A DNA stretch of 64,000 nt from Paracoccaceae bacterium (GTDB lineage: Bacteria; Pseudomonadota; Alphaproteobacteria; Rhodobacterales; Rhodobacteraceae), in contig JAQWSE010000012.1 in assembly GCA_029243395.1 (NCBI GenBank), positions 124,001-188,000 of the forward strand, written 5' to 3'. Below the pieces are notes generated by a model that was given only the letters and a program-made list of their open reading frames with translations, had not been told where the DNA came from and did no database searches. Below, piece after piece: positions 1 through 64,000 of the stretch; within the stretch, counting starts at the first letter, position 1; the number at the start of each line of letters is the position of its first letter. Made by a program: the position numbers and the translations under genes.

Positions 1-1
1 A

Positions 2-805
2 GCTCCCACTTTGGAGGATTCTGAAGAAATGGTTCACGTGGCAGGCCAATCAGAAGGGAAAACCCAAGTAGGTTTTAATTATTTAAGTAATCCTATGATA
101 GTTGTTGCTCGAGATCTCATCAAAAGTGGCGAGTTAGGCGAGATTATGAGTTTTCGAGGAATTCATGCTGAAGATTATATGTCTGATCCAGAAAGTTCTT
201 ACACTTGGAGACATGATCCAATTGGTGGTGGGGTTCTAGGAGATCTTGGGAGTCACATTCTGGCTACTGCCGAATTTCTTTTAGGGCCTATCAGTGAAGT
301 TCTAGGTGATTGCGTCACGGTGATTCCCTCCCGGAAAGCAGAAGATGGCGAAAGAAGAGAAATCATAGTTGATGACATTTCCAGAAGTTACTTAAAATTT
401 GCTACGGGTGTTACGGGTAGTATTGAAGCTAGTTGGTTGGCGACTGGACGCAAAATGCAACATGATTTTGAGGTTCATGGAACCCTAGGTTCTATTTCAT
501 ATTCTCAGGAACGTCTCAATGAGCTTCATTTTTTCTCGAGAAAAGATAATTCCGGACTACAAGGGTTCAGAAAAATTGAAGCTAGCCCTGAGCATGAGCC
601 TTATGGAAGGTTTTGCGTTGCTCCAGGCCATCAACTTGGTTTTAATGATTTAAAAGCAATTGAAATAAGCAAATTCATTAAAGCCATAAAAGGAACAGAA
701 CCTGAACCTTTTAATTTTGAGAGCGGGCATAGAATCCAACTATTGGTTGAGGGAATAAGGCAATCATCAATAGAAAATGTTTGGATAAGGATCAACGGTG
801 TTTGA
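2..805 (+). CDS. Gfo/Idh/MocA-family NAD(P)-dependent dehydrogenase, 5'-truncated
   Basis: The reading frame is open to the first base of the window, so the start lies upstream; the TTG at position 11 is not a credible start. About 267 residues remain of a family usually 330-390 long, so roughly the NAD-binding Rossmann half is missing. What is left is the C-terminal substrate-binding half, with the GDLGSH block (conserved catalytic His region) near residue 80 and the typical 'GELGEI..FRG' stretch before it. Members oxidise inositols and other sugars. The next plus-strand genes are iolC and iolB, so an inositol dehydrogenase-like role (iolG or a relative) is inferred, but the substrate cannot be read from this half. 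It ends 2 bases before the end of the convergent aldo/keto reductase gene. Confidence 0.8.
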   Translation, partial: APTLEDSEEMVHVAGQSEGKTQVGFNYLSNPMIVVARDLIKSGELGEIMSFRGIHAEDYMSDPESSYTWRHDPIGGGVLGDLGSHILATAEFLLGPISEVLGDCVTVIPSRKAEDGERREIIVDDISRSYLKFATGVTGSIEASWLATGRKMQHDFEVHGTLGSISYSQERLNELHFFSRKDNSGLQGFRKIEASPEHEPYGRFCVAPGHQLGFNDLKAIEISKFIKAIKGTEPEPFNFESGHRIQLLVEGIRQSSIENVWIRINGV

Positions 806-807
806 GG

Positions 808-1767
808 TCAACCTAGTTTATAAGCTCTACCTGCTTCTGGATCTTCAGTTGAATGTGGAAGAGACAATAGCTTAGACCAAGCTTCTTCAGGTATAGGTGT
901 ATTTGCCCAGTCAAGTGTCTGATTAATACGTTCTTTTTTTGTTATACCGATTATTGTAGATGATATCCTTTTGTCACGCAGGGAAAATTGTAAAGCTGCA
1001 GCCCCTAGCGGAATTTGAAAGTTGTCACAGATTTTTTCTATTTCAACTATGGGAAGTAAATCCTTTTTGGTAACCTCTTGATAAACTAATCTGTTCGAGC
1101 GCTCAGACCCTTTGGCTAATACTCCACCACAAAATGGCGCAGCATTGAATATCTTTATTCCCTTTTCAAAGGCCAAGTCGAAGAGTTTGTCTGCTTGTCG
1201 GTTCAATAATGTATATCTGTTATGGTTAATTAAAACATCAAAAGGCCAGTTAGGAATAATTTTTTCCATAAGTTCAATGTTTCCCATTGCTAAACCGACT
1301 AACTTGACCAAACCTTGATCCTTTAGATTGAACACTGTATCTAAGGCTCCACCGGATTCAGTAACGTCGCTAATGTTGTGGCAATGTTCTGGGTCGTGCA
1401 AATGAAGAATATCAATCTTCTCTGTGCCCAAAGCGGTTATACTCTCATCAAAAGATCTTTTTGTTGCCTCGGCATCTAATATGTCAGTGGACATATCTCG
1501 ATCAATCTTGGTGGCTAATACAAAGTCAGTAGGCTTCCCGCCCACCTTTTTTAAAACATTACCAATCAATTTTTCACTTCTTCCCATACCATAGTTTCTG
1601 GATGTATCCATAAAATTGATAGGGCTCTCGAGAATTGCTTGGATGGTTTTTTCGGCTTGAATAGGATTGACTTCATAGCCATAAGTATCAGGCATATTCC
1701 CTAAAGCAGAAGTGCCAAAACAGATTTTTGATATATTTAGATTACTCCCGATGGTTGCTTTTTCCAT
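808..1767 (-). CDS. Aldo/keto reductase (D-threo-aldose 1-dehydrogenase / L-fucose dehydrogenase type)
   Basis: 319 residues, the usual size for a single-domain aldo/keto reductase TIM barrel. The catalytic tetrad is visible: Asp and Tyr in MDTSRNYGMG (about residues 53-62), Lys in ATKIDRD (about 86) and His in LHLHDPEH (about 123). The N-terminus (ICFGTSALGNM) and the long 'GGALDTVF.LKDQGLVK' stretch resemble the aldose/pyridoxal dehydrogenase subgroup that works with NAD on sugar lactol substrates. It is transcribed on its own, divergently from iolC, with about 100 bases between the two starts. A role in inositol or related sugar turnover is inferred from that position only. The ATG at 1767 is the only reasonable start. 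The family call is solid, the substrate is not. Confidence 0.82.
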   Translation of the reverse strand: MEKATIGSNLNISKICFGTSALGNMPDTYGYEVNPIQAEKTIQAILESPINFMDTSRNYGMGRSEKLIGNVLKKVGGKPTDFVLATKIDRDMSTDILDAEATKRSFDESITALGTEKIDILHLHDPEHCHNISDVTESGGALDTVFNLKDQGLVKLVGLAMGNIELMEKIIPNWPFDVLINHNRYTLLNRQADKLFDLAFEKGIKIFNAAPFCGGVLAKGSERSNRLVYQEVTKKDLLPIVEIEKICDNFQIPLGAAALQFSLRDKRISSTIIGITKKERINQTLDWANTPIPEEAWSKLLSLPHSTEDPEAGRAYKLG

Positions 1768-1864
1768 AAAATGCCCAATCCAATAAACAGTTGCTTTTGA
1801 CTGAGTGATTATTTAACTAAATATCATAATCATACAATCAATTTTATATCACCTTAATTTAGCT

Positions 1865-3787
1865 ATGGAAAAAACAGAAAGATTGGAATTGATCACGATT
1901 GGTCGTAGCTCAGTCGATCTGTATGGAACTCAAGTGGGTGGTCGGCTTGAAGATATGAGGAGTTTTGAAAAATATATTGGTGGTTCTCCAACTAATATAG
2001 CCGTAGGTGCTTCTAGGCTTGGATTGCAGTCAGCTGTCATTACTAGAGTTGGTAAAGAACACATGGGACGATTCATTAAAGAACAACTGCAAAAAGAGGG
2101 TGTGAATACACGAGGGGTTGTTACTGATTCTGAAAGACTTACCGCACTCGTTATTCTAGGAATTAGAGATCAGAATACTTTTCCGTTAATATTTTACCGT
2201 GAAGATTGTGCCGATATGGCTTTGTCTGAAGCTGATATTTGTGAAGAGTTTATTTCAGGCGCAAACTGTGTGTGTGTGACAGGAACTCATTTGTCGAATC
2301 CCAGGGTTGAAAAAGCCACGCTGAAAGCAATTCATATAGGTAGAAGTCTCGGTAAAAAGACGGTTTTGGATATTGATTACAGACCTAATCTTTGGGGGTT
2401 ATCTGGACATGATGATGGTGAAAACCGCTATATGAAGTCTGAAATGGTGACAAAAAATTTACAAGAAACCTTAATGCTATTTGATTTGATTGTGGGTACA
2501 GAGGAAGAATTTCATATTGCTGGAGGTAGCACGAATACTATTGAGGCGCTCCAAAATGTTAGAGCTAAGACTGCTGCCGTCTTAGTTTGCAAGAGAGGTT
2601 CTCACGGAGCAAGTCTTTTTGAAAATGATATAAAAGGTGATCTTGACCAAGGGATACAAGGGAGAAAATTCTCCATCGAAGTCTTCAACGTTTTAGGTGC
2701 AGGAGATGGTTTTATGGCAGGTCTACTAAGAGGATGGCTAAGGAACGAAATATGGTCAACCTGTTTAGATTATGCGAATGCGTGCGGAGCTATTGCGGTC
2801 AGTAGGCATGGATGTGCCCCTTCATATCCTAGTTGGAAAGAACTTTCGTTTTTTCTTGAAAATGGTGTTCAAAATCGAGCGCTGCGTAAAGACAAAGAAT
2901 TAGAAAACATACACTGGTCAACAACGCGTACAGGAAATCTTGAAAAAAACTTAGTTTTTGCTTTTGATCATAGAGCTCAAGTAAAAGAACTAGCAAAATC
3001 TAAAGGTAAGAATGAGAAACATATCGGTAGATTTAAAGAATTATGTCTTAGTGCTGCAATCAGTGTTGCTAAGAAGTGTGAAGGTTTTGGTATTATCTGT
3101 GATGATCGGTTAGGTAGGGAGGCTTTACATCAAGCATCTGATCACAACTTATGGATAGCCAGACCTGTCGAGGTGCCAAAATCTTGGCCACTAAAACTCG
3201 AAGATGATGTGGGTGAAGATTGCAGTGGTCTCATTGCATGGCCAAAAAATCATACAGTTAAGGTTTTATGCTATTATAACCCCAAAGACCCTACCGAAAT
3301 TAAAGTAGAGCAGGAGAGGAAACTTTTGACACTTTTTAATACTGCAAGACGGAATCAATTGGAATTTATGTTGGAAATCGTTGTCTCTCTCAATCATCGA
3401 CATCAAACCGAAGATATTGTCAGTATAGTAGATCGGATCTATAGTCTGGGTATAAGGCCTGATTGGTGGAAGCTTGAACCACTTACTACTGTTGATGGTT
3501 GGCAGGAATTGGAACGACTAATCAATTCATGGGATAGTTTATGTAGGGGTGTTCTTCTTCTTGGTCTTGATCAACCAATTGATGTACTAGATAAGTCTTT
3601 CGAATTGGCTGCAAAATCAACTGTAGTAAAAGGATTCGCCGTTGGTAGAACTATATTTGGTGAAATTGCAAAGGACTGGTTCTCTGACAGATTAACTGAT
3701 GCAGAAAGTGTAAGGTTAATGGGTGAAAATTTTCAACTATTGTGTGATAAATGGAATTTTGTTTCACAGAACAGATCTCAAGCATAA
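1865..3787 (+). CDS. iolC: Bifunctional 5-dehydro-2-deoxygluconokinase / DUF2090 aldolase-like protein
   Basis: 640 residues with two domains. Residues about 8-330 are a PfkB-family sugar kinase: GGSPTNIAVGASRLG near residue 38 for substrate binding and NVLGAGDGFMAG near residue 280, whose GAGD holds the catalytic Asp. Residues about 345-635 are a DUF2090 domain, beginning LVFAFDHRAQ, with an aldolase-like barrel. The kinase phosphorylates 5-dehydro-2-deoxy-gluconate in myo-inositol breakdown; the fused domain is usually annotated as the following 5-dehydro-2-deoxyphosphogluconate aldolase, which in Bacillus is the separate IolJ. This fusion is common in proteobacteria. iolB follows after 18 bases, consistent with one operon. 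No strong Shine-Dalgarno precedes the ATG at 1865, but no better start exists. Confidence 0.93.
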   Translation: MEKTERLELITIGRSSVDLYGTQVGGRLEDMRSFEKYIGGSPTNIAVGASRLGLQSAVITRVGKEHMGRFIKEQLQKEGVNTRGVVTDSERLTALVILGIRDQNTFPLIFYREDCADMALSEADICEEFISGANCVCVTGTHLSNPRVEKATLKAIHIGRSLGKKTVLDIDYRPNLWGLSGHDDGENRYMKSEMVTKNLQETLMLFDLIVGTEEEFHIAGGSTNTIEALQNVRAKTAAVLVCKRGSHGASLFENDIKGDLDQGIQGRKFSIEVFNVLGAGDGFMAGLLRGWLRNEIWSTCLDYANACGAIAVSRHGCAPSYPSWKELSFFLENGVQNRALRKDKELENIHWSTTRTGNLEKNLVFAFDHRAQVKELAKSKGKNEKHIGRFKELCLSAAISVAKKCEGFGIICDDRLGREALHQASDHNLWIARPVEVPKSWPLKLEDDVGEDCSGLIAWPKNHTVKVLCYYNPKDPTEIKVEQERKLLTLFNTARRNQLEFMLEIVVSLNHRHQTEDIVSIVDRIYSLGIRPDWWKLEPLTTVDGWQELERLINSWDSLCRGVLLLGLDQPIDVLDKSFELAAKSTVVKGFAVGRTIFGEIAKDWFSDRLTDAESVRLMGENFQLLCDKWNFVSQNRSQA

Positions 3788-3805
3788 ATATTAGGGATAG
3801 AAACT

Positions 3806-4615
3806 ATGGAAAATCTATTAATAAAACCTCTTAAAGAGGAAGGAAAAGTATTTGACATTTCCCCTGAATCAGCAGGTTGGAAATATGTGGGTTTCAAGCT
3901 TTATAAATTAAAAGAAGGAGAAACAGTTTGTGAAAACACTGCTAATGAGGAGGCAATTTTAGTCTTTCTTGAAGGGTATGGTACAACAAACATCCAGGGA
4001 AAGGATATGGGTCGATTGGGGAGTAGGACCTCTGTCTTTGAAAAAAAACCACCATCAGGAATTTATGTACCCTTTCAGTCTGCATGGGAAGTTAGAGCGA
4101 AAACAGAAATGACTCTGGCCATTTGTACTGCACCTGGTGAAAGCGGCTTCAAGCCAAAAAGAATTGAGTCTGAAGAGATCCAGTTACTAGAACGAGGTAA
4201 GGGGGCAAATAAGAGATTTATTTATAATATAGCTATGGAAGATAATCCAATCGCAAGTAGCCTTTTAGTAACGGAAGTATTTACACCTCAGGGTAATTGG
4301 TCGTCATATCCGCCCCATAGACATGATGAGAATGATTATCCCAATATTACTTATCTAGAAGAAACTTACTATCATCGGTTAAATCCAAATAATGGGTTTG
4401 GTTTTCAGAGGATTTTTTCGGAAGATAACTCATTGGATTCCACAATAAGCTTTTCCGACGGTGATGTTGTTCTTGTTCCTAGAGGTCATCATCCTTGTGG
4501 CGTTCCATATGGTTACGAGTTATATTATTTAAACGTAATGGCAGGTCCAATAAGAAAATGGAGGTTTAAAAACCATCCTGACTTTGACTGGCTATACCAG
4601 AGGGATAGTAATTGA
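3806..4615 (+). CDS. iolB: 5-deoxy-glucuronate isomerase
   Basis: 269 residues, full length for IolB, a two-domain cupin that isomerises 5-deoxy-glucuronate to 5-dehydro-2-deoxy-gluconate, the substrate of IolC. The metal-binding motif is visible as PPHRHDEND (His171 and His173), followed by the Glu of YLEETYYHR and a distal His in VPRGHHP near residue 225. The N-terminal 'GWKYVGFKLYKLKEGE' is typical of the family. The gene follows iolC by 18 bases with the sequence TAGGGATAGAAACT in front of the ATG, a weak but usable ribosome site. Genes for IolD and IolE are not in the window, so the rest of the pathway must lie upstream or elsewhere. Confidence 0.95.
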   Translation: MENLLIKPLKEEGKVFDISPESAGWKYVGFKLYKLKEGETVCENTANEEAILVFLEGYGTTNIQGKDMGRLGSRTSVFEKKPPSGIYVPFQSAWEVRAKTEMTLAICTAPGESGFKPKRIESEEIQLLERGKGANKRFIYNIAMEDNPIASSLLVTEVFTPQGNWSSYPPHRHDENDYPNITYLEETYYHRLNPNNGFGFQRIFSEDNSLDSTISFSDGDVVLVPRGHHPCGVPYGYELYYLNVMAGPIRKWRFKNHPDFDWLYQRDSN

Positions 4616-4768
4616 ATTCTGCATACAGTAATTTATTAAATAGTAAGTCAGGTACGGTGCTTTACAGAATAGTTTTAGGTTGTAAATCTATTTGAGATAA
4701 TAGATTGATACTTGTTACGCAAAGCCGCCAATAATAATAAATCAGGAATCGAGAGTGAGGAGAAAAAA

Positions 4769-5926
4769 TTGACAGTAGTACCCATTCAATCGGAAGATTT
4801 GACCAGTGCAGAAGTATCGTGGTTTGCTCCGTTATGCTCAGACGATTTTCGATACCTTGGTGTACCAGAATCAGGTCTCCGGTCAAACTGGAAAAATACT
4901 AGCAAGATATTACAAACGGCAGATGAAATGGGATTTCGAAATATTCTTTGTCCTTCTTCTTATCAGGTAGGGCAAGATACTCTTTCCTTTGTCGCCAGTA
5001 GTGCACTACTTACCAAGAACATCAATATGCTTGCGGCTGTGCGATGCGGGGAGTTACATCCAATAATGCTAGCAAGAACTATAGCAACGTTAGATCACCT
5101 TATGGAAGGGCGATTAACCATCAATATTATTTCGTCCGATTTTCCAGGTGAAAAAGCAGAAAGTAGTGTGAGATATCAGAGGTCAAGAGAGGTAGTCCAA
5201 ATTTTAAAACAAGCTTGGACCCAGCAGGAAATATCTTTTTCAGGTCAGCACTATGACTTTAGTGGCTTAAGTACTGCTCCTGTAAAGCCTTATCAGCAAA
5301 ACGGTGGGCCACTTTTGTATTTCGGAGGGTATTCGCCTTCAGCTTTAGAATTATGTGGAGAGCATTGTGACGTTTATCTTATGTGGCCAGAAAAAAAAGA
5401 AGATCTTGCAGAAAGAATGAAAGCAGTAAATTTAGTGGCTCAGAAGTATAATAGAGTTATTGATTATGGTTTGAGGATTCACGTCATAGTAAGAGATACT
5501 GAAACAGAAGCTAGAGAATATGCTAAAGATTTAGTCAGTCGATTAGATGATGAAGTGGGGAAAACCATTAGAGAGAGAGCCTTAGATGCCACTTCCCTAG
5601 GGGTAAATCTTCAGGCAGAAAATAGAGAAAAGTCGGATCAAGATGGCTATGTTGAACCTCATTTGTGGACGGGCATAGGACGAGCTAGGTCAGGGTGTGG
5701 AGCCGCTTTAGTAGGGTCAGTCGACCAGGTGCTCAATGAAATTGAGGAATACAAGAAAATGGGTATCCGATCATTCATTTTTTCAGGATATCCTCATTTG
5801 GAAGAGTGCATTTCTTTTGGTAAAAAGGTCTTGCCTAAACTAGATACTTGCTCATTGCCCAAAATTTATGATCGTGTTCCACATGAGATACCAAACACGC
5901 CACTCGGGGTAGGGGAAAGAATATGA
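4769..5926 (+). CDS. SsuD-type FMNH2-dependent monooxygenase (LLM class)
   Basis: I place the start at the TTG at 4769 because GAGGAG (4757-4762) sits 6 bases before it; the frame is open further up to a TTG at 4712, which has no ribosome site. That gives 385 residues, the normal length for alkanesulfonate monooxygenase SsuD. The family signature is strong: LRIHVIVRDT and LWTGIGRARSG in the C-terminal half, LYFGGYSPSA in the middle, and SGYPHLEE near the end. SsuD-type enzymes take reduced FMN from a separate reductase and release sulfite plus an aldehyde from an alkylsulfonate. The stop overlaps the start of the next gene by ATGA, so the two products probably act together. Sulfoquinovose monooxygenase belongs to the same family and is an alternative. 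No flavin reductase gene adjoins. Confidence 0.85.
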   Translation: MTVVPIQSEDLTSAEVSWFAPLCSDDFRYLGVPESGLRSNWKNTSKILQTADEMGFRNILCPSSYQVGQDTLSFVASSALLTKNINMLAAVRCGELHPIMLARTIATLDHLMEGRLTINIISSDFPGEKAESSVRYQRSREVVQILKQAWTQQEISFSGQHYDFSGLSTAPVKPYQQNGGPLLYFGGYSPSALELCGEHCDVYLMWPEKKEDLAERMKAVNLVAQKYNRVIDYGLRIHVIVRDTETEAREYAKDLVSRLDDEVGKTIRERALDATSLGVNLQAENREKSDQDGYVEPHLWTGIGRARSGCGAALVGSVDQVLNEIEEYKKMGIRSFIFSGYPHLEECISFGKKVLPKLDTCSLPKIYDRVPHEIPNTPLGVGERI

Positions 5927-6828
5927 TGGATCGAGTTTCACTGAATGAGAACCTTTCAATAAGTCGATTAGTGTATGGCATGTGGAGGCTTTGTGATGAC
6001 AATGACAAATCCTATCAAAGAGTAATTCAAAAGTTAGAAACTTGTCTTGAAAATGATTTAACAACGATAGACCAAGCAGATATTTATGGTGACGGAGGTT
6101 CGGAAGAGTTATTTGGTGAGGCGTTAAGCAAGTCTCATAATCTGAGGAAGAGGCTGGAAATAATTACAAAGTGCAATATTAAGCTCCAGGGAGCCGACTT
6201 TCCAGACAGAAAGGTGAAATCTTATGATACGAGTGCTAAATATATTATAGGAACTGTTGAAAGTTCACTATTAAAAATGAAGACGGATTATATCGATTTG
6301 CTTTTGCTGCATCGACCTGATCCACTGATGGATCATAATGAAACTGGATTCACTTTAGATAAGCTCGTTGACTCCGGGAAAGTCAGGGCAGTGGGAGCTT
6401 CCAACTTTAAACCTTGGGATTGGAACTTACTTCAATCGGCCATGAAGCATCGATTAGCCACAAACCAGATAGAAATCAGTGTTGTGTGCACGGACGCATT
6501 TACAAATGGAGACTTGGCCTTTCATCAAAAGCAAGGAAACCCTGTGATGGCATGGTCTCCCCTTGGAGGAGGAAGTCTTTTTAATCAAAATGACCCAAAA
6601 TCTAAAAGACTATTGATAACGATCTCTGACATAGCAGAAACCTTAGGGGTGGACATGTCTGTGGTGGCTTTGTCTTGGCTTGTTCTGCATCCAGCCAGGA
6701 TAGTACCCGTAATAGGTACAAATAATCCTGAGAGAATCATCGAGGCTTGTAAATCAATTGATTTGAAGCTTAATCGAGAATTATGGTTTGAGATCTACTC
6801 TGCCGCCATTGGCAAAGAGGTGCCTTAG
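5923..6828 (+). CDS. YdhF-type aldo/keto reductase coupled to the monooxygenase
   Basis: 301 residues, start overlapping the monooxygenase stop by 4 bases (translational coupling). It closely resembles the YdhF subgroup: SRLVYGMWRL near the N-terminus, IDQADIYGDGGSE with the catalytic Asp and Tyr (about residues 48-60), TKCNI with the Lys (about 84), and LLLLHRPDPLMD with the catalytic His (about 128). GASNF and 'ATNQIEISV' are further family blocks. It should reduce or oxidise a carbonyl with NAD(P)H. Given the coupling, the natural guess is that it reduces the aldehyde released by desulfonation, as SmoB does for 6-dehydroglucose in the sulfoquinovose monooxygenase pathway. That is inference from gene order. 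Confidence 0.85.
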   Translation: MMDRVSLNENLSISRLVYGMWRLCDDNDKSYQRVIQKLETCLENDLTTIDQADIYGDGGSEELFGEALSKSHNLRKRLEIITKCNIKLQGADFPDRKVKSYDTSAKYIIGTVESSLLKMKTDYIDLLLLHRPDPLMDHNETGFTLDKLVDSGKVRAVGASNFKPWDWNLLQSAMKHRLATNQIEISVVCTDAFTNGDLAFHQKQGNPVMAWSPLGGGSLFNQNDPKSKRLLITISDIAETLGVDMSVVALSWLVLHPARIVPVIGTNNPERIIEACKSIDLKLNRELWFEIYSAAIGKEVP

Positions 6829-6839
6829 ATTATGTCACC

Positions 6840-7466
6840 ATGATAAAGCTTTTTTTAGAGAATTTTGTATTGTTGTTTATAGCTATAGATCCCCTTTCTT
6901 TACTACCTATTTTTGCTTCTTTTGCTCACGGATTAAATAGAAAGGATCTTATGACTCTTTGCCTGAGAACAGGTTTAACAGCCTTTATGATATTGTTGAT
7001 ATTTTGGGTGTTTGGAAGCCAAATTCTTAATCTAATGGGAATAAGTATAAATTCCTTTAAAATAGCTGGTGGAATGTTCCTACTTTTTATTGCATACGAG
7101 ATGCTATTTGAGAAGAGACAGCAAAGGAGAAAGGAAACAGCAGAAAAGGCAATGGATGATGAAGCTCTGACTTCTCTTGCTACATTCCCTCTTGCTATCC
7201 CTTTGATTGCAGGACCTGGAGCGATTACAATAGCAATGCTTCTATCTGAGAAATCAACCCAATCTATTAGTTTCCAATTAATTGGATTCAGTCCAGTATT
7301 TATTATAATTCTTTTAACTGTTTTATCTATTTGGATTTCGGGAAGAATAACAGAAAAACTACCTAGTTCAGTACTGGGGGTTCTTCAAAGAGTTTTTGGC
7401 TTATTGCTTGGTGCTTTGGCAATAGAATTTATTATCCAAGGATTAAGGCAGACTTTTAGCATTTAA
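6840..7466 (+). CDS. MarC-family integral membrane protein
   Basis: 208 residues, matching the MarC/UPF0056 family of six-helix membrane proteins of unclear transport function. Visible hallmarks are the N-terminal 'LFIAIDPLSLLPIF', a central cytoplasmic Lys/Arg/Glu-rich loop (about residues 90-110), and PLAIPLIAGPGAITIA (about 118-133), the most conserved block of the family. The gene begins 12 bases after the aldo/keto reductase stop on the same strand and may be read through from it, but no functional link is evident. It ends about 50 bases before the convergent end of the folate operon. Confidence 0.88.
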   Translation: MIKLFLENFVLLFIAIDPLSLLPIFASFAHGLNRKDLMTLCLRTGLTAFMILLIFWVFGSQILNLMGISINSFKIAGGMFLLFIAYEMLFEKRQQRRKETAEKAMDDEALTSLATFPLAIPLIAGPGAITIAMLLSEKSTQSISFQLIGFSPVFIIILLTVLSIWISGRITEKLPSSVLGVLQRVFGLLLGALAIEFIIQGLRQTFSI

Positions 7467-7515
7467 TCTTTCTTTGGGAAAGTTCAGGACACCCGATAGG
7501 ACTCTCTTGAGAAAA

Positions 7516-8412
7516 TTAACTAGTTAACCACCCAGCCTTTAGCTGTTTTTGATGGGCACTAATGGCATTTCTCATGAGCATTGCTACCGTCACTGGTCCA
7601 ACCCCACCTGGTACGGGAGTTATCCATCCTGCAACTTCTTTGACGGCAGATGTATCGCAATCTCCTACTATTTTTGTTTTCCCATCTGCATCAAGTACTT
7701 GATTAATCCCTATATCAATAACCGCTGCACCAGGTTTTATCATTTCTGGGCCCAAAAAATTTGGCTTTCCTACTGCCACGACTACCGCATCGGCTCTGCG
7801 TGAATGCATAGCTACGGATCTTGTCATATGATGACATACTGTTACCGTTGCTCCTTCTGCCATCATTAGAAATGCAGCTGGTTTACCCACAATTTCGGAA
7901 TGACCAATCATAACCACCTCTAGACCCTTCATGGTCAGGCCAGTCTCTTTCAAGAGTTCTACTGAAGCCGCCGCAGTGCAAGGAGCCATTGCTATATCAG
8001 AATAGACTATATTTCCAATAGATGCGGGGTTCATTCCTTCAATATCTTTAAGGGGATGGATGGCTGATTGGAGGGTGCGGATATTAATATGCTTTGGGAT
8101 AGGCCTTTGTATGATTACTCCTAAAACTTCTTGATCATCATTTAAGCTTTGTAAATTTCTTTTTACTTCTTCTTGCGATGCAGTTGCGTTCCAATTACAA
8201 ATTTCAAATCTTATTCCTACTTCTTCGGCAGCCTTCTTTTGGTTTCGAATATAGACGTCCACTTCTGGTGTGTCGCCTATAGTTACAGATACCAATTTTC
8301 CAATCATTGCATTATTTGTATGTTCCCTGACATATTCGCTAACATGATTAAGGATTCTTTCCTTAACCTTTCTTCCATCTATGAACTTATTTTCTAATAA
8401 GGGTTTGAGCAT
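7516..8412 (-). CDS. FolD paralogue with Gln at the cyclohydrolase Lys position
   Basis: 298 residues, a full-length methylenetetrahydrofolate dehydrogenase/cyclohydrolase fold. The NADP-binding and C-terminal blocks are intact ([45 protein letters not shown]). The catalytic region aligns without gaps to E. coli FolD, but YxxxK reads YIRNQ: Tyr54 is kept and the catalytic Lys is Gln58 (codon CAA, plus-strand 8239-8241). The QLPLP motif is QRPIP and DKDVDG is LKDIEG, so one pterin-site Asp is Glu. In the human enzyme a Lys56Gln change is known to abolish cyclohydrolase activity while dehydrogenase activity remains, so I predict a dehydrogenase-only enzyme. It abuts the canonical folD upstream (shared base 8412) and ends the sox-fhs-folD operon. 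Confidence 0.85.
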   Translation of the reverse strand: MLKPLLENKFIDGRKVKERILNHVSEYVREHTNNAMIGKLVSVTIGDTPEVDVYIRNQKKAAEEVGIRFEICNWNATASQEEVKRNLQSLNDDQEVLGVIIQRPIPKHINIRTLQSAIHPLKDIEGMNPASIGNIVYSDIAMAPCTAAASVELLKETGLTMKGLEVVMIGHSEIVGKPAAFLMMAEGATVTVCHHMTRSVAMHSRRADAVVVAVGKPNFLGPEMIKPGAAVIDIGINQVLDADGKTKIVGDCDTSAVKEVAGWITPVPGGVGPVTVAMLMRNAISAHQKQLKAGWLTS

Positions 8413-9308
8413 TATAGGACAAGCTCTTGTGGTTCAGCTAAGTTATGGGTTCTACAGCAAGCCACAAGGGTGTTAGCTAAAAGGCATGCTATTGTCATAG
8501 GTCCAACCCCACCAGGAACAGGTGTAATAGCCAAAGCTGTGTCCTTAGTAGCTTCAAAGTCAACATCTCCCACCAGTTTTGATTTTTCGATTCCATTTTC
8601 TGTAATTGAAACTCTATTAATTCCAACATCAATGATGACAGCTCCTGATTTCACCCAGTGGCCCTTAACAAATTTAGGTCTGCCAACTGCAGCAACAAGT
8701 ATGTCGCTGGATTTACATATTTCTTCGATATTTTTTGTCCTGGAATGGACCACAGTTACAGTACAGTTCTCTCTGAGAAGTAAGTTAAACATAGGTTTCC
8801 CAACTATGTTTGAACGGCCGATGACTGTGGCTTTTTTCCCACTAAGGTCGCCAACATATTCTCGTAAAAGCATTAAACACCCTAAAGGTGTGCATGGCAC
8901 CATAGATTTTTGTCCTGTATTAAGTAAGCCTACATTGGAGATATGAAAGCCATCAACATCTTTATTTGGATCTATTGAATTAATAACTAGGTTTTCATTT
9001 AGATGTTTGGGAAGTGGTAGTTGACACAATATTCCATGAACGGTTGGATCCTGGTTTAACTGCTCAATTAAATCTAGTAGCACTTTTTCACTAACATCTT
9101 CTTCAAGCCTATGTTCGAATGAATTCATACCGGCATTTTTTGTTTGAATACCTTTATTCTTTACATAAACTTGGCTAGCAGGATCTTCTCCAACTAATAC
9201 CACTGCTAATCCAGGGGTAATGTTAGCACTTTCCTTAATTACAGTAACATGATCCTTGATTTTTTCCCTTAGGGTCTGAGAAAAAGCCTTGCCATCAATT
9301 ATTTTCAT
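8412..9308 (-). CDS. folD: Methylenetetrahydrofolate dehydrogenase / methenyltetrahydrofolate cyclohydrolase
   Basis: 298 residues with all canonical FolD features: YVKNK (Tyr48, catalytic Lys52), [29 protein letters not shown] in the NADP-binding domain and [14 protein letters not shown] near the C-terminus. It oxidises 5,10-methylene-THF to methenyl-THF and hydrolyses that to 10-formyl-THF. It sits between fhs (18 bases upstream) and a second FolD-like gene that overlaps its end by one base. In this operon it would receive the methylene-THF made by the four-subunit oxidase and pass 10-formyl-THF to Fhs, which can run in the ATP-forming direction to give formate. Confidence 0.95.
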
Positions 9309-9326
9309 TATTTAAGCTCCTAAAAA

Positions 9327-11003
9327 CTAGAATAACCCTTCAATCTGGGCTTCACTATTTAAGCAAATACTTTCGGCACTTGGTACTCTTGGTAAACCTG
9401 GCATGGTCATAATATCGCCACATATGACCACTATAAATCCAGCACCAGCAGAAAGGCGTACCTCTCTTATTGGGATTGAGTGTCCAGTTGGTGCTCCTCT
9501 TCGATTTGGATCGGTGGTGAAGCTGTATTGGGTTTTTGCCATACAAACTGGAAGGTTACCAAAGCCAGATTCCTCCCATGCCTTTAATTGATCTCGTATT
9601 GCTTGGTTTGCCAAGACTTCATCAGCTCTATAAATTCTTTTGCAGATAGTTTCAATTTTTTGAAATAAACTCATGTCATCTGGATAAAGAGGTGCAAATT
9701 GGCTTTTTCCCCCATCGGCAATTTCTACAACCCTTTTTGCTAACTCAGTTATTCCTTCGGAGCCTTTTTCCCAATGTTTGCACAAAATAGCTTCTGCTCC
9801 TTGCTCAGACGCATATTCTTGTATCTTAGAAATTTCTTCGTCTGTGTCGGTTATAAAGTGATTTATAGCTACCACTACCGGAATTCCAAAGCTTTTTAAG
9901 TTTTCAATATGTCTGCCGAGGTTCTTACATCCTTCGGTGACGGCAGCTGAGTTTATCTCTCCAAGATTTTCTTTGGTTACTCCACCATTCATTTTCAATG
10001 CTCTGACAGTTGCGACTAAAACAGCAATGGATGGTTCAAGACCAGCCTTACGGCATTTAATATTTAGAAATTTTTCAGCACCTAAATCAGCACCAAATCC
10101 TGCTTCAGTGACAACATAGTCAGCAAGGCCTAAAGCAGTTTTTGTGGCTATAATTGAGTTGCAACCGTGGGCTATATTCGCAAAAGGACCACCGTGCACC
10201 AATGCAGGATTATTCTCAAGTGTTTGTACAATATTCGGTTGCATTGCTTGTTGCAACAATACCGTCATGGCACCATCAGCCTTAATATCTTTGCAGAAAA
10301 CCGGGCTCTTATCCCTTCTATAGGCTACGATGATATTTCCCAATCTATTCTGTAAATCCTTTAAATCGGATGAAAGACAGAGAATAGCCATTACTTCTGA
10401 TGCTACCGTAATATCAAATCCTGCCTGACGAGGAAACCCATTGGGGATACCCCCAAGTGAAGTCACTATATCCCTTAAAGCTCGATCATTCATATCTAAC
10501 ACTCGTCGCCATACGACTCTCCGAATATCGATTTCTTCTTTGTTCCCCCAATAAATATGATTATCAATCATAGCAGACAGAAGATTATGTGCGCTGGTTA
10601 TTGCGTGAAAGTCTCCAGTAAAGTGTAAGTTCATGTCTTCCATAGGTACTACCTGAGCTTTTCCACCTCCGGCTGCACCACCTTTCATTCCGAAGCAAGG
10701 TCCCAATGATGCTTCTCGAATGCAGATAGCAGCATTTTTACCTATGGCGTTTAAACCATCGCCTAAACCAACAGTAGTGGTAGTTTTCCCCTCTCCGGCA
10801 GGAGTAGGGTTAATCGCCGTGACTAATATAAGCTTACCCTTTTTATTTTGAGGTATTTCTTTAATAAAATTTTCGGATATCTTTGCTTTATCATGTCCAT
10901 ATGGAACAATATCTTGGAAAGGAATATTTAATTTTTTTGCAACCTCTGAGATAGGTAATTTGTTGGCTTCTCTTGCTATTTCTATGTCACTCTTGAAACT
11001 CAT
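9327..11003 (-). CDS. fhs: Formate--tetrahydrofolate ligase
   Basis: 558 residues from the ATG at 11003, the usual length. I chose this start because GGAGGAA lies 3-4 bases upstream (11007-11013); the frame extends six codons further to a TTG without such a site. The nucleotide-binding block [20 protein letters not shown] (about residues 63-82) and [11 protein letters not shown] (about 103) are diagnostic. The enzyme interconverts formate + THF + ATP with 10-formyl-THF + ADP. Its place between soxG and folD means the reaction likely runs toward formate and ATP when methyl groups are being oxidised. It belongs to the same minus-strand operon as soxBDAG, 65 bases downstream of soxG. Confidence 0.96.
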
Positions 11004-11068
11004 TATTTCCTCCACTAACAAAAATAGGGTTTATCTTATCTTTTTCGAAATCCTGTTGATACAAATTG

Positions 11069-11626
11069 TCATGCTATATTCTCAGCTGAAGTTTCAACAG
11101 CATTTAAGAAAGATTTTGCCGACGAACTTGCAGACAATAAAAGAAAAGATTCTTCAGTAGTCTTGATTATTAAAACGTTTAAGTGCTCCATTAAGGTACG
11201 AACCGCAGTATTTACTCCGAATGATTCTGTAGACAAATCTAATGGGCAGATTCTTTCTAAGCAGCTATAAGAACTTTTTCCTGATATTTCTATCCCAACC
11301 CAGGCATCACTTTGTTCTGTAATATAAAAATATTTTTCTAGAGAATTCATCACGCCGGCAACTTCAGAAGCCTTTTCAAAAAGTATGAAAAATTGATCCA
11401 AGGAATTTCTTATAAGCCTTATGGTTGAGTTTTTGTTTAAGCTGGATTGTCCTATAATTGGAATGTCAAATTTAAGTATTCTTTTGAATTCGCTAGCGAC
11501 TTTCTTATTCATTTCCTTAGGTATAGAAATGCAGAAAATTTCTGGATTTACTTCATTTAGAGTGACATTTCCTATAACAGAATGAAGCCCACTAAGGGGA
11601 GTCGTTGGTGAAATTTTCTTATCCAC
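11069..11626 (-). CDS. soxG: Sarcosine oxidase-type gamma subunit
   Basis: About 185 residues from the GTG at 11626, preceded by AAAGGAG; this start overlaps the soxA stop by 8 bases. Earlier in-frame TTG at 11650 would put the ribosome site inside the gene. The family is poorly conserved; visible marks are the N-terminal 'PLSGLHSVIGNV' and the C-terminal GcvT-like stretch with 'CPLDLSTESFG' and 'RTLMEHLNVLIIK'. The gamma subunit caps the heterotetramer of sarcosine oxidase (or the homologous N-methylglutamate dehydrogenase). The gene order B-D-A-G supports the assignment more than the sequence itself does. Confidence 0.85.
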   Translation of the reverse strand: MDKKISPTTPLSGLHSVIGNVTLNEVNPEIFCISIPKEMNKKVASEFKRILKFDIPIIGQSSLNKNSTIRLIRNSLDQFFILFEKASEVAGVMNSLEKYFYITEQSDAWVGIEISGKSSYSCLERICPLDLSTESFGVNTAVRTLMEHLNVLIIKTTEESFLLLSASSSAKSFLNAVETSAENIA

Positions 11627-14552
11627 GGAGACGATCTCCTTTGGGATCAAAAAAATGAGGAGAAGTTATTTCTACTTCTATGACCTCTTTATTTAAGGGG
11701 TTTACTGAATCAACTTTTTCACCGAATCTTTGATCTCCTGCTTTTATAAAGCCTAGGCCAATTGATTTGTTTAACATTGGTGAGAAAGCAACTGAACTCA
11801 TCCAACCTTCGTCATTTGCTAGCTTTGCGGGTTTTCCCTTTGAAATAAAATGTGATCCCGCCACTAATGATTGCATTTTGTTGGTTGGGGCAAAACCAAC
11901 CAGCTTTAGGACAGCTTCTCCATCAATTTTCTCTCTTTCAGACATTGTATTACCGATACAGTCATTTAGTTTCGAAACCATTTTTCCTAAACCTAGGTTA
12001 TTAGCTGTGGTTTGACCGTTTAACTCGTTACCTGCTGCATGCCCTTTTTCAATTCGCATGACACCCAAGGCTTCTGTTCCATATGGAACCAGATTAAATT
12101 TCTTGCCAATTTCAAAAATGTGCTCCATGAAAGAAGAAGCGTATCGTCTCGGCAAGGCCAACTCATAGGCTAATTCGCCAGAAAAAGATATTCTAAAAAG
12201 TCTGGCTTCTATCCCATTAAATATAGACACCTTCCCGCAAGCCATGAAAGGAAAGGATTCATTAGAAATATCGATTTTGGGATCAAGAATCTCCGACAAA
12301 AGGGCTCTTGAATTTGGGCCGGCTATGGCAAATTGTGCCCAGTGATCCGTAGTGGAGAGTAAATGAACATCCCATGCTGGTTTTAGACATTGTCGGCAAA
12401 ACTCCAGGTGCCTAAATACTGTTACTGCATTGGCAGTTGTGGTGGTCATTACAAAATGATCTTCAGAAAATCTTGCAGTTGTTCCGTCATCAAATGCAAT
12501 TCCATCGTCTCTAAGCATAAGGCCATAGCGTACTTTCCCAACTGCAAGTTTACCAAAATTATTGGCATAAACAAAATTTAAGAAGGCTCCGGCATCTCGC
12601 CCTTTTATATCTATTTTCCCAAGTGTGGTCACATCGCAAATGCCAACTGATTCTCTTGTTTGGAGAACTTCTCTATCCACACTTTCTCGCCATGTGCGTT
12701 CTCCTGCCAAGGGAAACCACTGTGCTCGAAGCCAATTTCCAGTTTCCACAAAAACTGCGTTTCTCTGTTCAGCCCACTGGTGTGAAGGTGTTAGTCGAAA
12801 TGGTTTAAAATGCTTTCCTCGGGATCGACCGGCGAACGCACCTATTGGAACAGGAGTAAAAGGCGGTCTGTAGATGGTTGTTCCAACTTCCTCAATCGGT
12901 TTGTTCTTTAAAATACTTAGAACGGACAGTCCTAATACATTTGAAGTTTTGCCCTGATCTGTGGCCATGCCCAAGGTGGTGTACCTTTTCAGAAGTTCAA
13001 CAGAGTGAAATCCTTCTTGCACCGCTATTTTAATATCCTTTATTGTAACGTCATTTTGTAAATCAATCCATACCTTTCCCTTCGCAAGAGATTTTGAGAA
13101 AGCGGATACATTATAAGGTTTGTGATCAGCAGTTAACTTTATTACCTTTCTATGTTTATAACCTAAATAAGACAATATTTTCTTCATTTTAAGAGTGGTC
13201 TCTTCGAAAATACTATTTAGGTCGAAGACTCCACTAGCTGCGCCGACCACTTCCATTCCTTTTGGTGTTTTTCCTGGAATAAAACATTGATTTTTCTCTT
13301 GCCACTGCGGACGACCTCTCTCATGACAAGTCAGATGCACGTTTGGATTAAAGCCGCCTGAAACTGCAAGACAGTCAGTTTCAACTTTCGTTCCATCATC
13401 CAATCTTATGGAGGAGATCCTCAAACTGCCTTTAGTCTCTACCACTTTCTTTCCAAGTCTATAGTCAACATTCTTAATTGGGGCTATAATGTCTGGTCGT
13501 TCGTCTATGACCATAACTACATTACATCCAGCTTCCTTTAGGTCTTTAGCTGTTATCCAGCCATCATCATTATTTGTGTAGATAGAGATTTTCTTGCCAG
13601 GAATAATACCCCACCGGTTGCAATATTGCCTAACTGATCTTGATAGCATGATAGCGGGTCTATCATTATTCCCGAACAATAGTGATCGCTCGGACGATCC
13701 ACTACACAAAACAGACTGTTTTGCATAAATTCTCCATAATACTTGTCGGGGTTTGTCAGACTTGATCCTATCGAAATTTGTTTTTATCTCTAATGCCCCA
13801 AAAATCCCATGATCAAAAGCTCCATAAATAGTTGTTTTAGGCATCAGCCTTACATTTTTAAAACTTATTAATTCTTCAATAGTTTTTTTAACCCAGTTGA
13901 CTCCAGTATCATTGTTAATTTGAGTATGATCTCCATTAAGTGATCCTCCTAAGAGGAAATCTTCGTCTGCTATAATAACTTTTGCCCCGCCCCTGGCGGC
14001 CATTAATGCTGATAGAAGACCAGAAGGTCCTGCCCCAATTATGAGCAAATCACAGTGAAGAAATCCCTTGTCATAAGTGCTTGGATCTGGCTCTCCTGAT
14101 AGTTTCCCTAGTCCTGCTGCTTTTCTAATAATTGGTTCATAAATTTTCTCCCAAAAGGACTTTGGCCACATAAAGGTCTTATAATAAAATCCTGCGCTGA
14201 GGAAAGGGGATAGAAAATCATTAACTCTCATGAAGTCCCATTCGAGTGGACCAAAGTGGTTCTGACTATTTGCTACAAGATCATTAAATAGTTGGATTGT
14301 TGTTGCTCTAATATTTGGTTCCGTATTTGCCCCGAGGCCTAATTGAATAAGCGCAGAAGGTTCTTCTGACCCAGAGGAAAATATCCCTCTTGGCCTGTGG
14401 TATTTAAATGATCTACCAACTAAGTGGTTCCCATTAGCCAACAAGGCTGATGCCAAGGTATCTCCTTCATAGCCGTGTAGCTTCTTTCCGTTAAAAGAAA
14501 AATTCAAACGTTTTTCCCGATTAATTAAGCCGCGGTTCTCAAGCCTAAACAT
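11619..14552 (-). CDS. soxA: Sarcosine oxidase-type alpha subunit (SoxA / MgdC)
   Basis: 977 residues from the ATG at 14552, which follows AGGA by 6 bases and overlaps the soxD stop; a GTG at 14576 is possible but lies deep in soxD. Domains in order: an N-terminal ferredoxin-like fold (FNGKKLHGYEGDTLASALL), an NAD-binding/FAD-type dinucleotide fold with GAGPSGLLSALMAARGG near residue 175, and a C-terminal GcvT domain from about residue 590 with TRESVGICDVTTLGKIDIKG and 'RIEKGHAAGNELNGQTT'. The GcvT half transfers the methyl-derived formaldehyde to tetrahydrofolate. The substrate could be sarcosine or N-methylglutamate, since MgdC is homologous and GmaS and Mgs proteins are encoded nearby. Confidence 0.93.
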   Translation of the reverse strand: MFRLENRGLINREKRLNFSFNGKKLHGYEGDTLASALLANGNHLVGRSFKYHRPRGIFSSGSEEPSALIQLGLGANTEPNIRATTIQLFNDLVANSQNHFGPLEWDFMRVNDFLSPFLSAGFYYKTFMWPKSFWEKIYEPIIRKAAGLGKLSGEPDPSTYDKGFLHCDLLIIGAGPSGLLSALMAARGGAKVIIADEDFLLGGSLNGDHTQINNDTGVNWVKKTIEELISFKNVRLMPKTTIYGAFDHGIFGALEIKTNFDRIKSDKPRQVLWRIYAKQSVLCSGSSERSLLFGNNDRPAIMLSRSVRQYCNRWGIIPGKKISIYTNNDDGWITAKDLKEAGCNVVMVIDERPDIIAPIKNVDYRLGKKVVETKGSLRISSIRLDDGTKVETDCLAVSGGFNPNVHLTCHERGRPQWQEKNQCFIPGKTPKGMEVVGAASGVFDLNSIFEETTLKMKKILSYLGYKHRKVIKLTADHKPYNVSAFSKSLAKGKVWIDLQNDVTIKDIKIAVQEGFHSVELLKRYTTLGMATDQGKTSNVLGLSVLSILKNKPIEEVGTTIYRPPFTPVPIGAFAGRSRGKHFKPFRLTPSHQWAEQRNAVFVETGNWLRAQWFPLAGERTWRESVDREVLQTRESVGICDVTTLGKIDIKGRDAGAFLNFVYANNFGKLAVGKVRYGLMLRDDGIAFDDGTTARFSEDHFVMTTTTANAVTVFRHLEFCRQCLKPAWDVHLLSTTDHWAQFAIAGPNSRALLSEILDPKIDISNESFPFMACGKVSIFNGIEARLFRISFSGELAYELALPRRYASSFMEHIFEIGKKFNLVPYGTEALGVMRIEKGHAAGNELNGQTTANNLGLGKMVSKLNDCIGNTMSEREKIDGEAVLKLVGFAPTNKMQSLVAGSHFISKGKPAKLANDEGWMSSVAFSPMLNKSIGLGFIKAGDQRFGEKVDSVNPLNKEVIEVEITSPHFFDPKGDRLRG

Positions 14553-14841
14553 TTGATTTCCTATCTTTTTGCCCACTCAGGTACTCGCTAGCAAACTCTA
14601 CTTTCAAAATCTCGTGAGTTTGTGTATTGCGAGTGACAACCAACCAGGACCTATCACCGTATTCGTGATACCATAGTTCTTTATGTGCCCCTGCAGGGTT
14701 TTGACGTAAGTATAAATAGTTATGAAAAGTATCATAATCTACTGGCGCCACTCTTTCTGGCCTAAAAACCAACTCAGCATCTCCTTTGTAAACGAATTCA
14801 CAAGCATCTCTTGGTCCTAAATGTGGGTGTGGAATAATCAT
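14545..14841 (-). CDS. soxD: Sarcosine oxidase-type delta subunit lacking the zinc cysteines
   Basis: 98 residues, normal for SoxD. The family pattern is clear (GPRDACEFVY, YLYLRQNPAGAHKELWYHE, RNTQTHEILKVEF), but the CPxCG zinc motif reads HPHLG (residues 5-9) and the second cysteine site HxxGC reads HEYGD (His59, Asp63). Classical delta subunits bind zinc through Cys6, Cys9, His59 and Cys63; here three of the four are replaced. I believe this cysteine-free variant also occurs in other alphaproteobacteria, so it is a subfamily rather than damage. It overlaps soxA by 8 bases and follows soxB by 12 bases. Confidence 0.9.
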   Translation of the reverse strand: MIIPHPHLGPRDACEFVYKGDAELVFRPERVAPVDYDTFHNYLYLRQNPAGAHKELWYHEYGDRSWLVVTRNTQTHEILKVEFASEYLSGQKDRKSNV

Positions 14842-14853
14842 GATTTCATAATC

Positions 14854-16104
14854 TCAATGCAAATTAGGTTGAGCACCGACCCCTTTTTCATCAATTAAAC
14901 TTCCCGTCCTAAATCTATCAAGCTTGTAACCTCTTGCTACAGGATGGGGTGAATCGGTAGCTAGTAGGTGGGCATAACAATAGCCACTAGCTGGTGTAGC
15001 TTTAAATCCTCCGTAACACCATCCTCCATTAAAATATAATCCGTCAATATGGGTTCTATCTATAAAGGGAGATCCGTCCATTGACATATCCATCACTCCT
15101 CCCCACATTCTCAATAATCTTGCCCGACCAATCATGGGCATAATAGCCATGCCTCCCTCGCACACATCTTCTACAACGGGGAGATTGCCTCTTTGGGCAT
15201 AGCTATTATAACCGTCTAGATCCCCCCCAAAGACAAGACCACCCTTATCGGATTGACTGACGTAAAAATGACCTGCACCAAAAGTGATTACATTATCTAA
15301 AATAGGTTTCAAACCTTCAGATACAAAGGCTTGTAACACATGGCTTTCTATAGGAAGTCGGATACCGGCTGTGCTCATGACTTGGCTTGATGATCCCGCG
15401 ACGCAAGAAGCCACCTTTTTGGCTCGTATGTCTCCCTTTGATGTCCGAACACCAGAACAGACTCCATTTTTTATGATGAAGCCTTCGACGTTACAGTTTT
15501 GAATTATATCAACGCCTTTCATGTCTGCTCCGCGGGCATACCCCCAGGCAACGGCATCATGTCTAACGGTTCCCCCACGTTTTTGCATCAAGGCACCTTT
15601 TACTGGAAACCTAGCATTTTCAAAATCCAAATATGGGCATAGTTTCCTTAAAGCATTTTCATCTAGTAAATCAGCATCAGCGCCAGATAGGAGCATAGCG
15701 TTTCCGCGTCGCACAAATGCGTCCCTTTGAGGGTCGCTATGAAAAATATTAATAACGCCTCTTTGTGATACCATGGAATTATAATTGGTATCTTGTTCTA
15801 AGCCTTCCCATAACTTTAGAGAAAACTCATAGAAGGGTTCATTTTCAGGCAACAAATAATTGGAACGTATAATTGTTGTATTTCTTCCAATATTACCAGA
15901 CCCCAACCAGCCTTTTTCGAGTACGGCAACATTTCTAATATTATAAACGTTGCTAAGATAGTAAGCAGTTGATAACCCGTGCCCGCCTCCACCAATAATG
16001 ATGACGTCATAATTCTTTTTCGGTTCAGGCTCACGCCAGGCCTTGCCCCAACCGCGGTTTCCAAACAGACCTTCAAGAAAGATTTTTGCTGCAGAATATT
16101 TCAT
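14854..16104 (-). CDS. soxB: Sarcosine oxidase-type beta subunit (SoxB / MgdA)
   Basis: 416 residues from the ATG at 16104, which has GAGGGAG 6 bases upstream; the upstream in-frame GTG (16119) is itself part of that ribosome site. Features: GWGKAWR at residue 18, FAD-binding GGGGHGLSTAYYL at 38, and RGGTVRHDAVAW with His182 at the position of the His that carries covalent FMN in bacterial sarcosine oxidase. The C-terminal GGWCYGGFKATPASG is typical of the beta subunit. It oxidatively demethylates a secondary amine, sarcosine or N-methylglutamate. It is the first gene of the soxBDAG-fhs-folD-folD2 operon and is transcribed divergently from an AraC-type regulator with a repeat-rich gap between. 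Confidence 0.94.
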   Translation of the reverse strand: MKYSAAKIFLEGLFGNRGWGKAWREPEPKKNYDVIIIGGGGHGLSTAYYLSNVYNIRNVAVLEKGWLGSGNIGRNTTIIRSNYLLPENEPFYEFSLKLWEGLEQDTNYNSMVSQRGVINIFHSDPQRDAFVRRGNAMLLSGADADLLDENALRKLCPYLDFENARFPVKGALMQKRGGTVRHDAVAWGYARGADMKGVDIIQNCNVEGFIIKNGVCSGVRTSKGDIRAKKVASCVAGSSSQVMSTAGIRLPIESHVLQAFVSEGLKPILDNVITFGAGHFYVSQSDKGGLVFGGDLDGYNSYAQRGNLPVVEDVCEGGMAIMPMIGRARLLRMWGGVMDMSMDGSPFIDRTHIDGLYFNGGWCYGGFKATPASGYCYAHLLATDSPHPVARGYKLDRFRTGSLIDEKGVGAQPNLH

Positions 16105-16134
16105 ATTCAACTCCCTCACCTACTATGATATATA

Positions 16135-16184
16135 TTTTGGTATAATGCATCCGTTAAAAAGACATTAAATGTCATTAAAAAGAC
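16135..16184. promoter_or_regulatory. Divergent control region between soxB and the GlxA-type regulator
   Basis: Three elements are visible. TTAAAAAGAC occurs at 16154-16163 and again, identically, at 16175-16184, a 21-base period (two helical turns), the arrangement AraC-family dimers usually bind. Between them GACATTAAATGTC (16161-16173) is a perfect palindrome. TTTTGGTATAA at 16135-16145 contains a TATAAT-like -10 for the plus-strand gene and recurs exactly in two other control regions (18656-18666 and 36938-36948, opposite orientation). The direct repeats lie about 50-80 bases upstream of the soxB start, a good place for activation. Confidence 0.5.
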
Positions 16185-16210
16185 GTTTTTGGTCTAAGAA
16201 AGGTATAATT

Positions 16211-17173
16211 ATGTATAGAGTAGGGGTATTATTATTAGATGGATTCGCTTTGATGTCTTACGCCTCTTTAGTAGAACCTTTCAGAGCAGCAAATTTCCTG
16301 GATAATAAAAAACTCTATGAAATAATGAATTTAACAGAAAAAAAACAAGGGGCAATTTCTTCCTCAGGACTCAGAGTTGAGTCAGACTATGCGTTGGGAG
16401 ATTTCCCTGTACTAGATTTATTGATGGTTGTTGCGGGAGGTGATCCGTTTCAGTATGAAAACAAGTCATTATTCAACTGGATTAATAAGTTTGCTAGATT
16501 TGGAGTGATGATAGGAGGCGTTTCAGGAGGGCCAATTATTTTGGTTAAATCGGGATTGATGAAAGATTACCGCATGACTGTTCACTGGGAGCATGCTCCG
16601 AGCTTATTAGAAATCTATGATGATCTACTGCTGGAGAAAAGCCTCTTCGTTTTTGATCGCGATCGTATTACATGTGCTGGGGGGACTGCCCCTATTGACA
16701 TGGCTTTAGCTCTGATTGCTAGGAGGCAAGGCACCTCTTTTGCTCAGTTCGTAAGTGACTGGTTCTTACATACTGAAATTAGACCTTCAGGAGGACCTCA
16801 GAGATCTAATCTTGTTAATAGGGTTGGCACCACCAATAATAAGGCATTAATAGCAATAGAACTAATGGAGACGCACATAGCTGATCCCTTGAGTCTGGAG
16901 AATCTTGGAAATCTGACAGGATTGTCTCGAAGACAGTTGAATCGAGTTTTTAAAAAAGCTTTTAATAAAGGCACGATGGAGTACTATCGTGAGATTAGAT
17001 TAGAAAAGGCAAAAAACTTGCTAAGAAATTCCAGAATGTCTATAGCAGAAATCTCAGAAGTGACAGGATTTTGTACGGCATCACATTTTTCCAGTTCTTT
17101 CTTGCATTTGTTTGCGGTGCCACCATCTGATTATAGAAAAGGGAGCCAATTTGCATTTGTTGGTGACTCGTGA
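16211..17173 (+). CDS. GlxA-family AraC-type transcriptional regulator
   Basis: 320 residues from the ATG at 16211, preceded by AGAAAGG; the frame could start 14 codons earlier at 16169, but that lies in the operator-like repeats. Residues 1 to about 190 are a DJ-1/PfpI-type amidotransferase-like domain (YRVGVLLLDGFALMSYAS at the start, CAGGTAPIDMAL near 160). Residues about 215-310 hold two AraC helix-turn-helix motifs (LGNLTGLSRRQLNRVF and ISEVTGFCTASHFSSSF). Regulators of this build include GbdR, SouR, CdhR and GlxA, which sense glycine betaine, dimethylglycine, sarcosine or carnitine. Divergence from soxB makes control of that operon the likely role. Confidence 0.9.
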   Translation: MYRVGVLLLDGFALMSYASLVEPFRAANFLDNKKLYEIMNLTEKKQGAISSSGLRVESDYALGDFPVLDLLMVVAGGDPFQYENKSLFNWINKFARFGVMIGGVSGGPIILVKSGLMKDYRMTVHWEHAPSLLEIYDDLLLEKSLFVFDRDRITCAGGTAPIDMALALIARRQGTSFAQFVSDWFLHTEIRPSGGPQRSNLVNRVGTTNNKALIAIELMETHIADPLSLENLGNLTGLSRRQLNRVFKKAFNKGTMEYYREIRLEKAKNLLRNSRMSIAEISEVTGFCTASHFSSSFLHLFAVPPSDYRKGSQFAFVGDS

Positions 17174-17221
17174 TTTACAGAATGTATAAAATGTAACACT
17201 ATATAAATAAAAAGGGTTTTT

Positions 17222-17941
17222 ATGCACATATTAATTCTTCAACATGCCAGAGTGGAGACGGCAGGGTCTTTGGGACACTTCCTCAAGGAGGATGGGCATA
17301 CTAGCCAGGTAGTGCACCTAGACGAAGGGGAACATATTCCGGAAGATGAAAGAATCGATGGCCTTTGGGTTTTGGGTGGACCAATGGATGTCTGGGATGA
17401 GGAAAAGTTGCCGTGGTTAAAAGATGAAAAGGCATGTATTCGTTCTCAGGTTTACGATAAAGGAACACCTTTTCTGGGTATTTGCCTAGGTCACCAATTA
17501 TTGGCTGAAAGTCTTGGAGGTCGAGTAGCTAAATCACTTAATCCTGAAGTTGGGGTTTTGGATGTATCTCTTACCGAAAGTGGACAAACTGGAATATTTT
17601 TTGATGGAGTTCCAGAGAGTTTTAAGACTCTCCAGTGGCATGGTGCTGAGGTTATTGAATTGCCGCCGGGAGCTAAAAGCTTGGCCTGGTCGGAAAATTG
17701 CCATATTCAAGCCATGCAGTGGGAAACCCGAGCATTTTCGGTGCAGTTTCATGTAGAAATTGAAGAAGATACAGTGAAAAACTGGGCTAACATTCCTGAA
17801 TATCGGATGTCATTAGATAAGGCTATGGGAGAAAAAGGTTTTGAAAAGATGCAGGATGCTTGTCTGGCAAATATTTCTAGCATGAAGGAAAAAGCGGAGA
17901 GATTATATATTAATTGGATGCAGGCGATAGCTCAAACCTAA
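17222..17941 (+). CDS. Class I glutamine amidotransferase-like hydrolase
   Basis: 239 residues of a free-standing triad amidotransferase. LGICLGHQ carries the nucleophile Cys88 and QFHVE carries His177 and Glu179; LGGPMDVWDE near residue 51 is the oxyanion-hole region. Stand-alone proteins of this kind resemble the glutaminase part of GMP synthase and include gamma-glutamyl hydrolases such as PuuD. Because the surrounding genes make and rearrange gamma-glutamyl amines, hydrolysis of a gamma-glutamyl bond is a plausible job, but no partner synthase is visible. It follows the AraC-type regulator by 48 bases and overlaps the end of the convergent GntR gene by 4 bases. Confidence 0.85.
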   Translation: MHILILQHARVETAGSLGHFLKEDGHTSQVVHLDEGEHIPEDERIDGLWVLGGPMDVWDEEKLPWLKDEKACIRSQVYDKGTPFLGICLGHQLLAESLGGRVAKSLNPEVGVLDVSLTESGQTGIFFDGVPESFKTLQWHGAEVIELPPGAKSLAWSENCHIQAMQWETRAFSVQFHVEIEEDTVKNWANIPEYRMSLDKAMGEKGFEKMQDACLANISSMKEKAERLYINWMQAIAQT

Positions 17942-18630
17942 GTTCCAGCAGCTCTGGTAAGGGATAGCCGGGCAATCTCCAAATGTTCTTTCATGAATGC
18001 AGCAGCTTTTTCAGGCTCTCTTGCTTTGATTGCACTCAAGATTTGTCGGTGTTGAATATTGTATGTACGTATTATTGTGTCATTCAATGTTTGATGTCTT
18101 GCTCGCATCCACTCATCCTGGCCTCTTACTGAATTGATTTGATTGATGATCCAAATTAAAAGGTTATTTCCTGTGCAGTCTGACAAAATCTGATGAAATG
18201 CTGAATCAGCTGATGAAAATTGCATGGGATCCTTAACACTTCTTTCCATGGTTTCAATTAAGGTTTCAAGTTTCTCAAATTGATCTTTCTTTCCGTGAAG
18301 AACTGCAAGCCTGCAAATATGCGGTTCCAAAGCAAATCGAGCATCGATCAACTCTAAAGGGTTGGCATTCTTAACTTCAGATACTGGGATTATAGAAGTT
18401 TTATATATAACAAAGGCTCCGCTCCCAGCCTTTATTTCCAGGAACTTTTCTAATTCTAGTTTTGCCAGAGCAGATCTGATAGTGCCTCTAGAAACTTTAA
18501 AACGCTCGGCTAATTTCCTTTCAGCAGGAAGTTTTTCTGGAGCCACGATTTGCCCGTTTAGAATCTCTCTCCTTATTCCTGCTGCTATACTTTCTGAACC
18601 ATGCTTGATAGTTTCACTAAAGGCGTTCAT
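17938..18630 (-). CDS. GntR-family regulator, FadR/FCD subfamily
   Basis: 230 residues. An N-terminal winged helix (about residues 10-78) shows PAERKLAERFKVSRGTIRSALAKLE, and the rest is an all-helical FCD ligand domain with RFALEPHICRLAV, 'DSAFHQILSDCTGNN' (a metal-site Asp/His segment) and 'HRQILSAIKAREPEKAAAFMKEHLE'. Such regulators sense small carboxylates or amino acids and usually repress the neighbouring catabolic operon. It is divergent from the FAD oxidase operon with 133 bases between starts; that gap holds operator-like repeats, some only 13 bases from this gene's start, suggesting autorepression. Confidence 0.93.
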   Translation of the reverse strand: MNAFSETIKHGSESIAAGIRREILNGQIVAPEKLPAERKLAERFKVSRGTIRSALAKLELEKFLEIKAGSGAFVIYKTSIIPVSEVKNANPLELIDARFALEPHICRLAVLHGKKDQFEKLETLIETMERSVKDPMQFSSADSAFHQILSDCTGNNLLIWIINQINSVRGQDEWMRARHQTLNDTIIRTYNIQHRQILSAIKAREPEKAAAFMKEHLEIARLSLTRAAGT

Positions 18631-18642
18631 GAAAACCTCCTA

Positions 18643-18691
18643 TTTTATACCGATATTATACCAAAAAAATAAAATATCAAGCGTTTTGGTA
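18643..18691. promoter_or_regulatory. Candidate GntR operator in the gntR / FAD oxidase gap
   Basis: TTTTATACC (18643-18651), six bases, then ATACCAAAA (18658-18666) form a tandem repeat with 11-base spacing. The same TTTTATACC-N6-ATACCAA layout recurs upstream of the ammonium transporter at 36936-36957. A second, inverted pair TACCAAAA (18659-18666) and TTTTGGTA (18684-18691) lies across 17 bases. The palindrome-like GGTA/TACC half sites resemble operators of FCD-type GntR proteins. The TATA-containing arms could instead, or also, be -10 elements of the minus-strand promoter. Confidence 0.5.
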
Positions 18692-18763
18692 CATTTTTTG
18701 TTTGATTTCGGTAATTTTTTGGCTTATGACTAGTACAAGGAGAGGTTTTAGGGGAGAAAACTG

Positions 18764-20107
18764 ATGGCATTTCCTAATCATGCAGAGTTCGTGATCGTTG
18801 GAGCCGGAATTCATGGTTTATCGACGGCGTGGCAATTGGCAAAGAGATTTCAAGAATCTGGAAAAGAAATAGAAGGACGCATTGTTGTTCTTGATAAAAC
18901 AGGAATAGCATCTGGTGCCTCAGGCATAGCGTGTGGAGTTGTTCGTAACAATTATTTTCAACCTGCTATGAGAGAGCTAATGGCCCACTCGGTAGATTTG
19001 TGGGAGAGTGACCCGGAAGGCCTTCACTATCATCCCGTAGGCTACATGCAAATTTCTTGTGAATCTATGAGGTCAGATGTTTCGCAGATATACCAGCAAC
19101 AGGCTGCGATTGGTTATGAGAGTCATTTTGTGGAAGGTGAAAATGCTTCGACTAAGTATATGAGAGGATTCTTTGATGACTGGCAAGCAAAGGGAATCAC
19201 CTCAGTTCTTCACGAAAAAAGAGGTGGTTATTCGAATCAAACAAAAACAATGTATGGACTTGCATCCAAGGTAGAAGCTCTGGGCGTGAGAATTATTACG
19301 GGTTGTGAAGTGAAGGGTTTTATGACTGAGAATGGCTCGGATTCCGTCAAGGCCATTGAAACCAATTTGGGTAGGTTAGAGTGCGATCATGTAGTGATCG
19401 GTGCAGGACCATGGGTAAGAGACTTTTGGGACATGTTGGATTTGCCTAAGAAGATAGAAGTTAAAGATTTAGCTGGAGACATACACTCTGATGTAGATAT
19501 GTGGAGGTATTGGCAACTGGAGGAGGGAGTTCTAAATGTAGACCCCGGAATGTTCAAAACAAATAATGGAGAAGCACCCCCAGTTTTACATGTGGATACT
19601 GATGCCCCGCTCATTTCAGATGTGGATGGCTCGACCATTACAGAGGAGATGTGGGGAATTTATTATAAACCAGACTGGCATTTTGGCGGAATACAAGGAG
19701 GAGCTTCACCATATAAAGTCGAAACACCTGTAGACGAGGTAAAAGTTGATCCTTATGGACCATCAAGCCCTGAATTTGTTTCAAGCAAAGAGTTTGCCCA
19801 TATGTGGGTTTCTGCATTAGCGCATTGTCACAAAAGATTTGAAGGTTCAATGCCTAAGTACCATCGGGATCCATCTGGCGGGATAGGATGTTTTACCCCG
19901 GATAGTTTCCCTGTTTTTGATCACTTTAGAGAAAATGTGGCTGTAATTGCTGATTCTAACCATGGTTGGAAAATGATAAGTGTCGGTCATTTGATTGCTG
20001 ATGAGGTTTTGGGCAATGAACAGGATTTGCTAAAGCCCTTCAGGTTTGAAAGGTTTAGCAAAGGTGATTTGCATCCAGTGTCGAATAGTCCGTACCCTTG
20101 GAGTTGA
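18764..20107 (+). CDS. FAD-dependent amine oxidoreductase (DAO family)
   Basis: 447 residues, single-chain FAD enzyme of the D-amino-acid/sarcosine oxidase family. FVIVGAGIHGLSTAWQL (about residues 10-26) is the dinucleotide-binding motif; 'HVVIGAGPWVRDFWDML' near 210 and 'NHGWKMISVGHLIADEVLG' near 400 are the later FAD blocks. It has no GcvT or partner subunit domain. It heads an operon with a glutamine-synthetase-like ligase and three Mgs/Glx proteins, so an N-substituted glutamate is a reasonable substrate: oxidation would release glutamate and an aldehyde. Sarcosine, dimethylglycine or another N-methyl amino acid are alternatives. GAGGTTTTAGGGGAGAAA precedes the ATG. Confidence 0.85.
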   Translation: MAFPNHAEFVIVGAGIHGLSTAWQLAKRFQESGKEIEGRIVVLDKTGIASGASGIACGVVRNNYFQPAMRELMAHSVDLWESDPEGLHYHPVGYMQISCESMRSDVSQIYQQQAAIGYESHFVEGENASTKYMRGFFDDWQAKGITSVLHEKRGGYSNQTKTMYGLASKVEALGVRIITGCEVKGFMTENGSDSVKAIETNLGRLECDHVVIGAGPWVRDFWDMLDLPKKIEVKDLAGDIHSDVDMWRYWQLEEGVLNVDPGMFKTNNGEAPPVLHVDTDAPLISDVDGSTITEEMWGIYYKPDWHFGGIQGGASPYKVETPVDEVKVDPYGPSSPEFVSSKEFAHMWVSALAHCHKRFEGSMPKYHRDPSGGIGCFTPDSFPVFDHFRENVAVIADSNHGWKMISVGHLIADEVLGNEQDLLKPFRFERFSKGDLHPVSNSPYPWS

Positions 20108-20148
20108 ATCAAGAGAATAAATACTAAGATTTTGTAAAGGAGAGAACA

Positions 20149-21630
20149 GTGTCAAAAAGAGATATAGAGGAGTTTGTTGAAGCTCCAGGTCGTGAAAAAA
20201 AAATCAAGGAAGTTAGAAAAAAAATCGACGAACTGGGGATTACATATCTGTATCTCCAATTTGTTTCGGTCACTGGAAAGATTATGGGCAAAGGCATTCC
20301 TGCGGATCATTGGGAAAGCATTGCAAAAAAAGGATTTCAGTTAGTTTATGGCGCAACAGTTAATCTGTTCACTAATAGGGCAGGAGATTATCTGGGATAT
20401 GGTCCTGAGGCTGCAGAATTAGTGGGCATACCGGAGCCAGAAACATTCATGCAATTACCTTGGGATAAAAGGGTAGCCAGATTCTACTGTACGCTTTTTC
20501 GTAATAGAGAAGAACGAGAAAACGCTGGTGCCTATCTAACGGCTGATTGCAGGGGCAATTTGCGGAGGATTCATAGTGAGTTTTCAAAGAAACATAATGG
20601 ATTGCAGTTAAGAATGGGCACGGAACCGGAAATGATGTGGCTGAAATTTGATGAGAACGGAAAACCAAAAGATGGTTATTCAAAGCCTTTTTGTTACCAT
20701 ATTGACCAATTTGAAAGTTTGAGACCCGTATATATGAAGGTAATTGAATACGCGAGAGCTATGGGCCTGGATATGATCCAAGGAGATCATGAAGATGCCC
20801 CTGGTCAGTTAGAGTTAAATTTCACATTTGATGATGTCTTGAGAAATGCGGATAGATTGACAACATACCGACAAATTTGTGCCCAGGTTGCTCGTGAGTT
20901 CGGAATATTCGCCTGCTTTATGAGTAAACCTTTCATGGGGGTTTCCGCTTCGGGTTGCCATCATAATATGTCGTTATGGAGAGGTGGAGAAGATGTCTTC
21001 ATTCCTATGGGAAATGATCCAAAAAATTTACCAGGCATGCGGGATAACTATATGCATGTGAAGGGCGGTGAAAATACTTTTATGCCTGACGGAGATGATC
21101 CCCAAATGCCACAGAAGGCAGGATTAGAAGCAATTGGGGGTATCGTCCACCATCTCAGAGCATTAACAGCAATTGGTTGTTCCACTGTAAATTCTTATCG
21201 CCGACTTTGGGATACTGGATTTTGGGCACCTGTGTTTGCTGATTGGGGGTTCCAAAACCGCACAACTGGACTAAGAGTTTCGGCTCCAGGGCGTTTCGAA
21301 TACAGGTCAGTAGACTCTATGGTAAATCCATACCTTATGGGATCTACAATTATAGCTGCTGCTGATGACGGCATTGACAATAAGCTAGACCCTGGAGCAC
21401 CCGAAGAAAGAAATATCTATCAAGCGATGGAGGAAGGTAAGCAAGTTAAGAAGTTACCTATGTCCTTAGGTGAATCTCTTGACGCTTTAGCAAGTGACCC
21501 TGTTGTTCAAAGAGGAATGCCAGGTGAAATGTATGGCCTTTTTCATGAATACAAGGCTGATGAGTGGGCGCGCTTTATGTCAACGGTCACTGACTGGGAT
21601 AACGACACTTATATGGAATGTTTGCCATAG
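20149..21630 (+). CDS. Glutamine synthetase-family gamma-glutamyl-amine ligase, long form
   Basis: 493 residues from a GTG at 20149 with AAAGGAGAG in front. The glutamine synthetase catalytic blocks are present: MGTEPEMMW (metal-binding Glu), QGDHEDAPGQLELNF, SGCHHNMSLW, the Arg of NSYRRL and RFEYRSVD. It lacks the adenylylation-type C-terminus of GlnA. It is clearly different from the 435-residue GmaS-type protein encoded at 38798-40105 and carries an extra loop after the CHHN motif (about residues 280-320). In this operon it probably ligates glutamate to an amine at the gamma position, which MgsABC-like proteins then convert. Which amine is used is unknown. Confidence 0.82.
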   Translation: MSKRDIEEFVEAPGREKKIKEVRKKIDELGITYLYLQFVSVTGKIMGKGIPADHWESIAKKGFQLVYGATVNLFTNRAGDYLGYGPEAAELVGIPEPETFMQLPWDKRVARFYCTLFRNREERENAGAYLTADCRGNLRRIHSEFSKKHNGLQLRMGTEPEMMWLKFDENGKPKDGYSKPFCYHIDQFESLRPVYMKVIEYARAMGLDMIQGDHEDAPGQLELNFTFDDVLRNADRLTTYRQICAQVAREFGIFACFMSKPFMGVSASGCHHNMSLWRGGEDVFIPMGNDPKNLPGMRDNYMHVKGGENTFMPDGDDPQMPQKAGLEAIGGIVHHLRALTAIGCSTVNSYRRLWDTGFWAPVFADWGFQNRTTGLRVSAPGRFEYRSVDSMVNPYLMGSTIIAAADDGIDNKLDPGAPEERNIYQAMEEGKQVKKLPMSLGESLDALASDPVVQRGMPGEMYGLFHEYKADEWARFMSTVTDWDNDTYMECLP

Positions 21631-21688
21631 GTTCTGTACTTATGGCGTTCAAAGTCAACAATGACCTAAATGAGAAGGAGCACTATGA

Positions 21689-22621
21689 ATGTGTGGAATA
21701 GCAGGATTAATCCATAGAGGAAAGAAATCGACTGTTGGTTCTGAAATGACCCAAATGCTGCAAGCATTGAAGCATCGGGGACCGGATTCAACGGGGTATG
21801 CCGTTTACGGAGAGGCTGGCGGCGGATTAGTAATGAGGTTAAAGATAGCTGAAGCGGATGATATGGATAGGGGAAGTGGAATATATGCTGAACTCGATCG
21901 TAGAATAAATGCCGTTGATGGAATCTTGAAAGAACATGGCGTTAAGGTCTCCAAAAAGGAAAAAGTCACTGATTATGCATATCGCTATGAGTACACCTTT
22001 ACTGGGGATTTAGGTAAACTTGCTGAGCATGTCGAAGAAGTCGAAGGAGCGGAGATTCTTTCAATTGGTAAGGGCTTAGAGTTAATCAAAGATCTTGGAG
22101 ATGCTGCTGTAGTTTCTGAGGCTTATGGATTAAAAGCGTTTCAAGGAACTCATGGAATTGGTCACACAAGAATGGCTACAGAGTCAGATGTGGACATACG
22201 TTCGGCGCACCCATATTGGGCTTTCCCATACAATGATGTATCGGTCGTCCACAATGGGCAGATAACAAATTATTGGATAATGAGAAGACAAATGGAGAAA
22301 AAAGGCCATAGGTTTACCTCTAACTGTGATAGTGAGCTATTAGCAGTGTATACTGCCCATAATCTTTCACTTGGAACTAGTTTGGAGGACAGTCTTAGGC
22401 AATCAATTGGGGAAATTGATGGTGTCTTCACATATTTAGTGGCAACCAAAGATCAGTTAGGAATGGCTAAAGATACTATGGCAGCAAAACCCTTGGTTCT
22501 TTATGAAAGTGATGAATTGATAGCAATGGCTTCAGAGGAGGTCGCTATTAGAGCCATTCTCCCAGAAGAGATAGATACTTCTGACCCATATGACGAGGAG
22601 GTAAGAGTATGGCAAGCGTGA
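21689..22621 (+). CDS. mgsA: N-methylglutamate synthase-type subunit A (class II amidotransferase, GlxB/MgsA)
   Basis: 310 residues. The chain starts M-CGIAGLIHRG, so Cys2 becomes the N-terminal nucleophile after Met removal; AAGGAG 8 bases upstream confirms the ATG at 21689. QALKHRGPDSTGYAVYG, GIGHTRMAT and VVHNGQITNYW are class II (Ntn) amidotransferase blocks. The insert of about 80 residues after residue 45 is typical of GlxB/MgsA and not of PurF or GltB. It would cleave a gamma-glutamyl amide and channel the amine to the FMN subunit. The gene overlaps the next by 13 bases, and the three mgs-type genes recapitulate a split glutamate synthase. Confidence 0.88.
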   Translation: MCGIAGLIHRGKKSTVGSEMTQMLQALKHRGPDSTGYAVYGEAGGGLVMRLKIAEADDMDRGSGIYAELDRRINAVDGILKEHGVKVSKKEKVTDYAYRYEYTFTGDLGKLAEHVEEVEGAEILSIGKGLELIKDLGDAAVVSEAYGLKAFQGTHGIGHTRMATESDVDIRSAHPYWAFPYNDVSVVHNGQITNYWIMRRQMEKKGHRFTSNCDSELLAVYTAHNLSLGTSLEDSLRQSIGEIDGVFTYLVATKDQLGMAKDTMAAKPLVLYESDELIAMASEEVAIRAILPEEIDTSDPYDEEVRVWQA

Positions 22622-23478
22622 CAGAAAATGAATTAAAATCCATGACCCAAGAAGAGCGTGTCAAAGCTCTTGGCATGACTAGTGAACAATTGACGGGCAG
22701 GTCGATGTTTATGGAATTTGATCCTGGTGAAACCGAGAGATTTGAATATCCTTGGGCACCCAAGGTCGATTTCAATAAGAGGACTGAGCTAGATTCAGAT
22801 AATATGACATCAACTGAAGTAAATACCGAGATTCGAAAGCTAATGAATGAAGGATATGGCACAATTGTCCTAAAGAATCCTAGAGGAAAGCACTCTTTAG
22901 CTGTTGGAATCTTGAGTAAACTTAATCTCATTATAGAGGGGTCAACAGGTTATTTTGGCGTCGGATTGTTAGATGGCCCAAATGTGAGAGTTAATGGCAG
23001 AGTGGGGTGGTCCTGTGGTGAGAACATGATGTCAGGGACGGTCTTAATTGAGAAAAATGCTGGCTCTACTTTTGGAGCAGCCATTAGGGGAGGAGATCTT
23101 GTCTGTAAAGGTTCGGTAGGGTCTAGGACAGGAATTGACATGAAAGGTGGCACGATCATTGTGGGTGGTGACACAGGTGCTTTGTCTGGTTTCATGATGC
23201 AACGCGGTAGGATGATCGTTTGCGGAAATGCAGGAAAAAACCTTGGTGATTCAATGTATGATGGAACGATCTATGTCGGCGGATCAATTAAGTCTTGTGG
23301 GGTTGATGCCGTAGAAGCCGAGTTAACCCAGGTTGATAAGGATTGGCTTGAAAGAAAGTTAAAACTGTATGGGCTCTTACCATCTAAAGGTGTTGATCAT
23401 TTCACAAAAGTAGTGGCTGGCAAAATGCTATGGAACTATGACAATTTAGAACCAACGGAAAAGAAACTTATTCTTTAA
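22609..23478 (+). CDS. mgsB: N-methylglutamate synthase-type subunit B (GltB C-terminal-like, GlxC/MgsB)
   Basis: 289 residues related to the C-terminal right-handed beta-helix of glutamate synthase. Glycine-rich rungs are obvious: GVGLLDGPNVRVNGRVGW, GTVLIEKNAGSTFGAAIRGG, 'GGTIIVGGDTGALSGFMM' and DSMYDGTIYVGG. This subunit has a structural role, holding the amidotransferase and FMN domains together. It overlaps mgsA and precedes mgsC by 32 bases. The first 70 residues ('MTQEERVKALGMTSEQL') are family-typical for GlxC. Confidence 0.87.
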   Translation: MASVTENELKSMTQEERVKALGMTSEQLTGRSMFMEFDPGETERFEYPWAPKVDFNKRTELDSDNMTSTEVNTEIRKLMNEGYGTIVLKNPRGKHSLAVGILSKLNLIIEGSTGYFGVGLLDGPNVRVNGRVGWSCGENMMSGTVLIEKNAGSTFGAAIRGGDLVCKGSVGSRTGIDMKGGTIIVGGDTGALSGFMMQRGRMIVCGNAGKNLGDSMYDGTIYVGGSIKSCGVDAVEAELTQVDKDWLERKLKLYGLLPSKGVDHFTKVVAGKMLWNYDNLEPTEKKLIL

Positions 23479-23510
23479 GATTTAAAGCAGAATTCAGAAG
23501 GAAAATAAGA

Positions 23511-24875
23511 ATGGCTGATGGAAATCCAATAAATAAAAAACCTCTCAATAGAGACCCTTACAGATTAGGAAATTCCTTTGTTTTTCCACCGCGTGTTATG
23601 GATGATATCCATATCAAAGCCGAGCTGGGAAGATACAGGATGCGAGGGTTTTCCTTATTTAAGAAAATCCCTCATTGGGATGATTTAACTTTCCTACCAG
23701 GAACTCTCACGCGCTTTGTTATCGAGGGTTATAGAGAAAAATGTGATACGAAAACCATAATAGGTCCTCGGGCAAAAAGGCCATTAGAATTAGATATCCC
23801 TGTATATATCACTGGCATGAGCTTCGGTGCTCTCAGTTATGAAGCTAAAACCGCATTGGCCAGAGGTGCCACCATGGCAGGAACAGCAACTTGTTCAGGT
23901 GAAGGCGGTATGATTCCGGATGAACGACGGTATTCTTCAAAATGGTTTTATCAATGTATCCAGTCTAGGTATGGGTTTAATCCCCATCATCTAGTTTTAG
24001 CAGATGGTTGCGAGTTTTTCATCGGGCAAGGTTGTAAAGTTGGTTTGGGAGGACATTTGATGGGTCAAAAAGTAACCGATCAGGTGGCTGAGATGCGTTC
24101 GTTACCAGCTGGCATAGATCAGAGATCTCCGGCAAGGCATCCTGATTGGTTAGGCCCAGACGATTTGGCTTTAAAGATTCAAGAAATTAGGGAAGCAACA
24201 GACTGGCAGATTCCTATTCAATTAAAACTGGGTGCCGCTAGAGTTTATGATGATGTCCGTATGGCTGTAAAATGCGATCCAGACTCGATCTATATAGATG
24301 GCATGGAAGGTGGTACTGGTGCGGGACCCCATCTAGCTACTGAAGACACGGGTGTTCCAGGTATGGCTGGTATTCGCCAGGCCAGAAAGGCAATTGATGA
24401 CTTGGGTAAAAGAGGAGACATAACACTTATTTATGCTGGAGGCATAAGAAACGGCGCTGATGTTGCTAAAGCCATTGCCTTGGGAGCGGACGCTATAGCA
24501 ATTGGGCATTCGGCTATGATGGCTTTGAATTGTAATAAAGATATTCCTGAAGCCAATTACCCTGAGGAAATGGGAGTGGATCCTGGGGAATGTTATCATT
24601 GCCATACCGGTCGATGTCCTGTGGGCGTTGCTACGCAGGATCCCGTTCTTCGTTCTAGATTAGACCCTGACGAGGCAGCAGAACGAGTATATAATTTCCT
24701 GCATACACTTACAATCGAAGCACAGTTGTTTGCCAGGGCTTGCGGCAAAACAAATCTTCACTCATTGGAACCAGAAGATCTTGCTGCTTTAACTATGGAG
24801 GCTTCTGCAATGGCAGGAGTTCCTTTAGCGGGCACTAATCATACTGTTGGAATCGATGATTACCATCATCTTTAG
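23511..24875 (+). CDS. mgsC: N-methylglutamate synthase-type subunit C (FMN-binding, GlxD/MgsC)
   Basis: 454 residues, the FMN-binding TIM barrel of glutamate synthase as a separate chain. YITGMSFGALSYEAKTALARGA, CSGEGGMIPDER, 'QIPIQLKLGAA' and DGMEGGTGAGP are the substrate and FMN blocks, and CYHCHTGRCP (Cys361, Cys364, Cys369) is the 3Fe-4S cluster motif. It reductively joins 2-oxoglutarate with the amine released by subunit A to give an N-alkyl-glutamate. With monomethylamine the product is N-methylglutamate. Its neighbour here is the long GS-like ligase rather than GmaS, so another amine is possible. Confidence 0.9.
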   Translation: MADGNPINKKPLNRDPYRLGNSFVFPPRVMDDIHIKAELGRYRMRGFSLFKKIPHWDDLTFLPGTLTRFVIEGYREKCDTKTIIGPRAKRPLELDIPVYITGMSFGALSYEAKTALARGATMAGTATCSGEGGMIPDERRYSSKWFYQCIQSRYGFNPHHLVLADGCEFFIGQGCKVGLGGHLMGQKVTDQVAEMRSLPAGIDQRSPARHPDWLGPDDLALKIQEIREATDWQIPIQLKLGAARVYDDVRMAVKCDPDSIYIDGMEGGTGAGPHLATEDTGVPGMAGIRQARKAIDDLGKRGDITLIYAGGIRNGADVAKAIALGADAIAIGHSAMMALNCNKDIPEANYPEEMGVDPGECYHCHTGRCPVGVATQDPVLRSRLDPDEAAERVYNFLHTLTIEAQLFARACGKTNLHSLEPEDLAALTMEASAMAGVPLAGTNHTVGIDDYHHL

Positions 24876-24886
24876 GAGAATATATT

Positions 24887-25300
24887 ATGGCTGGAACACA
24901 ATACAGAGGATCTGAACTTAAAAACGTAGATCAATTTCTTGATGACGCTGATGGATTAGATAGTGAAAGAGAAAAAGAGATAGGTCAACACATCGGGTAT
25001 AGATATGATGTAAACCTTGTACCTGATTATAAGAGGTTAACTCCATTTTTGAAAAAATATATGGAAATTATGGGGTGGGATGATTTAAATTGGTTGGAAG
25101 ATATTCACATGGGCTATGAAGAAGCTAAACCAGCCGTATTTGATAGAAATATAAATGGTTGGGTTCGAGTACCTGACACTATTAATTTGCCGGATAATCA
25201 ACAAGATAGAGATATGATTGCCCGCGAATTATTGCTTAAATTTCAAATGTCGGATAGGCACCCATTAGTCGCTCTAAGAAAGGCCTACATGAAATTTTAG
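24887..25300 (+). CDS. Uncharacterised 137-residue protein of the gamma-glutamyl-amine operon
   Basis: I do not recognise a family. The protein is soluble, has no cysteine and no membrane segment, is acidic at the N-terminus (FLDDADGLDSEREKE) and rich in Trp/Tyr in the middle (YMEIMGWDDLNWLEDIHMGY). It begins 11 bases after mgsC (AGGAGAATATATT before the ATG) and ends 2 bases before the nitrilase-family gene, so it is a fixed part of the operon. A small accessory subunit of the Mgs-like complex or of the ligase is possible. Codon use and spacing look like a real gene. Confidence 0.8.
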   Translation: MAGTQYRGSELKNVDQFLDDADGLDSEREKEIGQHIGYRYDVNLVPDYKRLTPFLKKYMEIMGWDDLNWLEDIHMGYEEAKPAVFDRNINGWVRVPDTINLPDNQQDRDMIARELLLKFQMSDRHPLVALRKAYMKF

Positions 25301-25302
25301 TC

Positions 25303-26157
25303 ATGCCTCGATTACTAACAATTTCTTGTCTGCAAACAAGTCCCAGGCCCACCTTCACAGCTGCACGCGAAGAGGCCATAGCTTTGGCTGAGATGGCCAT
25401 GGGGAAAGCGCCTACCTTGATTTGTCTACCAGAATATTGTGGTGGCTTGAGAAGCGATGAGGGAAGGTTTATTCCTCCTCATGCAAAGGAAGATGAACAT
25501 CCAGTACTATTAGCTTTGAAGGATTTTGCAAAAAAAAATAAAGTTTGGATTTGTGTGGGTTCTGTTGCAATAACTGGTGAAAATGGGAGGTATTTTAACA
25601 GGAGCCTCCTTTTGGATAATAACGGCGATATCAAATGCAGGTATGACAAGATACATCTTTTTGATATCAATCTTGCTGACAATCCTCATGCATTTAAAGA
25701 AAGTGCTACTGTTCAATTTGGAAACCAAATTTCTTTGGCTGAGACTCCTTTTGGAACGATTGGTTTTTCTGTTTGCTATGATTTGCGGTTCGCACATATA
25801 TATAGGCAAATGGCTCAAAATGGTGCTGAAATCTTGTTGGTGCCATCTGCTTTTACAAAAAAGACGGGGGAAGCTCATTGGCATATTTTGAATCGGGCAA
25901 GGGCAATAGAAAACGGTGCTTTTGTGATAGCTCCTTGTGCTAGTGGCCTCATTGAAGGAGGAGGAGATTCATATGGGCACTCCTTAGTTGTAGATCCTTG
26001 GGGTGAGATTTTAGCCGATGGTGGTGTTGGTTCAGGTGTCATAACCTCTCAAATAGATTTGCAGAAAGTAGAAAAGACGCGAATGCAGATCCCTAGTTTA
26101 CAGCATGACCGAGATTATCAACTAGAGATAATCGATGCATCTGGAGGATCTTCATGA
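25303..26157 (+). CDS. Nitrilase-superfamily carbon-nitrogen hydrolase (Nit1/Nit2-like amidase)
   Basis: 284 residues with the full catalytic triad: Glu44 in LPEYCGG, Lys116 in YDKIHLFDI and Cys158 in SVCYDLRF. KIHLFDI and the DLRF context place it close to Nit1 (deaminated glutathione amidase) and Nit2 (omega-amidase), which hydrolyse gamma-amides of 2-oxo acids. In an operon handling gamma-glutamyl amines it could clear 2-oxoglutaramate-type by-products or hydrolyse a gamma-glutamyl amide directly. It starts 2 bases after the small protein gene and overlaps the next gene by ATGA. Confidence 0.88.
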   Translation: MPRLLTISCLQTSPRPTFTAAREEAIALAEMAMGKAPTLICLPEYCGGLRSDEGRFIPPHAKEDEHPVLLALKDFAKKNKVWICVGSVAITGENGRYFNRSLLLDNNGDIKCRYDKIHLFDINLADNPHAFKESATVQFGNQISLAETPFGTIGFSVCYDLRFAHIYRQMAQNGAEILLVPSAFTKKTGEAHWHILNRARAIENGAFVIAPCASGLIEGGGDSYGHSLVVDPWGEILADGGVGSGVITSQIDLQKVEKTRMQIPSLQHDRDYQLEIIDASGGSS

Positions 26158-26726
26158 TTGAGAATTTTGCTAATCCAATTGACACACAAAATAAAATTTC
26201 TTCACCTCAGGAAGCATTCATGAAATTTCAGTGTCGAGCTAGGCAAATGATCATGCGTGATAATCTTGGAAGACCAGATGACTCAATCACCCCGAATATT
26301 TATCTTAAGGGGAATGCGGAACCTATTACAAAGATAATAACTTTGATGCATAAATTACCAGAGTACGCTGCTCTTTCAGAGTTAATGCATATTGCTAGGA
26401 AAACTAATGATCCATCTCAAAGGAGAGACCAAGCTGTTAAGTTGCTTTCTGCTTCATACTACCAAAAACATCGAGAATTCACTGATGTGTTGACGGCAAC
26501 ATTTGCTCCTAATTCAAATTTAGCAGAAACACTAATTTCTGAGGGGAGGTGTAGGCTTCTTTTTGATGCCTATTCTCATAAGTTTGAGAGTACTTTTGCT
26601 GTCAACAAACTCGAGAGATCAGAATTTCTTTTCCGTTCAACAGTAATGCATAATCAATTGTTTAATCCAAATCTTCACCCAGAAACAATTATTTTGAGTT
26701 TTAGTCCTGGGTGGGAGGAGAATTGA
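26154..26726 (+). CDS. Uncharacterised 190-residue protein, last gene of the oxidase/ligase operon
   Basis: No family recognised. It is predicted to be soluble and largely helical, with 'FQCRARQMIMRDNLGRPDD', 'LPEYAALSELMHIARKTND' and a C-terminal 'RSTVMHNQLFNPN'. The ATG overlaps the amidase stop by 4 bases, so its translation is coupled. The gene ends 70 bases before tmm. Position suggests an accessory role in the same pathway, but nothing in the sequence gives a reaction. Confidence 0.78.
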   Translation: MIENFANPIDTQNKISSPQEAFMKFQCRARQMIMRDNLGRPDDSITPNIYLKGNAEPITKIITLMHKLPEYAALSELMHIARKTNDPSQRRDQAVKLLSASYYQKHREFTDVLTATFAPNSNLAETLISEGRCRLLFDAYSHKFESTFAVNKLERSEFLFRSTVMHNQLFNPNLHPETIILSFSPGWEEN

Positions 26727-26796
26727 GCAACAATGATGGATCAAATAATTTGACAAAGTACTAATTGTCTACCAGTATTTTTATAGGGGAAATGTA

Positions 26797-28137
26797 ATGA
26801 GTGTTAAAGTTGGAATAATCGGTGCTGGTCCATCAGGATTATCGCAACTTAGGGCCTTTGAAAGGGCGGAAAACAAAGGCGCTTCAATTCCTGAAATTGT
26901 TTGTTTTGAAAAGCAATCAGATTGGGGAGGGCTTTGGAACTATACTTGGCGAACGGGTGTAGATGAAGCCGGAGATCCATGTCATGGATCAATGTATAGA
27001 TATCTTTGGTCAAATGGACCTAAAGAAGGATTAGAATTTGCTGACTATACATTTAGGGAGCACTTTGGAAAAGATATCGCATCTTACCCTCCTAGGGCTG
27101 TGCTATTCGATTACATCAAAGGTAGGTTAGAAAAAACTACTTTTAGAGATAAAATACGATTCAATACTATCGTCCGAGATGTTAGGTATCATGGGGATAC
27201 AAATAAATTTGAAGTAATATCTAGAGATAATAAGAACGATAAGGAGTCTACTGATTATTTTGATCACTTAATTGTAGCGACTGGTCATTTTTCCACCCCT
27301 AATGTTCCCTATTATGGGGGATTTGATAGTTTTAACGGTAGGATTTTACATGCTCATGATTTTAGAGATGCGCGAGAATTTACCGGGAAAAATATCTTAA
27401 TTCTCGGCACGAGTTACTCAGCAGAAGATATAGGATCTCAATGCTGGAAATACGGATGTAAGTCAATCACTGTAGCTCATAGAACTGCTCCCATGGGCTT
27501 TGACTGGCCTGAGAATTGGCAAGAGGTCCCAGCCTTGGTTAAAACCGAAGGGAATAAAGCGCATTTTAAGGATGGAACTTCTAAGGAAGTTGATGCAATT
27601 ATTCTTTGCACTGGGTATCAACATCATTTTCCATTTTTACCAGATGATCTTCGCTTAAAAACAGCAAACCGGTTGGCAGCAGCTAACTTGTATAAAGGGG
27701 TCGTTTGGGTCAATAATCCAAGATTATTTTACCTCGGAATGCAGGATCAGTGGTTTACCTTCAATATGTTTGACGCACAGGCCTGGTATGCACGTGATGT
27801 AATCATGGGAAAGATTGACTTACCTGAGGTTTCTGTAATGAAAAAGGATCCAGAAATCCGAGAAGCAAAAGAGGATGCATTAGAAGATGATTATGCTTGT
27901 GTTAGGTATCAGGGTGATTATGTGCGGGAGTTAATAGCTGAAACTGATTATCCTAGTTTTGATATCGATGCAGCCAATGAAGCATTCTTTTTATGGAAAA
28001 AGCATAAGAAGAAAAATATTATGACTTTTAGGGATCAAGGAGGTTTTGTTTCTCCAATGGATCAATCAATTTCCCCATCTTATAAGAAAGCTTGGAAAGA
28101 GGAACTTGACGATAGTCTTGAATCATATATGGAATGA
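26797..28137 (+). CDS. tmm: Trimethylamine monooxygenase
   Basis: 446 residues, a class B flavin monooxygenase closely resembling the Methylocella silvestris enzyme. FAD motif GAGPSG at residues 9-14, the flavin-monooxygenase fingerprint F179[10 protein letters not shown]189, NADPH motif [10 protein letters not shown] from residue 204, and [10 protein letters not shown] near 268. The N-terminal run '[15 protein letters not shown]' and '[13 protein letters not shown]' are typical of Tmm rather than of Baeyer-Villiger enzymes. It oxidises trimethylamine to its N-oxide with NADPH and O2. A TTGACA (26750-26755) lies upstream but no good -10 follows it. The TMAO transporter and demethylase genes come next on the same strand. 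Confidence 0.96.
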
Positions 28138-28206
28138 ATAGAATATGAAGTAGTTTTTAATTTTAACGAGTATGATTAGTAAAATTTAAACAAAAGGGAG
28201 AAGAAA

Positions 28207-29148
28207 ATGAGGAAAATAATAACAGCATTTCTAGTCTCAGTAGGACTATTGATGGCACCGGCTTTTCTATCAGCGAAAGATAGTAGTAAGCCAATAGTAA
28301 TTCCAACACACAATTGGTCTAGCCAAGTGGTGATGGCCTACGTGATAGGTGGCATATTTGAAAGTATGGGAAATACGGTGGAGTACGTTCCTGCGGATAC
28401 CCAAGCAGTTTATGAAGCCATCAGAAATGGTGACGTCACGATTTCCCATGAAGTATGGCAATCGACTTTTGGGAAATCTTTTTACGAAGCCATGGCTAAA
28501 GGTGGAATTATTGATGCCGGCACACATGCAGCCATGACCTTAGAAGAAGTAGGTGTTCCACAATGGGTGATTGACAAGAATTTGTGCCCAGGCTTGCCAA
28601 ATTGGGAAGCTCTAAAAGACTGTAAAGATGTGTTTGCTACCGCAGATTCAGGTGGTAAAGGAAGAATTCTTGAAGGACCTCAAAGCTGGCATGGAGTAGA
28701 ATATCCAGACCGTGTAGAAGCTCTTTTAGGGGACGACTGGGTTGTTAAGTTTGCTGGAAGTGCTGACGCACTTTGGGCCGAGCTTGCAGCTGCAAAAAAA
28801 GAAGGTCGTGGTACTATAACTTTCAATTGGACTCCAAACTTCACTGATGCCGATGGTTTTGCTTTCATCGAATGGCCACCATATTATCCAGGTTGCAGAA
28901 AACAGGATGGAGGAGACAGCAAATGTGGATCACCAAAGGGTTGGTTAAAGAAGGCTGCAAATTATAAGATGCCGAAGACGCATCCAGCAGCTTACACTAC
29001 TTTTTCACAGATTTCTTTTAATGCCGGACAAATTGGCCAGATGGCTAAGCTGGTGGACATTGAAGGGTTGAGCCATCAAGATGCTGCAAAAAAATGGTTG
29101 GCTGATAATGAAGACGTCTGGAAGCCTTTTACTAAGCCAGGCATGTAA
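28207..29148 (+). CDS. tmoX: TMAO ABC transporter substrate-binding protein
   Basis: 313 residues with a clear signal peptide (MRKIITAFLVSVGLLMAPAFLSA) and an OpuAC-type quaternary-amine-binding domain. Aromatic residues needed for a cation-pi box are plentiful (NWSSQVV, HEVWQSTFG, NFTDADGFAFIEW). Paired cysteines (NLCPGLPNW...LKDC; YPGCRKQDGGDSKC) suggest disulfides and a metal or structural site as described for TmoX. AAAAGGGAGAAGAAA precedes the ATG. A strong hairpin-terminator follows, before tmoW, so the binding protein is probably made in excess over the membrane parts. Confidence 0.92.
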   Translation: MRKIITAFLVSVGLLMAPAFLSAKDSSKPIVIPTHNWSSQVVMAYVIGGIFESMGNTVEYVPADTQAVYEAIRNGDVTISHEVWQSTFGKSFYEAMAKGGIIDAGTHAAMTLEEVGVPQWVIDKNLCPGLPNWEALKDCKDVFATADSGGKGRILEGPQSWHGVEYPDRVEALLGDDWVVKFAGSADALWAELAAAKKEGRGTITFNWTPNFTDADGFAFIEWPPYYPGCRKQDGGDSKCGSPKGWLKKAANYKMPKTHPAAYTTFSQISFNAGQIGQMAKLVDIEGLSHQDAAKKWLADNEDVWKPFTKPGM

Positions 29149-29176
29149 TTTTAATTTTGATTATACTATAATTTAA

Positions 29177-29219
29177 GCCTATACCCCGAACTAAGAAACT
29201 TCGGGGTATAGGCGTTTTT
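29177..29219 (+). terminator. Intrinsic terminator / attenuator between tmoX and tmoW
   Basis: A 14-base perfect stem: GCCTATACCCCGAA (29177-29190), 9-base loop, TTCGGGGTATAGGC (29200-29213), then GTTTTTG. It lies 28 bases past the tmoX stop and about 105 bases before tmoW. Partial readthrough would set the usual excess of binding protein; tmoWV-cupin-tdm may also have their own promoter in the remaining gap. Confidence 0.85.
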
Positions 29220-29322
29220 GAAATTAAGGCTAGTAGCTAGTATTTAGTTTCCATTTTGAATTAGGTGTGGAAAACTGACACAAGATTTGTACCTCATCAT
29301 TCAAATAAAGATAAAGTGAGTT

Positions 29323-30384
29323 ATGGCTGAAAAAATTACGAAAAAAACCATAGATCAACCAGTAATAAAATGTGAATCTGTTTATAAAATTTTTGGTAAT
29401 AACGCCAAGAGAGTTTTTAGATCGGCAGGGGGAGTTATTGATCAAGATGTTTTTCAAAAAGCTGGATGTATTGTGGGAGTTAATAATGCAACCTTTGAAT
29501 TATTCGAAGGAGAGCTTCTTGTGGTTATGGGGCTATCTGGTTCTGGAAAATCAACGCTTTTAAGATGCATTTCAAGATTGACAGAAACTACTGCTGGGAA
29601 GATTTACGTTGAGGGTAGAGACTTAGTTGCTATGAATAATAAGGAGTTAATAGAACTTCGTCGCAACAAAATGGGAATGGTTTTTCAAAGCTTTGCATTA
29701 TTACCCCACAAGACAGTTATAGAAAACATTGCTTTTCCACTCCAAATCAAGGGAAATAGTACTAATGAAAGTATTAATAGGGCCATGGAAATGGTTGATT
29801 TGGTTGGATTAGGAGGCCGAGAAAATTATTTTCCCAGACAGCTTTCAGGTGGTCAACAGCAAAGGGTAGGCATAGCTAGATCTCTTGCAGTTGAACCAGA
29901 TATTTGGTTTCTGGATGAGCCATTTTCTGCCTTGGATCCATTAATTCGTAAAGAAATGCAAGATGAATTTCTGAGACTTCAAGGAGTTTTAGGTAAGACT
30001 ATATTATTTGTGACCCACGATTTTGATGAAGCCTTAAGACTAGCTGACAGAATTGCTATAATGAAAGATGGCATAATTGAACAAATTGATACACCGGCAA
30101 ACATCGTTTTAAATCCTGCCACAGAATATGTTCGTAAATTTACTCAGGACGTACCTAGAGAAAAAGTCTTAAAAATAGAAGCGATTATGGATTGTAATGC
30201 AAAATCATTAAAAATAGGGAAATTGACGATCTCAAAAGACGCCTTAATCGAAACTGTAGCAGAAGCTGTTTTGAGCCAGGCAGAACTAGTGAGGGTAACA
30301 AATGAGAAGGGCGATACAGTAGGGGTGATAGATCGCCTGAGGATAATAAATGTCCTTTTTGGCGATAAAAAAAGCTCAGGTTAG
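29323..30384 (+). CDS. tmoW: TMAO ABC transporter ATP-binding protein
   Basis: 353 residues. Walker A GLSGSGKST (about residue 73), Q-loop 'MVFQSFALLPHK', signature LSGGQQQR, Walker B IWFLDEPFSALD and the switch His in VTHDFDEA are all present. The N-terminal extension before Walker A ('NNAKRVFRSAGGVID') and a C-terminal part after residue 270 match the OpuAA/ProV class of osmolyte importers, though the C-terminal tail is shorter than a full tandem CBS pair. It energises uptake of trimethylamine N-oxide with TmoV and TmoX. It is followed by tmoV after 9 bases. Confidence 0.93.
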   Translation: MAEKITKKTIDQPVIKCESVYKIFGNNAKRVFRSAGGVIDQDVFQKAGCIVGVNNATFELFEGELLVVMGLSGSGKSTLLRCISRLTETTAGKIYVEGRDLVAMNNKELIELRRNKMGMVFQSFALLPHKTVIENIAFPLQIKGNSTNESINRAMEMVDLVGLGGRENYFPRQLSGGQQQRVGIARSLAVEPDIWFLDEPFSALDPLIRKEMQDEFLRLQGVLGKTILFVTHDFDEALRLADRIAIMKDGIIEQIDTPANIVLNPATEYVRKFTQDVPREKVLKIEAIMDCNAKSLKIGKLTISKDALIETVAEAVLSQAELVRVTNEKGDTVGVIDRLRIINVLFGDKKSSG

Positions 30385-30393
30385 CACATTAAA

Positions 30394-32463
30394 ATGAGTG
30401 AAATGAGAAACTACATAAGTAATAATAAGAAACTAACACAGTTTGTCGTGCTTTTAGTTATATTCTTTTCACTTTGTTTTTTAATCAGTCCATCTGATAG
30501 TAATATTCTTTGGCGTTTTCCTCCTTTAATAGCAGGACTACCATTACTCATAAATGACTGCGTCAGCTATCTGATGTACGAATTCATGCCTATAGAAATA
30601 TATGATTCTGAAATAGAGGAGTATGAGGAACGCCCTCTAATTAAGGAGGTGACCAGAGCTTTATCTAGTACAGTACTTTTTTGTATCCAAGTCATTCGGG
30701 AGATCTTGTTGGGCGGTGTTAAAACCATAGTTACCTTTACTAGTTGGGATTTTGTTAATGAAAACAAATGGGCCTATTGGCCAGCACTACCTTGGACGGT
30801 TGTTTGTAGTGCTGCAATTCTCCTAGGTTATTCCCTAAGAGGTTTTGGCCTCGCCACACTGGCAGGTTTAGCTAGTATGTACATATCCATTTTTGGTCAG
30901 TGGGAACCTGCCATGGAAACTCTTTCACTTGTTTTAATTGCTGCTCCAGCATCCTTTGTCTTAGGCTTATTTTTTGGGGTACTTGCATATAGAAATAAAA
31001 GTGTTGAATCTGCATTGGCACCGCTGCTAAACATTGCCCAGACAATGCCACATTTCTCCTACTTGGTACCTGCCATGGTTTTTTTTGGAGTTGGAGACCA
31101 TGCTGGAGCAATTGCAACCATAATATTCGCTACACCACCAATGATACGCCTGACTATACTGGGGCTGAAGAAAGTATCACCTGAGGTTACCGAAGCAGCA
31201 TTGATGAGTGGTTGTAATGAATTTCAATTAATGTTTAGAGTACTGATTCCAACTGCAAGACGTGACATATTAATTGGTGTTAATCAGGTAATAATGCAAT
31301 GCCTTGCCATGGCTGTTATAGCGTCTTTTATTGGCGCTAAAGGTCTTGGTTTTAATTTATTATTAGCGCTTAACGGACTTAGAGTAGGTCAGGCTATAGA
31401 GTTAGGAATCTGCATTGTTTTAATTGCAGTTGTTCTAGACAAACTTTCCCTTGCGTGGGCTAATAAACAAGTAGATTATTTTGCAGACCTTAATTTCATG
31501 CAGCGAAATAAATACAAGATTTTCTTATTTTTCCTACTCTTTTTCTGGTCGATAATTGCTTACATTGGAACTTTCTTGTTTGAAGAAGGTTTCAATTATT
31601 TTTACTTGATCCCGCATAATAAAGGGATAACTACAGAGACTTTTTGGCAGGGAGGAGTAGACTGGATTGTGGATACCTTTTTTTTCCAGTTGAAAGCTTT
31701 TAACGAATTCCTAATTATATCTGTGTTATTACCGATGAAGCATGCCTATCTTAGTATGCCAGTTATCGCGACTTTTGTACTGATCATGGGCATTGGTTAT
31801 ATTATTGGTGGCTTGAAATCTGCTTTTATAGTCGGATTTTTTCTCATATTCATAGCATTCACTGAATGGTGGGATAGAGCTCTTATTACTGCTTATATGG
31901 CCACTTTTGGGGTTATCGTTTCCGCACTTATTGGTATTACCGTTGGATCTATTTGTGCCCAGACTAATATTACTAGTAAATCTATTATATTAATTTGTGA
32001 TACATTTCAGACCTTTCCGTCTTTTATTTATCTTATACCAGTTATTATGCTTTTTGGAGTTACCGATACCTCAGTTTTGATCGCTGTAATCGTTTATGCT
32101 ACTATTCCAGCCACGAGATACACCGTTGAGGGACTTCGAAGCGTACCAGATACTCTCCATGATGCAGGCTCGATGTCAGGAGTTAATCGGTTACAAAGGT
32201 GGTTAAAAATAGAACTACCTCTTGCTTTCCCGCATATGATGCTAGGTGTTAACCAAACCGTTGTTTTCGCACTTTTCATGGTAATCATTGGAGCAATGAT
32301 TGGTACTGAAGATCTAGGCCAATATATCTTGAAATCCTTGTCTGACAAACATGGTATTGGAAATGGTCTAACATTAGGTTTTTGCGTGGCTTTCATTGGA
32401 TTAGCCGTAGATCATTTGATTAGAACATGGGCTGAAGAGAGAAAGAAGGCTTTAGGACTATGA
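30394..32463 (+). CDS. tmoV: TMAO ABC transporter permease, double-length
   Basis: 689 residues, about twice a normal OpuAB/ProW permease, with two binding-protein-dependent permease domains in one chain. The first EAA-type loop is at about residues 258-290 (VTEAALMSGCNEFQLMFRV, then IPTARRDILIGVNQ), the second near 580-620 (LHDAGSMSGVNRLQRWLK, then LPLAFPHMMLGVNQ). Many hydrophobic helices flank both. One polypeptide thus supplies the whole membrane channel for TmoW. It starts 9 bases after tmoW and overlaps the cupin gene by 4 bases. Confidence 0.92.
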   Translation: MSEMRNYISNNKKLTQFVVLLVIFFSLCFLISPSDSNILWRFPPLIAGLPLLINDCVSYLMYEFMPIEIYDSEIEEYEERPLIKEVTRALSSTVLFCIQVIREILLGGVKTIVTFTSWDFVNENKWAYWPALPWTVVCSAAILLGYSLRGFGLATLAGLASMYISIFGQWEPAMETLSLVLIAAPASFVLGLFFGVLAYRNKSVESALAPLLNIAQTMPHFSYLVPAMVFFGVGDHAGAIATIIFATPPMIRLTILGLKKVSPEVTEAALMSGCNEFQLMFRVLIPTARRDILIGVNQVIMQCLAMAVIASFIGAKGLGFNLLLALNGLRVGQAIELGICIVLIAVVLDKLSLAWANKQVDYFADLNFMQRNKYKIFLFFLLFFWSIIAYIGTFLFEEGFNYFYLIPHNKGITTETFWQGGVDWIVDTFFFQLKAFNEFLIISVLLPMKHAYLSMPVIATFVLIMGIGYIIGGLKSAFIVGFFLIFIAFTEWWDRALITAYMATFGVIVSALIGITVGSICAQTNITSKSIILICDTFQTFPSFIYLIPVIMLFGVTDTSVLIAVIVYATIPATRYTVEGLRSVPDTLHDAGSMSGVNRLQRWLKIELPLAFPHMMLGVNQTVVFALFMVIIGAMIGTEDLGQYILKSLSDKHGIGNGLTLGFCVAFIGLAVDHLIRTWAEERKKALGL

Positions 32464-32831
32464 GTGATCTAAACGAATTAAGAAAGGTTGCTAATATTGA
32501 GACTCTGGAATGGGAGATTCTGGATCAGCCTGGATTACCAGGAGAGAAAGTATGGTGGTATAATTTGAGTTATGATCCTGAAATGGGTCAAGGTTCCTAT
32601 CTTTATAAGATGGGCCCTGGAGCTAGGTCGAACCCTCATGAACATGAAGGACCTGAGGAATTCTTTATTTTGGAAGGAGATTTAGTTGATAATGATGGTT
32701 ATATCTATAAAAGAGGGGATTTTGTATCTCTAACAGGAGGCTCTCGTCATTACAGCGTTTCACCTTCAGGGTGCATTATAGTCGTAACCCATCGTGGTAA
32801 AGTCATTGATTTAGATAAAGAAGATTTGTGA
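32460..32831 (+). CDS. Small single-domain cupin linked to TMAO demethylase
   Basis: 123 residues, a single cupin_2 barrel. Metal ligands are visible in NPHEHEGPEEFFILEGDL (two His and a Glu) and in GSRHYSV (distal His). It overlaps tmoV by ATGA and the tdm start by 4 bases (GTGA), so all three are translationally coupled. Possible roles are handling of formaldehyde or a metal for Tdm, or sensing, but none is established by the sequence. The tight coupling makes a role in TMAO metabolism likely. Confidence 0.85.
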   Translation: MSDLNELRKVANIETLEWEILDQPGLPGEKVWWYNLSYDPEMGQGSYLYKMGPGARSNPHEHEGPEEFFILEGDLVDNDGYIYKRGDFVSLTGGSRHYSVSPSGCIIVVTHRGKVIDLDKEDL

Positions 32832-35215
32832 TGGGACTAATGCAATATATAGAAAGGCCTACTGTGCTTGGTTCAAGCAATGTACCAGGCCTACCTGTTC
32901 TGCCGCATGGTGTTGAACGTCATGTCGTTCCTGGTGGGGGAAGCAGGGGAATAAATATAAATAAAGGTGATGAAATTGCCGTCGTAGATCGAGAGGGCCT
33001 GCAACTAGCTGAAATGGTCTTCTTTGATCCCTCGGGTCGTTCTGATGCTGCAATGCTAGGAGCTAGAGGTAGTGGGAAAGCAGAATACCTGATCAAGCTA
33101 TTGTCTTCCGGTGATCAGTCAGGGGTCAAGGTTTTAAGAGCTCTGGAAAAGACCAATTTTGATATAAGAAAAGGTAATGCCATTAGGATCTTTACCGAAG
33201 GTTCTAAGGCTAGTGACTCTGTTGAATTTGTAGCCTCTTCGGATGGACTTCTAATTATCGCAGCACCTGGGGAGCATATGTTGCCCGAGGCTCAGAATGT
33301 CCCTACTGAATTGATAGTTTATATTAAAAGAGCTGACCCTGGGTTTCTTAAAGGTGGGATCTTGCCCCCAGATCCTCTTGTTGATCCGCTGGTTGATAAG
33401 AATATTCAACCTGGTGAGGCCAAGTCTTATGAAGTAAAAGCAGGTGATTACATTCAAATTTTAGACGTGCAAGGTAGGGAGTGTTCAGATTTTCAAGCTT
33501 TTAGTCTTCGTGAATTAGATAAGGGTATCGAAAGGGAAATAGATCCGACGACAACAAGAAGTTTGATGGGTTCTCTCTATCCAAGCCCTGGAATCTTTTC
33601 GAAATATTGGACTTTGGACCATGAACCACTTGTGGAAATTGTGCAAGACACTTGTGGTAGACATGATACCTTTGGATTGGCTTGTACGGCTAGATATTAT
33701 GAAGATCTGGGTTATCCAGGGCATGTAAATTGCTCCGACAATATGAACATAGACTTGGCAACATATGGCATAAAGCCAAGAGGTGGATGGCCAGCTATTA
33801 ATTTTTTCTTCAATACTATGCTTGATGATACCAATGCCTTAGGCATGGATGATCCATGGTCTCGACCAGGTGATTTTGTGATGCTAAAGGCTATTACTGA
33901 TCTGATTTGTATTTCTACCGCTTGTCCTTGTGACGTGGATCCAGCAAATGGTTGGAATCCAACAGACATACAAGTACGGACTTATTCGAAAGAAAATAAA
34001 TTTAAGCGCTCCATTGGGTGGAGAAAGACAACGGAGGCAGACATGGAACAAACCAAACAAACTGGTTTTCATAATTCTTTTTCTAAACACACCAGAAATT
34101 TTGTTGAATATAACGGCTATTGGCTTCCTAACACCATGACAAATCATGGAGCAATCTCAGAGTATTGGGCTTGTCGAGAGAAGGCAGCTGTTATGGATTT
34201 ATCTCCATTAAGAAAATATGAAGTTACTGGACCAGATGCAAAAACACTTATGCAAAAGTGCGTAACCCGAAATATGGACAAACTAGCCGTAGGTCAGGTA
34301 GTTTATACGGCTATGTGTTATGAGCATGGCGGTATGATCGATGATGGAACCGTATTTAGATTGGGCGAAAATAATTTTCGGTGGGTAGGAGGAAATGATT
34401 TTAGCGGAGTTTGGTTAAGAGAACAGGCTGAAAAAATGGGAATAGATGCTTGGGTGAGAAACTCTACAGATCATCTCTGTAACATTGCTATTCAAGGACC
34501 AAGAAGCCGGGAGATACTTGAAAAAATTATTTGGACTGCTCCAGTGCAACCCAACATGAGTGAACTGCAGTGGTTTAGGTTTTCAGTAGCCCGACTAAAA
34601 GATTTTCATGGCCCATCTTGTGTCGTAAGTAGGACTGGATATTCAGGTGAATTAGGATATGAAGTTTTTTGCCATCCCAGGAATGCTCAGGAAGTCTTTG
34701 ATGCTATATGGGATGTGGGGCAGGAGTTTGGATTGACTCCTTTGGGTCTAGAAGCCCTCAACATGCTCAGAGTTGAGGCTGGTTTGATCTTTGCAGGGTA
34801 TGAATTTACAGATCAGATAGATCCCTTTGAGGCTGGAATAGGTTTTACTGTACCATTAAAAACTCAGACAGCTGACTTTATTGGAAGAGCGGCACTGGAA
34901 AAGAAAAAAGCCAACCCACAAAAGAAACTAGTGGGATTGGATATAGAGGGAGGTCTAGTTCCATCCTCTGGTGATTGCATTAGATTGGGGAGAGCCCAAA
35001 TAGGTGAAATCACTTCAGCAGTTAGATCCCCTATTTTGGATAAAACAATAGCTTTGGCCAGAATTTCAGTAGAACATTCCGAAGTTGATACAGAAATTGA
35101 AGTTGGTCAACTAGATGGTTTCCAGAAAAGAATACCTGCGAAGGTTATTTCTTTTCCTCATTTTGATCCTACAAAGGAGAGGGTCCGGGGAAACTATGGT
35201 GGTGAAAGCAACTAG
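32828..35215 (+). CDS. tdm: Trimethylamine N-oxide demethylase
   Basis: 795 residues (GTG at 32828; the ATG at 32831 is equally possible). Residues about 15-400 are a DUF1989 domain, residues about 430-790 a GcvT (aminomethyltransferase) domain with 'EKAAVMDLSPLRKYEVTGP' and 'LEALNMLRVEAGLIFAGYEF'. Cys302 (HVNCSDN), Cys366 and Cys368 (CPCDVDPANGW) have the same spacing (64 and 2) as the zinc ligands I recall for Methylocella Tdm (Cys279, 343, 345). The DUF1989 part splits TMAO to dimethylamine and formaldehyde; the GcvT part may pass the C1 unit to tetrahydrofolate. Its TAG stop forms part of the following terminator. Confidence 0.95.
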   Translation: MMGLMQYIERPTVLGSSNVPGLPVLPHGVERHVVPGGGSRGININKGDEIAVVDREGLQLAEMVFFDPSGRSDAAMLGARGSGKAEYLIKLLSSGDQSGVKVLRALEKTNFDIRKGNAIRIFTEGSKASDSVEFVASSDGLLIIAAPGEHMLPEAQNVPTELIVYIKRADPGFLKGGILPPDPLVDPLVDKNIQPGEAKSYEVKAGDYIQILDVQGRECSDFQAFSLRELDKGIEREIDPTTTRSLMGSLYPSPGIFSKYWTLDHEPLVEIVQDTCGRHDTFGLACTARYYEDLGYPGHVNCSDNMNIDLATYGIKPRGGWPAINFFFNTMLDDTNALGMDDPWSRPGDFVMLKAITDLICISTACPCDVDPANGWNPTDIQVRTYSKENKFKRSIGWRKTTEADMEQTKQTGFHNSFSKHTRNFVEYNGYWLPNTMTNHGAISEYWACREKAAVMDLSPLRKYEVTGPDAKTLMQKCVTRNMDKLAVGQVVYTAMCYEHGGMIDDGTVFRLGENNFRWVGGNDFSGVWLREQAEKMGIDAWVRNSTDHLCNIAIQGPRSREILEKIIWTAPVQPNMSELQWFRFSVARLKDFHGPSCVVSRTGYSGELGYEVFCHPRNAQEVFDAIWDVGQEFGLTPLGLEALNMLRVEAGLIFAGYEFTDQIDPFEAGIGFTVPLKTQTADFIGRAALEKKKANPQKKLVGLDIEGGLVPSSGDCIRLGRAQIGEITSAVRSPILDKTIALARISVEHSEVDTEIEVGQLDGFQKRIPAKVISFPHFDPTKERVRGNYGGESN

Positions 35216-35242
35216 GCCCACCACCAAACAGTGGCGGGCCTA
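35213..35242 (+). terminator. Terminator overlapping the tdm stop codon
   Basis: TAGGCCC-A-CCAC (35213-35224), loop CAAACA, GTGG-C-GGGCCTA (35231-35242) form an 11-pair stem with one A/C mismatch; the first TAG is the tdm stop codon. The downstream sequence is T-rich (ATTTTAGATTATTTTTCT). It separates the tmm/tdm operon from the convergent amt operon and its G+C content stands out locally. Confidence 0.75.
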
Positions 35243-35257
35243 GACTTAGATTTTAGA

Positions 35258-35431
35258 TTATTTTTCTACCTTATCGTATTTATCACTCTCAATCATTTGC
35301 CCGTATAGCAAGAATGCTATGCAGATAATGATTGCAATGAGAGTATAAAAGAATGTGAGAGTTGAGCCCGCACCCATAAACATGGCACCGTCAACAACAC
35401 TCCAATCTAATTTATCATAAGGAAATCCCAT
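35258..35431 (-). CDS. 57-residue single-pass membrane protein downstream of amt
   Basis: An ORF of 58 codons including stop, missed by common 60-residue cut-offs. ATG at 35431 follows AGGAAAGGA by 6 bases on the minus strand, an excellent ribosome site. The protein begins MGFPYDKLDW, has one hydrophobic helix (about residues 24-43, TLTFFYTLIAIIICIAFLLY) and a charged tail ending DKYDKVEK. It starts 23 bases after the amt stop and shares its direction, so the two are probably co-transcribed. I know no family for it; a small partner of the ammonium channel is the obvious hypothesis. Confidence 0.78.
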   Translation of the reverse strand: MGFPYDKLDWSVVDGAMFMGAGSTLTFFYTLIAIIICIAFLLYGQMIESDKYDKVEK

Positions 35432-35454
35432 TTTTTATCCTTTCCTAGTAGAGT

Positions 35455-36843
35455 TTATTCAGCTGGTTGAGCTGAAGCTGGTATACCTTCTGGATAGGCC
35501 TGAGCCGGTACTTTAGTTGGATCAAGTCCTGCAATCTCAGCTGCTTCAGGTGTTCTGAGCATACCTAGACCACTAAGTCCAAGAGACAAAAGGTATCCAG
35601 GTACAAAACCACATAGGGAGCACACAATTGCACCCACTAATTGACCCAGAATAGATACGGTTGGTGCATTTTCGATAAATAGAGCAGGATATCCTGCTGC
35701 AAAGACACCGAATATTACCATGCCATAAACACCAATGGTACCATGAACTGTGACCGCTCCTACAGCATCATCGATGCCAAAAGATTCGAGCATTCTCGCT
35801 GCTGGTCGTAGTAGAAGGCCTGCACCAATGGCTACAATGAATGCCAATGCAGGAAAATATACATCTAGACCAGATGCCACTGAAATAATACCAGCAAGGG
35901 CACCAGACATCATCCAGAATGGGTCCCGATTAAGTAACCATGCTCCAATCACGCCACCACAAATACCCATAAGGATATTAAATGATAATGCAGAAAGGTT
36001 CATAGGAGTTCCATAAATGGTTGTTCCAGTATTAGCTGTCCAGCTCCAACCTTCACCAGGTAAGATCATACAAGCCATTAGAAAGCCCCAGAAACCGACG
36101 ATAATTAACATCAACCCGGTAGCGGTAAACGGCATATTGTGTCCTGAAAGGTCATTAGCTGTGCCATCTGCATTAAATTTACCAATTCTAGGTCCTAGGT
36201 TAATAAGAACACCCAAGGCAAAGAAACCGGCAACTGCATGAACTACTCCGGCAGCACCAAAATCATGCATCCCAAACTGGGTCACAAGCCACCCATCAGC
36301 ATGCCAGCCCCAGGCCGCAGCTACTACCCAAGCAAAAGCTCCAAGAACGATTGCTAGGATCACGAAGCCAACCGTTTGGATCCTCTCAATCACAGAACCG
36401 GACATAATAGAAGCCGTTGTAGCGGCAAACAAGGCAAATGCTCCCCAGAATACGCCTGAAGCATTGTCAGCTATATTCGGTCCCATGTACTGGGCGGATT
36501 CTCCCCAGCCCCATGCAATTGCATCCGCATATGCTTTTCCTGAGATTTCCATTGCGCCAGCAGATAGGCTAATACCTGTTGGGAAAGCCCAGTAAACCCA
36601 CCAACCAAAAAAGTAAAAAGCGGGTATCACAAATGCAAAAGCTAAGATATTCTTAACTCCAGAGGATAAAACATTTTTCATCCTCGTGGCGCCCATTTCA
36701 TAGGCTAAAAAGCCTGCATGAATAAGAATCATTAGCGGTATTGTTAAATAATAATAAGCTTCGGCAAACATTGTATTTGTAACTTGCGAGCTTGCCTCGA
36801 GCTGCGCAATTTGTGCCGTTAATTCGGCGATTTTTTCTTCCAT
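35455..36843 (-). CDS. amt: Ammonium transporter, Amt family
   Basis: 462 residues with about 11 hydrophobic helices. Key blocks: GWWVYWAFPTG, the 'GMHDFGAAGVVHAVAGF' segment with the first pore His (about residue 195), and AVTVHGTIGVYG with the second (about 345). The first 20 residues (EEKIAELTAQIAQLEAS) look like a short coiled coil rather than a signal peptide. AAGGGGGG lies 6 bases before the ATG at 36843. It imports ammonium and probably methylammonium. Placement between the TMAO operon and gmaS suggests use in methylamine nitrogen metabolism, and its upstream region carries the operator shared with the GntR gene. Confidence 0.94.
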   Translation of the reverse strand: MEEKIAELTAQIAQLEASSQVTNTMFAEAYYYLTIPLMILIHAGFLAYEMGATRMKNVLSSGVKNILAFAFVIPAFYFFGWWVYWAFPTGISLSAGAMEISGKAYADAIAWGWGESAQYMGPNIADNASGVFWGAFALFAATTASIMSGSVIERIQTVGFVILAIVLGAFAWVVAAAWGWHADGWLVTQFGMHDFGAAGVVHAVAGFFALGVLINLGPRIGKFNADGTANDLSGHNMPFTATGLMLIIVGFWGFLMACMILPGEGWSWTANTGTTIYGTPMNLSALSFNILMGICGGVIGAWLLNRDPFWMMSGALAGIISVASGLDVYFPALAFIVAIGAGLLLRPAARMLESFGIDDAVGAVTVHGTIGVYGMVIFGVFAAGYPALFIENAPTVSILGQLVGAIVCSLCGFVPGYLLSLGLSGLGMLRTPEAAEIAGLDPTKVPAQAYPEGIPASAQPAE

Positions 36844-36935
36844 CCCATTCCCCCCTTAGGTTAATTGACTGTATGAAAAATGAATGTAGGCGAATTAAAA
36901 CATTATTTCCCGAAAAAGGTATCAAAAAATGCTAC

Positions 36936-36957
36936 TTTTATACCAAAAAAATACCAA
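36936..36957. promoter_or_regulatory. Operator-like tandem repeat upstream of amt
   Basis: TTTTATACC (36936-36944), six A, ATACCAA (36951-36957). On the amt strand this reads TTGGTAT-N6-GGTATAAAA, about 95-115 bases before the amt start. It matches the GntR/FAD-oxidase region (18643-18664) in both half sites and in spacing. ACCAATT at 36953-36959 is also a textbook half site for FCD-type GntR regulators such as LldR and PdhR. Confidence 0.45.
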
Positions 36958-37085
36958 TTAGGCTTTCTTTAAGCAAAAAAAAGAATATAAACAAGGTTTT
37001 GGGATAGGTTAATAGCCTTATTTGATAAAGATTACAGGGATTTGGAGTATCATTTTCCTACCAAACAAGTTTAAAAGGTGCTGTA

Positions 37086-37937
37086 ATGGTTGAAATAACC
37101 CTAGGTTTAATTGCTGCCTTAGCGTGGGGACTACATGATTTTTTTGTCAGGTTCATAGTCAAAAAAATAAATATCTTTACTGCGCTAATCATTACTAACG
37201 TCGTAGGCATATTAGCCCTCACATTATTTCTGGTATTCTCAAAAAAGATTTTAGTCATTGAGCAATCCTTTTTGGTAATTTCAGCTGTCTATGGCCTGTT
37301 ATTTCTGGTTGCGACTTACAGCTTATACAAGGCCTTTGACCATGGGCCTGTTTTTATAGCGGCACCCATAATTGGTTCATATCCACTTTTATCTTTATTA
37401 TATGCCTCAATATTAGGTACAAGCCCTGAAGCTTATCAATGGTTACTGAGTGGTTTGGTGATTGTGGGGTTGGCATTGACGGTAAGTTCTCAAATTATCA
37501 AGAACACATCATTTAAATCAGATATTTTACCAACTGTCAGTTGGTCAGTATTGTCTGCATTACTATTTTCTATCTCATTCCAATTGGGACAAAATCAAAT
37601 CATAAATGGGCAAGAAGTTACATCGAATTTATTTGCTAGATTAACAGCAGCAACTATTCTCTTTACTTTTGCTTTTAAAAAGATGCACCCTTTAGGTTTA
37701 AGTTTTAATCAGATTCTGATTTTAGTATTTATGGGTCTTTTAGACACTATTGCTCTAACTATCATGGTTTACGCAGGAAATTATAGCAGACCGGGGTTTT
37801 CTTCTGTCTCTGCATCTACATTTGGTTTGATAACTGTTCTGTTAGTTTGCATTTTTTATAAAGAAAGATTATCAAAAATCCAAAGCGTGGGAATTATGCT
37901 AGTTTTCTCTTCCATTGCTATTTTATCTTTAGGCTAG
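37086..37937 (+). CDS. EamA/DMT-family membrane transporter
   Basis: 283 residues with ten hydrophobic segments in two EamA repeats. The N-terminal 'LGLIAALAWGLHDFFVRFIV' and the internal 'ALYKAFDHGPVFIAAPIIG'-like region are typical. No charged signature reveals the substrate; DMT proteins usually export amino acids or metabolites. The start is ATG at 37086 with AAGGTG upstream. It is divergent from amt with 242 bases between, and nothing else ties it to methylamine metabolism. Confidence 0.87.
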   Translation: MVEITLGLIAALAWGLHDFFVRFIVKKINIFTALIITNVVGILALTLFLVFSKKILVIEQSFLVISAVYGLLFLVATYSLYKAFDHGPVFIAAPIIGSYPLLSLLYASILGTSPEAYQWLLSGLVIVGLALTVSSQIIKNTSFKSDILPTVSWSVLSALLFSISFQLGQNQIINGQEVTSNLFARLTAATILFTFAFKKMHPLGLSFNQILILVFMGLLDTIALTIMVYAGNYSRPGFSSVSASTFGLITVLLVCIFYKERLSKIQSVGIMLVFSSIAILSLG

Positions 37938-38001
37938 GGTTATTTATTAGTTTTTTTGTACGACTAGAAGTTGTATAGTAATCAAGTTGGTAAGGAGACA
38001 A

Positions 38002-38775
38002 ATGGTGGAGTACCAAACTAGCCGTATAGTTGAGAAAATTTTTCGCCACCCAATAAAAAGTGTGGGATCTGAGTTGATCAATTCTGTTAATTTGCTAGCG
38101 GGCAGTACAATGCCAGGGGATAGAGTTTGGGCTTTAGCGCACAATAAGACGCGGATACCGGAGACGGGAAGACATTGGTTGCCTTGCAGGTCATTTTTGA
38201 GAGGTGCCATTGCTCCAACTTTAATGGCTATATCTGCAAAATATGATGATCATACCGGAACTTTAGATTTGCATCATCCGGATGCTAAAAGTTTTAGTTT
38301 CAGACCTAACATGGATACAGATTTACAGAAATTTCTTGACTGGATAGAACCATTATGTCCAGAAAATGGGCCTGCCCCTTCTGCTTTATATAAAACTGAA
38401 AATAGAGGATCAACGGATACTGAATACCCTTCAATCTCTCTTCTATCATTAAGCTCGCTGAATGAGTTGTCAGAAAAAATAGAAACTGATTTAGATCCAA
38501 GGAGATTTAGGGGGAACATTTGGTTAAGAGGGGGAAAACCTTTTGAAGAATTTAATTGGGTGAATCAAGAGATAGAGATTGGAAACATCAGGTTAAAAGT
38601 TGTTGAACCGATAGAACGCTGCAATGCTACCAAAGCTAATCCACTAAACGGAAAAAAAGATATAGATACCCTTACCGCTTTACAATCCAATTACGGTCAC
38701 AAGGATTTTGGAGTTTACTGCGAAGTGTTGACAGATGGAAAAATTTCTTGCGGCGATCAACTCATATTGTCTTGA
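38002..38775 (+). CDS. MOSC-domain protein (YcbX-like)
   Basis: 257 residues from the ATG at 38002, which has AGGAG 4 bases upstream; the frame reaches a TTG at 37987 that would put this site inside the gene. An N-terminal beta-barrel part ('RIVEKIFRHPIKSVGSE') is followed by a MOSC domain with FRGNIWLRGGKPFEEFNW and VEPIERCNATKAN, the latter holding the conserved Cys that carries sulfur or binds molybdenum cofactor. Such proteins reduce N-hydroxylated compounds or act in cofactor sulfuration. The gene ends 22 bases before the convergent gmaS end. Confidence 0.87.
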   Translation: MVEYQTSRIVEKIFRHPIKSVGSELINSVNLLAGSTMPGDRVWALAHNKTRIPETGRHWLPCRSFLRGAIAPTLMAISAKYDDHTGTLDLHHPDAKSFSFRPNMDTDLQKFLDWIEPLCPENGPAPSALYKTENRGSTDTEYPSISLLSLSSLNELSEKIETDLDPRRFRGNIWLRGGKPFEEFNWVNQEIEIGNIRLKVVEPIERCNATKANPLNGKKDIDTLTALQSNYGHKDFGVYCEVLTDGKISCGDQLILS

Positions 38776-38797
38776 TGCCTCCTCCCACAAGATCGGT

Positions 38798-40105
38798 CTA
38801 AACGTCCAAAGTATTTAAAACCTCCCAGCTTGTAAGATGGGAGGTAAATTTTTCCCACTCCTGATTTTTGAGTTTAATATAAGCATCTGAAAATTCAGAA
38901 CCAAGCTTGCTTATAAGGAGCTCGTCCCGGGTAAACTCTCTTAATGCATCAAGTAAATTGGCAGGTAATTTTTCCACTTCATTATCTGTAGTACGATCTG
39001 AGTAAATATCATTATCGTATCTTTTCCCTGGATCAGCCTTTGTATCAATTCCTATTATGCCAGCGGCCAAAATTACTGCCTGTAAAAGATATGGGTTAGT
39101 TGCTCCGTCAGGTAAACGTAGTTCAAAACGGCCAGGCCCAGGTATTCTAACCATATGGGTTCGATTATTTCCACTCCAGGTTACGGTATTCGGTGCCCAA
39201 GTTGCGCCTGACTGGGTGACTGGCGCATTTATTCTCTTGTAGGAATTAACTGTAGGATTTGTGATGGCGACCATTGATTTTGCATGATTCATAATACCAC
39301 CAAGAAAGTTTAAGCCACTCTTGGCAAGACCTAACTCAGATTTTTTGTCGGCAAAAATGTTTTGTTTTCCTTGTAAATCCCAAACTGATATATGCGCATG
39401 ACAGCCATTACCAGTCAAATTTGAAAAGGGTTTGGGCATGAAGGTAGCTCTTAATCCATGCTTTTCCGCAATAGATTTTACCATAAATTTGAAAAAAGAA
39501 TGCTTGTCCGCAGTGATTAATGCATCATCATATTCAAAGTTCATTTCAAACTGACCATTTGCATCTTCATGATCATTTTGGTACGGTCCCCATCCGAGTT
39601 TAAGCATGGCGTCACATATCTCAGTTATGACATCATATTTTCTCATGACGGCTTGCTGATCATAACAGGGTTTTTCAGCTGTATCATAATCGTCTGATAT
39701 TGCAGAACCATCTTGCTTAATAAGAAAGTATTCTGCTTCAATTCCTGTTTTAACACGCATTTTTTTCTTTTTAGCTTCAGCAATCAGCTGGCGTAAGACA
39801 TTTCTTGGAGCTTGTGCAACTTCTTTCCCGTCTATGACTAAGTTAGATGCAAGCCATGCAACGTCTGGTCGCCAAGGTAATTGGATCACACTTTTGGGAT
39901 CAGGAATTGCCAACATATCTGGATGGGCGGGAGTCATATCTAACCAGGTGGCAAATCCAGCGAACCCAGCACCTTCTTTTTCCATTTCTGTTATTGCAGC
40001 TGTTGGCACTAGCTTTGCTCTTTGTGCTCCAAAGAGATCTGTAAATGAAATCATGAAATAACGGATCTTCTTTTTTTTAGCAAAATCTTCAAGGATCTTT
40101 ACCAT
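38798..40105 (-). CDS. gmaS: Gamma-glutamylmethylamide synthetase (GmaS, type III GlnT-like)
   Basis: 435 residues, right length for GmaS/GlnT. Glutamine synthetase blocks are IEAEYFLI, QNDHEDANGQFEMNF, GNGCHAHISVW, NSYKRI, NRTHMVRIPGPGRFELR. The N-terminal 'KIRYFMISFTDLFGAQRAKLVP' is typical of the GlnT/GmaS group. It joins methylamine to glutamate with ATP, making gamma-glutamylmethylamide for N-methylglutamate synthase. The Mgs-type genes lie 14 kb away beside a different GS-like ligase, an unusual split. The gene is alone on this strand, divergent from the SelD fusion. Confidence 0.87.
   Translation of the reverse strand: MVKILEDFAKKKKIRYFMISFTDLFGAQRAKLVPTAAITEMEKEGAGFAGFATWLDMTPAHPDMLAIPDPKSVIQLPWRPDVAWLASNLVIDGKEVAQAPRNVLRQLIAEAKKKKMRVKTGIEAEYFLIKQDGSAISDDYDTAEKPCYDQQAVMRKYDVITEICDAMLKLGWGPYQNDHEDANGQFEMNFEYDDALITADKHSFFKFMVKSIAEKHGLRATFMPKPFSNLTGNGCHAHISVWDLQGKQNIFADKKSELGLAKSGLNFLGGIMNHAKSMVAITNPTVNSYKRINAPVTQSGATWAPNTVTWSGNNRTHMVRIPGPGRFELRLPDGATNPYLLQAVILAAGIIGIDTKADPGKRYDNDIYSDRTTDNEVEKLPANLLDALREFTRDELLISKLGSEFSDAYIKLKNQEWEKFTSHLTSWEVLNTLDV
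38820..38853 (+). terminator. Terminator for the MOSC gene inside the gmaS 3' end
   Basis: ACCTCCCA (38820-38827), 10-base loop, TGGGAGGT (38838-38845), then AAATTTTT. It reads as an intrinsic terminator for the plus-strand MOSC gene while lying in the last 18 codons of the convergent gmaS. Overlapping use of coding sequence as terminator is plausible for 22-base convergent spacing. Confidence 0.5.
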
Positions 40106-40219
40106 TTGTACTTTTCTCCCTTACTATTGAACTTTTATCCTACTTCGTTAGGTTTATCTGATCGATTAGAATCATATCAACTTTCCATGAATTATCCATA
40201 AAAAGAAGTCAGGTTTTTT

Positions 40220-42364
40220 ATGCCAGAGAAAAGGTTAGTACTTCTAGGGGGTGGTCATTCCCACATACTATTATTAAAAAAATTAGGGATGCGCCCTATA
40301 GAAGGGTTAATCACTTCCTTAGTTACCCCTGATGCTACGATGATTTACACTGGGATGCTCCCAGGTGCTATCATGGGTAATTATGAGCAGGAAGATATCC
40401 AAGTAGATTTAGTCAAACTTGCTAACTATGCAAACTCTAGGGTGATCTTTGACTCAGCTACGGGTCTCAATTTAGAAGAAAAGTATTTGATTTTAGAAAA
40501 ACGAAATCCATTAAGCTATGATATTCTTTCTATAGACATAGGGATTAATTATAGCCTGCTTAAGCTAAAGGGTTTTGAAGAATTTGTTCTACCTATAAAA
40601 CCTTTTAGAGATTTTATTTCTTCTTGGGAAAAGTTTTTAGCTAATTTAGGAGCTCCAGGCCAAGCACCTGCCATTACCTTAATAGGAGCAGGAGCTGCTG
40701 GATGTGAGTTAGCTTTGGCAATTAAGCTTAAATTAAAGACGTTAGGCCATATCCCAAGGATTACCTTACTAGATAGAGATACTATAGCGGCACATTTACC
40801 TATTAAGGCTCGAAAAAAACTTATCTCATATTTAAATGATAATAATGTAGTTTTAAAGGAGAATGCACATATTGCCTCTGTTTCGGAGAAAGTAGTTCAT
40901 TTTAAGGATGGAGAAGAAATAATTTCTGATTTAACAATCAGTACTGCCGGTGGACACCCACACGACTGGTTGTCGAATACCGAACTAAAATTAGATGAAG
41001 GTTTTGTTGAAACTTCCCCAAAGCTTCAAAGTAATTCACATGATTTTGTTTTTGCTTCTGGTGATTGCGCAGCAATTAAAGGTTATCCATTACAGAAGGC
41101 AGGTGTTTTTGCAGTTAGGGCATCATCAATTTTATACAAGAATCTGGGGAGATATTTGAATTCTCGAGTATTGCTCAATTATACCCCCCAAAAAAAATTT
41201 CTTCAGGCACTAACCGTTGGTTATAAAAAAGCGTTAATTTTCAGAGGCGCTAGCTGTGTATCTGGGTACATTCCTTGGCTTTACAAGAATTTTGTGGACA
41301 GATCATTTTTAAAGAAGTTTTCAGTAAGTATACCGATGAATTCTGGATTTGGTGATATAGCTGTTGAAGAAACCCAACCACTATGTGGTGCTTGTGGTGC
41401 TAAAGTCGGTGGTAAAGTCTTAGAAAGAGTTCTTGGAAAGTTGCCCTCTAACATACCAGAAATGACTAATAGAATTGGAGATGATGCTGCGGTCCTGAAC
41501 TTGACTGAATCCTTGAAGGTGCTAACGACTGATCACCTAAGAAAGTTTTGTAATGATCCATGGAAAATGGCAAAAATAACAGCAATTCATTCCTTGGGTG
41601 ATATATGGGCGATGGGAGCTGATCCGGTTGCAGTACTGAGCCACATCACTATCCCGGAAGGTTCACCGGAGGTTGAGGAAAATTATTTAACAGAGATCAT
41701 GGATGCTGCCAGAGGTACATTCTTAGCTGAAGGAGCTCAAATTGTTGGGGGACATACGAACAAGGGGGTAGAATTAGTAATAGGTTTCACTATTTTGGGT
41801 AATGTCAATGATAAACCAATAACTACTGAGGGAGCGTTGCCTACGGATAAGGTGGTCCTAACTAAACCAATAGGGGTAGGGACTATATTAGCTGGTGAAA
41901 TGCAAGGTTTGTCAAAAGGAACATGGATCAAAAATGCACATGACTGGATGATGCGATCTCAGAGGGAAATAGCAAGAATAATTGGACAGAAAGCTACAGC
42001 TATGACGGATATTACAGGGTTTGGTCTTGCTGGTCATTTAATGAAAATCTGTCAAGAATCCGATCTCGCCGTGAAATTATATTTAGACGAGTTGCCCGTC
42101 CTTGAAGGAGCTATGGAACTAGCTTCACGTGGTGTTAGGTCAACGCTTTTTGAAGAAAATTTAAATTATACCCCCCTGGTCAAGTGTTCACCAGGCCACA
42201 TTAAATGGCCTTTGCTTTTTGATCCACAAACTGCCGGGGGATTGTTAGCTTCAATACCTGAGAAAGATGTAAATATAGTTATTAGTAAGCTTAAGGAACA
42301 GGGGTTTTGTGGTTCAGTGGTCGGTGAATTTCTTGCTGGCAGACCCGAAATAAAAGTTAGCTGA
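40220..42364 (+). CDS. selD: Selenide, water dikinase fused to a pyridine nucleotide-disulfide oxidoreductase domain
   Basis: 714 residues. Residues 1 to about 370 are an NDH-2-like FAD/NAD(P) oxidoreductase (LVLLGGGHSHILLLKKLG at the start, 'ITLIGAGAAGCELALAI' near 155, VFASGDCAAI near 275). SelD follows from about residue 385: CGACGAK (Cys389, Cys392, Lys395) is the catalytic P-loop with Cys rather than Sec, then GDDAAVL and 'TDITGFGLAGHLMKI'. It makes selenophosphate. The same fusion is known from cyanobacteria and some proteobacteria. With only selU next to it, the product probably serves tRNA selenouridine synthesis. Its last 8 bases overlap the convergent selU end. Confidence 0.92.
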   Translation: MPEKRLVLLGGGHSHILLLKKLGMRPIEGLITSLVTPDATMIYTGMLPGAIMGNYEQEDIQVDLVKLANYANSRVIFDSATGLNLEEKYLILEKRNPLSYDILSIDIGINYSLLKLKGFEEFVLPIKPFRDFISSWEKFLANLGAPGQAPAITLIGAGAAGCELALAIKLKLKTLGHIPRITLLDRDTIAAHLPIKARKKLISYLNDNNVVLKENAHIASVSEKVVHFKDGEEIISDLTISTAGGHPHDWLSNTELKLDEGFVETSPKLQSNSHDFVFASGDCAAIKGYPLQKAGVFAVRASSILYKNLGRYLNSRVLLNYTPQKKFLQALTVGYKKALIFRGASCVSGYIPWLYKNFVDRSFLKKFSVSIPMNSGFGDIAVEETQPLCGACGAKVGGKVLERVLGKLPSNIPEMTNRIGDDAAVLNLTESLKVLTTDHLRKFCNDPWKMAKITAIHSLGDIWAMGADPVAVLSHITIPEGSPEVEENYLTEIMDAARGTFLAEGAQIVGGHTNKGVELVIGFTILGNVNDKPITTEGALPTDKVVLTKPIGVGTILAGEMQGLSKGTWIKNAHDWMMRSQREIARIIGQKATAMTDITGFGLAGHLMKICQESDLAVKLYLDELPVLEGAMELASRGVRSTLFEENLNYTPLVKCSPGHIKWPLLFDPQTAGGLLASIPEKDVNIVISKLKEQGFCGSVVGEFLAGRPEIKVS

Positions 42365-43418
42365 TTTTTTCTAAACGGCTCCTTTCCAAAATTTTTGATG
42401 CCACCCGGGTAACACTTTTTGAGTCACGGGGATTTATGCTGATACGATACCTTCTACTTGTTCCGTTATGGTTTGAAGAATTTCCATATCTAGGATCATA
42501 ATGCTCCGCCATAAGGCCTTGTGCTAAAAGTTGGAATTGGCTTTTTTTAACTAATTCTTGCCACGTAAGTAGTTGTTTTCTACTATGAAAATCACTCAAG
42601 AGTTTAATCTTCTGAAGTAAACCCTCAGGATTCTCATACAATTCGGGGTATTCACTAATAAGAAATTCAGCTCGATTCTCAATTTTTGCATATAATTCTA
42701 TATGAGTTGAGACTTTCATTTTTTGCCAAAGGCTTGGTGGTATTTTCAGATAACCTATTTGATTTGATTCAGATTCTAAAAAAATAGGACGGTGTACTGA
42801 AAAATTTTCCAGTAATGTTGCTATTTGGCTTTCAAATTCTTTTTGAGATGGTTGTCCTGATGGTCGGGAACCAAAAATTGATCCTCTATGATTGGCAAGT
42901 TCTTCAAGATCAATAACCTGTTGGCCGAGTTTTTTCAATTTTCCCAGAAGTTTTGTTTTTCCAGTTCCGGTGTAACCAGAAACTACTATGATGTTATGCT
43001 TAATGGGTTTTTCATATAATTTGTCTACTATCAACCTTCTGTAGGATTTGTACCCCCCTTCTAAAACGTGTGTTTGCCAACCTATTTCAGATAGAACTAT
43101 ACCTAAGGATTTCGACCTTTGACCACCTCTCCAACAATAAATCAGTACTGTCCACTGATCCTCTTTCTCAGCCAAGATTCCACTTAGATGCTTTGAAATA
43201 TTGTCAGAAACAAATCTTGCCCCAATTTTCTTTGCTTCAAATTTACTTTCTTGCTTGTAAAGCGTACCAACTACTTCACGTTCCTCATCTGACAAAACTG
43301 GTAGATTGATGGCATTTGGGATATGATCTTCCAAGTATTCTGCTGGTGACCTTACATCAATAATTGTATCGAATTGCTGGGGTGTTGTTGTCTGCAGTCG
43401 AAAATTTTCTATCTTCAT
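42357..43418 (-). CDS. selU: tRNA 2-selenouridine synthase
   Basis: 353 residues. The N-terminal rhodanese domain carries the catalytic Cys95 in IYCWRGGQRS; a P-loop GYTGTGKT follows at residues 148-155, as in SelU/MnmH (YbbB). The enzyme geranylates and then selenates 2-thiouridine at tRNA wobble position 34, using selenophosphate from SelD. selA and selB are not in the window, which fits an organism that uses selenium for tRNA modification only, though they could lie elsewhere. Also named mnmH. Confidence 0.93.
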   Translation of the reverse strand: MKIENFRLQTTTPQQFDTIIDVRSPAEYLEDHIPNAINLPVLSDEEREVVGTLYKQESKFEAKKIGARFVSDNISKHLSGILAEKEDQWTVLIYCWRGGQRSKSLGIVLSEIGWQTHVLEGGYKSYRRLIVDKLYEKPIKHNIIVVSGYTGTGKTKLLGKLKKLGQQVIDLEELANHRGSIFGSRPSGQPSQKEFESQIATLLENFSVHRPIFLESESNQIGYLKIPPSLWQKMKVSTHIELYAKIENRAEFLISEYPELYENPEGLLQKIKLLSDFHSRKQLLTWQELVKKSQFQLLAQGLMAEHYDPRYGNSSNHNGTSRRYRISINPRDSKSVTRVASKILERSRLEKIS

Positions 43419-43507
43419 TTAGGTGTCTGTAAAAAAATAGTTCTAGATCTTTTAAATTCTAACATGGGATTTATAATAGGATTCGTTTTAATAATAAAAG
43501 CAAAATC

Positions 43508-44287
43508 ATGATGAGTTTGAAAGGTAAAGTAGTTTTTATTTCTGGTGCTGGATCAGGGATAGGCCGTGCAACTGCGTTACTCTTTGCTCAGTGTGGAGCT
43601 CGAGTCGTACTAGGCTGTCGGAAAGAAGGTGATTGTCAAGAAATTATTAATAGCATTATAGCGGCAGGTGGGATTGGAAAGGAAGTTGGTTGTGATATTT
43701 CAGATTTAGCAAGGTTGCCAAAGCTGGCGACCGATATTATTGGTGCATGGGGACAGTTGGATATAGTTATAAATAATGCTGCTACTATTTTGCCAATGGC
43801 TGGAATTCCCGAAATAGATTTGGAAGAATTGGATAAATCTATTCGAATTAACATCACTGCACAGATTGCTTTAATTTCGAAACTGTGGAAGGAACTTTCT
43901 GAAAAAAAAGGATATGTGGTAAACATCTTGTCTGGAGCATCTAAGAATCCAAGGTTCGGTTGGACTGCATATTGCGCTGGCAAGGCCGCTTTACATATGT
44001 TTACCAAACAGATTTATTTAGAAGGAGAAAAGTTTGGAATTAAAAGTTTTGGGTTTTCGCCTGGTTTAGTTAAAACAAAGATGCAAAATAAAATACGTAA
44101 ATCAGCGATAAATGAAATCTCTTTTTTACCTGAATCAGATATGATTAGTCCTGACGAACCAGCAAAATGTATTCTTCTTTTAGTATCGGGGGCGTATGAC
44201 AAATATAATGGAAGGTTTTTGGACATTAGGGATGAATTATTTAAAAAAAACAAGAGATTTAAAATAAAAATAGGAACAGGAAAATAA
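43508..44287 (+). CDS. Short-chain dehydrogenase/reductase
   Basis: 259 residues. Cofactor motif SGAGSGIGRA (residues 12-21), NNAAT for the fold, and catalytic YCAGK (Tyr155, Lys159) preceded by a Ser in NILSGAS. The C-terminus lies over the active site and gives no substrate clue. The medium-chain reductase gene starts 1 base after its stop, so the pair is an operon pointing at the Rut-like operon on the other strand. Two adjacent ATG codons (43508, 43511) are both possible starts. Confidence 0.88.
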   Translation: MMSLKGKVVFISGAGSGIGRATALLFAQCGARVVLGCRKEGDCQEIINSIIAAGGIGKEVGCDISDLARLPKLATDIIGAWGQLDIVINNAATILPMAGIPEIDLEELDKSIRINITAQIALISKLWKELSEKKGYVVNILSGASKNPRFGWTAYCAGKAALHMFTKQIYLEGEKFGIKSFGFSPGLVKTKMQNKIRKSAINEISFLPESDMISPDEPAKCILLLVSGAYDKYNGRFLDIRDELFKKNKRFKIKIGTGK

Positions 44288-44288
44288 G

Positions 44289-45305
44289 ATGAATATAGAT
44301 AGAGTGGTTCTTGCAGAGAGACCAAAGGGAGAACCTACAAAGGCAAATTTTCGTTTCGAAAAAGTTGGTGCCCCGAAGTTACACAAAGGTGAACTATTGC
44401 TTAAGGTCAAGTGGCTTTCTTTGGATCCGTATATGCGTGGCAGAATGGATGGTAGTAAATCCTATGCAGCCCCAGTATCAATTGGAGAACCTATGCAAGG
44501 AGAGTGCATTGCCGAAGTGATTGATTCTCAAAACAATGAATTTAAAGTTGGAGAACTTGTTTCTGGTGGATTTGGATGGGTTTCTCATGCTGTCTCTAAT
44601 GGTAAGGAGTTAAGAAAAATACCTAAGTCTAATATTCCAGAACAGGCATCGCTAGGTATTCTGGGAATGCCTGGCCATACTGCATGGGTCGGATTGAATA
44701 AGATAGCCAAAGCATCTCCAGGAGAAACAATAGTTGTATCAGCTGCGTCTGGTGCTGTTGGCAGTCTGGTCGGCCAGCTTGCAAAGAAAAAAGGGCTTAA
44801 GGTTATAGGTGTTGCTGGGAGTGAAAAAAAATGCACTTATGTTACCGAAGAACTGGGATATGACGGCTGTATTAATCATCAATTAGCATCTTCCGTAGAG
44901 GAGTTCAGACAACTAATAACTCGGCATTGCCCAAATGGTGTCGATATTTATTTCGAAAATGTTGCAGGGATTACACTCGAAGCAGTCTTACCTAATATGA
45001 ATGATTTTGGTCGAATAGCAGTTTGCGGCATGATTTCCTGGTATTCAGGTAAGGGATTGCAGGACGCAATGATTTTTCCCAAATTTTGGCGAATGGTGCT
45101 GGTAAAACGGCTTAGAGTTAATGGATTCATTATCTTTGATCATAAAGAGTCATTCCCAGAATTCCAAAAAGAGGTTAGTTCTTTAATTCAGGGTGGTGAA
45201 ATAAAATATAAGGAAGATATTAGAGACGGCCTAGAAAGTGCCCCAGAATCTTTTCTAGAGCTTTTGAATGGAGGAAATTTTGGAAAAATGCTAGTCAGGC
45301 TCTAA
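44289..45305 (+). CDS. Zinc-independent MDR-family NADP-dependent oxidoreductase
   Basis: 338 residues of the leukotriene B4 dehydrogenase / YncB-like group. WLSLDPYMRGRM near residue 40, VVSAASGAVGSLVGQLAKKKG (NADPH binding, about 154-175) and FENVAGITLEAVLPNMN (about 220) are diagnostic. The group reduces activated alkenals and enones or prostaglandin-like ketones with NADPH; no zinc ligands are present. It is coupled to the upstream SDR and ends 12 bases from the convergent LLM monooxygenase. Confidence 0.9.
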   Translation: MNIDRVVLAERPKGEPTKANFRFEKVGAPKLHKGELLLKVKWLSLDPYMRGRMDGSKSYAAPVSIGEPMQGECIAEVIDSQNNEFKVGELVSGGFGWVSHAVSNGKELRKIPKSNIPEQASLGILGMPGHTAWVGLNKIAKASPGETIVVSAASGAVGSLVGQLAKKKGLKVIGVAGSEKKCTYVTEELGYDGCINHQLASSVEEFRQLITRHCPNGVDIYFENVAGITLEAVLPNMNDFGRIAVCGMISWYSGKGLQDAMIFPKFWRMVLVKRLRVNGFIIFDHKESFPEFQKEVSSLIQGGEIKYKEDIRDGLESAPESFLELLNGGNFGKMLVRL

Positions 45306-45317
45306 TAAAAAGGAATA

Positions 45318-46355
45318 TTAAGAAAATTCAGGCATCACTTCGTCAATAAAAAGTTTCAAAGATTTCTTCTGTTCTTCTTGCCCTAGCCCCATGCTAGCAT
45401 AATAGATGAAGTCATCTACACCCAGACTTTCATAATTTTTTAGCTTTGTGATAACTTCATCTGGGCTCCCGAATAAAAGATTTTGAGCAAGCATGTCAGA
45501 GTCATATTGTTCTCTTCCAACAAGTTGATTAAGTGGTATCTGTTTTGTAAAGCCGTTTTCAACGTCCCCAAGGTTCTTGAATAAGTTTTCAAATTGACCT
45601 AGTACCATTCGTATGGCCGTGAGTGCTTTCTCTTTATCTTCATCATTGGTATAAACCGCTGCGTGTCGCATCATAGCGAAAATTGGTTTGAAGTTTGATT
45701 GATTGTTCACAATAGCTTCATCTAGTTGCTTTTTATAGAGTTCTGCCTCTGAAAAGGGTCTAGTTAAAGGCCAGGACATTATATTACATTCATTTTTTAC
45801 AGCGTAATCAAAGGTAATTGGTGATCTGGCTGCTACCCAGATAGGCGGATGTGGTTTTTGAATTGGTTTAGGACAAGATGTTGATGCAGGGAATTGCCAG
45901 TACTCGCCATTGTGTTCTACATCACCTAGCCACAACTGCTTCAATAGTGGAAGCATTTCTTGCATGTATCGCCAGCCATCTTGCTGCTTCAATCCTGGTT
46001 TCATTCTATCAAACTCTCTTTGATAGGCCCCTGAGCCAATTCCAAATTCCAGCCTACCACCGCTAATTAGATCAGTGAATGCAGCTTCTCCTGCTAAGTT
46101 GATTGGGTGCCAATAAGCAGCATTAACAACAGCTGTGCCCAATCTTATTTTTTCTGTATGACTAGCCCACCAGGTTAATATTTGAAAAGGGTTTGGAGCA
46201 ATAGTCATTTCTATGGCATGATGCTCTGCTGCCCAAACAATGTTGAAGTTCCCTTGGTCTGCCATTTTCACCATATCAAGGGTATGTTTCTTGACATCCT
46301 CCATATTAGTTGAGGTGTCCATGCGCTCTAAATTGACAGCTAACTGGAATTTCAT
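45318..46355 (-). CDS. Luciferase-like FMN-dependent monooxygenase (LLM class)
   Basis: 345 residues from the ATG at 46355 (AGAGG about 10 bases upstream); a TTG seven codons earlier lies on that site. Luciferase-family marks: FQLAVNLE at the N-terminus, NIVWAAEHHAIEM, 'EKIRLGTAVVNAAYWHPINLAGEAA', 'SGGRLEFGIGSGAY' and LLFGSPDEVITKL. It uses reduced FMN and O2 and is not of the SsuD or RutA sequence type. It is the last gene of a minus-strand operon whose fusion protein contains a flavin reductase domain, the probable source of FMNH2. The other operon members are hydrolytic or detoxifying, so ring or C-N bond oxygenation is inferred. Confidence 0.85.
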   Translation of the reverse strand: MKFQLAVNLERMDTSTNMEDVKKHTLDMVKMADQGNFNIVWAAEHHAIEMTIAPNPFQILTWWASHTEKIRLGTAVVNAAYWHPINLAGEAAFTDLISGGRLEFGIGSGAYQREFDRMKPGLKQQDGWRYMQEMLPLLKQLWLGDVEHNGEYWQFPASTSCPKPIQKPHPPIWVAARSPITFDYAVKNECNIMSWPLTRPFSEAELYKKQLDEAIVNNQSNFKPIFAMMRHAAVYTNDEDKEKALTAIRMVLGQFENLFKNLGDVENGFTKQIPLNQLVGREQYDSDMLAQNLLFGSPDEVITKLKNYESLGVDDFIYYASMGLGQEEQKKSLKLFIDEVMPEFS

Positions 46356-46437
46356 TTGTAATAAACCTCTAATCAAAAAACTAAACTCGTCTCATTAAAT
46401 CGTATAGGATTTAAATTGGTCTGCAAACCTTTTCTGT

Positions 46438-47040
46438 TTATACACCGGCTGGATTTTCTACATCTCTACCAAGGCTTTTTAGATCGGAATACCTGTCACC
46501 AATTCTATGATGAGGCCTTCCCCCCGTTGCCGCGCCTAGGGCGGCAACTAATTCATTGCCTGCTGGCGCATCTGGAATTGAAAACTGTACAGTATGATAA
46601 TGAGATCTACGCCCAGTATCATCTTTGTCCATTAGTGGTATACAAATAGATGAATTTGCTGGACCTCTCGTATTAGTAAAGCCGAGGTAAGATTTTGCAT
46701 TGACTGCTTCGCGCAGGAAATTACCAAATTTGAGTGTATGAATTAATGCGGAGGCATGCTCGATCTCAGCGTCTACTCCCGCAACGGCGGCTTTACCATA
46801 TGCTTCCACTTCTTCACCAGATCCTATTATAGAAATTAGTTTGTTTGTTAATAGGTCTCCAAGAATAGGCGAAATTCGATTTATTTCAGGATAAAGGTCA
46901 TCTACAAACTCTTCCCCAATCCAAGGATTCTTAACTACGGCAGCAACACCTACTAACCTAAGTTCCTTTGGAGCCAGTTTGCCTCCCTCTACATTTATTA
47001 TTTCTTCATATGCTATTATTTTTCTTATATCAGTTAGCAT
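46438..47040 (-). CDS. 'Amino acid synthesis' family protein (PF06684-like)
   Basis: 200 residues. It matches my recollection of the AA_synth family: 'IRKIIAYEEIINVEGGKLAP' at the start, 'KNPWIGEEFVDDLYP', 'YGKAAVAGVDAEIEHASALIHT' and the C-terminal ALGAATGGRPHHRIGDR. The family has no firmly established reaction; it recurs beside LLM monooxygenases and amidohydrolases in heterocycle and amino-acid-like degradation clusters. GGAG lies 8 bases before the ATG. It is separated from the LLM gene by 82 bases and from the upstream fusion gene by 26. Confidence 0.8.
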   Translation of the reverse strand: MLTDIRKIIAYEEIINVEGGKLAPKELRLVGVAAVVKNPWIGEEFVDDLYPEINRISPILGDLLTNKLISIIGSGEEVEAYGKAAVAGVDAEIEHASALIHTLKFGNFLREAVNAKSYLGFTNTRGPANSSICIPLMDKDDTGRRSHYHTVQFSIPDAPAGNELVAALGAATGGRPHHRIGDRYSDLKSLGRDVENPAGV

Positions 47041-47066
47041 TATTCATCTCCTATTTTCCAATGTAT

Positions 47067-49157
47067 TCAAAGGACTTTTTTTACTGTGCCTTCTGTTTCA
47101 TTTCCCTGGTAAATTCCAAATCTCCCATGGTGATATTCTTCACAATAGCGTTTAATCATTGTTCTTTCAGCTAAGTTTTTTATTCTGTCTAACGGGATTT
47201 CTTCTAGGTTGAGGCTTACTGTGTTTTTATTTCCCCCGCCTGAAAATTTTCCATGGTAGAAGATCATGTGGACATTCATTTCTTGGTCTTCATAAACTGA
47301 ATAAAGGAAATCCAGGTTGAACATTAAGTTTAAGCTTTTTAGATAATCTTCTAATCCTAGCAGACTCTTATTATTACTTGGGGTCTTTGGCAATGATAGG
47401 TTATTTTCTCGATCTTTAATAAATAAAACCTGGCGATCATTCTCCAGAATTGCTCCTACCCGCGTGTTACTTTCTTTATTTACCATATTCACGAGAGAAT
47501 GCTCTAATCCTACTGAAAAGTAATCACCACGAAAATAACCAAGGGGGTTGCCTGGATGATGCAAATAATCTTCAATAAGACCAATCATTATAGCGTGATC
47601 TCCAATCTCCTGAAAGTTGGTTTTATGACATACAAAATGGGCTAAACATGAATCCAAAAGAGGTAAATCTCTTGAACCTTTTTTCCAGCTGGTTAAGTCA
47701 AATTTGTCAGTTCTTTGGGATGAAAATAACCCTGCAACAGCACGCTGTTTCTCGCTCAAAACATTGATTGCAAAACACTTGCTATCTCTAAAAATCTCAA
47801 AACTTTGGGCAGTCTTGGCAATGCATACAAGTAACATGGGAGGATCTAGAGAAACAGAAGAAAAGGAATTTGCAGTAAAGCCTCTAGGGACCCCATCCTT
47901 TTGATTGGTGGTCACAACCGTCACACCTGTTGCAAAGGTCCCAAACGCAGATCGAAGATCATTTTTATCTTTTTCAGATAGGGGTTCAGGATCGTTTTTA
48001 TATAAGTCTTCAACTTTTGTCTCACCAAGCCTTGGAGGGAATGAGAATTTTGGTTGCGGAAATTTACTAAAGTTAAGTGGGTTTCCAGCTACGCGCCAAG
48101 GTCGTGCTTCGGAGTTTGAAAATTTCATTTCCTCAATCATTGATCTGTTCATAACATGTGGATCTTCAAATATATCTTTGGCTGAGTTTAGAGGACCGAA
48201 TGGAACTAAGCCTCCAAGGAGAGATTTTAGCTCTAACTTAGTTTTTGATGAAGTCCAGCATTCAACGATAGCATTCAATACCTTTGAGTTTTTTTGTCTA
48301 TTTGCAATCGAAGAAAATCTTTGATCTGAAGATAGCCCCGGATCTTTCATGATCTTGGTTAAAACTCTCCAAAATGAATCATCAACTATGCCTAGTGCAA
48401 TAAAGCCATCCTTTGCTTTAAAGATCCCGAATGGCACAAGCAAAGGGTGTCCATTACCCTGCGGGCCCGGAATAGATCCGTCTAAATCATGTTGATAAAT
48501 TATCCTTTCGCAGAGGCTAATCACGGCATCATACATTGCCAAATCAATCAGCTGTCCTTTACCTGTTTTTTCAGCTTCTCGTACCGCTGCAATGATTCCA
48601 AAAGACATCATAAGCCCAGAGAAAATATCACCAACACCTGGCCCGACCTTGGTAGGAGCATTTTTTTTGGGTCCGGTTATCCCGATTAAACCACCCATTG
48701 CTTGCGCAACCACATCATAAGAAGGCCAATCCTTATAGGGACTTTCTCCTGAGAGCGGATGGCCAAATCCGCTAATGGCTGCGTACACTATTTTGTGATT
48801 AAGGCATCTGATCTTATCATATCCCAAGCCCATCTTTTCCATCACGCCTGGTCGGAAATTTTCTACCAAAACATCTGCAGATTTGACAAGTTTTAGTAGC
48901 TTTGCTTTTCCTGTATCTGTCTTTAAGTTTAGTAACAGGCTTTTCTTATTCCTATTGAGACTTACAAAATATCCTGACCATTCTTTTTTAATATCATCTT
49001 TTCGGAAAGGACCCGTTGCCCTGCTAGTATCACCGGACGGGCTTTCAATCTTAATCACTTCTGCTCCATGATCAGCAAGCATCATTGTACAGTAAGGGCC
49101 AGAAAGCATGCGGGTTAAATCTAACACTCGTAGACCTGATAATATTCCTGTTTTCAT
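47067..49157 (-). CDS. Three-part fusion: CaiB/BaiF CoA-transferase, flavin reductase, Nudix-like C-terminus
   Basis: 696 residues in one open frame. Residues 1 to about 390 are a class III CoA-transferase (LRVLDLTRMLSGPYCTMMLADHGAEVIKIE, NRNKKSLLLNLK, 'VGPGVGDIFSGL' with the expected catalytic Asp near 180). Residues about 400-560 are an FMN-reductase-like split barrel (LRSAFGTFATGVTVVTT, GFTANSFSSVSLDPPMLLVCI, GDHAIMIGLIEDY). Residues about 568-690 start VGAILENDRQVLFIKD and look like a Nudix fold without a Nudix box. The reductase should feed FMNH2 to the LLM enzyme of the same operon. I know no standard family with this order. No sign of a frameshift or of two joined genes at the junctions. 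Confidence 0.85.
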   Translation of the reverse strand: MKTGILSGLRVLDLTRMLSGPYCTMMLADHGAEVIKIESPSGDTSRATGPFRKDDIKKEWSGYFVSLNRNKKSLLLNLKTDTGKAKLLKLVKSADVLVENFRPGVMEKMGLGYDKIRCLNHKIVYAAISGFGHPLSGESPYKDWPSYDVVAQAMGGLIGITGPKKNAPTKVGPGVGDIFSGLMMSFGIIAAVREAEKTGKGQLIDLAMYDAVISLCERIIYQHDLDGSIPGPQGNGHPLLVPFGIFKAKDGFIALGIVDDSFWRVLTKIMKDPGLSSDQRFSSIANRQKNSKVLNAIVECWTSSKTKLELKSLLGGLVPFGPLNSAKDIFEDPHVMNRSMIEEMKFSNSEARPWRVAGNPLNFSKFPQPKFSFPPRLGETKVEDLYKNDPEPLSEKDKNDLRSAFGTFATGVTVVTTNQKDGVPRGFTANSFSSVSLDPPMLLVCIAKTAQSFEIFRDSKCFAINVLSEKQRAVAGLFSSQRTDKFDLTSWKKGSRDLPLLDSCLAHFVCHKTNFQEIGDHAIMIGLIEDYLHHPGNPLGYFRGDYFSVGLEHSLVNMVNKESNTRVGAILENDRQVLFIKDRENNLSLPKTPSNNKSLLGLEDYLKSLNLMFNLDFLYSVYEDQEMNVHMIFYHGKFSGGGNKNTVSLNLEEIPLDRIKNLAERTMIKRYCEEYHHGRFGIYQGNETEGTVKKVL

Positions 49158-49159
49158 CT

Positions 49160-49978
49160 TTAAATTGATCCAATTTTTGTGAATTGTCGTAGAAATTTTC
49201 TTAAAATAGAGCCAAATTGGTTCGGATCCTCTACTAAGGCCATATGCTTTAAATTCTTTATAATGTGTAGTTGGCTTTGGTCTATTTCTTTTGCTATCTT
49301 TTTACTCATTTCCGGGCCATTGCCATAATCCTGATCTGCTGTAATGACTAAAGTTGGGCAGCTGATAGGTGGTTGTGGATTTATAATCTCTTCCAAGTCA
49401 TATGCCAAGATCTTATAAATCTTGGGATAGATGCTAGGATCATTGCCAATAATCCATTCCTTAACTTTATTAATTATCATAGGATTTTCTTCTTCAAATT
49501 TCTCACTGAACCATCTTTTGATTGCAGCAGATACCGTTGCCGCAGGACCAGACTGCTGGGACAGGGATACTCTTGCCTCTATTAATTCTTGCTGTTCTTT
49601 AGATCGAGTATGAGGGGAGTTAATTATTATTAACCCTTCTACGAGTTCCGGAAAATCCTGTGCAAACCGCCTTATTATCATTCCGCCTAATGAAAAACCT
49701 ACCAAGATAATCTTTTCAAAGTTGCAGTGATCTATCAATTCTTTTATCTGATCAGAAAACATTCTTAAGGAGGGAATTTTCTCAGGTAAGAGGCTTTCCC
49801 CATGTCCAAAAAGGTCGTAGGTAATGATGGTAAATTCTTGTTCTAGCTCTTTTGGAAGCCATTGCCACATTTCTCCTTTCAAACCCAAACCGTGAACAAA
49901 AATGAGAATCTTATTACTAGCAACTCCTCGTAATTGAAATTTAGTGCCTTTGGGGGTAAAGGATGACATTCTAGACAC
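49160..49978 (-). CDS. Alpha/beta hydrolase (RutD / enol-lactonase-like)
   Basis: 272 residues (GTG at 49978; the ATG at 49969 is a fair alternative). The fold is clear: FVHGLGLKGEMW (oxyanion region), nucleophile Ser in VGFSLGGMI (about residue 103), 'TLVITADQDYGNG' with the acid, and catalytic His in 'LKHMALVEDP' (about 247). Relatives hydrolyse enol-lactones, esters or carbamates; RutD, of the pyrimidine pathway, has the same build. It lies 2 bases before the fusion gene and 7 after ridA in the same direction. Confidence 0.88.
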   Translation of the reverse strand: MSRMSSFTPKGTKFQLRGVASNKILIFVHGLGLKGEMWQWLPKELEQEFTIITYDLFGHGESLLPEKIPSLRMFSDQIKELIDHCNFEKIILVGFSLGGMIIRRFAQDFPELVEGLIIINSPHTRSKEQQELIEARVSLSQQSGPAATVSAAIKRWFSEKFEEENPMIINKVKEWIIGNDPSIYPKIYKILAYDLEEIINPQPPISCPTLVITADQDYGNGPEMSKKIAKEIDQSQLHIIKNLKHMALVEDPNQFGSILRKFLRQFTKIGSI

Positions 49979-49985
49979 TCGATAC

Positions 49986-50381
49986 CTATGAAAAATTTTG
50001 AGGTTTGTAAGCTATGACCTCTATTTCAACCCGAACATCCACTAGTAAATCATTTACCACAGCCGATCTTGCAGGAGGTTCATTTTTGAAATATTCACTA
50101 TAGATTTCATTGAAACCCGGAAAGTCATTTTTGTCCTTAAGCCAAACCATAGATTTAACAACATTATCCAGTGAACAATTTGCTAATTCTAGGGTCTTTT
50201 TGATTTCTTCAATCACTATTCTGGTTTGATCCTCTATCGATCCGCTTGTCATAACGAGGCCCTCTTTCATAGGTACTTGCCCTGTACAAAAGATATAATC
50301 TCCAGCCTGTACAGCTCGCGAGAGAGATAATTGTCTTCCATTAATAATAATGGGATCTCCTAAGGGTTGTTTTTTTTTCAT
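49986..50381 (-). CDS. RidA/YjgF family enamine/imine deaminase
   Basis: 131 residues, normal for the family. 'SRAVQAGDYIFCTGQVPM' near residue 17, 'QTRIVIEEIKKTLELANCSLDNVVKSMVWL' and the C-terminal PPARSAVVNDLLVDVRVEIEVIAY with the conserved Arg that binds carboxylates are visible. RidA proteins hydrolyse reactive enamines or 2-aminoacrylate; RutC in the pyrimidine pathway deals with an aminoacrylate intermediate. It is the first gene of the minus-strand operon, divergent from the aldehyde dehydrogenase. Confidence 0.92.
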   Translation of the reverse strand: MKKKQPLGDPIIINGRQLSLSRAVQAGDYIFCTGQVPMKEGLVMTSGSIEDQTRIVIEEIKKTLELANCSLDNVVKSMVWLKDKNDFPGFNEIYSEYFKNEPPARSAVVNDLLVDVRVEIEVIAYKPQNFS

Positions 50382-50512
50382 CTGGGTTACCTTCTTAGCT
50401 GTCCACTACTTTTAAAAGAAGTGTATTTTTAAATTCTCAAAAAAAAGCGTACAATATTACAAAATGGGAGAATCGTTTTCTCTCCTTCCACCACTATATT
50501 GGAGGTTACAAC

Positions 50513-51994
50513 ATGACTGAAGTGCAAAAATATCAAATGCTCATTGATGGAAGCTGGACTAGCGGGATCGATGGAAAGTTTTTTGAAAGTGTCAATCCTT
50601 ATACTGGCAGGGTCTGGTGCAGGGTTCCGGAGGCAAACTCTCAAGATGTAAATTCTGCTGTAGAGGCTGCGCATAAAGCTTTTTCCAGGGGACCTTGGTC
50701 TAAAATGACTCCGACTGAGAGAGGACGGTGTTTGAGACGGCTAGCTGATCTACTTTCTGAAATGTCTGAACCTCTAGGTAAGATAGAAACTATTGATACC
50801 GGAAAAATGCTCAAAGAAACTCGATGGCAAGCAAAGTATATAGCAGAGTTCTTCCATTTTTATGCTGGTTGCGCTGACAAAATTAGCGGAGAAACTTTAC
50901 CAATAGATAAACCAGACTTGTTTGTTTTTACTGAACGTGAACCATTAGGGGTGGTGGCTGCAATAGTACCATGGAACTCTCAATTGTTCTTAGTTGCTGT
51001 CAAATTAGGACCCGCTCTTGCGGCAGGGAATACAGTCGTATTGAAAGCTTCTGAGCATGCCTCTGCGGCAATGTTAGAATTTGGAAAGCTTGTTGAAAAA
51101 GCTGGGTTTCCTCCTGGAGTTGTAAATATCATTACGGGCCATGGGGATCCTTGCGGCAAGGAATTAACTTCTCACCCTTTAGTCGCGCGTATTTCCTTTA
51201 CTGGAGGGCCAAGGTCAGCTCAAAACATCATTAAGAATTCTGCTGAGAACTTTGCGGAAGTTTCTCTTGAATTGGGAGGTAAGTCACCGTTCATAGTTTT
51301 TGAAGATGCAAATCTGGAAAGTGCAGTTAACGGATCTATTGCAGGAATTTTTGGAGCGACTGGTCAAAGTTGTGTGGCAGGATCTAGGTTGTATTTGCAT
51401 GAAAATATAGCTGAGAAATTTCTTGAAAAAATGTTAGAGATTGTCCGCTCCATAAATATGGGTGATCCCCTTGAGGAGGCAACTCAAATGGGCCCCTTAT
51501 GCACTATGGGACAAATTGAGAATATTGAAAACGAATTAAAAACAGCAAAATCCCAGGGTGGACAGCTTCTGTGTGGTGGAAATAGGCCAGAAAATTTAGA
51601 AGGTTATTTTTTCCAACCTACTATAATTTCTTGTCCTGATCATTCTTTAAAGATAGTAGATACTGAACTTTTTGGTCCTGTTTTAAGCGTGTTAACCTTT
51701 CGAGAGGAAGAGGAAGCCATAAATCTAGCGAATGACACAAAACATGGTCTTGCAGCTGGCATATTCAGTGAAAATAGCGCTCGGTCTATGCGTGTTGCTA
51801 AGTCTGTCAAGGCAGGTATAGTTTGGGTTAACACTTATCGGGTTGTATCACCAATAGCCCAATTTGGAGGGTTTAAAGGTTCTGGCTATGGAAGGGAAAG
51901 TGGTTTTCAGGCAATGTATGATTATACTCGTCCAAAAACAATTTGGTTAAATACATCAAATGAGCCAATGAGCAATCCTTTTGTGATGCGTTGA
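50513..51994 (+). CDS. NAD-dependent aldehyde dehydrogenase (trimethylaminobutyraldehyde/betaine aldehyde type)
   Basis: 493 residues. Catalytic Cys287 in GATGQSCVAGSR and Glu253 in SLELGGKSP are in place, with 'GVVAAIVPWNSQLFL' and the closing PIAQFGGFKGSGYGRESG. AGGAGGTTACAAC-type spacing is GGAGG 9 bases before the ATG. It heads the carnitine operon, so oxidation of 4-trimethylaminobutyraldehyde to gamma-butyrobetaine is the best guess; other omega-amino aldehydes are possible. The 131-base gap to ridA must hold both divergent promoters; TACAAT at 50450-50455 is a -10 candidate. Confidence 0.88.
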   Translation: MTEVQKYQMLIDGSWTSGIDGKFFESVNPYTGRVWCRVPEANSQDVNSAVEAAHKAFSRGPWSKMTPTERGRCLRRLADLLSEMSEPLGKIETIDTGKMLKETRWQAKYIAEFFHFYAGCADKISGETLPIDKPDLFVFTEREPLGVVAAIVPWNSQLFLVAVKLGPALAAGNTVVLKASEHASAAMLEFGKLVEKAGFPPGVVNIITGHGDPCGKELTSHPLVARISFTGGPRSAQNIIKNSAENFAEVSLELGGKSPFIVFEDANLESAVNGSIAGIFGATGQSCVAGSRLYLHENIAEKFLEKMLEIVRSINMGDPLEEATQMGPLCTMGQIENIENELKTAKSQGGQLLCGGNRPENLEGYFFQPTIISCPDHSLKIVDTELFGPVLSVLTFREEEEAINLANDTKHGLAAGIFSENSARSMRVAKSVKAGIVWVNTYRVVSPIAQFGGFKGSGYGRESGFQAMYDYTRPKTIWLNTSNEPMSNPFVMR

Positions 51995-52041
51995 AAAAAC
52001 TTTAATCATTCATTTTATCACCAATTGTTAAGGAGAAAATA

Positions 52042-52845
52042 GTGGCCCACGGAATAGAAGTGAATAAGTCGGGAAGAGTACTAGAGGTTTGTCTCGACAG
52101 ACCGAAGGTAAATGCTATTGATGTAAAGATGAGTCAAGAGTTAGGTAGGGCTTTTGCGGAACTCAGAGATAACAAGGACCTATGGGTAGGCATTTTAACT
52201 GCTAAAGGAGAAAAAATTTTTTCAGCAGGCTGGGATCTTAAGGCTTTGAATTCTGGGGAGATGTCTTTGGAAAATTGGTGGGAAACATCAGATTATGGAG
52301 ATGGAGGATTCGCTGGATTAACTGAGAACTGGAATTTGAACAAACCAGTCATAGGAGCGTTAAATGGGTTAGTTATTGGAGGAGGCTTTGAATTAGCTCT
52401 TGGCTGTGATCTTTTATTAGCTGCAGAACATGTTGAATTTGGCTTGCCTGAAATGCCCCTTGGCATCGTTCCAGATGCTGGAGCTCTTCAGCGCCTGCCA
52501 CGAACAATACCCTATAATATTGCGATGGAGATGTTCTTACTAGGCCGAAGAATGTCCGCCATTGAGGCTAAGCATTATGGTCTTATCAATAAGATAGTGA
52601 AATCTGAAAATTTACTAGATGAGGCGCGCGAATGGGCTAATAAGATAGCGTCATCTGCGCCCTTAGCAATGCAAAGTGTAAAAGAAGTGTTGAGAGCTAT
52701 AGAATGCCACCCATTAGAGGAAGCGTTTTCTAAGATGCGAAAAGATGATTTAGTAACTTACAAAAAAATGTTGAGTTCTAAGGATGCGGAGGAAGGTATA
52801 GCAGCGTTTGTTGAGAGAAGAGATCCCAATTTTAAAGGTGAGTAA
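52042..52845 (+). CDS. caiD: Carnitinyl-CoA dehydratase (crotonobetainyl-CoA hydratase)
   Basis: 267 residues from a GTG at 52042 with AGGAG upstream. Beyond the crotonase fold it shares the specific CaiD blocks: CLDRPKVNAIDVK, FSAGWDLKALN (residues 60-70), GGFAGLTENWNLNKPVIGALNG, GGGFELALG and FGLPEMPLGIVPDAG. The C-terminal EGIAAFVERRDPNFKG also matches. CaiD interconverts crotonobetainyl-CoA and L-carnitinyl-CoA. Here it would run in the hydrating direction between the acyl-CoA dehydrogenase and carnitine dehydrogenase. It shares its last base with the next gene's first base (TAATG). Confidence 0.9.
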   Translation: MAHGIEVNKSGRVLEVCLDRPKVNAIDVKMSQELGRAFAELRDNKDLWVGILTAKGEKIFSAGWDLKALNSGEMSLENWWETSDYGDGGFAGLTENWNLNKPVIGALNGLVIGGGFELALGCDLLLAAEHVEFGLPEMPLGIVPDAGALQRLPRTIPYNIAMEMFLLGRRMSAIEAKHYGLINKIVKSENLLDEAREWANKIASSAPLAMQSVKEVLRAIECHPLEEAFSKMRKDDLVTYKKMLSSKDAEEGIAAFVERRDPNFKGE

Positions 52846-53792
52846 TGGACCTAATAGATATAAAAAATGTAAAAACTGTTTGCAGCATTGGAGGGGGGCC
52901 AATTGGTGCGGGTTGGGCAGCCTTTTTTTTAGCTCAAGGTCTTTCTGTCAAAGCCTATCTTCATTCCGAGAGAGAAGAAAAAGACTATTATTCAATGATT
53001 GAGACTGCTTGGATTTCTCTAGAAAAGCTACATAATTTGGGTAGTATTAATCGAAATTCAATACAAATCAGCACCAACTTAGAGAATGCGGTTGAAAATG
53101 CACAATTCATTCAGGAAAATGCACCAGAAATTTTATCCTTAAAACAAGATCTTTATGCTCGCCTAGGAAATATTGTTTCTAGTGAAGTAGTAATTTGTTC
53201 TTCCACTTCTGGTTTGATGATGACAGACATTCAAGCTCATTGTGCAACACCCGAGAGAACTGTTGTTGGACATCCCTTTAATCCACCATATCTGCTGCCA
53301 TTAGTAGAAATAGTTGGGGGGGAGAAAACAAATTCAGAGGCGGTTATATGGGCAAGAAATTTTTATAAATATGTTGGCAAGGTTCCTTTGGTCATGAACA
53401 AAGAAATTCCTGGCTTTGTTGCGACCCGACTGCAAGAGGCTTTATGGAGAGAGGCTTTGCATATGGTAGCTCATGACGAGGCAACTCCTGAACAAATAGA
53501 TGAAGCCCTGATGAATGGCCCAGGCCCTAGAATGGCAATCCAAGGACAGTGCCTTGCATTTCACGTTGCGTGTGGTGCAGGAGGTATGGCCACGAACTTG
53601 GATCAGTTTGGGCCTGCTTTGAAATTACCTTGGACAAGATTGACGGCACCAGAATTGACTAAGAAATTAAGGGACACTATGGTTTCAGGCTGTGATGAAA
53701 TTACGAAAGGTCGGGACTTTAAAAGTCTAGCTGCGGAAAGAGACAGAAAAATTGTGGAGATAATTAAGATTCAAAAAGCCCATGTTTCATAG
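52845..53792 (+). CDS. lcdH: L-carnitine dehydrogenase
   Basis: 315 residues with the 3-hydroxyacyl-CoA dehydrogenase fold. NAD motif GGGPIGAGWAAFFLAQG (residues 16-32), FIQENAPE, SSTSGLMM and HPFNPPYLLPLVEIVGGE with catalytic His143. The 'EALWREALHMV' and 'FGPALKLPWTRLTAPELT' stretches are what distinguish carnitine dehydrogenases from ordinary 3-hydroxyacyl-CoA dehydrogenases. There is no fused thioesterase domain as in some homologues. Its product, 3-dehydrocarnitine, is the substrate of the BKACE enzyme encoded 33 bases downstream. Confidence 0.9.
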   Translation: MDLIDIKNVKTVCSIGGGPIGAGWAAFFLAQGLSVKAYLHSEREEKDYYSMIETAWISLEKLHNLGSINRNSIQISTNLENAVENAQFIQENAPEILSLKQDLYARLGNIVSSEVVICSSTSGLMMTDIQAHCATPERTVVGHPFNPPYLLPLVEIVGGEKTNSEAVIWARNFYKYVGKVPLVMNKEIPGFVATRLQEALWREALHMVAHDEATPEQIDEALMNGPGPRMAIQGQCLAFHVACGAGGMATNLDQFGPALKLPWTRLTAPELTKKLRDTMVSGCDEITKGRDFKSLAAERDRKIVEIIKIQKAHVS

Positions 53793-53825
53793 GTTATTTA
53801 GATGAGATTGAATTAGGAGGTCGGC

Positions 53826-54710
53826 ATGAACTTTGAGGTAGTCATAACATGCGCTGTCACAGGTGCTGGAGATACAGTAGGGAAGAGTAATAAGGTTCCA
53901 ATTACCCCTAAAGAAATAGCCGATGCTGCAATCGATGCTGCCAAAGCTGGAGCTACCTCGGTACATTTACATGTTAGAGACCCTGAAACTGGTCAAGGTT
54001 CCAGAGATCCAAAGTTGTTCAAGGAGGCTGTGGATAGGGTTCGAGATGACGAACATGATGTGATCATTAATTTAACAGCTGGAATGGGTGGGGACTGGGT
54101 CCTTAACCCCAATAAACTGACCGAACCAGCTCCCGGCACCGATATAATCAGTGCTGAGGAGAGATTGGCTCACGTTAAGGAATGTTTGCCAGAAATTTGT
54201 TCTATAGATTGCGGTACTATGAATTTTGGCAACGGAAACGAGATTTATATATCAACTCCACCATTTTTGAGAGAAATGGCTCAGTTGACACAGAAGTGGG
54301 GGGTCAAACCAGAGCTAGAGGTTTTTGATCTAGGACACATTAGGTTTGCTAAGGAAATGATTAAAGAGGGGTTGGTTGACGAACCTCCTTTATTTCAAAT
54401 TTGTTTAGGGATCCCATGGGGAGCTGAACAATCAGTTGATACTATGAAGGTTATGAAGGATCACTTACCAGCAAATTGTTTTTGGGCGGGATTTGGTATT
54501 TCCCGCATGCAAATGCCGATGGTAGCTGCAGCGGTAACTTTAGGAGGAAATGTTCGAGTGGGACTCGAGGACAATTTGTACTTAGAAAAAGGGGTTTTGG
54601 CTTCAAATGCAGACCTAGTTACTAAGGCTAAGGGTATCGTTGAACTCATGGGTGCTAAAGTTTTGACCCCAGAAGAAGCCAGAAAAAAGTTTAATCTGAA
54701 AAAAAAGTGA
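53826..54710 (+). CDS. Beta-keto acid cleavage enzyme (3-dehydrocarnitine:acetyl-CoA type)
   Basis: 294 residues, BKACE (DUF849) TIM barrel. Zinc ligands His47 and His49 in VHLHVRDP; '[10 protein letters not shown]', [20 protein letters not shown] and VGLEDNLYL complete the family pattern. The N-terminus [19 protein letters not shown] is that of carnitine-cluster members. It would convert 3-dehydrocarnitine and acetyl-CoA to betainyl-CoA and acetoacetate. AGGAGG lies 7 bases before the ATG. Confidence 0.92.
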
Positions 54711-54748
54711 TGATTATTATAAAGGTCATATAAAGGAGTAAGATAAGA

Positions 54749-55909
54749 TTGGATCAAGTTCTAAACCAAGAAAATGCTCTCCTGCTCACGACAGTTAGGA
54801 AATTCCTAGAAGAAGAAATTTTACCATACGAGGATGAAGTTGATAAGACTGGTGAAGTTAACCCTGAATTAGGAAAACAAATTGAAAAACGAGCTAAAGA
54901 GATAGGGCTGTTTGCTGCCAATTTACCCACTGAAGTGGGTGGGGGGGGGTTGGATTATCGCTCAATGATGGTCTTGGAAAGAGAGTACGGAAAAACTTCT
55001 CATGCATTACATTCCTGGATCGCTCGGCCTACTGAGATTCTGCTTGCGTGCGATGAAGAGCAAAGACAAGAGTTCCTCTATCCATGTGTTAGGGGGGAGA
55101 AGCGAGAGTTATTTGCTTTAACTGAACCTGGAGCGGGTTCAGACGTGATGGGAATGAAATCAAATGCTGTAAAGGATGGGGATGATTGGGTGTTAAATGG
55201 ATCTAAACACTTCATATCAGGGCCCTGTATGCCTGATTTCGCGATAGTTTTTGCGGTAACTGGTGAGGACAAGACAAAGAGAGGTATTCGAAAAAGAATT
55301 ACTGCTTTTTTGGTGAATCGAGGTGAAAAAGGCTTCGATATAAAGGAAGGCACCAAGTGTGTAAGCTATCGAGGATACAAAACTTTTGCGCTAAATTTTG
55401 ACGATGTAAGGCTTTCCAAGAGAACGGTTCTTGGAAAAGAAGGGGAAGGTTTGAAGTTATCGGGTAAATGGTTAGGCATGGGACGTATATGGGTCGGTGC
55501 TTCCTGTTGTGGAAAAGCCGAACGTATGATTAGTCTAGCATCGGAGTGGGCCGCAGATAGAAAACAATTTGGCCAACCTATTGGAAAATTTCAAGGAATA
55601 GGTTTTCGTTTAGCCGACATGGCAGTAGGGTTAAGAGCTGCCGATTTAATGGTCAATGATGCCGTAGATAAAGCAGAAAATAAAATTATGAAAGATGAGG
55701 ATGCTGCCATGGTAAAGCTGTTTTGCTCAGAAATGGTTAACAAGGTTGCTGATGATACTGTCCAAATTTTTGGAGGTATGGGTCTGATGGAGGAAATGCC
55801 TATCCAAAGATTGTGGAGAGATAGTCGTTTAGAGCGAATTTGGGATGGCACATCGGAAATACAGCGACATATAATTGCCAGATCAATTTTACGACCTCTC
55901 GGGGCATGA
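54749..55909 (+). CDS. Acyl-CoA dehydrogenase with Asp at the usual catalytic Glu position
   Basis: 386 residues from a TTG at 54749 with AAGGAG 10 bases upstream. ALTEPGAGSDVMG and 'NGSKHFISG' are the FAD/substrate blocks. The catalytic-base motif YEGT reads WDGTSEIQR (Asp366). It probably oxidises gamma-butyrobetainyl-CoA to crotonobetainyl-CoA, the role expected between the CoA-activating enzymes and CaiD. A run of nine G (54941-54949) encodes GGG in a flexible N-terminal loop, a slippage-prone tract. The stop overlaps the next start by ATGA. Confidence 0.87.
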   Translation: MDQVLNQENALLLTTVRKFLEEEILPYEDEVDKTGEVNPELGKQIEKRAKEIGLFAANLPTEVGGGGLDYRSMMVLEREYGKTSHALHSWIARPTEILLACDEEQRQEFLYPCVRGEKRELFALTEPGAGSDVMGMKSNAVKDGDDWVLNGSKHFISGPCMPDFAIVFAVTGEDKTKRGIRKRITAFLVNRGEKGFDIKEGTKCVSYRGYKTFALNFDDVRLSKRTVLGKEGEGLKLSGKWLGMGRIWVGASCCGKAERMISLASEWAADRKQFGQPIGKFQGIGFRLADMAVGLRAADLMVNDAVDKAENKIMKDEDAAMVKLFCSEMVNKVADDTVQIFGGMGLMEEMPIQRLWRDSRLERIWDGTSEIQRHIIARSILRPLGA

Positions 55910-57999
55910 GACGAAATCAAAACAAAAATTTAGACCGCTTATTGAAACCTTCACAAATTGCTTTCATTGGAGGTTCTGATGCGAAGGTGGCAATTAATGA
56001 AGCAGTGCGTCGGGGTTTTACCGGATCGATTTGGCCAGTAAATCCCACGCGACATGATATGGCCGGTTACAAATGTTACAAATCAGTCTTGGATCTACCA
56101 TTTGGTCCGGATGCAGTTTTTCTGGCTATTCCTGCCAACAAAGTTCTTAAAACCATAAATGAACTTCGTGAAGTCTCAGCAGGTGGAATAGTCTGCTATA
56201 CAGCAGGTTTTCGGGAGACAGGCCTTCAAGGTGTTTTAATGGAAAGGGAACTCATAAAGGACCTAGGTGAAATGGTTATGGTTGGGCCAAATTGTTATGG
56301 AGTCATAAATTATTTGGAGAAATATGCTTTATGGCCATTTGAACATGGTGGATACTGTCCAGGCTATGGAGCTGCCATAATTACTCAGAGTGGAATGCTT
56401 TCTTCCGATATTACTATGAGCCAAAGATCCTTACCTATGACACACATGATATCCTTAGGTAACCAGGCATCGTTAAAAAACACTGATTTTATAAATCATT
56501 TGGTTGATTCCAGGCCAGTTAGGGCATTTGGACTTCATATTGAGAGTATAGAAGATCTTCAGGAATTCGAAATGGCTGCACTGCAAGCCTTAAAAGCAAA
56601 AAAACCTATCGTGGTTCTAAAAACTGGAACATCCCAAATCGGGGCAGGTCTTACAGAAAGTCATACAGGATCTTTCGCAGGATCACATGAAATGTATAAC
56701 GCCTTCTTTGAACGATTAGGTATAATAACTGTAAAAACTCCATCAGAGTTAATTGAAACACTAAAATTTATATGTGTTTCGGGTGTCCCTGCAGGTAAAA
56801 AATGTGCAGCTTTTACGTGTTCCGGTGGAGGTGCCACCCTTGTAGCAGATTTTGGAGAAGGGCTGGGCTTAGAATTTCCTGGATTTTCTCAGGTTGATGC
56901 TAAGGTCGTGTCTAAGCTTTTACCGGCTATAGCAACAGTCTCTAACCCCCTTGACTATACTACGCCTATTTGGGGGAAGAAAGAATTTACAAAACCACTT
57001 TTTTCTAAGGTTTTAGAAAAACTAGAGGTTGATTGTACGTTAATGGTGCAAGACTATCCACTAACTGGTTTTGACAACACGAAAGTACATTATTTAGCAG
57101 ATGGCGGAGCTTTCGCAGAAGCTGCTTTAGGACACGGAGTCCCGGGTGCAATTGTTTCAACAATTTCAGAAAATATAGATGAACAGACTAGAGAGGTTTT
57201 CTTGTCTAAGGGCATCGCGCCTTTACAAGGCCTAGCAGATGCTCTTCAAGCTATAGCCAAAACAGGCTCATGGGGTCTTAATCGAAAGAAGATTTTAGAT
57301 AGGCTTAGACTGTCTTTGCCCCAGGAATTGCCCTTAAGAAAATTTTCTTACTTAAACGAATGGGAAGCTAAGGTTTTAATATCTGGTCAAGGTATTAGCG
57401 TTCCAAAAGGGTTAAAGTCTAATAGAAAAGATATTGTGAGGAATGCCAGTCAAATAGGTTTTCCGCTTGCGGTAAAACTCATGAGCAAAGATTTAATTCA
57501 TAAAACTGAAATCGGGGCAGTACAATTAAATGTTAAAAATGAAATGCAGCTAAAAAGGGCTGTTTATAGTATAACGGATAACCTCAAGCGTTACAAAGAT
57601 AAATATGATTCAAATTCTTTCTTGTTAGAAGAAATGGTCCCTGAGCCCATTTGTGAATTAATTATAGGTATAAAACGTGACCCGCATTTTGGTCTTGCCC
57701 TGACGCTGGGTTCTGGGGGTATTTTTGCCGATTTAATTAACGATTATCAGTTGCTGCTTTTACCTGCCCATCGAGAGGAAATTTTACAAAAGATTTTGGT
57801 CTTGAAGGTTGGTAAGATAATAGATGGTTTTAGGGGGCTTACAGGATCCAGATTGAATATGGTGGCTGATTGCATTGATAAGTTAGTCATGTTTGTTTCA
57901 AACAATGAGTCTCGAATTATAGAACTCGAGATTAATCCGCTATATATTTTTGAAGAAAAGGTCATAGCCATTGATACCTTGCTGGCCAGAGAAGATTAA
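55906..57999 (+). CDS. ADP-forming acyl-CoA synthetase (acetate--CoA ligase family)
   Basis: 697 residues from the ATG at 55906, which overlaps the dehydrogenase stop; the frame runs further up inside that gene. Order: CoA-binding domain (IAFIGGSDAKVAINEAVRRGF, 'VNPTRHDMAG'), succinyl-CoA-ligase-like domains with the phospho-His in ESHTGSFAGS (His253), and an ATP-grasp domain from about residue 475 (FPLAVKLMSKDLIHKTEIGAV, 'LTLGSGGIFADLI'). It can activate a carboxylate at the cost of ATP to ADP. In this operon it may replace the AMP-forming CaiC as betaine:CoA ligase. Confidence 0.88.
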   Translation: MRRNQNKNLDRLLKPSQIAFIGGSDAKVAINEAVRRGFTGSIWPVNPTRHDMAGYKCYKSVLDLPFGPDAVFLAIPANKVLKTINELREVSAGGIVCYTAGFRETGLQGVLMERELIKDLGEMVMVGPNCYGVINYLEKYALWPFEHGGYCPGYGAAIITQSGMLSSDITMSQRSLPMTHMISLGNQASLKNTDFINHLVDSRPVRAFGLHIESIEDLQEFEMAALQALKAKKPIVVLKTGTSQIGAGLTESHTGSFAGSHEMYNAFFERLGIITVKTPSELIETLKFICVSGVPAGKKCAAFTCSGGGATLVADFGEGLGLEFPGFSQVDAKVVSKLLPAIATVSNPLDYTTPIWGKKEFTKPLFSKVLEKLEVDCTLMVQDYPLTGFDNTKVHYLADGGAFAEAALGHGVPGAIVSTISENIDEQTREVFLSKGIAPLQGLADALQAIAKTGSWGLNRKKILDRLRLSLPQELPLRKFSYLNEWEAKVLISGQGISVPKGLKSNRKDIVRNASQIGFPLAVKLMSKDLIHKTEIGAVQLNVKNEMQLKRAVYSITDNLKRYKDKYDSNSFLLEEMVPEPICELIIGIKRDPHFGLALTLGSGGIFADLINDYQLLLLPAHREEILQKILVLKVGKIIDGFRGLTGSRLNMVADCIDKLVMFVSNNESRIIELEINPLYIFEEKVIAIDTLLARED

Positions 58000-58149
58000 A
58001 AACTTCAGCTTTCCAGCTATACAATTTCTACGGAAAAGGTTGCTTTGAGACCACGATTTATTGGTAAAGATTACTTTGCATTAATGATCTTATAATTATT
58101 TCATCTAATTAATTCTTTATTGGATAAATTTTTTAGGTTAGCTTGGCTT

Positions 58150-59316
58150 ATGAGAGCATTTGAGGGAATTCGGGTATTAGATCTCACCCATGTTTTTGCG
58201 GGTCCTTTTTGTACCTTTCAGTTGGCAGTAATGGGTGCAGATGTAATCAAGATTGAATCGCCTGATTTTCCCGACATGATGAGAGATGAAGGAAACTCAG
58301 AAGCTTTAAATGAATTGGGCCTTAGCAACTTTTTTGTTTGTCAGAATAGTGAAAAAAAATCGCTCTCACTGAATTTGAAATCAGACGATGATCGAGAATT
58401 TTTTCTTAAATTAGTTAGAACTGCTGATGTTCTAGTTCAAAATTATTCTGGCAAGGCTATGGAAAGATTAGGCTTTTCATATAAGAAACTCAAAAAAATA
58501 AATCCTAAGCTCATTTACTGCTCAATGACTGGATTTGGTAAAACAGGACCAAAAGCTGAACACCCTGCCTATGACTCGGTCATTCAGGCTTATTCTGGTT
58601 TGATGGAATTAAATGGTTTGAAAAGTATCGGCCCTCTGCGCGTGGGACCCGCTATAGTTGATTATGGTACGGGTATTCATGCAGCGTTTGCAATTTCATC
58701 GGCACTTTTCAGACGAGAAATTACTGGAGAAGGATTAGAGATTGATCTTTCAATGTTGGATGCGGCTTTTATGCTGATGACCTCCACAGTTTCAGATACA
58801 CTAGCTTCCGGAATCTCAAAACCAAGTTATGGAAATAATCACCCGGATTATGCAGGCTATGGTGCTTATAACACAAGTGATCGAATGATCGTAATAGGAG
58901 CTTTTACAAAAAAACAGCTAAAAAATTTGTTTTTGGCTTTGGATTTGACGGAACAGGCAGAACGAATTTTTACTATGAGTAAGGCGGAGATCAAAGATAA
59001 TAATTTTAGGTTCAGAACTTTAATAGAAAATGCGATAAAAACAAATACTGCAGATTATTGGGAGACAAAACTGAATTCTTTTCATGTCCCAGCAGCCAAA
59101 GTACGCACCCTAGTGGAGGCTTTAGCAAGCGATCAAGTCAAATCCAGACAGGTGTTACAGAATTCACTACTGGCGGAGCATCCTGATCAGCCGGTTCTTT
59201 TGCCTACCGCAGCTTTTTCTTATTCTCAGGGAGCTCCAAGGATTACGAAGGCAGCCCCAAAAATGGGAAGAAATGACGGGCAAATAAAGAAAGAAGTATA
59301 TGATTCTTTAGATTAA
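58150..59316 (+). CDS. CaiB/BaiF-type class III CoA-transferase
   Basis: 388 residues from the ATG at 58150 (MRAFEGIRVLDLTHVFAGPF); a TTG ten codons earlier has no ribosome site. NSEKKSLSLNLKS, 'VLVQNYSGKAMERLGF' and VGPAIVDYGTGIHAA (expected catalytic Asp near 174) fit the family. It would exchange CoA between gamma-butyrobetaine, carnitine and other betaines. Because no thioesterase is encoded nearby, betainyl-CoA could be its CoA donor. A TATAAT at 58091-58096 is a possible -10 of its own promoter in the 150-base gap. Confidence 0.87.
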   Translation: MRAFEGIRVLDLTHVFAGPFCTFQLAVMGADVIKIESPDFPDMMRDEGNSEALNELGLSNFFVCQNSEKKSLSLNLKSDDDREFFLKLVRTADVLVQNYSGKAMERLGFSYKKLKKINPKLIYCSMTGFGKTGPKAEHPAYDSVIQAYSGLMELNGLKSIGPLRVGPAIVDYGTGIHAAFAISSALFRREITGEGLEIDLSMLDAAFMLMTSTVSDTLASGISKPSYGNNHPDYAGYGAYNTSDRMIVIGAFTKKQLKNLFLALDLTEQAERIFTMSKAEIKDNNFRFRTLIENAIKTNTADYWETKLNSFHVPAAKVRTLVEALASDQVKSRQVLQNSLLAEHPDQPVLLPTAAFSYSQGAPRITKAAPKMGRNDGQIKKEVYDSLD

Positions 59317-59390
59317 GAGTGTTAAATAAAAGTTAACTTCTTGATTTTAAAGCAAAAAATATCTTTTTTAATGTAATTTTATATTAGCTG

Positions 59391-59420
59391 TTGAAATTGG
59401 TCGTCCCACCGATTTACAAT
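59391..59420 (+). promoter_or_regulatory. Candidate sigma-70-type promoter for the ABC importer operon
   Basis: TTGAAA (59391-59396) and TACAAT (59415-59420) are separated by 18 bases and lie about 70 bases before the binding-protein ATG at 59491. It is the best-looking promoter in the 174-base gap, which otherwise shows only A+T-rich sequence. Confidence 0.4.
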
Positions 59421-59490
59421 GGGGCTCTTAACGAGCTGGCTGTTAAATTCTTTGACGGTAAGTAAAGTGAACTTTTTTGGAGGAAGACGA

Positions 59491-61137
59491 ATGAGTCGAA
59501 CTAATAAAGGCCCCAAGATTTTGGGTGAATTTGATTTTTCAAATCTTAGACTGCACGAACAGCAAAAGGTAATAAACGCTGTTAGAAAAGGCGCAACGAG
59601 AAGAGACATCATGACTTGGATGATGGCAGCGGGGGCTTCGGCAACCACTGGTGGAGCAATTTTTTCTAGTGCATCAGCTGCTTGGGCTAATACACCCAAA
59701 AGAGGGGGTAGATTAGTGTGCGCAGGTGATCAGCATGGACCCGCAGATACCTTAGATCCTATCTTATGTACAGCTTCAGTGGATTACTGGCGTGGAAGGA
59801 TGTTTTATGGCAAATTGGTTCGGCTTAAAGATGATCTAAGCTGGGAGCCAGAACTGGCAGAAGAGGTGCTGGTCAACGCTGATGCTACTAAATGGACTTT
59901 CAAAATCCGAAAAGATGTAGAGTTTCATAATGGAAAAACATTGAATGCCGATGATGTTGTTTACACTCTGAAAAGACACCTTGGAGCTGATACTAAATCT
60001 ATTGGTAAATCGCAGATGGATATGGTTTCAGAAGTAAAAAAGATAAATGAACATGAAGTAGAAGTTAATCTCGCAACACCGAATGCTGATCTTGTGAACT
60101 CTTTAGGGACTTTCCACTTTAATGTTATTCAGGATGGTGTGACTGATTTTTCAACTGCAATTGGAACAGGACCATACCGTTGTAAGGAATTTAAGCCTGG
60201 TGTCCGAACTGTGGGTACCCCATTCGAAAATTGCTGGCATGGACCAGGTTATATGGATGAAATGGAGCATTTTGGTATTGGAGATCCAGTTTCTCGACTA
60301 AATGCGTTCTTAGCCGGTGACGTTGACATGATGACTAACTTACCGGGTAAAGCAGTGAAGCAAGTAGAAGCCGCTGCAGGTAAGGATGTATGGTCAATTG
60401 AGTCCGGTCGTTATACTAGTATAGTTTGCCATCAGGGTGTATCCCCATCCAATAATCGAGATTTAGTTAGAGCTATGCAGCTTTGCATGGACCGCACTCG
60501 GATTGTGAAGGGTGAACTTAAAGGCTTAGGGAGCGTTGGGAATGACCAACCGATCAATAAAGCTTATTTTGATTATAGTCCAGATATCCCACAGCGTCCT
60601 CTGGATTTGGATAAGGCGAAGTATCACTTCGAAAAGTCTGGAATAGGGTCTACAGCTATCCCAATTATAGCTGCTGAAGTATCGCAAGCTGCGACATTCC
60701 AGTGTCTGGCTCTTCAAAGAGAAGCAAAGAAAATTGGAATGAATATCGACGTACAGAAGGTTACCACAGATGGTTACTGGGGTGCAGTATGGATGCAAGG
60801 TTCGCCGTTTAATGTTACAACCTGGAACATGAGACCTACAGCAAATATCATGATGACCTTGGCCTACAAAGGTGATTCCAACTGGAATGAAACCTTCTGG
60901 CAGAGTGACAAATTTGACAAAGGTCTGGTTGATGTCCGTGGTGTGACTGATGCAGCTAAGAGAAAGCAAATGTATCATGACCTTCAGATGGACATCCATG
61001 AAAATGGTGGCTCAATAACTCCAGCACACTTAAATTACACGGATGGTGTAGCATCGAATGTAAAAGGATTGACTCACGTGCCGCTCAATAATTGGGGCGG
61101 TGCAGAAGCTCCTCCATTTATTTGGAAAGACGCTTAA
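59491..61137 (+). CDS. ABC transporter substrate-binding protein, family 5 (Opp/Dpp type), Tat-like signal
   Basis: 548 residues from the ATG at 59491, with GGAGGAAG 4-5 bases upstream (the frame runs on to 59419 without such a site). About 35 hydrophilic residues precede ATRRDIMTWMMAAG (Arg37-Arg38), a twin-arginine-like signal ending near ASAAWA. The mature part has the SBP_bac_5 pattern: GGRLVCAGDQHGPADTLDP, 'WTFKIRKDVEFHNGKTLNADDVVYTLKR' region and 'GTGPYRCKEFKPG'. Such proteins bind peptides or diverse solutes. Its place next to the carnitine operon suggests a betaine-like ligand, but that is inference. Confidence 0.88.
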   Translation: MSRTNKGPKILGEFDFSNLRLHEQQKVINAVRKGATRRDIMTWMMAAGASATTGGAIFSSASAAWANTPKRGGRLVCAGDQHGPADTLDPILCTASVDYWRGRMFYGKLVRLKDDLSWEPELAEEVLVNADATKWTFKIRKDVEFHNGKTLNADDVVYTLKRHLGADTKSIGKSQMDMVSEVKKINEHEVEVNLATPNADLVNSLGTFHFNVIQDGVTDFSTAIGTGPYRCKEFKPGVRTVGTPFENCWHGPGYMDEMEHFGIGDPVSRLNAFLAGDVDMMTNLPGKAVKQVEAAAGKDVWSIESGRYTSIVCHQGVSPSNNRDLVRAMQLCMDRTRIVKGELKGLGSVGNDQPINKAYFDYSPDIPQRPLDLDKAKYHFEKSGIGSTAIPIIAAEVSQAATFQCLALQREAKKIGMNIDVQKVTTDGYWGAVWMQGSPFNVTTWNMRPTANIMMTLAYKGDSNWNETFWQSDKFDKGLVDVRGVTDAAKRKQMYHDLQMDIHENGGSITPAHLNYTDGVASNVKGLTHVPLNNWGGAEAPPFIWKDA

Positions 61138-61154
61138 GTTAGATAATCTTTATT

Positions 61155-61187
61155 TAGGGGGCAGGATTTCTTGCCCCCTATTTATTT
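61155..61187 (+). terminator. Hairpin terminator/attenuator after the binding-protein gene
   Basis: TAGGGGGCA (61155-61163), 8-base loop, TGCCCCCTA (61172-61180) and a TTTATTT tail. It sits 18 bases past the stop and before the permease genes, the same arrangement as at tmoX/tmoW, and would favour excess binding protein. Confidence 0.75.
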
Positions 61188-61248
61188 CCGAAATGAATAA
61201 GTAAGATAATAAAAAAGTTATTCTCTAATATACTTTGGAATATTTTCA

Positions 61249-62202
61249 ATGTTTCCTATATTGATAAAGAAAATTGGGGCTGGCCTCCTAACTACTTTGG
61301 GGGTGTCAATTGTTATATTTGTTGGGACAAATTTGTTACCGGGTGATGCTGCTCAGATTAGACTGGGACAGGCTTCAACCGAAGATTCTTTAAGAGCTCT
61401 TAGAGAGGAATTAGGTTTAAATTTGCCTCTTTATCAACAGTATTTCAGATGGTTATTTAATTTCGTTCAAGGAGATTTTGGAACCTCCTTAGCCAGCGGA
61501 AATGTGACGATTGCTCAATTAATATCAGACCGATATGAAAATACTCTAATTGTGAGTTCTTTAACTGCAATGATAGGTGTTCCTATTTCTGTCGGCCTGG
61601 GAATAATAGCAGCCATGTTTCCAGGCACACTTTATGATCGAATTCTAACTTTAGGATCTGTAACCTTAGTAGCAGCACCAGAATTTTTCACAGCAACACT
61701 AATGGTTTTATTTGTAGTTTTTTTCTTGGGAATTGGAAATGCTGTTGTTGTCGGTTCGATTGAAGACAAAAATTTAGTTGAACTAATTACCCACTTTATC
61801 TTGCCAATTACCACTCTTTGTTTGGTGATAGCTGCACAACTTATCAGGATGACCAGGGCAGCAGTATTAAATGTTATGAGTTCCCCTTACATTGAAATGG
61901 CTATCTTAAAAGGCATTCCAAGAAGGCGAGTTGTAATGCGGCATGCCCTTTTAAATGCCATAGGCCCTATAGTGAACGTGGTAGCCATTAATTTAGCTTA
62001 TGTGGTTACTGGAGTAATTGTGATTGAGGTATACTTTGGCTATTCAGGTTTGGCGACACTTATTGTGCAAGGGGTGCAAACCAGAGACTATATACTTATA
62101 CAAACTTTGGGAATGATATTTTGTGCTACTTACGTGATTTTAATGATGATAGCCGATTTATCGTCGATACTATCAAATCCCCGTTTGAGGCATCCTAAAT
62201 GA
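61249..62202 (+). CDS. ABC transporter permease, DppB type
   Basis: 317 residues with six hydrophobic helices. The N-terminal 'GAGLLTTLGVSIVIFVGTNLLPGDAAQIRLG' and the EAA loop (MAILKGIPRRRVVMRHALLNAIGPI, about residues 217-241) are typical of the first membrane subunit in Opp/Dpp systems. The stop overlaps the start of the second permease by 4 bases. Confidence 0.92.
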   Translation: MFPILIKKIGAGLLTTLGVSIVIFVGTNLLPGDAAQIRLGQASTEDSLRALREELGLNLPLYQQYFRWLFNFVQGDFGTSLASGNVTIAQLISDRYENTLIVSSLTAMIGVPISVGLGIIAAMFPGTLYDRILTLGSVTLVAAPEFFTATLMVLFVVFFLGIGNAVVVGSIEDKNLVELITHFILPITTLCLVIAAQLIRMTRAAVLNVMSSPYIEMAILKGIPRRRVVMRHALLNAIGPIVNVVAINLAYVVTGVIVIEVYFGYSGLATLIVQGVQTRDYILIQTLGMIFCATYVILMMIADLSSILSNPRLRHPK

Positions 62203-63128
62203 GTAAATTGAAAAAAAATGAAGATGAACACTACGTAGCTCCTTTTAGCGCAGAGGTAAGTTTTGATGAACTTCAGGATGCTCCGCCAAGTGGTAAATTC
62301 CGGTTATCATTTACTGGGAAAATAGGTGTTGTAGTTATGGTTTTTTGGATGTTTGTTGCTCTTTTTGGCCAATTTCTGGCACCGTTTGAAGAAAATGACT
62401 TACCATTCCCAGATGATTATTCAGAGTTCCAAAAACCGAGACCTGGCGCCTGGTTGGGAACAGATGTGGATGATCGAGATATATTATCAAGGGTAATGTA
62501 TGGTGCAGGGAGAACAATAGGTATTTCTCTTGCTGGGGTGATTATAGCGTATGTTATTGGCGTTACATTGGGTATTGGGTCCTCTATAGCGGGGACTAGA
62601 ATTGATTTAGCATTGACTCAGTTTTTTAATATTATGTTGGCTATTCCAACTATTATGTTTGGCCTAGTTGTTGTAGCAGCTTTGGGGTCCTCAATCCCAG
62701 TATTGATAATCACTGCAGGTACAATTTTCTCCCCAGTAGTATTCAGGCTTTCGCGGGCTTTAGGAATGGACATAATGGTAATGGATTTTGTTGAGGCAGC
62801 AAAAGTTAGGGGTGAAGGTTACCGATGGATTATTTTTAAGGAGATATGGCCAAATGCTGCTATGCCCTTGATTTCAGATTTTGGGTTGAGATTTATTTAT
62901 GTAATACTATTTGTTTCCAGTCTAAGTTTTCTGGGACTTGGTGTGCAACCTCCAATGGCAGATTGGGGTTCAATGGTCCGCGAGAACCTTGGTGCACTTC
63001 AGTATGGAGAATCAGTTATTCCAATTTTAGCCCCAGCAATTGCCATAGCTTCTTTGACCGTGGGCATAAACCTGATAGTAGACGACGTTTCTGCCCACGC
63101 GGGTGGAAAACTGTCAGGAAGGCTTTAG
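62199..63128 (+). CDS. ABC transporter permease, DppC type
   Basis: 309 residues. A cytosolic N-terminus of about 40 residues, six helices and WLGTDVDDRDILSRVMYGAGRT, the conserved periplasmic block of DppC/OppC proteins; EAA loop 'FVEAAKVRGEGYRWIIFKEIWPNA'. It pairs with the DppB-type subunit encoded upstream with a 4-base overlap. The ATPase gene starts 4 bases after its stop. Confidence 0.92.
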   Translation: MSKLKKNEDEHYVAPFSAEVSFDELQDAPPSGKFRLSFTGKIGVVVMVFWMFVALFGQFLAPFEENDLPFPDDYSEFQKPRPGAWLGTDVDDRDILSRVMYGAGRTIGISLAGVIIAYVIGVTLGIGSSIAGTRIDLALTQFFNIMLAIPTIMFGLVVVAALGSSIPVLIITAGTIFSPVVFRLSRALGMDIMVMDFVEAAKVRGEGYRWIIFKEIWPNAAMPLISDFGLRFIYVILFVSSLSFLGLGVQPPMADWGSMVRENLGALQYGESVIPILAPAIAIASLTVGINLIVDDVSAHAGGKLSGRL

Positions 63129-63132
63129 ATCT

Positions 63133-64000
63133 GTGGATAAAAAAGTAGTATTTGAAGCCAGCAATCTCTGTATCAATGCTGTGCGGGATGATGGAAGCGA
63201 ATTACCAATAGTAAAAGAAGTGAATTTTCAAGTCCGTGAAGGTGAAGTGGTGGCACTAATAGGTGAATCTGGCTCTGGAAAAACTACCATTGCACTTTCT
63301 GCCCTTGGGTATTGTAAACCAGGACTGAAGATTAGTGAGGGTAGTACTTTATTATTTGATCAGGATTTATCTGCAATGAATATTGAGGAATTACGACAGA
63401 TCCGGGGTGAGAAAGTTGCCTATCTAGCTCAAAGTGCCATTGCAACATTTAATCCGGCACTCAAAATAAATGAACAGGTCACAGAATCTGCCGTAATTCA
63501 CGGATCCAAAACACAACCCGAAGCAGATAGTTTTGCTAAAGGTCTTTATGGGGCACTAGATTTGCCAGATCCAGATAATATAGGTACGCGATATCCCCAT
63601 CAGGTATCCGGTGGGCAGCTACAACGGTTGATGGCTGCCATGGCGCTGTGCGGTGAACCATCATTATTAGTTTTGGATGAACCCACAACGGCTTTGGATG
63701 TTACAACTCAGATTGAGGTTCTTAAAGCTTTCAAGAAAGTCATCAGGGAAAGAGGTGCCGCAGCTATTTATGTTACGCATGATTTGGCAGTAGTTGCCCA
63801 GATTGCTGACAGAATCGTGGTTCTTTATAATGGAGATATTCAAGAAAAGGGTTCTGCAAATGCAGTTATTTCAAAGCCAAGACATCCCTATACAAGACGT
63901 TTAATGCAGGCTGTTCGTCCTCTGCCAGCTGCAGGGAAAAAAGATAAAGAAAATAAGCAGCCTGGCAACGTAATTGAAATAAATGGAGTGTCAGCTGGTT
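63133..64000 (+). CDS. ABC transporter ATPase, tandem DppD-DppF type, cut by window end
   Basis: GTG at 63133, open to the last base (289 codons seen). Walker A GESGSGKTT (about residue 50), Q-loop 'VAYLAQSAIATFNPALK', signature VSGGQLQRL, Walker B LLVLDEPTTALD and switch His VTHDLAV are present. After the C-terminal RRLMQAVRPLP and a charged linker, the sequence NVIEINGVSAG resembles the start of a second ATPase domain, so the full protein is probably a double ATPase of about 540 residues or more. It has no stop in the window. Confidence 0.9.
   Translation, partial: MDKKVVFEASNLCINAVRDDGSELPIVKEVNFQVREGEVVALIGESGSGKTTIALSALGYCKPGLKISEGSTLLFDQDLSAMNIEELRQIRGEKVAYLAQSAIATFNPALKINEQVTESAVIHGSKTQPEADSFAKGLYGALDLPDPDNIGTRYPHQVSGGQLQRLMAAMALCGEPSLLVLDEPTTALDVTTQIEVLKAFKKVIRERGAAAIYVTHDLAVVAQIADRIVVLYNGDIQEKGSANAVISKPRHPYTRRLMQAVRPLPAAGKKDKENKQPGNVIEINGVSAG

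Follow-up and report, generated by a model that had tools for sequence, protein, structure and literature searches.

The window, a 64,000-nucleotide stretch of a Paracoccaceae bacterium genome, carries at 47067-49157 on its minus strand a single unbroken open reading frame of 696 codons. The 696-residue product comprises, in order, a class III CoA-transferase, an HpaC-type flavin reductase and a C-terminal Nudix-fold domain that lacks the Nudix box. The CoA-transferase domain (residues 1-380; 48018-49157, minus strand) matches Pfam CoA_transf_3 (PF02515) over residues 6-379 with an E value of 2.9e-117 and 392 bits against a cutoff of 23.3, and its best PDB matches are formyl-CoA transferase and the CaiB/BaiF family. 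Its GDxxxG motif, kept in all 13 aligned fused sequences, contains D177 (48627-48629), which we take to be the catalytic aspartate of class III CoA-transferases. A linker (residues 381-398; 47964-48017, minus strand) leads into the reductase domain (residues 399-555; 47493-47963, minus strand), which matches Flavin_Reduct (PF01613) over residues 406-549 (E 4.1e-37; 128 bits, cutoff 27). The motifs GFTANSF (residues 426-432) and G519-D520-H521 are invariant in 21 of 21 sequences, the GDH triplet presumably being the functional motif of HpaC-type reductases. Residues 556-696 and the stop codon (47067-47492, minus strand) make up the tail, and no third Pfam family is listed for the protein at E values up to 1. 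The earlier note on this DNA had drawn the same coordinates and the same three domains from the sequence, and both stand: one frame, two Pfam families, and a tail recognized by fold and profile. An AlphaFold2 model of the full-length protein was poor (pLDDT 63, pTM 0.40) and uninformative on domain packing.

A sequencing error joining two neighbouring genes would suit an assembly of 2.49 Mb in 13 contigs whose close relatives are metagenome-assembled genomes. The probability of such an artefact is, however, negligible, since the uninterrupted frame recurs in independent genomes. Eight of 12 genomes of the genus match, each with a long open frame of 701-744 residues in which all three domains were verified; the remaining four, which gave no match, have a completeness of 66-77%. 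The stop or frameshift between domains of which the earlier note had warned is found in none of the eight. Outside the genus, the architecture it had proposed to look for occurs in five genomes of four further genera (G047, G044, G054, G414 and G247) and on the complete plasmid pW43B (NZ_CP033221.1) of the isolate Parasedimentitalea marina. We therefore rejected an assembly join and take the fusion to be genuine and kept among marine Rhodobacteraceae. The plasmid-borne protein is publicly annotated only as 'CoA transferase' (WP_127751231.1). A literature search whose coverage stopped short of most subscription journals and of all preprints returned no description of the architecture, in keeping with the earlier remark that no family with this domain order was known.

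The reductase and its Nudix-fold tail

The sequence of PDB entry 3rh7 aligns with residues 397-694 of the window protein (E 1.5e-56); the reductase and tail together are thus an already solved two-domain protein, SMa0793 of Sinorhizobium meliloti 1021. This pair is usually unfused and found in LLM-monooxygenase clusters: in a scan of the order, the tail was present in 63 of 292 genomes, in frames shorter than 500 residues in 53 and in longer frames in 10, five of which have a CoA-transferase in front and five an alpha/beta hydrolase. A reductase family scan, matching 135 of 149 genomes, returned mostly tail-less reductases and served only as a source of loci.

To the tail itself (residues 558-696, with 26 related sequences as input) AlphaFold2 gave a model of pLDDT 89.6. 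By Foldseek against the PDB, its best match was the NUDIX hydrolase 3cng of Nitrosomonas europaea (TM 0.76), followed by 3rh7 (TM 0.72). A tail profile run over 385 genomes of the class returned 27 matches, comprising 11 reductase-tail relatives and 16 weak matches (E 2e-8 to 6e-4), 15 of which have an open reading frame with a Nudix box at most 900 bases from the locus centre. The fold of Nudix hydrolases is present and their box, GX5EX7REUXEEXGU, is not; its RExxEE core was found in none of 72 tails, the window's included. From the fold match and a profile that reaches frames with a Nudix box, the tail is Nudix-derived and, wherever examined, lacks the catalytic box, as the first reading of its start had suggested. 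A Nudix fold whose nearest solved structure is a NUDIX hydrolase might still be an active enzyme, for instance one converting FAD to FMN for the reductase. With RExxEE missing from every tail and the box columns unconserved, we consider this very improbable and rejected it.

By analogy, the tail would most likely be regulatory, acting through the binding of a nucleotide or a pathway substrate. The precedent is DBC1, whose noncatalytic Nudix domain is predicted to bind NAD metabolites and to regulate a partner protein (PMC5389931). The word 'flavin' is absent from that paper's main text, and a search for literature combining flavin reductase and Nudix gave nothing relevant among the results listed.

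The gene cluster around the fusion

The fusion is the third of the cluster's five minus-strand genes. It is preceded by a RidA/Rid-family protein (49986-50381; TIGR00004, E 2.1e-27, 95.8 bits against a cutoff of 106) and an alpha/beta hydrolase resembling 3-oxoadipate enol-lactonase (49160-49978; Abhydrolase_1, E 1.2e-26; NCBIfam PcaD, 148 bits against 256), the latter directly upstream with a gap of 2 nt. It is followed by an AA_synth/DUF1185 protein (46438-47040; PF06684, E 1.6e-62; PDB 2qtp and 3byq) and an LLM-class flavin-dependent monooxygenase (45318-46376; Bac_luciferase, E 6.5e-50), the presumed client of the reductase.

A divergent operon on the plus strand opens with an aldehyde dehydrogenase (ALDH; 50513-51994; Aldedh, E 2.6e-163), followed by a CaiD-like enoyl-CoA hydratase (52042-52845; ECH_1; crotonobetainyl-CoA hydratase NCBIfam, 291 bits against 500), a carnitine-dehydrogenase-like member of the 3-hydroxyacyl-CoA dehydrogenase family (52845-53792; L-carnitine dehydrogenase NCBIfam, 290 bits against 414) and a beta-keto acid cleavage enzyme (BKACE; 53826-54710; PF05853, E 2.5e-98). 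Further along are an acyl-CoA dehydrogenase (54749-55909; Pfam Acyl-CoA_dh), an ADP-forming acyl-CoA ligase family protein (55840-57999; Succ_CoA_lig, ATP-grasp_5 and CoA_binding) and a second, stand-alone class III CoA-transferase (58120-59316; PF02515), which shares 39-40% identity with the fused domain across about 250 residues; the operon also has ABC transporter solute-binding and permease genes. Since the hydratase, dehydrogenase, BKACE and both CoA-transferases all score under the NCBIfam equivalog cutoffs, the operon may be called carnitine-like by family only. Searches for literature on carnitine with BKACE, and on carnitine with LLM and RidA, gave nothing relevant in the results listed. 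Elsewhere in the window, a 714-residue protein with Pyr_redox_2 and AIRS/AIRS_C domains (40220-42364, plus strand), read as a fusion of a SelD-like protein and an oxidoreductase, lies tail to tail with MnmH, a tRNA 2-selenouridine synthase (42357-43418, minus strand).

In 25 inspected reductase loci, which were chosen, many for being fused, and are not a random sample, an LLM monooxygenase occurs in 22, an ALDH in 23, an alpha/beta hydrolase in 23 and a DUF1185 gene in 21. In the window, the fused reductase and the LLM gene lie on the same strand, one gene apart. An LLM protein 58-72% identical to the window's is present in five of six other genomes tested; in G247 the LLM gene lies elsewhere in the genome and not beside the fusion. 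This cluster context lends good support to the view that the reductase belongs to a two-component LLM monooxygenase, as the earlier note had supposed in naming the LLM enzyme its likely client. Loci of the CoA-transferase-fused clade typically have RidA and the carnitine-like operon as well, and so does the unfused Aminobacter cluster. BKACE chemistry releases acetoacetate, which fits an acetoacetate-CoA ligase gene further along in the Aminobacter cluster. A GlxA-family regulator is found in both the P. marina and the Aminobacter clusters. For DUF1185, a structure paper proposed a role in amino-acid metabolism from other neighbourhoods (PMC2954203); the word 'monooxygenase' is absent from its main text.

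Two further loci (L156, 7415-11953; L155, 7280-11243) carry a related ALDH-LLM-DUF1185-hydrolase cluster, which in L156 is adjoined by a 182-residue flavin reductase without a Nudix tail. On P. marina pW43B, genes for the delta, alpha and gamma subunits of sarcosine oxidase (L145, 1049-4870) lie beside the fusion cluster. Sarcosine oxidase was considered as a clue to the pathway product and set aside, the other flanks examined having given only a weak 25% match, in L155, which is not a fusion flank.

Origin and maintenance of the fusion

We built a midpoint-rooted tree of 72 reductase-tail sequences, excluding the too-divergent L062, dropping identical or nearly identical rows and retaining the doubtful L064, in which the hydrolase part is truncated. 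One group, with support of 100/99, unites 15 CoA-transferase fusions, the hydrolase fusions of genomes G151 and G065 and an unfused Aminobacter protein. The last, encoded in a syntenic cluster on pSR3, is the first branch of the group on this rooting; within the group some branches have weak support, and the nesting of G151 and G065 is not firmly supported. The CoA-transferase label changes three times on the tree, two of the changes being forced by starred branches, and the simplest account is one gain and two losses. For the hydrolase label there are six changes, four of them forced; among its nine rows, L064 is doubtful. The tree thus indicates that, in other lineages, this reductase has more than once become joined to an alpha/beta hydrolase.

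A tree of the CoA-transferase domain split the fused sequences (20 rows, with G000, G247, G047 and G054 present twice or more) from the stand-alone ones with support of 100/100, only 12 stand-alone sequences being included. In the order scan, at E values up to 1e-80, the five matches at or above roughly 60% identity, one of them from the window's own genome, are all fused, and the remaining five are stand-alone at 40-44% identity. Two of three neighbourhoods among these stand-alone enzymes (L142 and L143) adjoin an enoyl-CoA hydratase, which is weakly consistent with a role of the CaiB-CaiD type. Neither in that scan nor in G151 and G065 did we see an unfused or split CoA-transferase relative at 60% identity or more: in the two genomes, the best near-full-length matches are 36% and 38% identical, with one partial match of 44% in G065. 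The stretch in G151 holds RidA, the hydrolase-reductase fusion, DUF1185, ALDH, LLM, hydratase, dehydrogenase and BKACE genes, and that in G065 RidA, the hydrolase-reductase fusion, DUF1185, ALDH and LLM. By parsimony, a single origin of the CoA-transferase fusion is most likely. It would have arisen once, in a Rhodobacteraceae lineage in which the CoA-transferase gene lay next to that of the reductase, upstream and in frame.

These relatives bear on what the fusion might be for. The CoA-transferase could be held beside the reductase and the LLM monooxygenase, allowing the product of oxygenation to be activated right where it forms, and one polypeptide in five genera of the scans, with all domains conserved and no unfused CoA-transferase seen at 60% identity or more, would fit such channelling. 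However, genomes G151 and G065, whose hydrolase fusions group with the CoA-transferase fusions, keep reductase, LLM and ALDH without a close CoA-transferase, and the LLM gene is unlinked to the fusion in G247. Moreover, HpaC-type reductases usually hand over free flavin, for which no contact is required. We therefore regard channelling as decidedly unlikely. Such coupling of oxygenation to product activation is what the earlier note had proposed; the switching between hydrolase and CoA-transferase partners and the relatives that lack the CoA-transferase both weaken it.

Alternatively, the fusion could be neutral or a matter of expression level, with a stop codon lost between overlapping neighbours, the product tolerated and the attached enzyme set by gene order. 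In the unfused Aminobacter locus (L065), the hydrolase (11117-11932) and reductase (11929-12909) genes do overlap by 4 nt, and the six changes of the hydrolase label show such fusions gained or lost repeatedly. Against this, no split CoA-transferase fusion was seen, repeated origin may itself reflect selection, and all domains are kept at low dN/dS in the better-resolved comparisons. Estimated per domain by the Nei-Gojobori method, dN/dS between the window and L044 is 0.078 for the CoA-transferase, 0.135 for the reductase and 0.136 for the tail. The other usable values range from 0.02 to 0.33, with several pairs saturated; the higher ones are 0.205 for the reductase (window and L008) and 0.33 for the tail (L126 and L050, with hardly any changes). 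The low values in the better-resolved pairs indicate that all domains are maintained, and we consider a neutral fusion unlikely. A separate observation concerns L064 (11359-12918) on pSymA of S. meliloti R11, where a hydrolase frame runs into the reductase to give 519 residues with the hydrolase part truncated, either a fusion or decay.

A separately made reductase is unlikely in the window: within 45 codons before the reductase core, five of 13 fusions, including this one, have no in-frame ATG, GTG or TTG. The other eight (L010, L011, L013, L046, L050, L063, L124 and L126) carry one or more such codons near the beginning of the reductase, either within those 45 codons or at the first core residues, from which the reductase may also be translated separately; in the P. 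marina fusion (L063), an ATG stands where the unfused reductase starts.

Proposed function and comparison with known systems

We consider it somewhat probable that the fusion is a bifunctional polypeptide serving one catabolic pathway, its two halves being made in equal amounts. Every activity in this scheme, the electron transfer to the LLM enzyme, the regulation by the tail, the class of substrate and the benefit of fusion are what we infer. The middle domain would reduce flavin with NAD(P)H and pass it to the LLM monooxygenase of the cluster, while the tail, a catalytically dead Nudix-derived domain, would tune the reductase by binding a nucleotide or a pathway substrate. The N-terminal domain would load CoA onto an acid made by the pathway, to be processed by the CaiD-like hydratase, the carnitine-dehydrogenase-like enzyme and BKACE. 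The cluster as a whole probably degrades a nitrogen-containing compound. In a workable scheme, the LLM enzyme would oxygenate an amine or N-heterocycle, ALDH and the hydrolase or RidA would yield an amino acid-type C4 acid, and CoA transfer, hydration, oxidation and BKACE cleavage would follow. The simplest benefit of fusion would be that two enzymes of the pathway are made at a fixed 1:1 ratio.

A more elaborate, and distinctly doubtful, idea is that of a gated unit, in which the catalytically dead Nudix domain responds to an NAD-type metabolite or to the pathway substrate by opening electron flow to the LLM enzyme, and the CoA-transferase captures the product acid; elsewhere a hydrolase would take the same seat, the N-terminus of the reductase being where the next enzyme of an oxygenase pathway docks. 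If so, costly and peroxide-prone flavin reduction would run only when CoA activation can follow. Returning to the bifunctional polypeptide, the results add a conserved three-domain architecture that is publicly hidden under 'CoA transferase', show that a single flavin-reductase family has durably kept a box-less Nudix tail and that the pathway enzyme joined to this reductase differs from lineage to lineage. They also link the DUF1185 family, whose name refers to amino-acid synthesis, with oxygenase operons and make a catabolic cluster experimentally approachable.

Among the closest known systems, SMa0793 (3RH7, titled only 'putative oxidoreductase') has the same reductase and box-less Nudix-fold tail, but at 321 residues it lacks the N-terminal CoA-transferase of the window protein; a search for SMa0793 to SMa0796 in the literature found nothing. 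The reductase of p-hydroxyphenylacetate 3-hydroxylase (5ZC2, 5ZYR) is likewise of the HpaC type with a C-terminal extension, and window residues 400-563 match it. The likeness stops at the end of the reductase domain, the extension there being MarR-like and regulatory whereas the window tail is Nudix-like. With DBC1-type Nudix domains the tail shares a fold without catalysis, in a different host protein. Known class III CoA-transferases (formyl-CoA transferase, CaiB and succinyl-CoA:mesaconate CoA-transferase, NF041294) match the fused domain as a family; it falls below the equivalog cutoffs listed (best 391 of 700 bits), and those enzymes are not fused to a reductase.

At the level of the cluster, the Rut, trigonelline (TgnAB) and pyridine ring-opening systems combine an LLM monooxygenase, a flavin reductase and a hydrolase, with RidA in Rut. 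The window cluster resembles them in gene content, and DUF1185, the CoA-transferase and the carnitine-like operon are extra; of 29 NCBIfam matches to the window LLM protein, the 25 listed do not include RutA. Literature searches on homarine and trigonelline turned up ecology (PMC8269262) and no gene set usable for comparison. The catabolism of L-carnitine and gamma-butyrobetaine shares the CaiD, carnitine dehydrogenase and BKACE families with the divergent operon; here, however, the members lie below the equivalog cutoffs, and the module of LLM monooxygenase and reductase is an addition.
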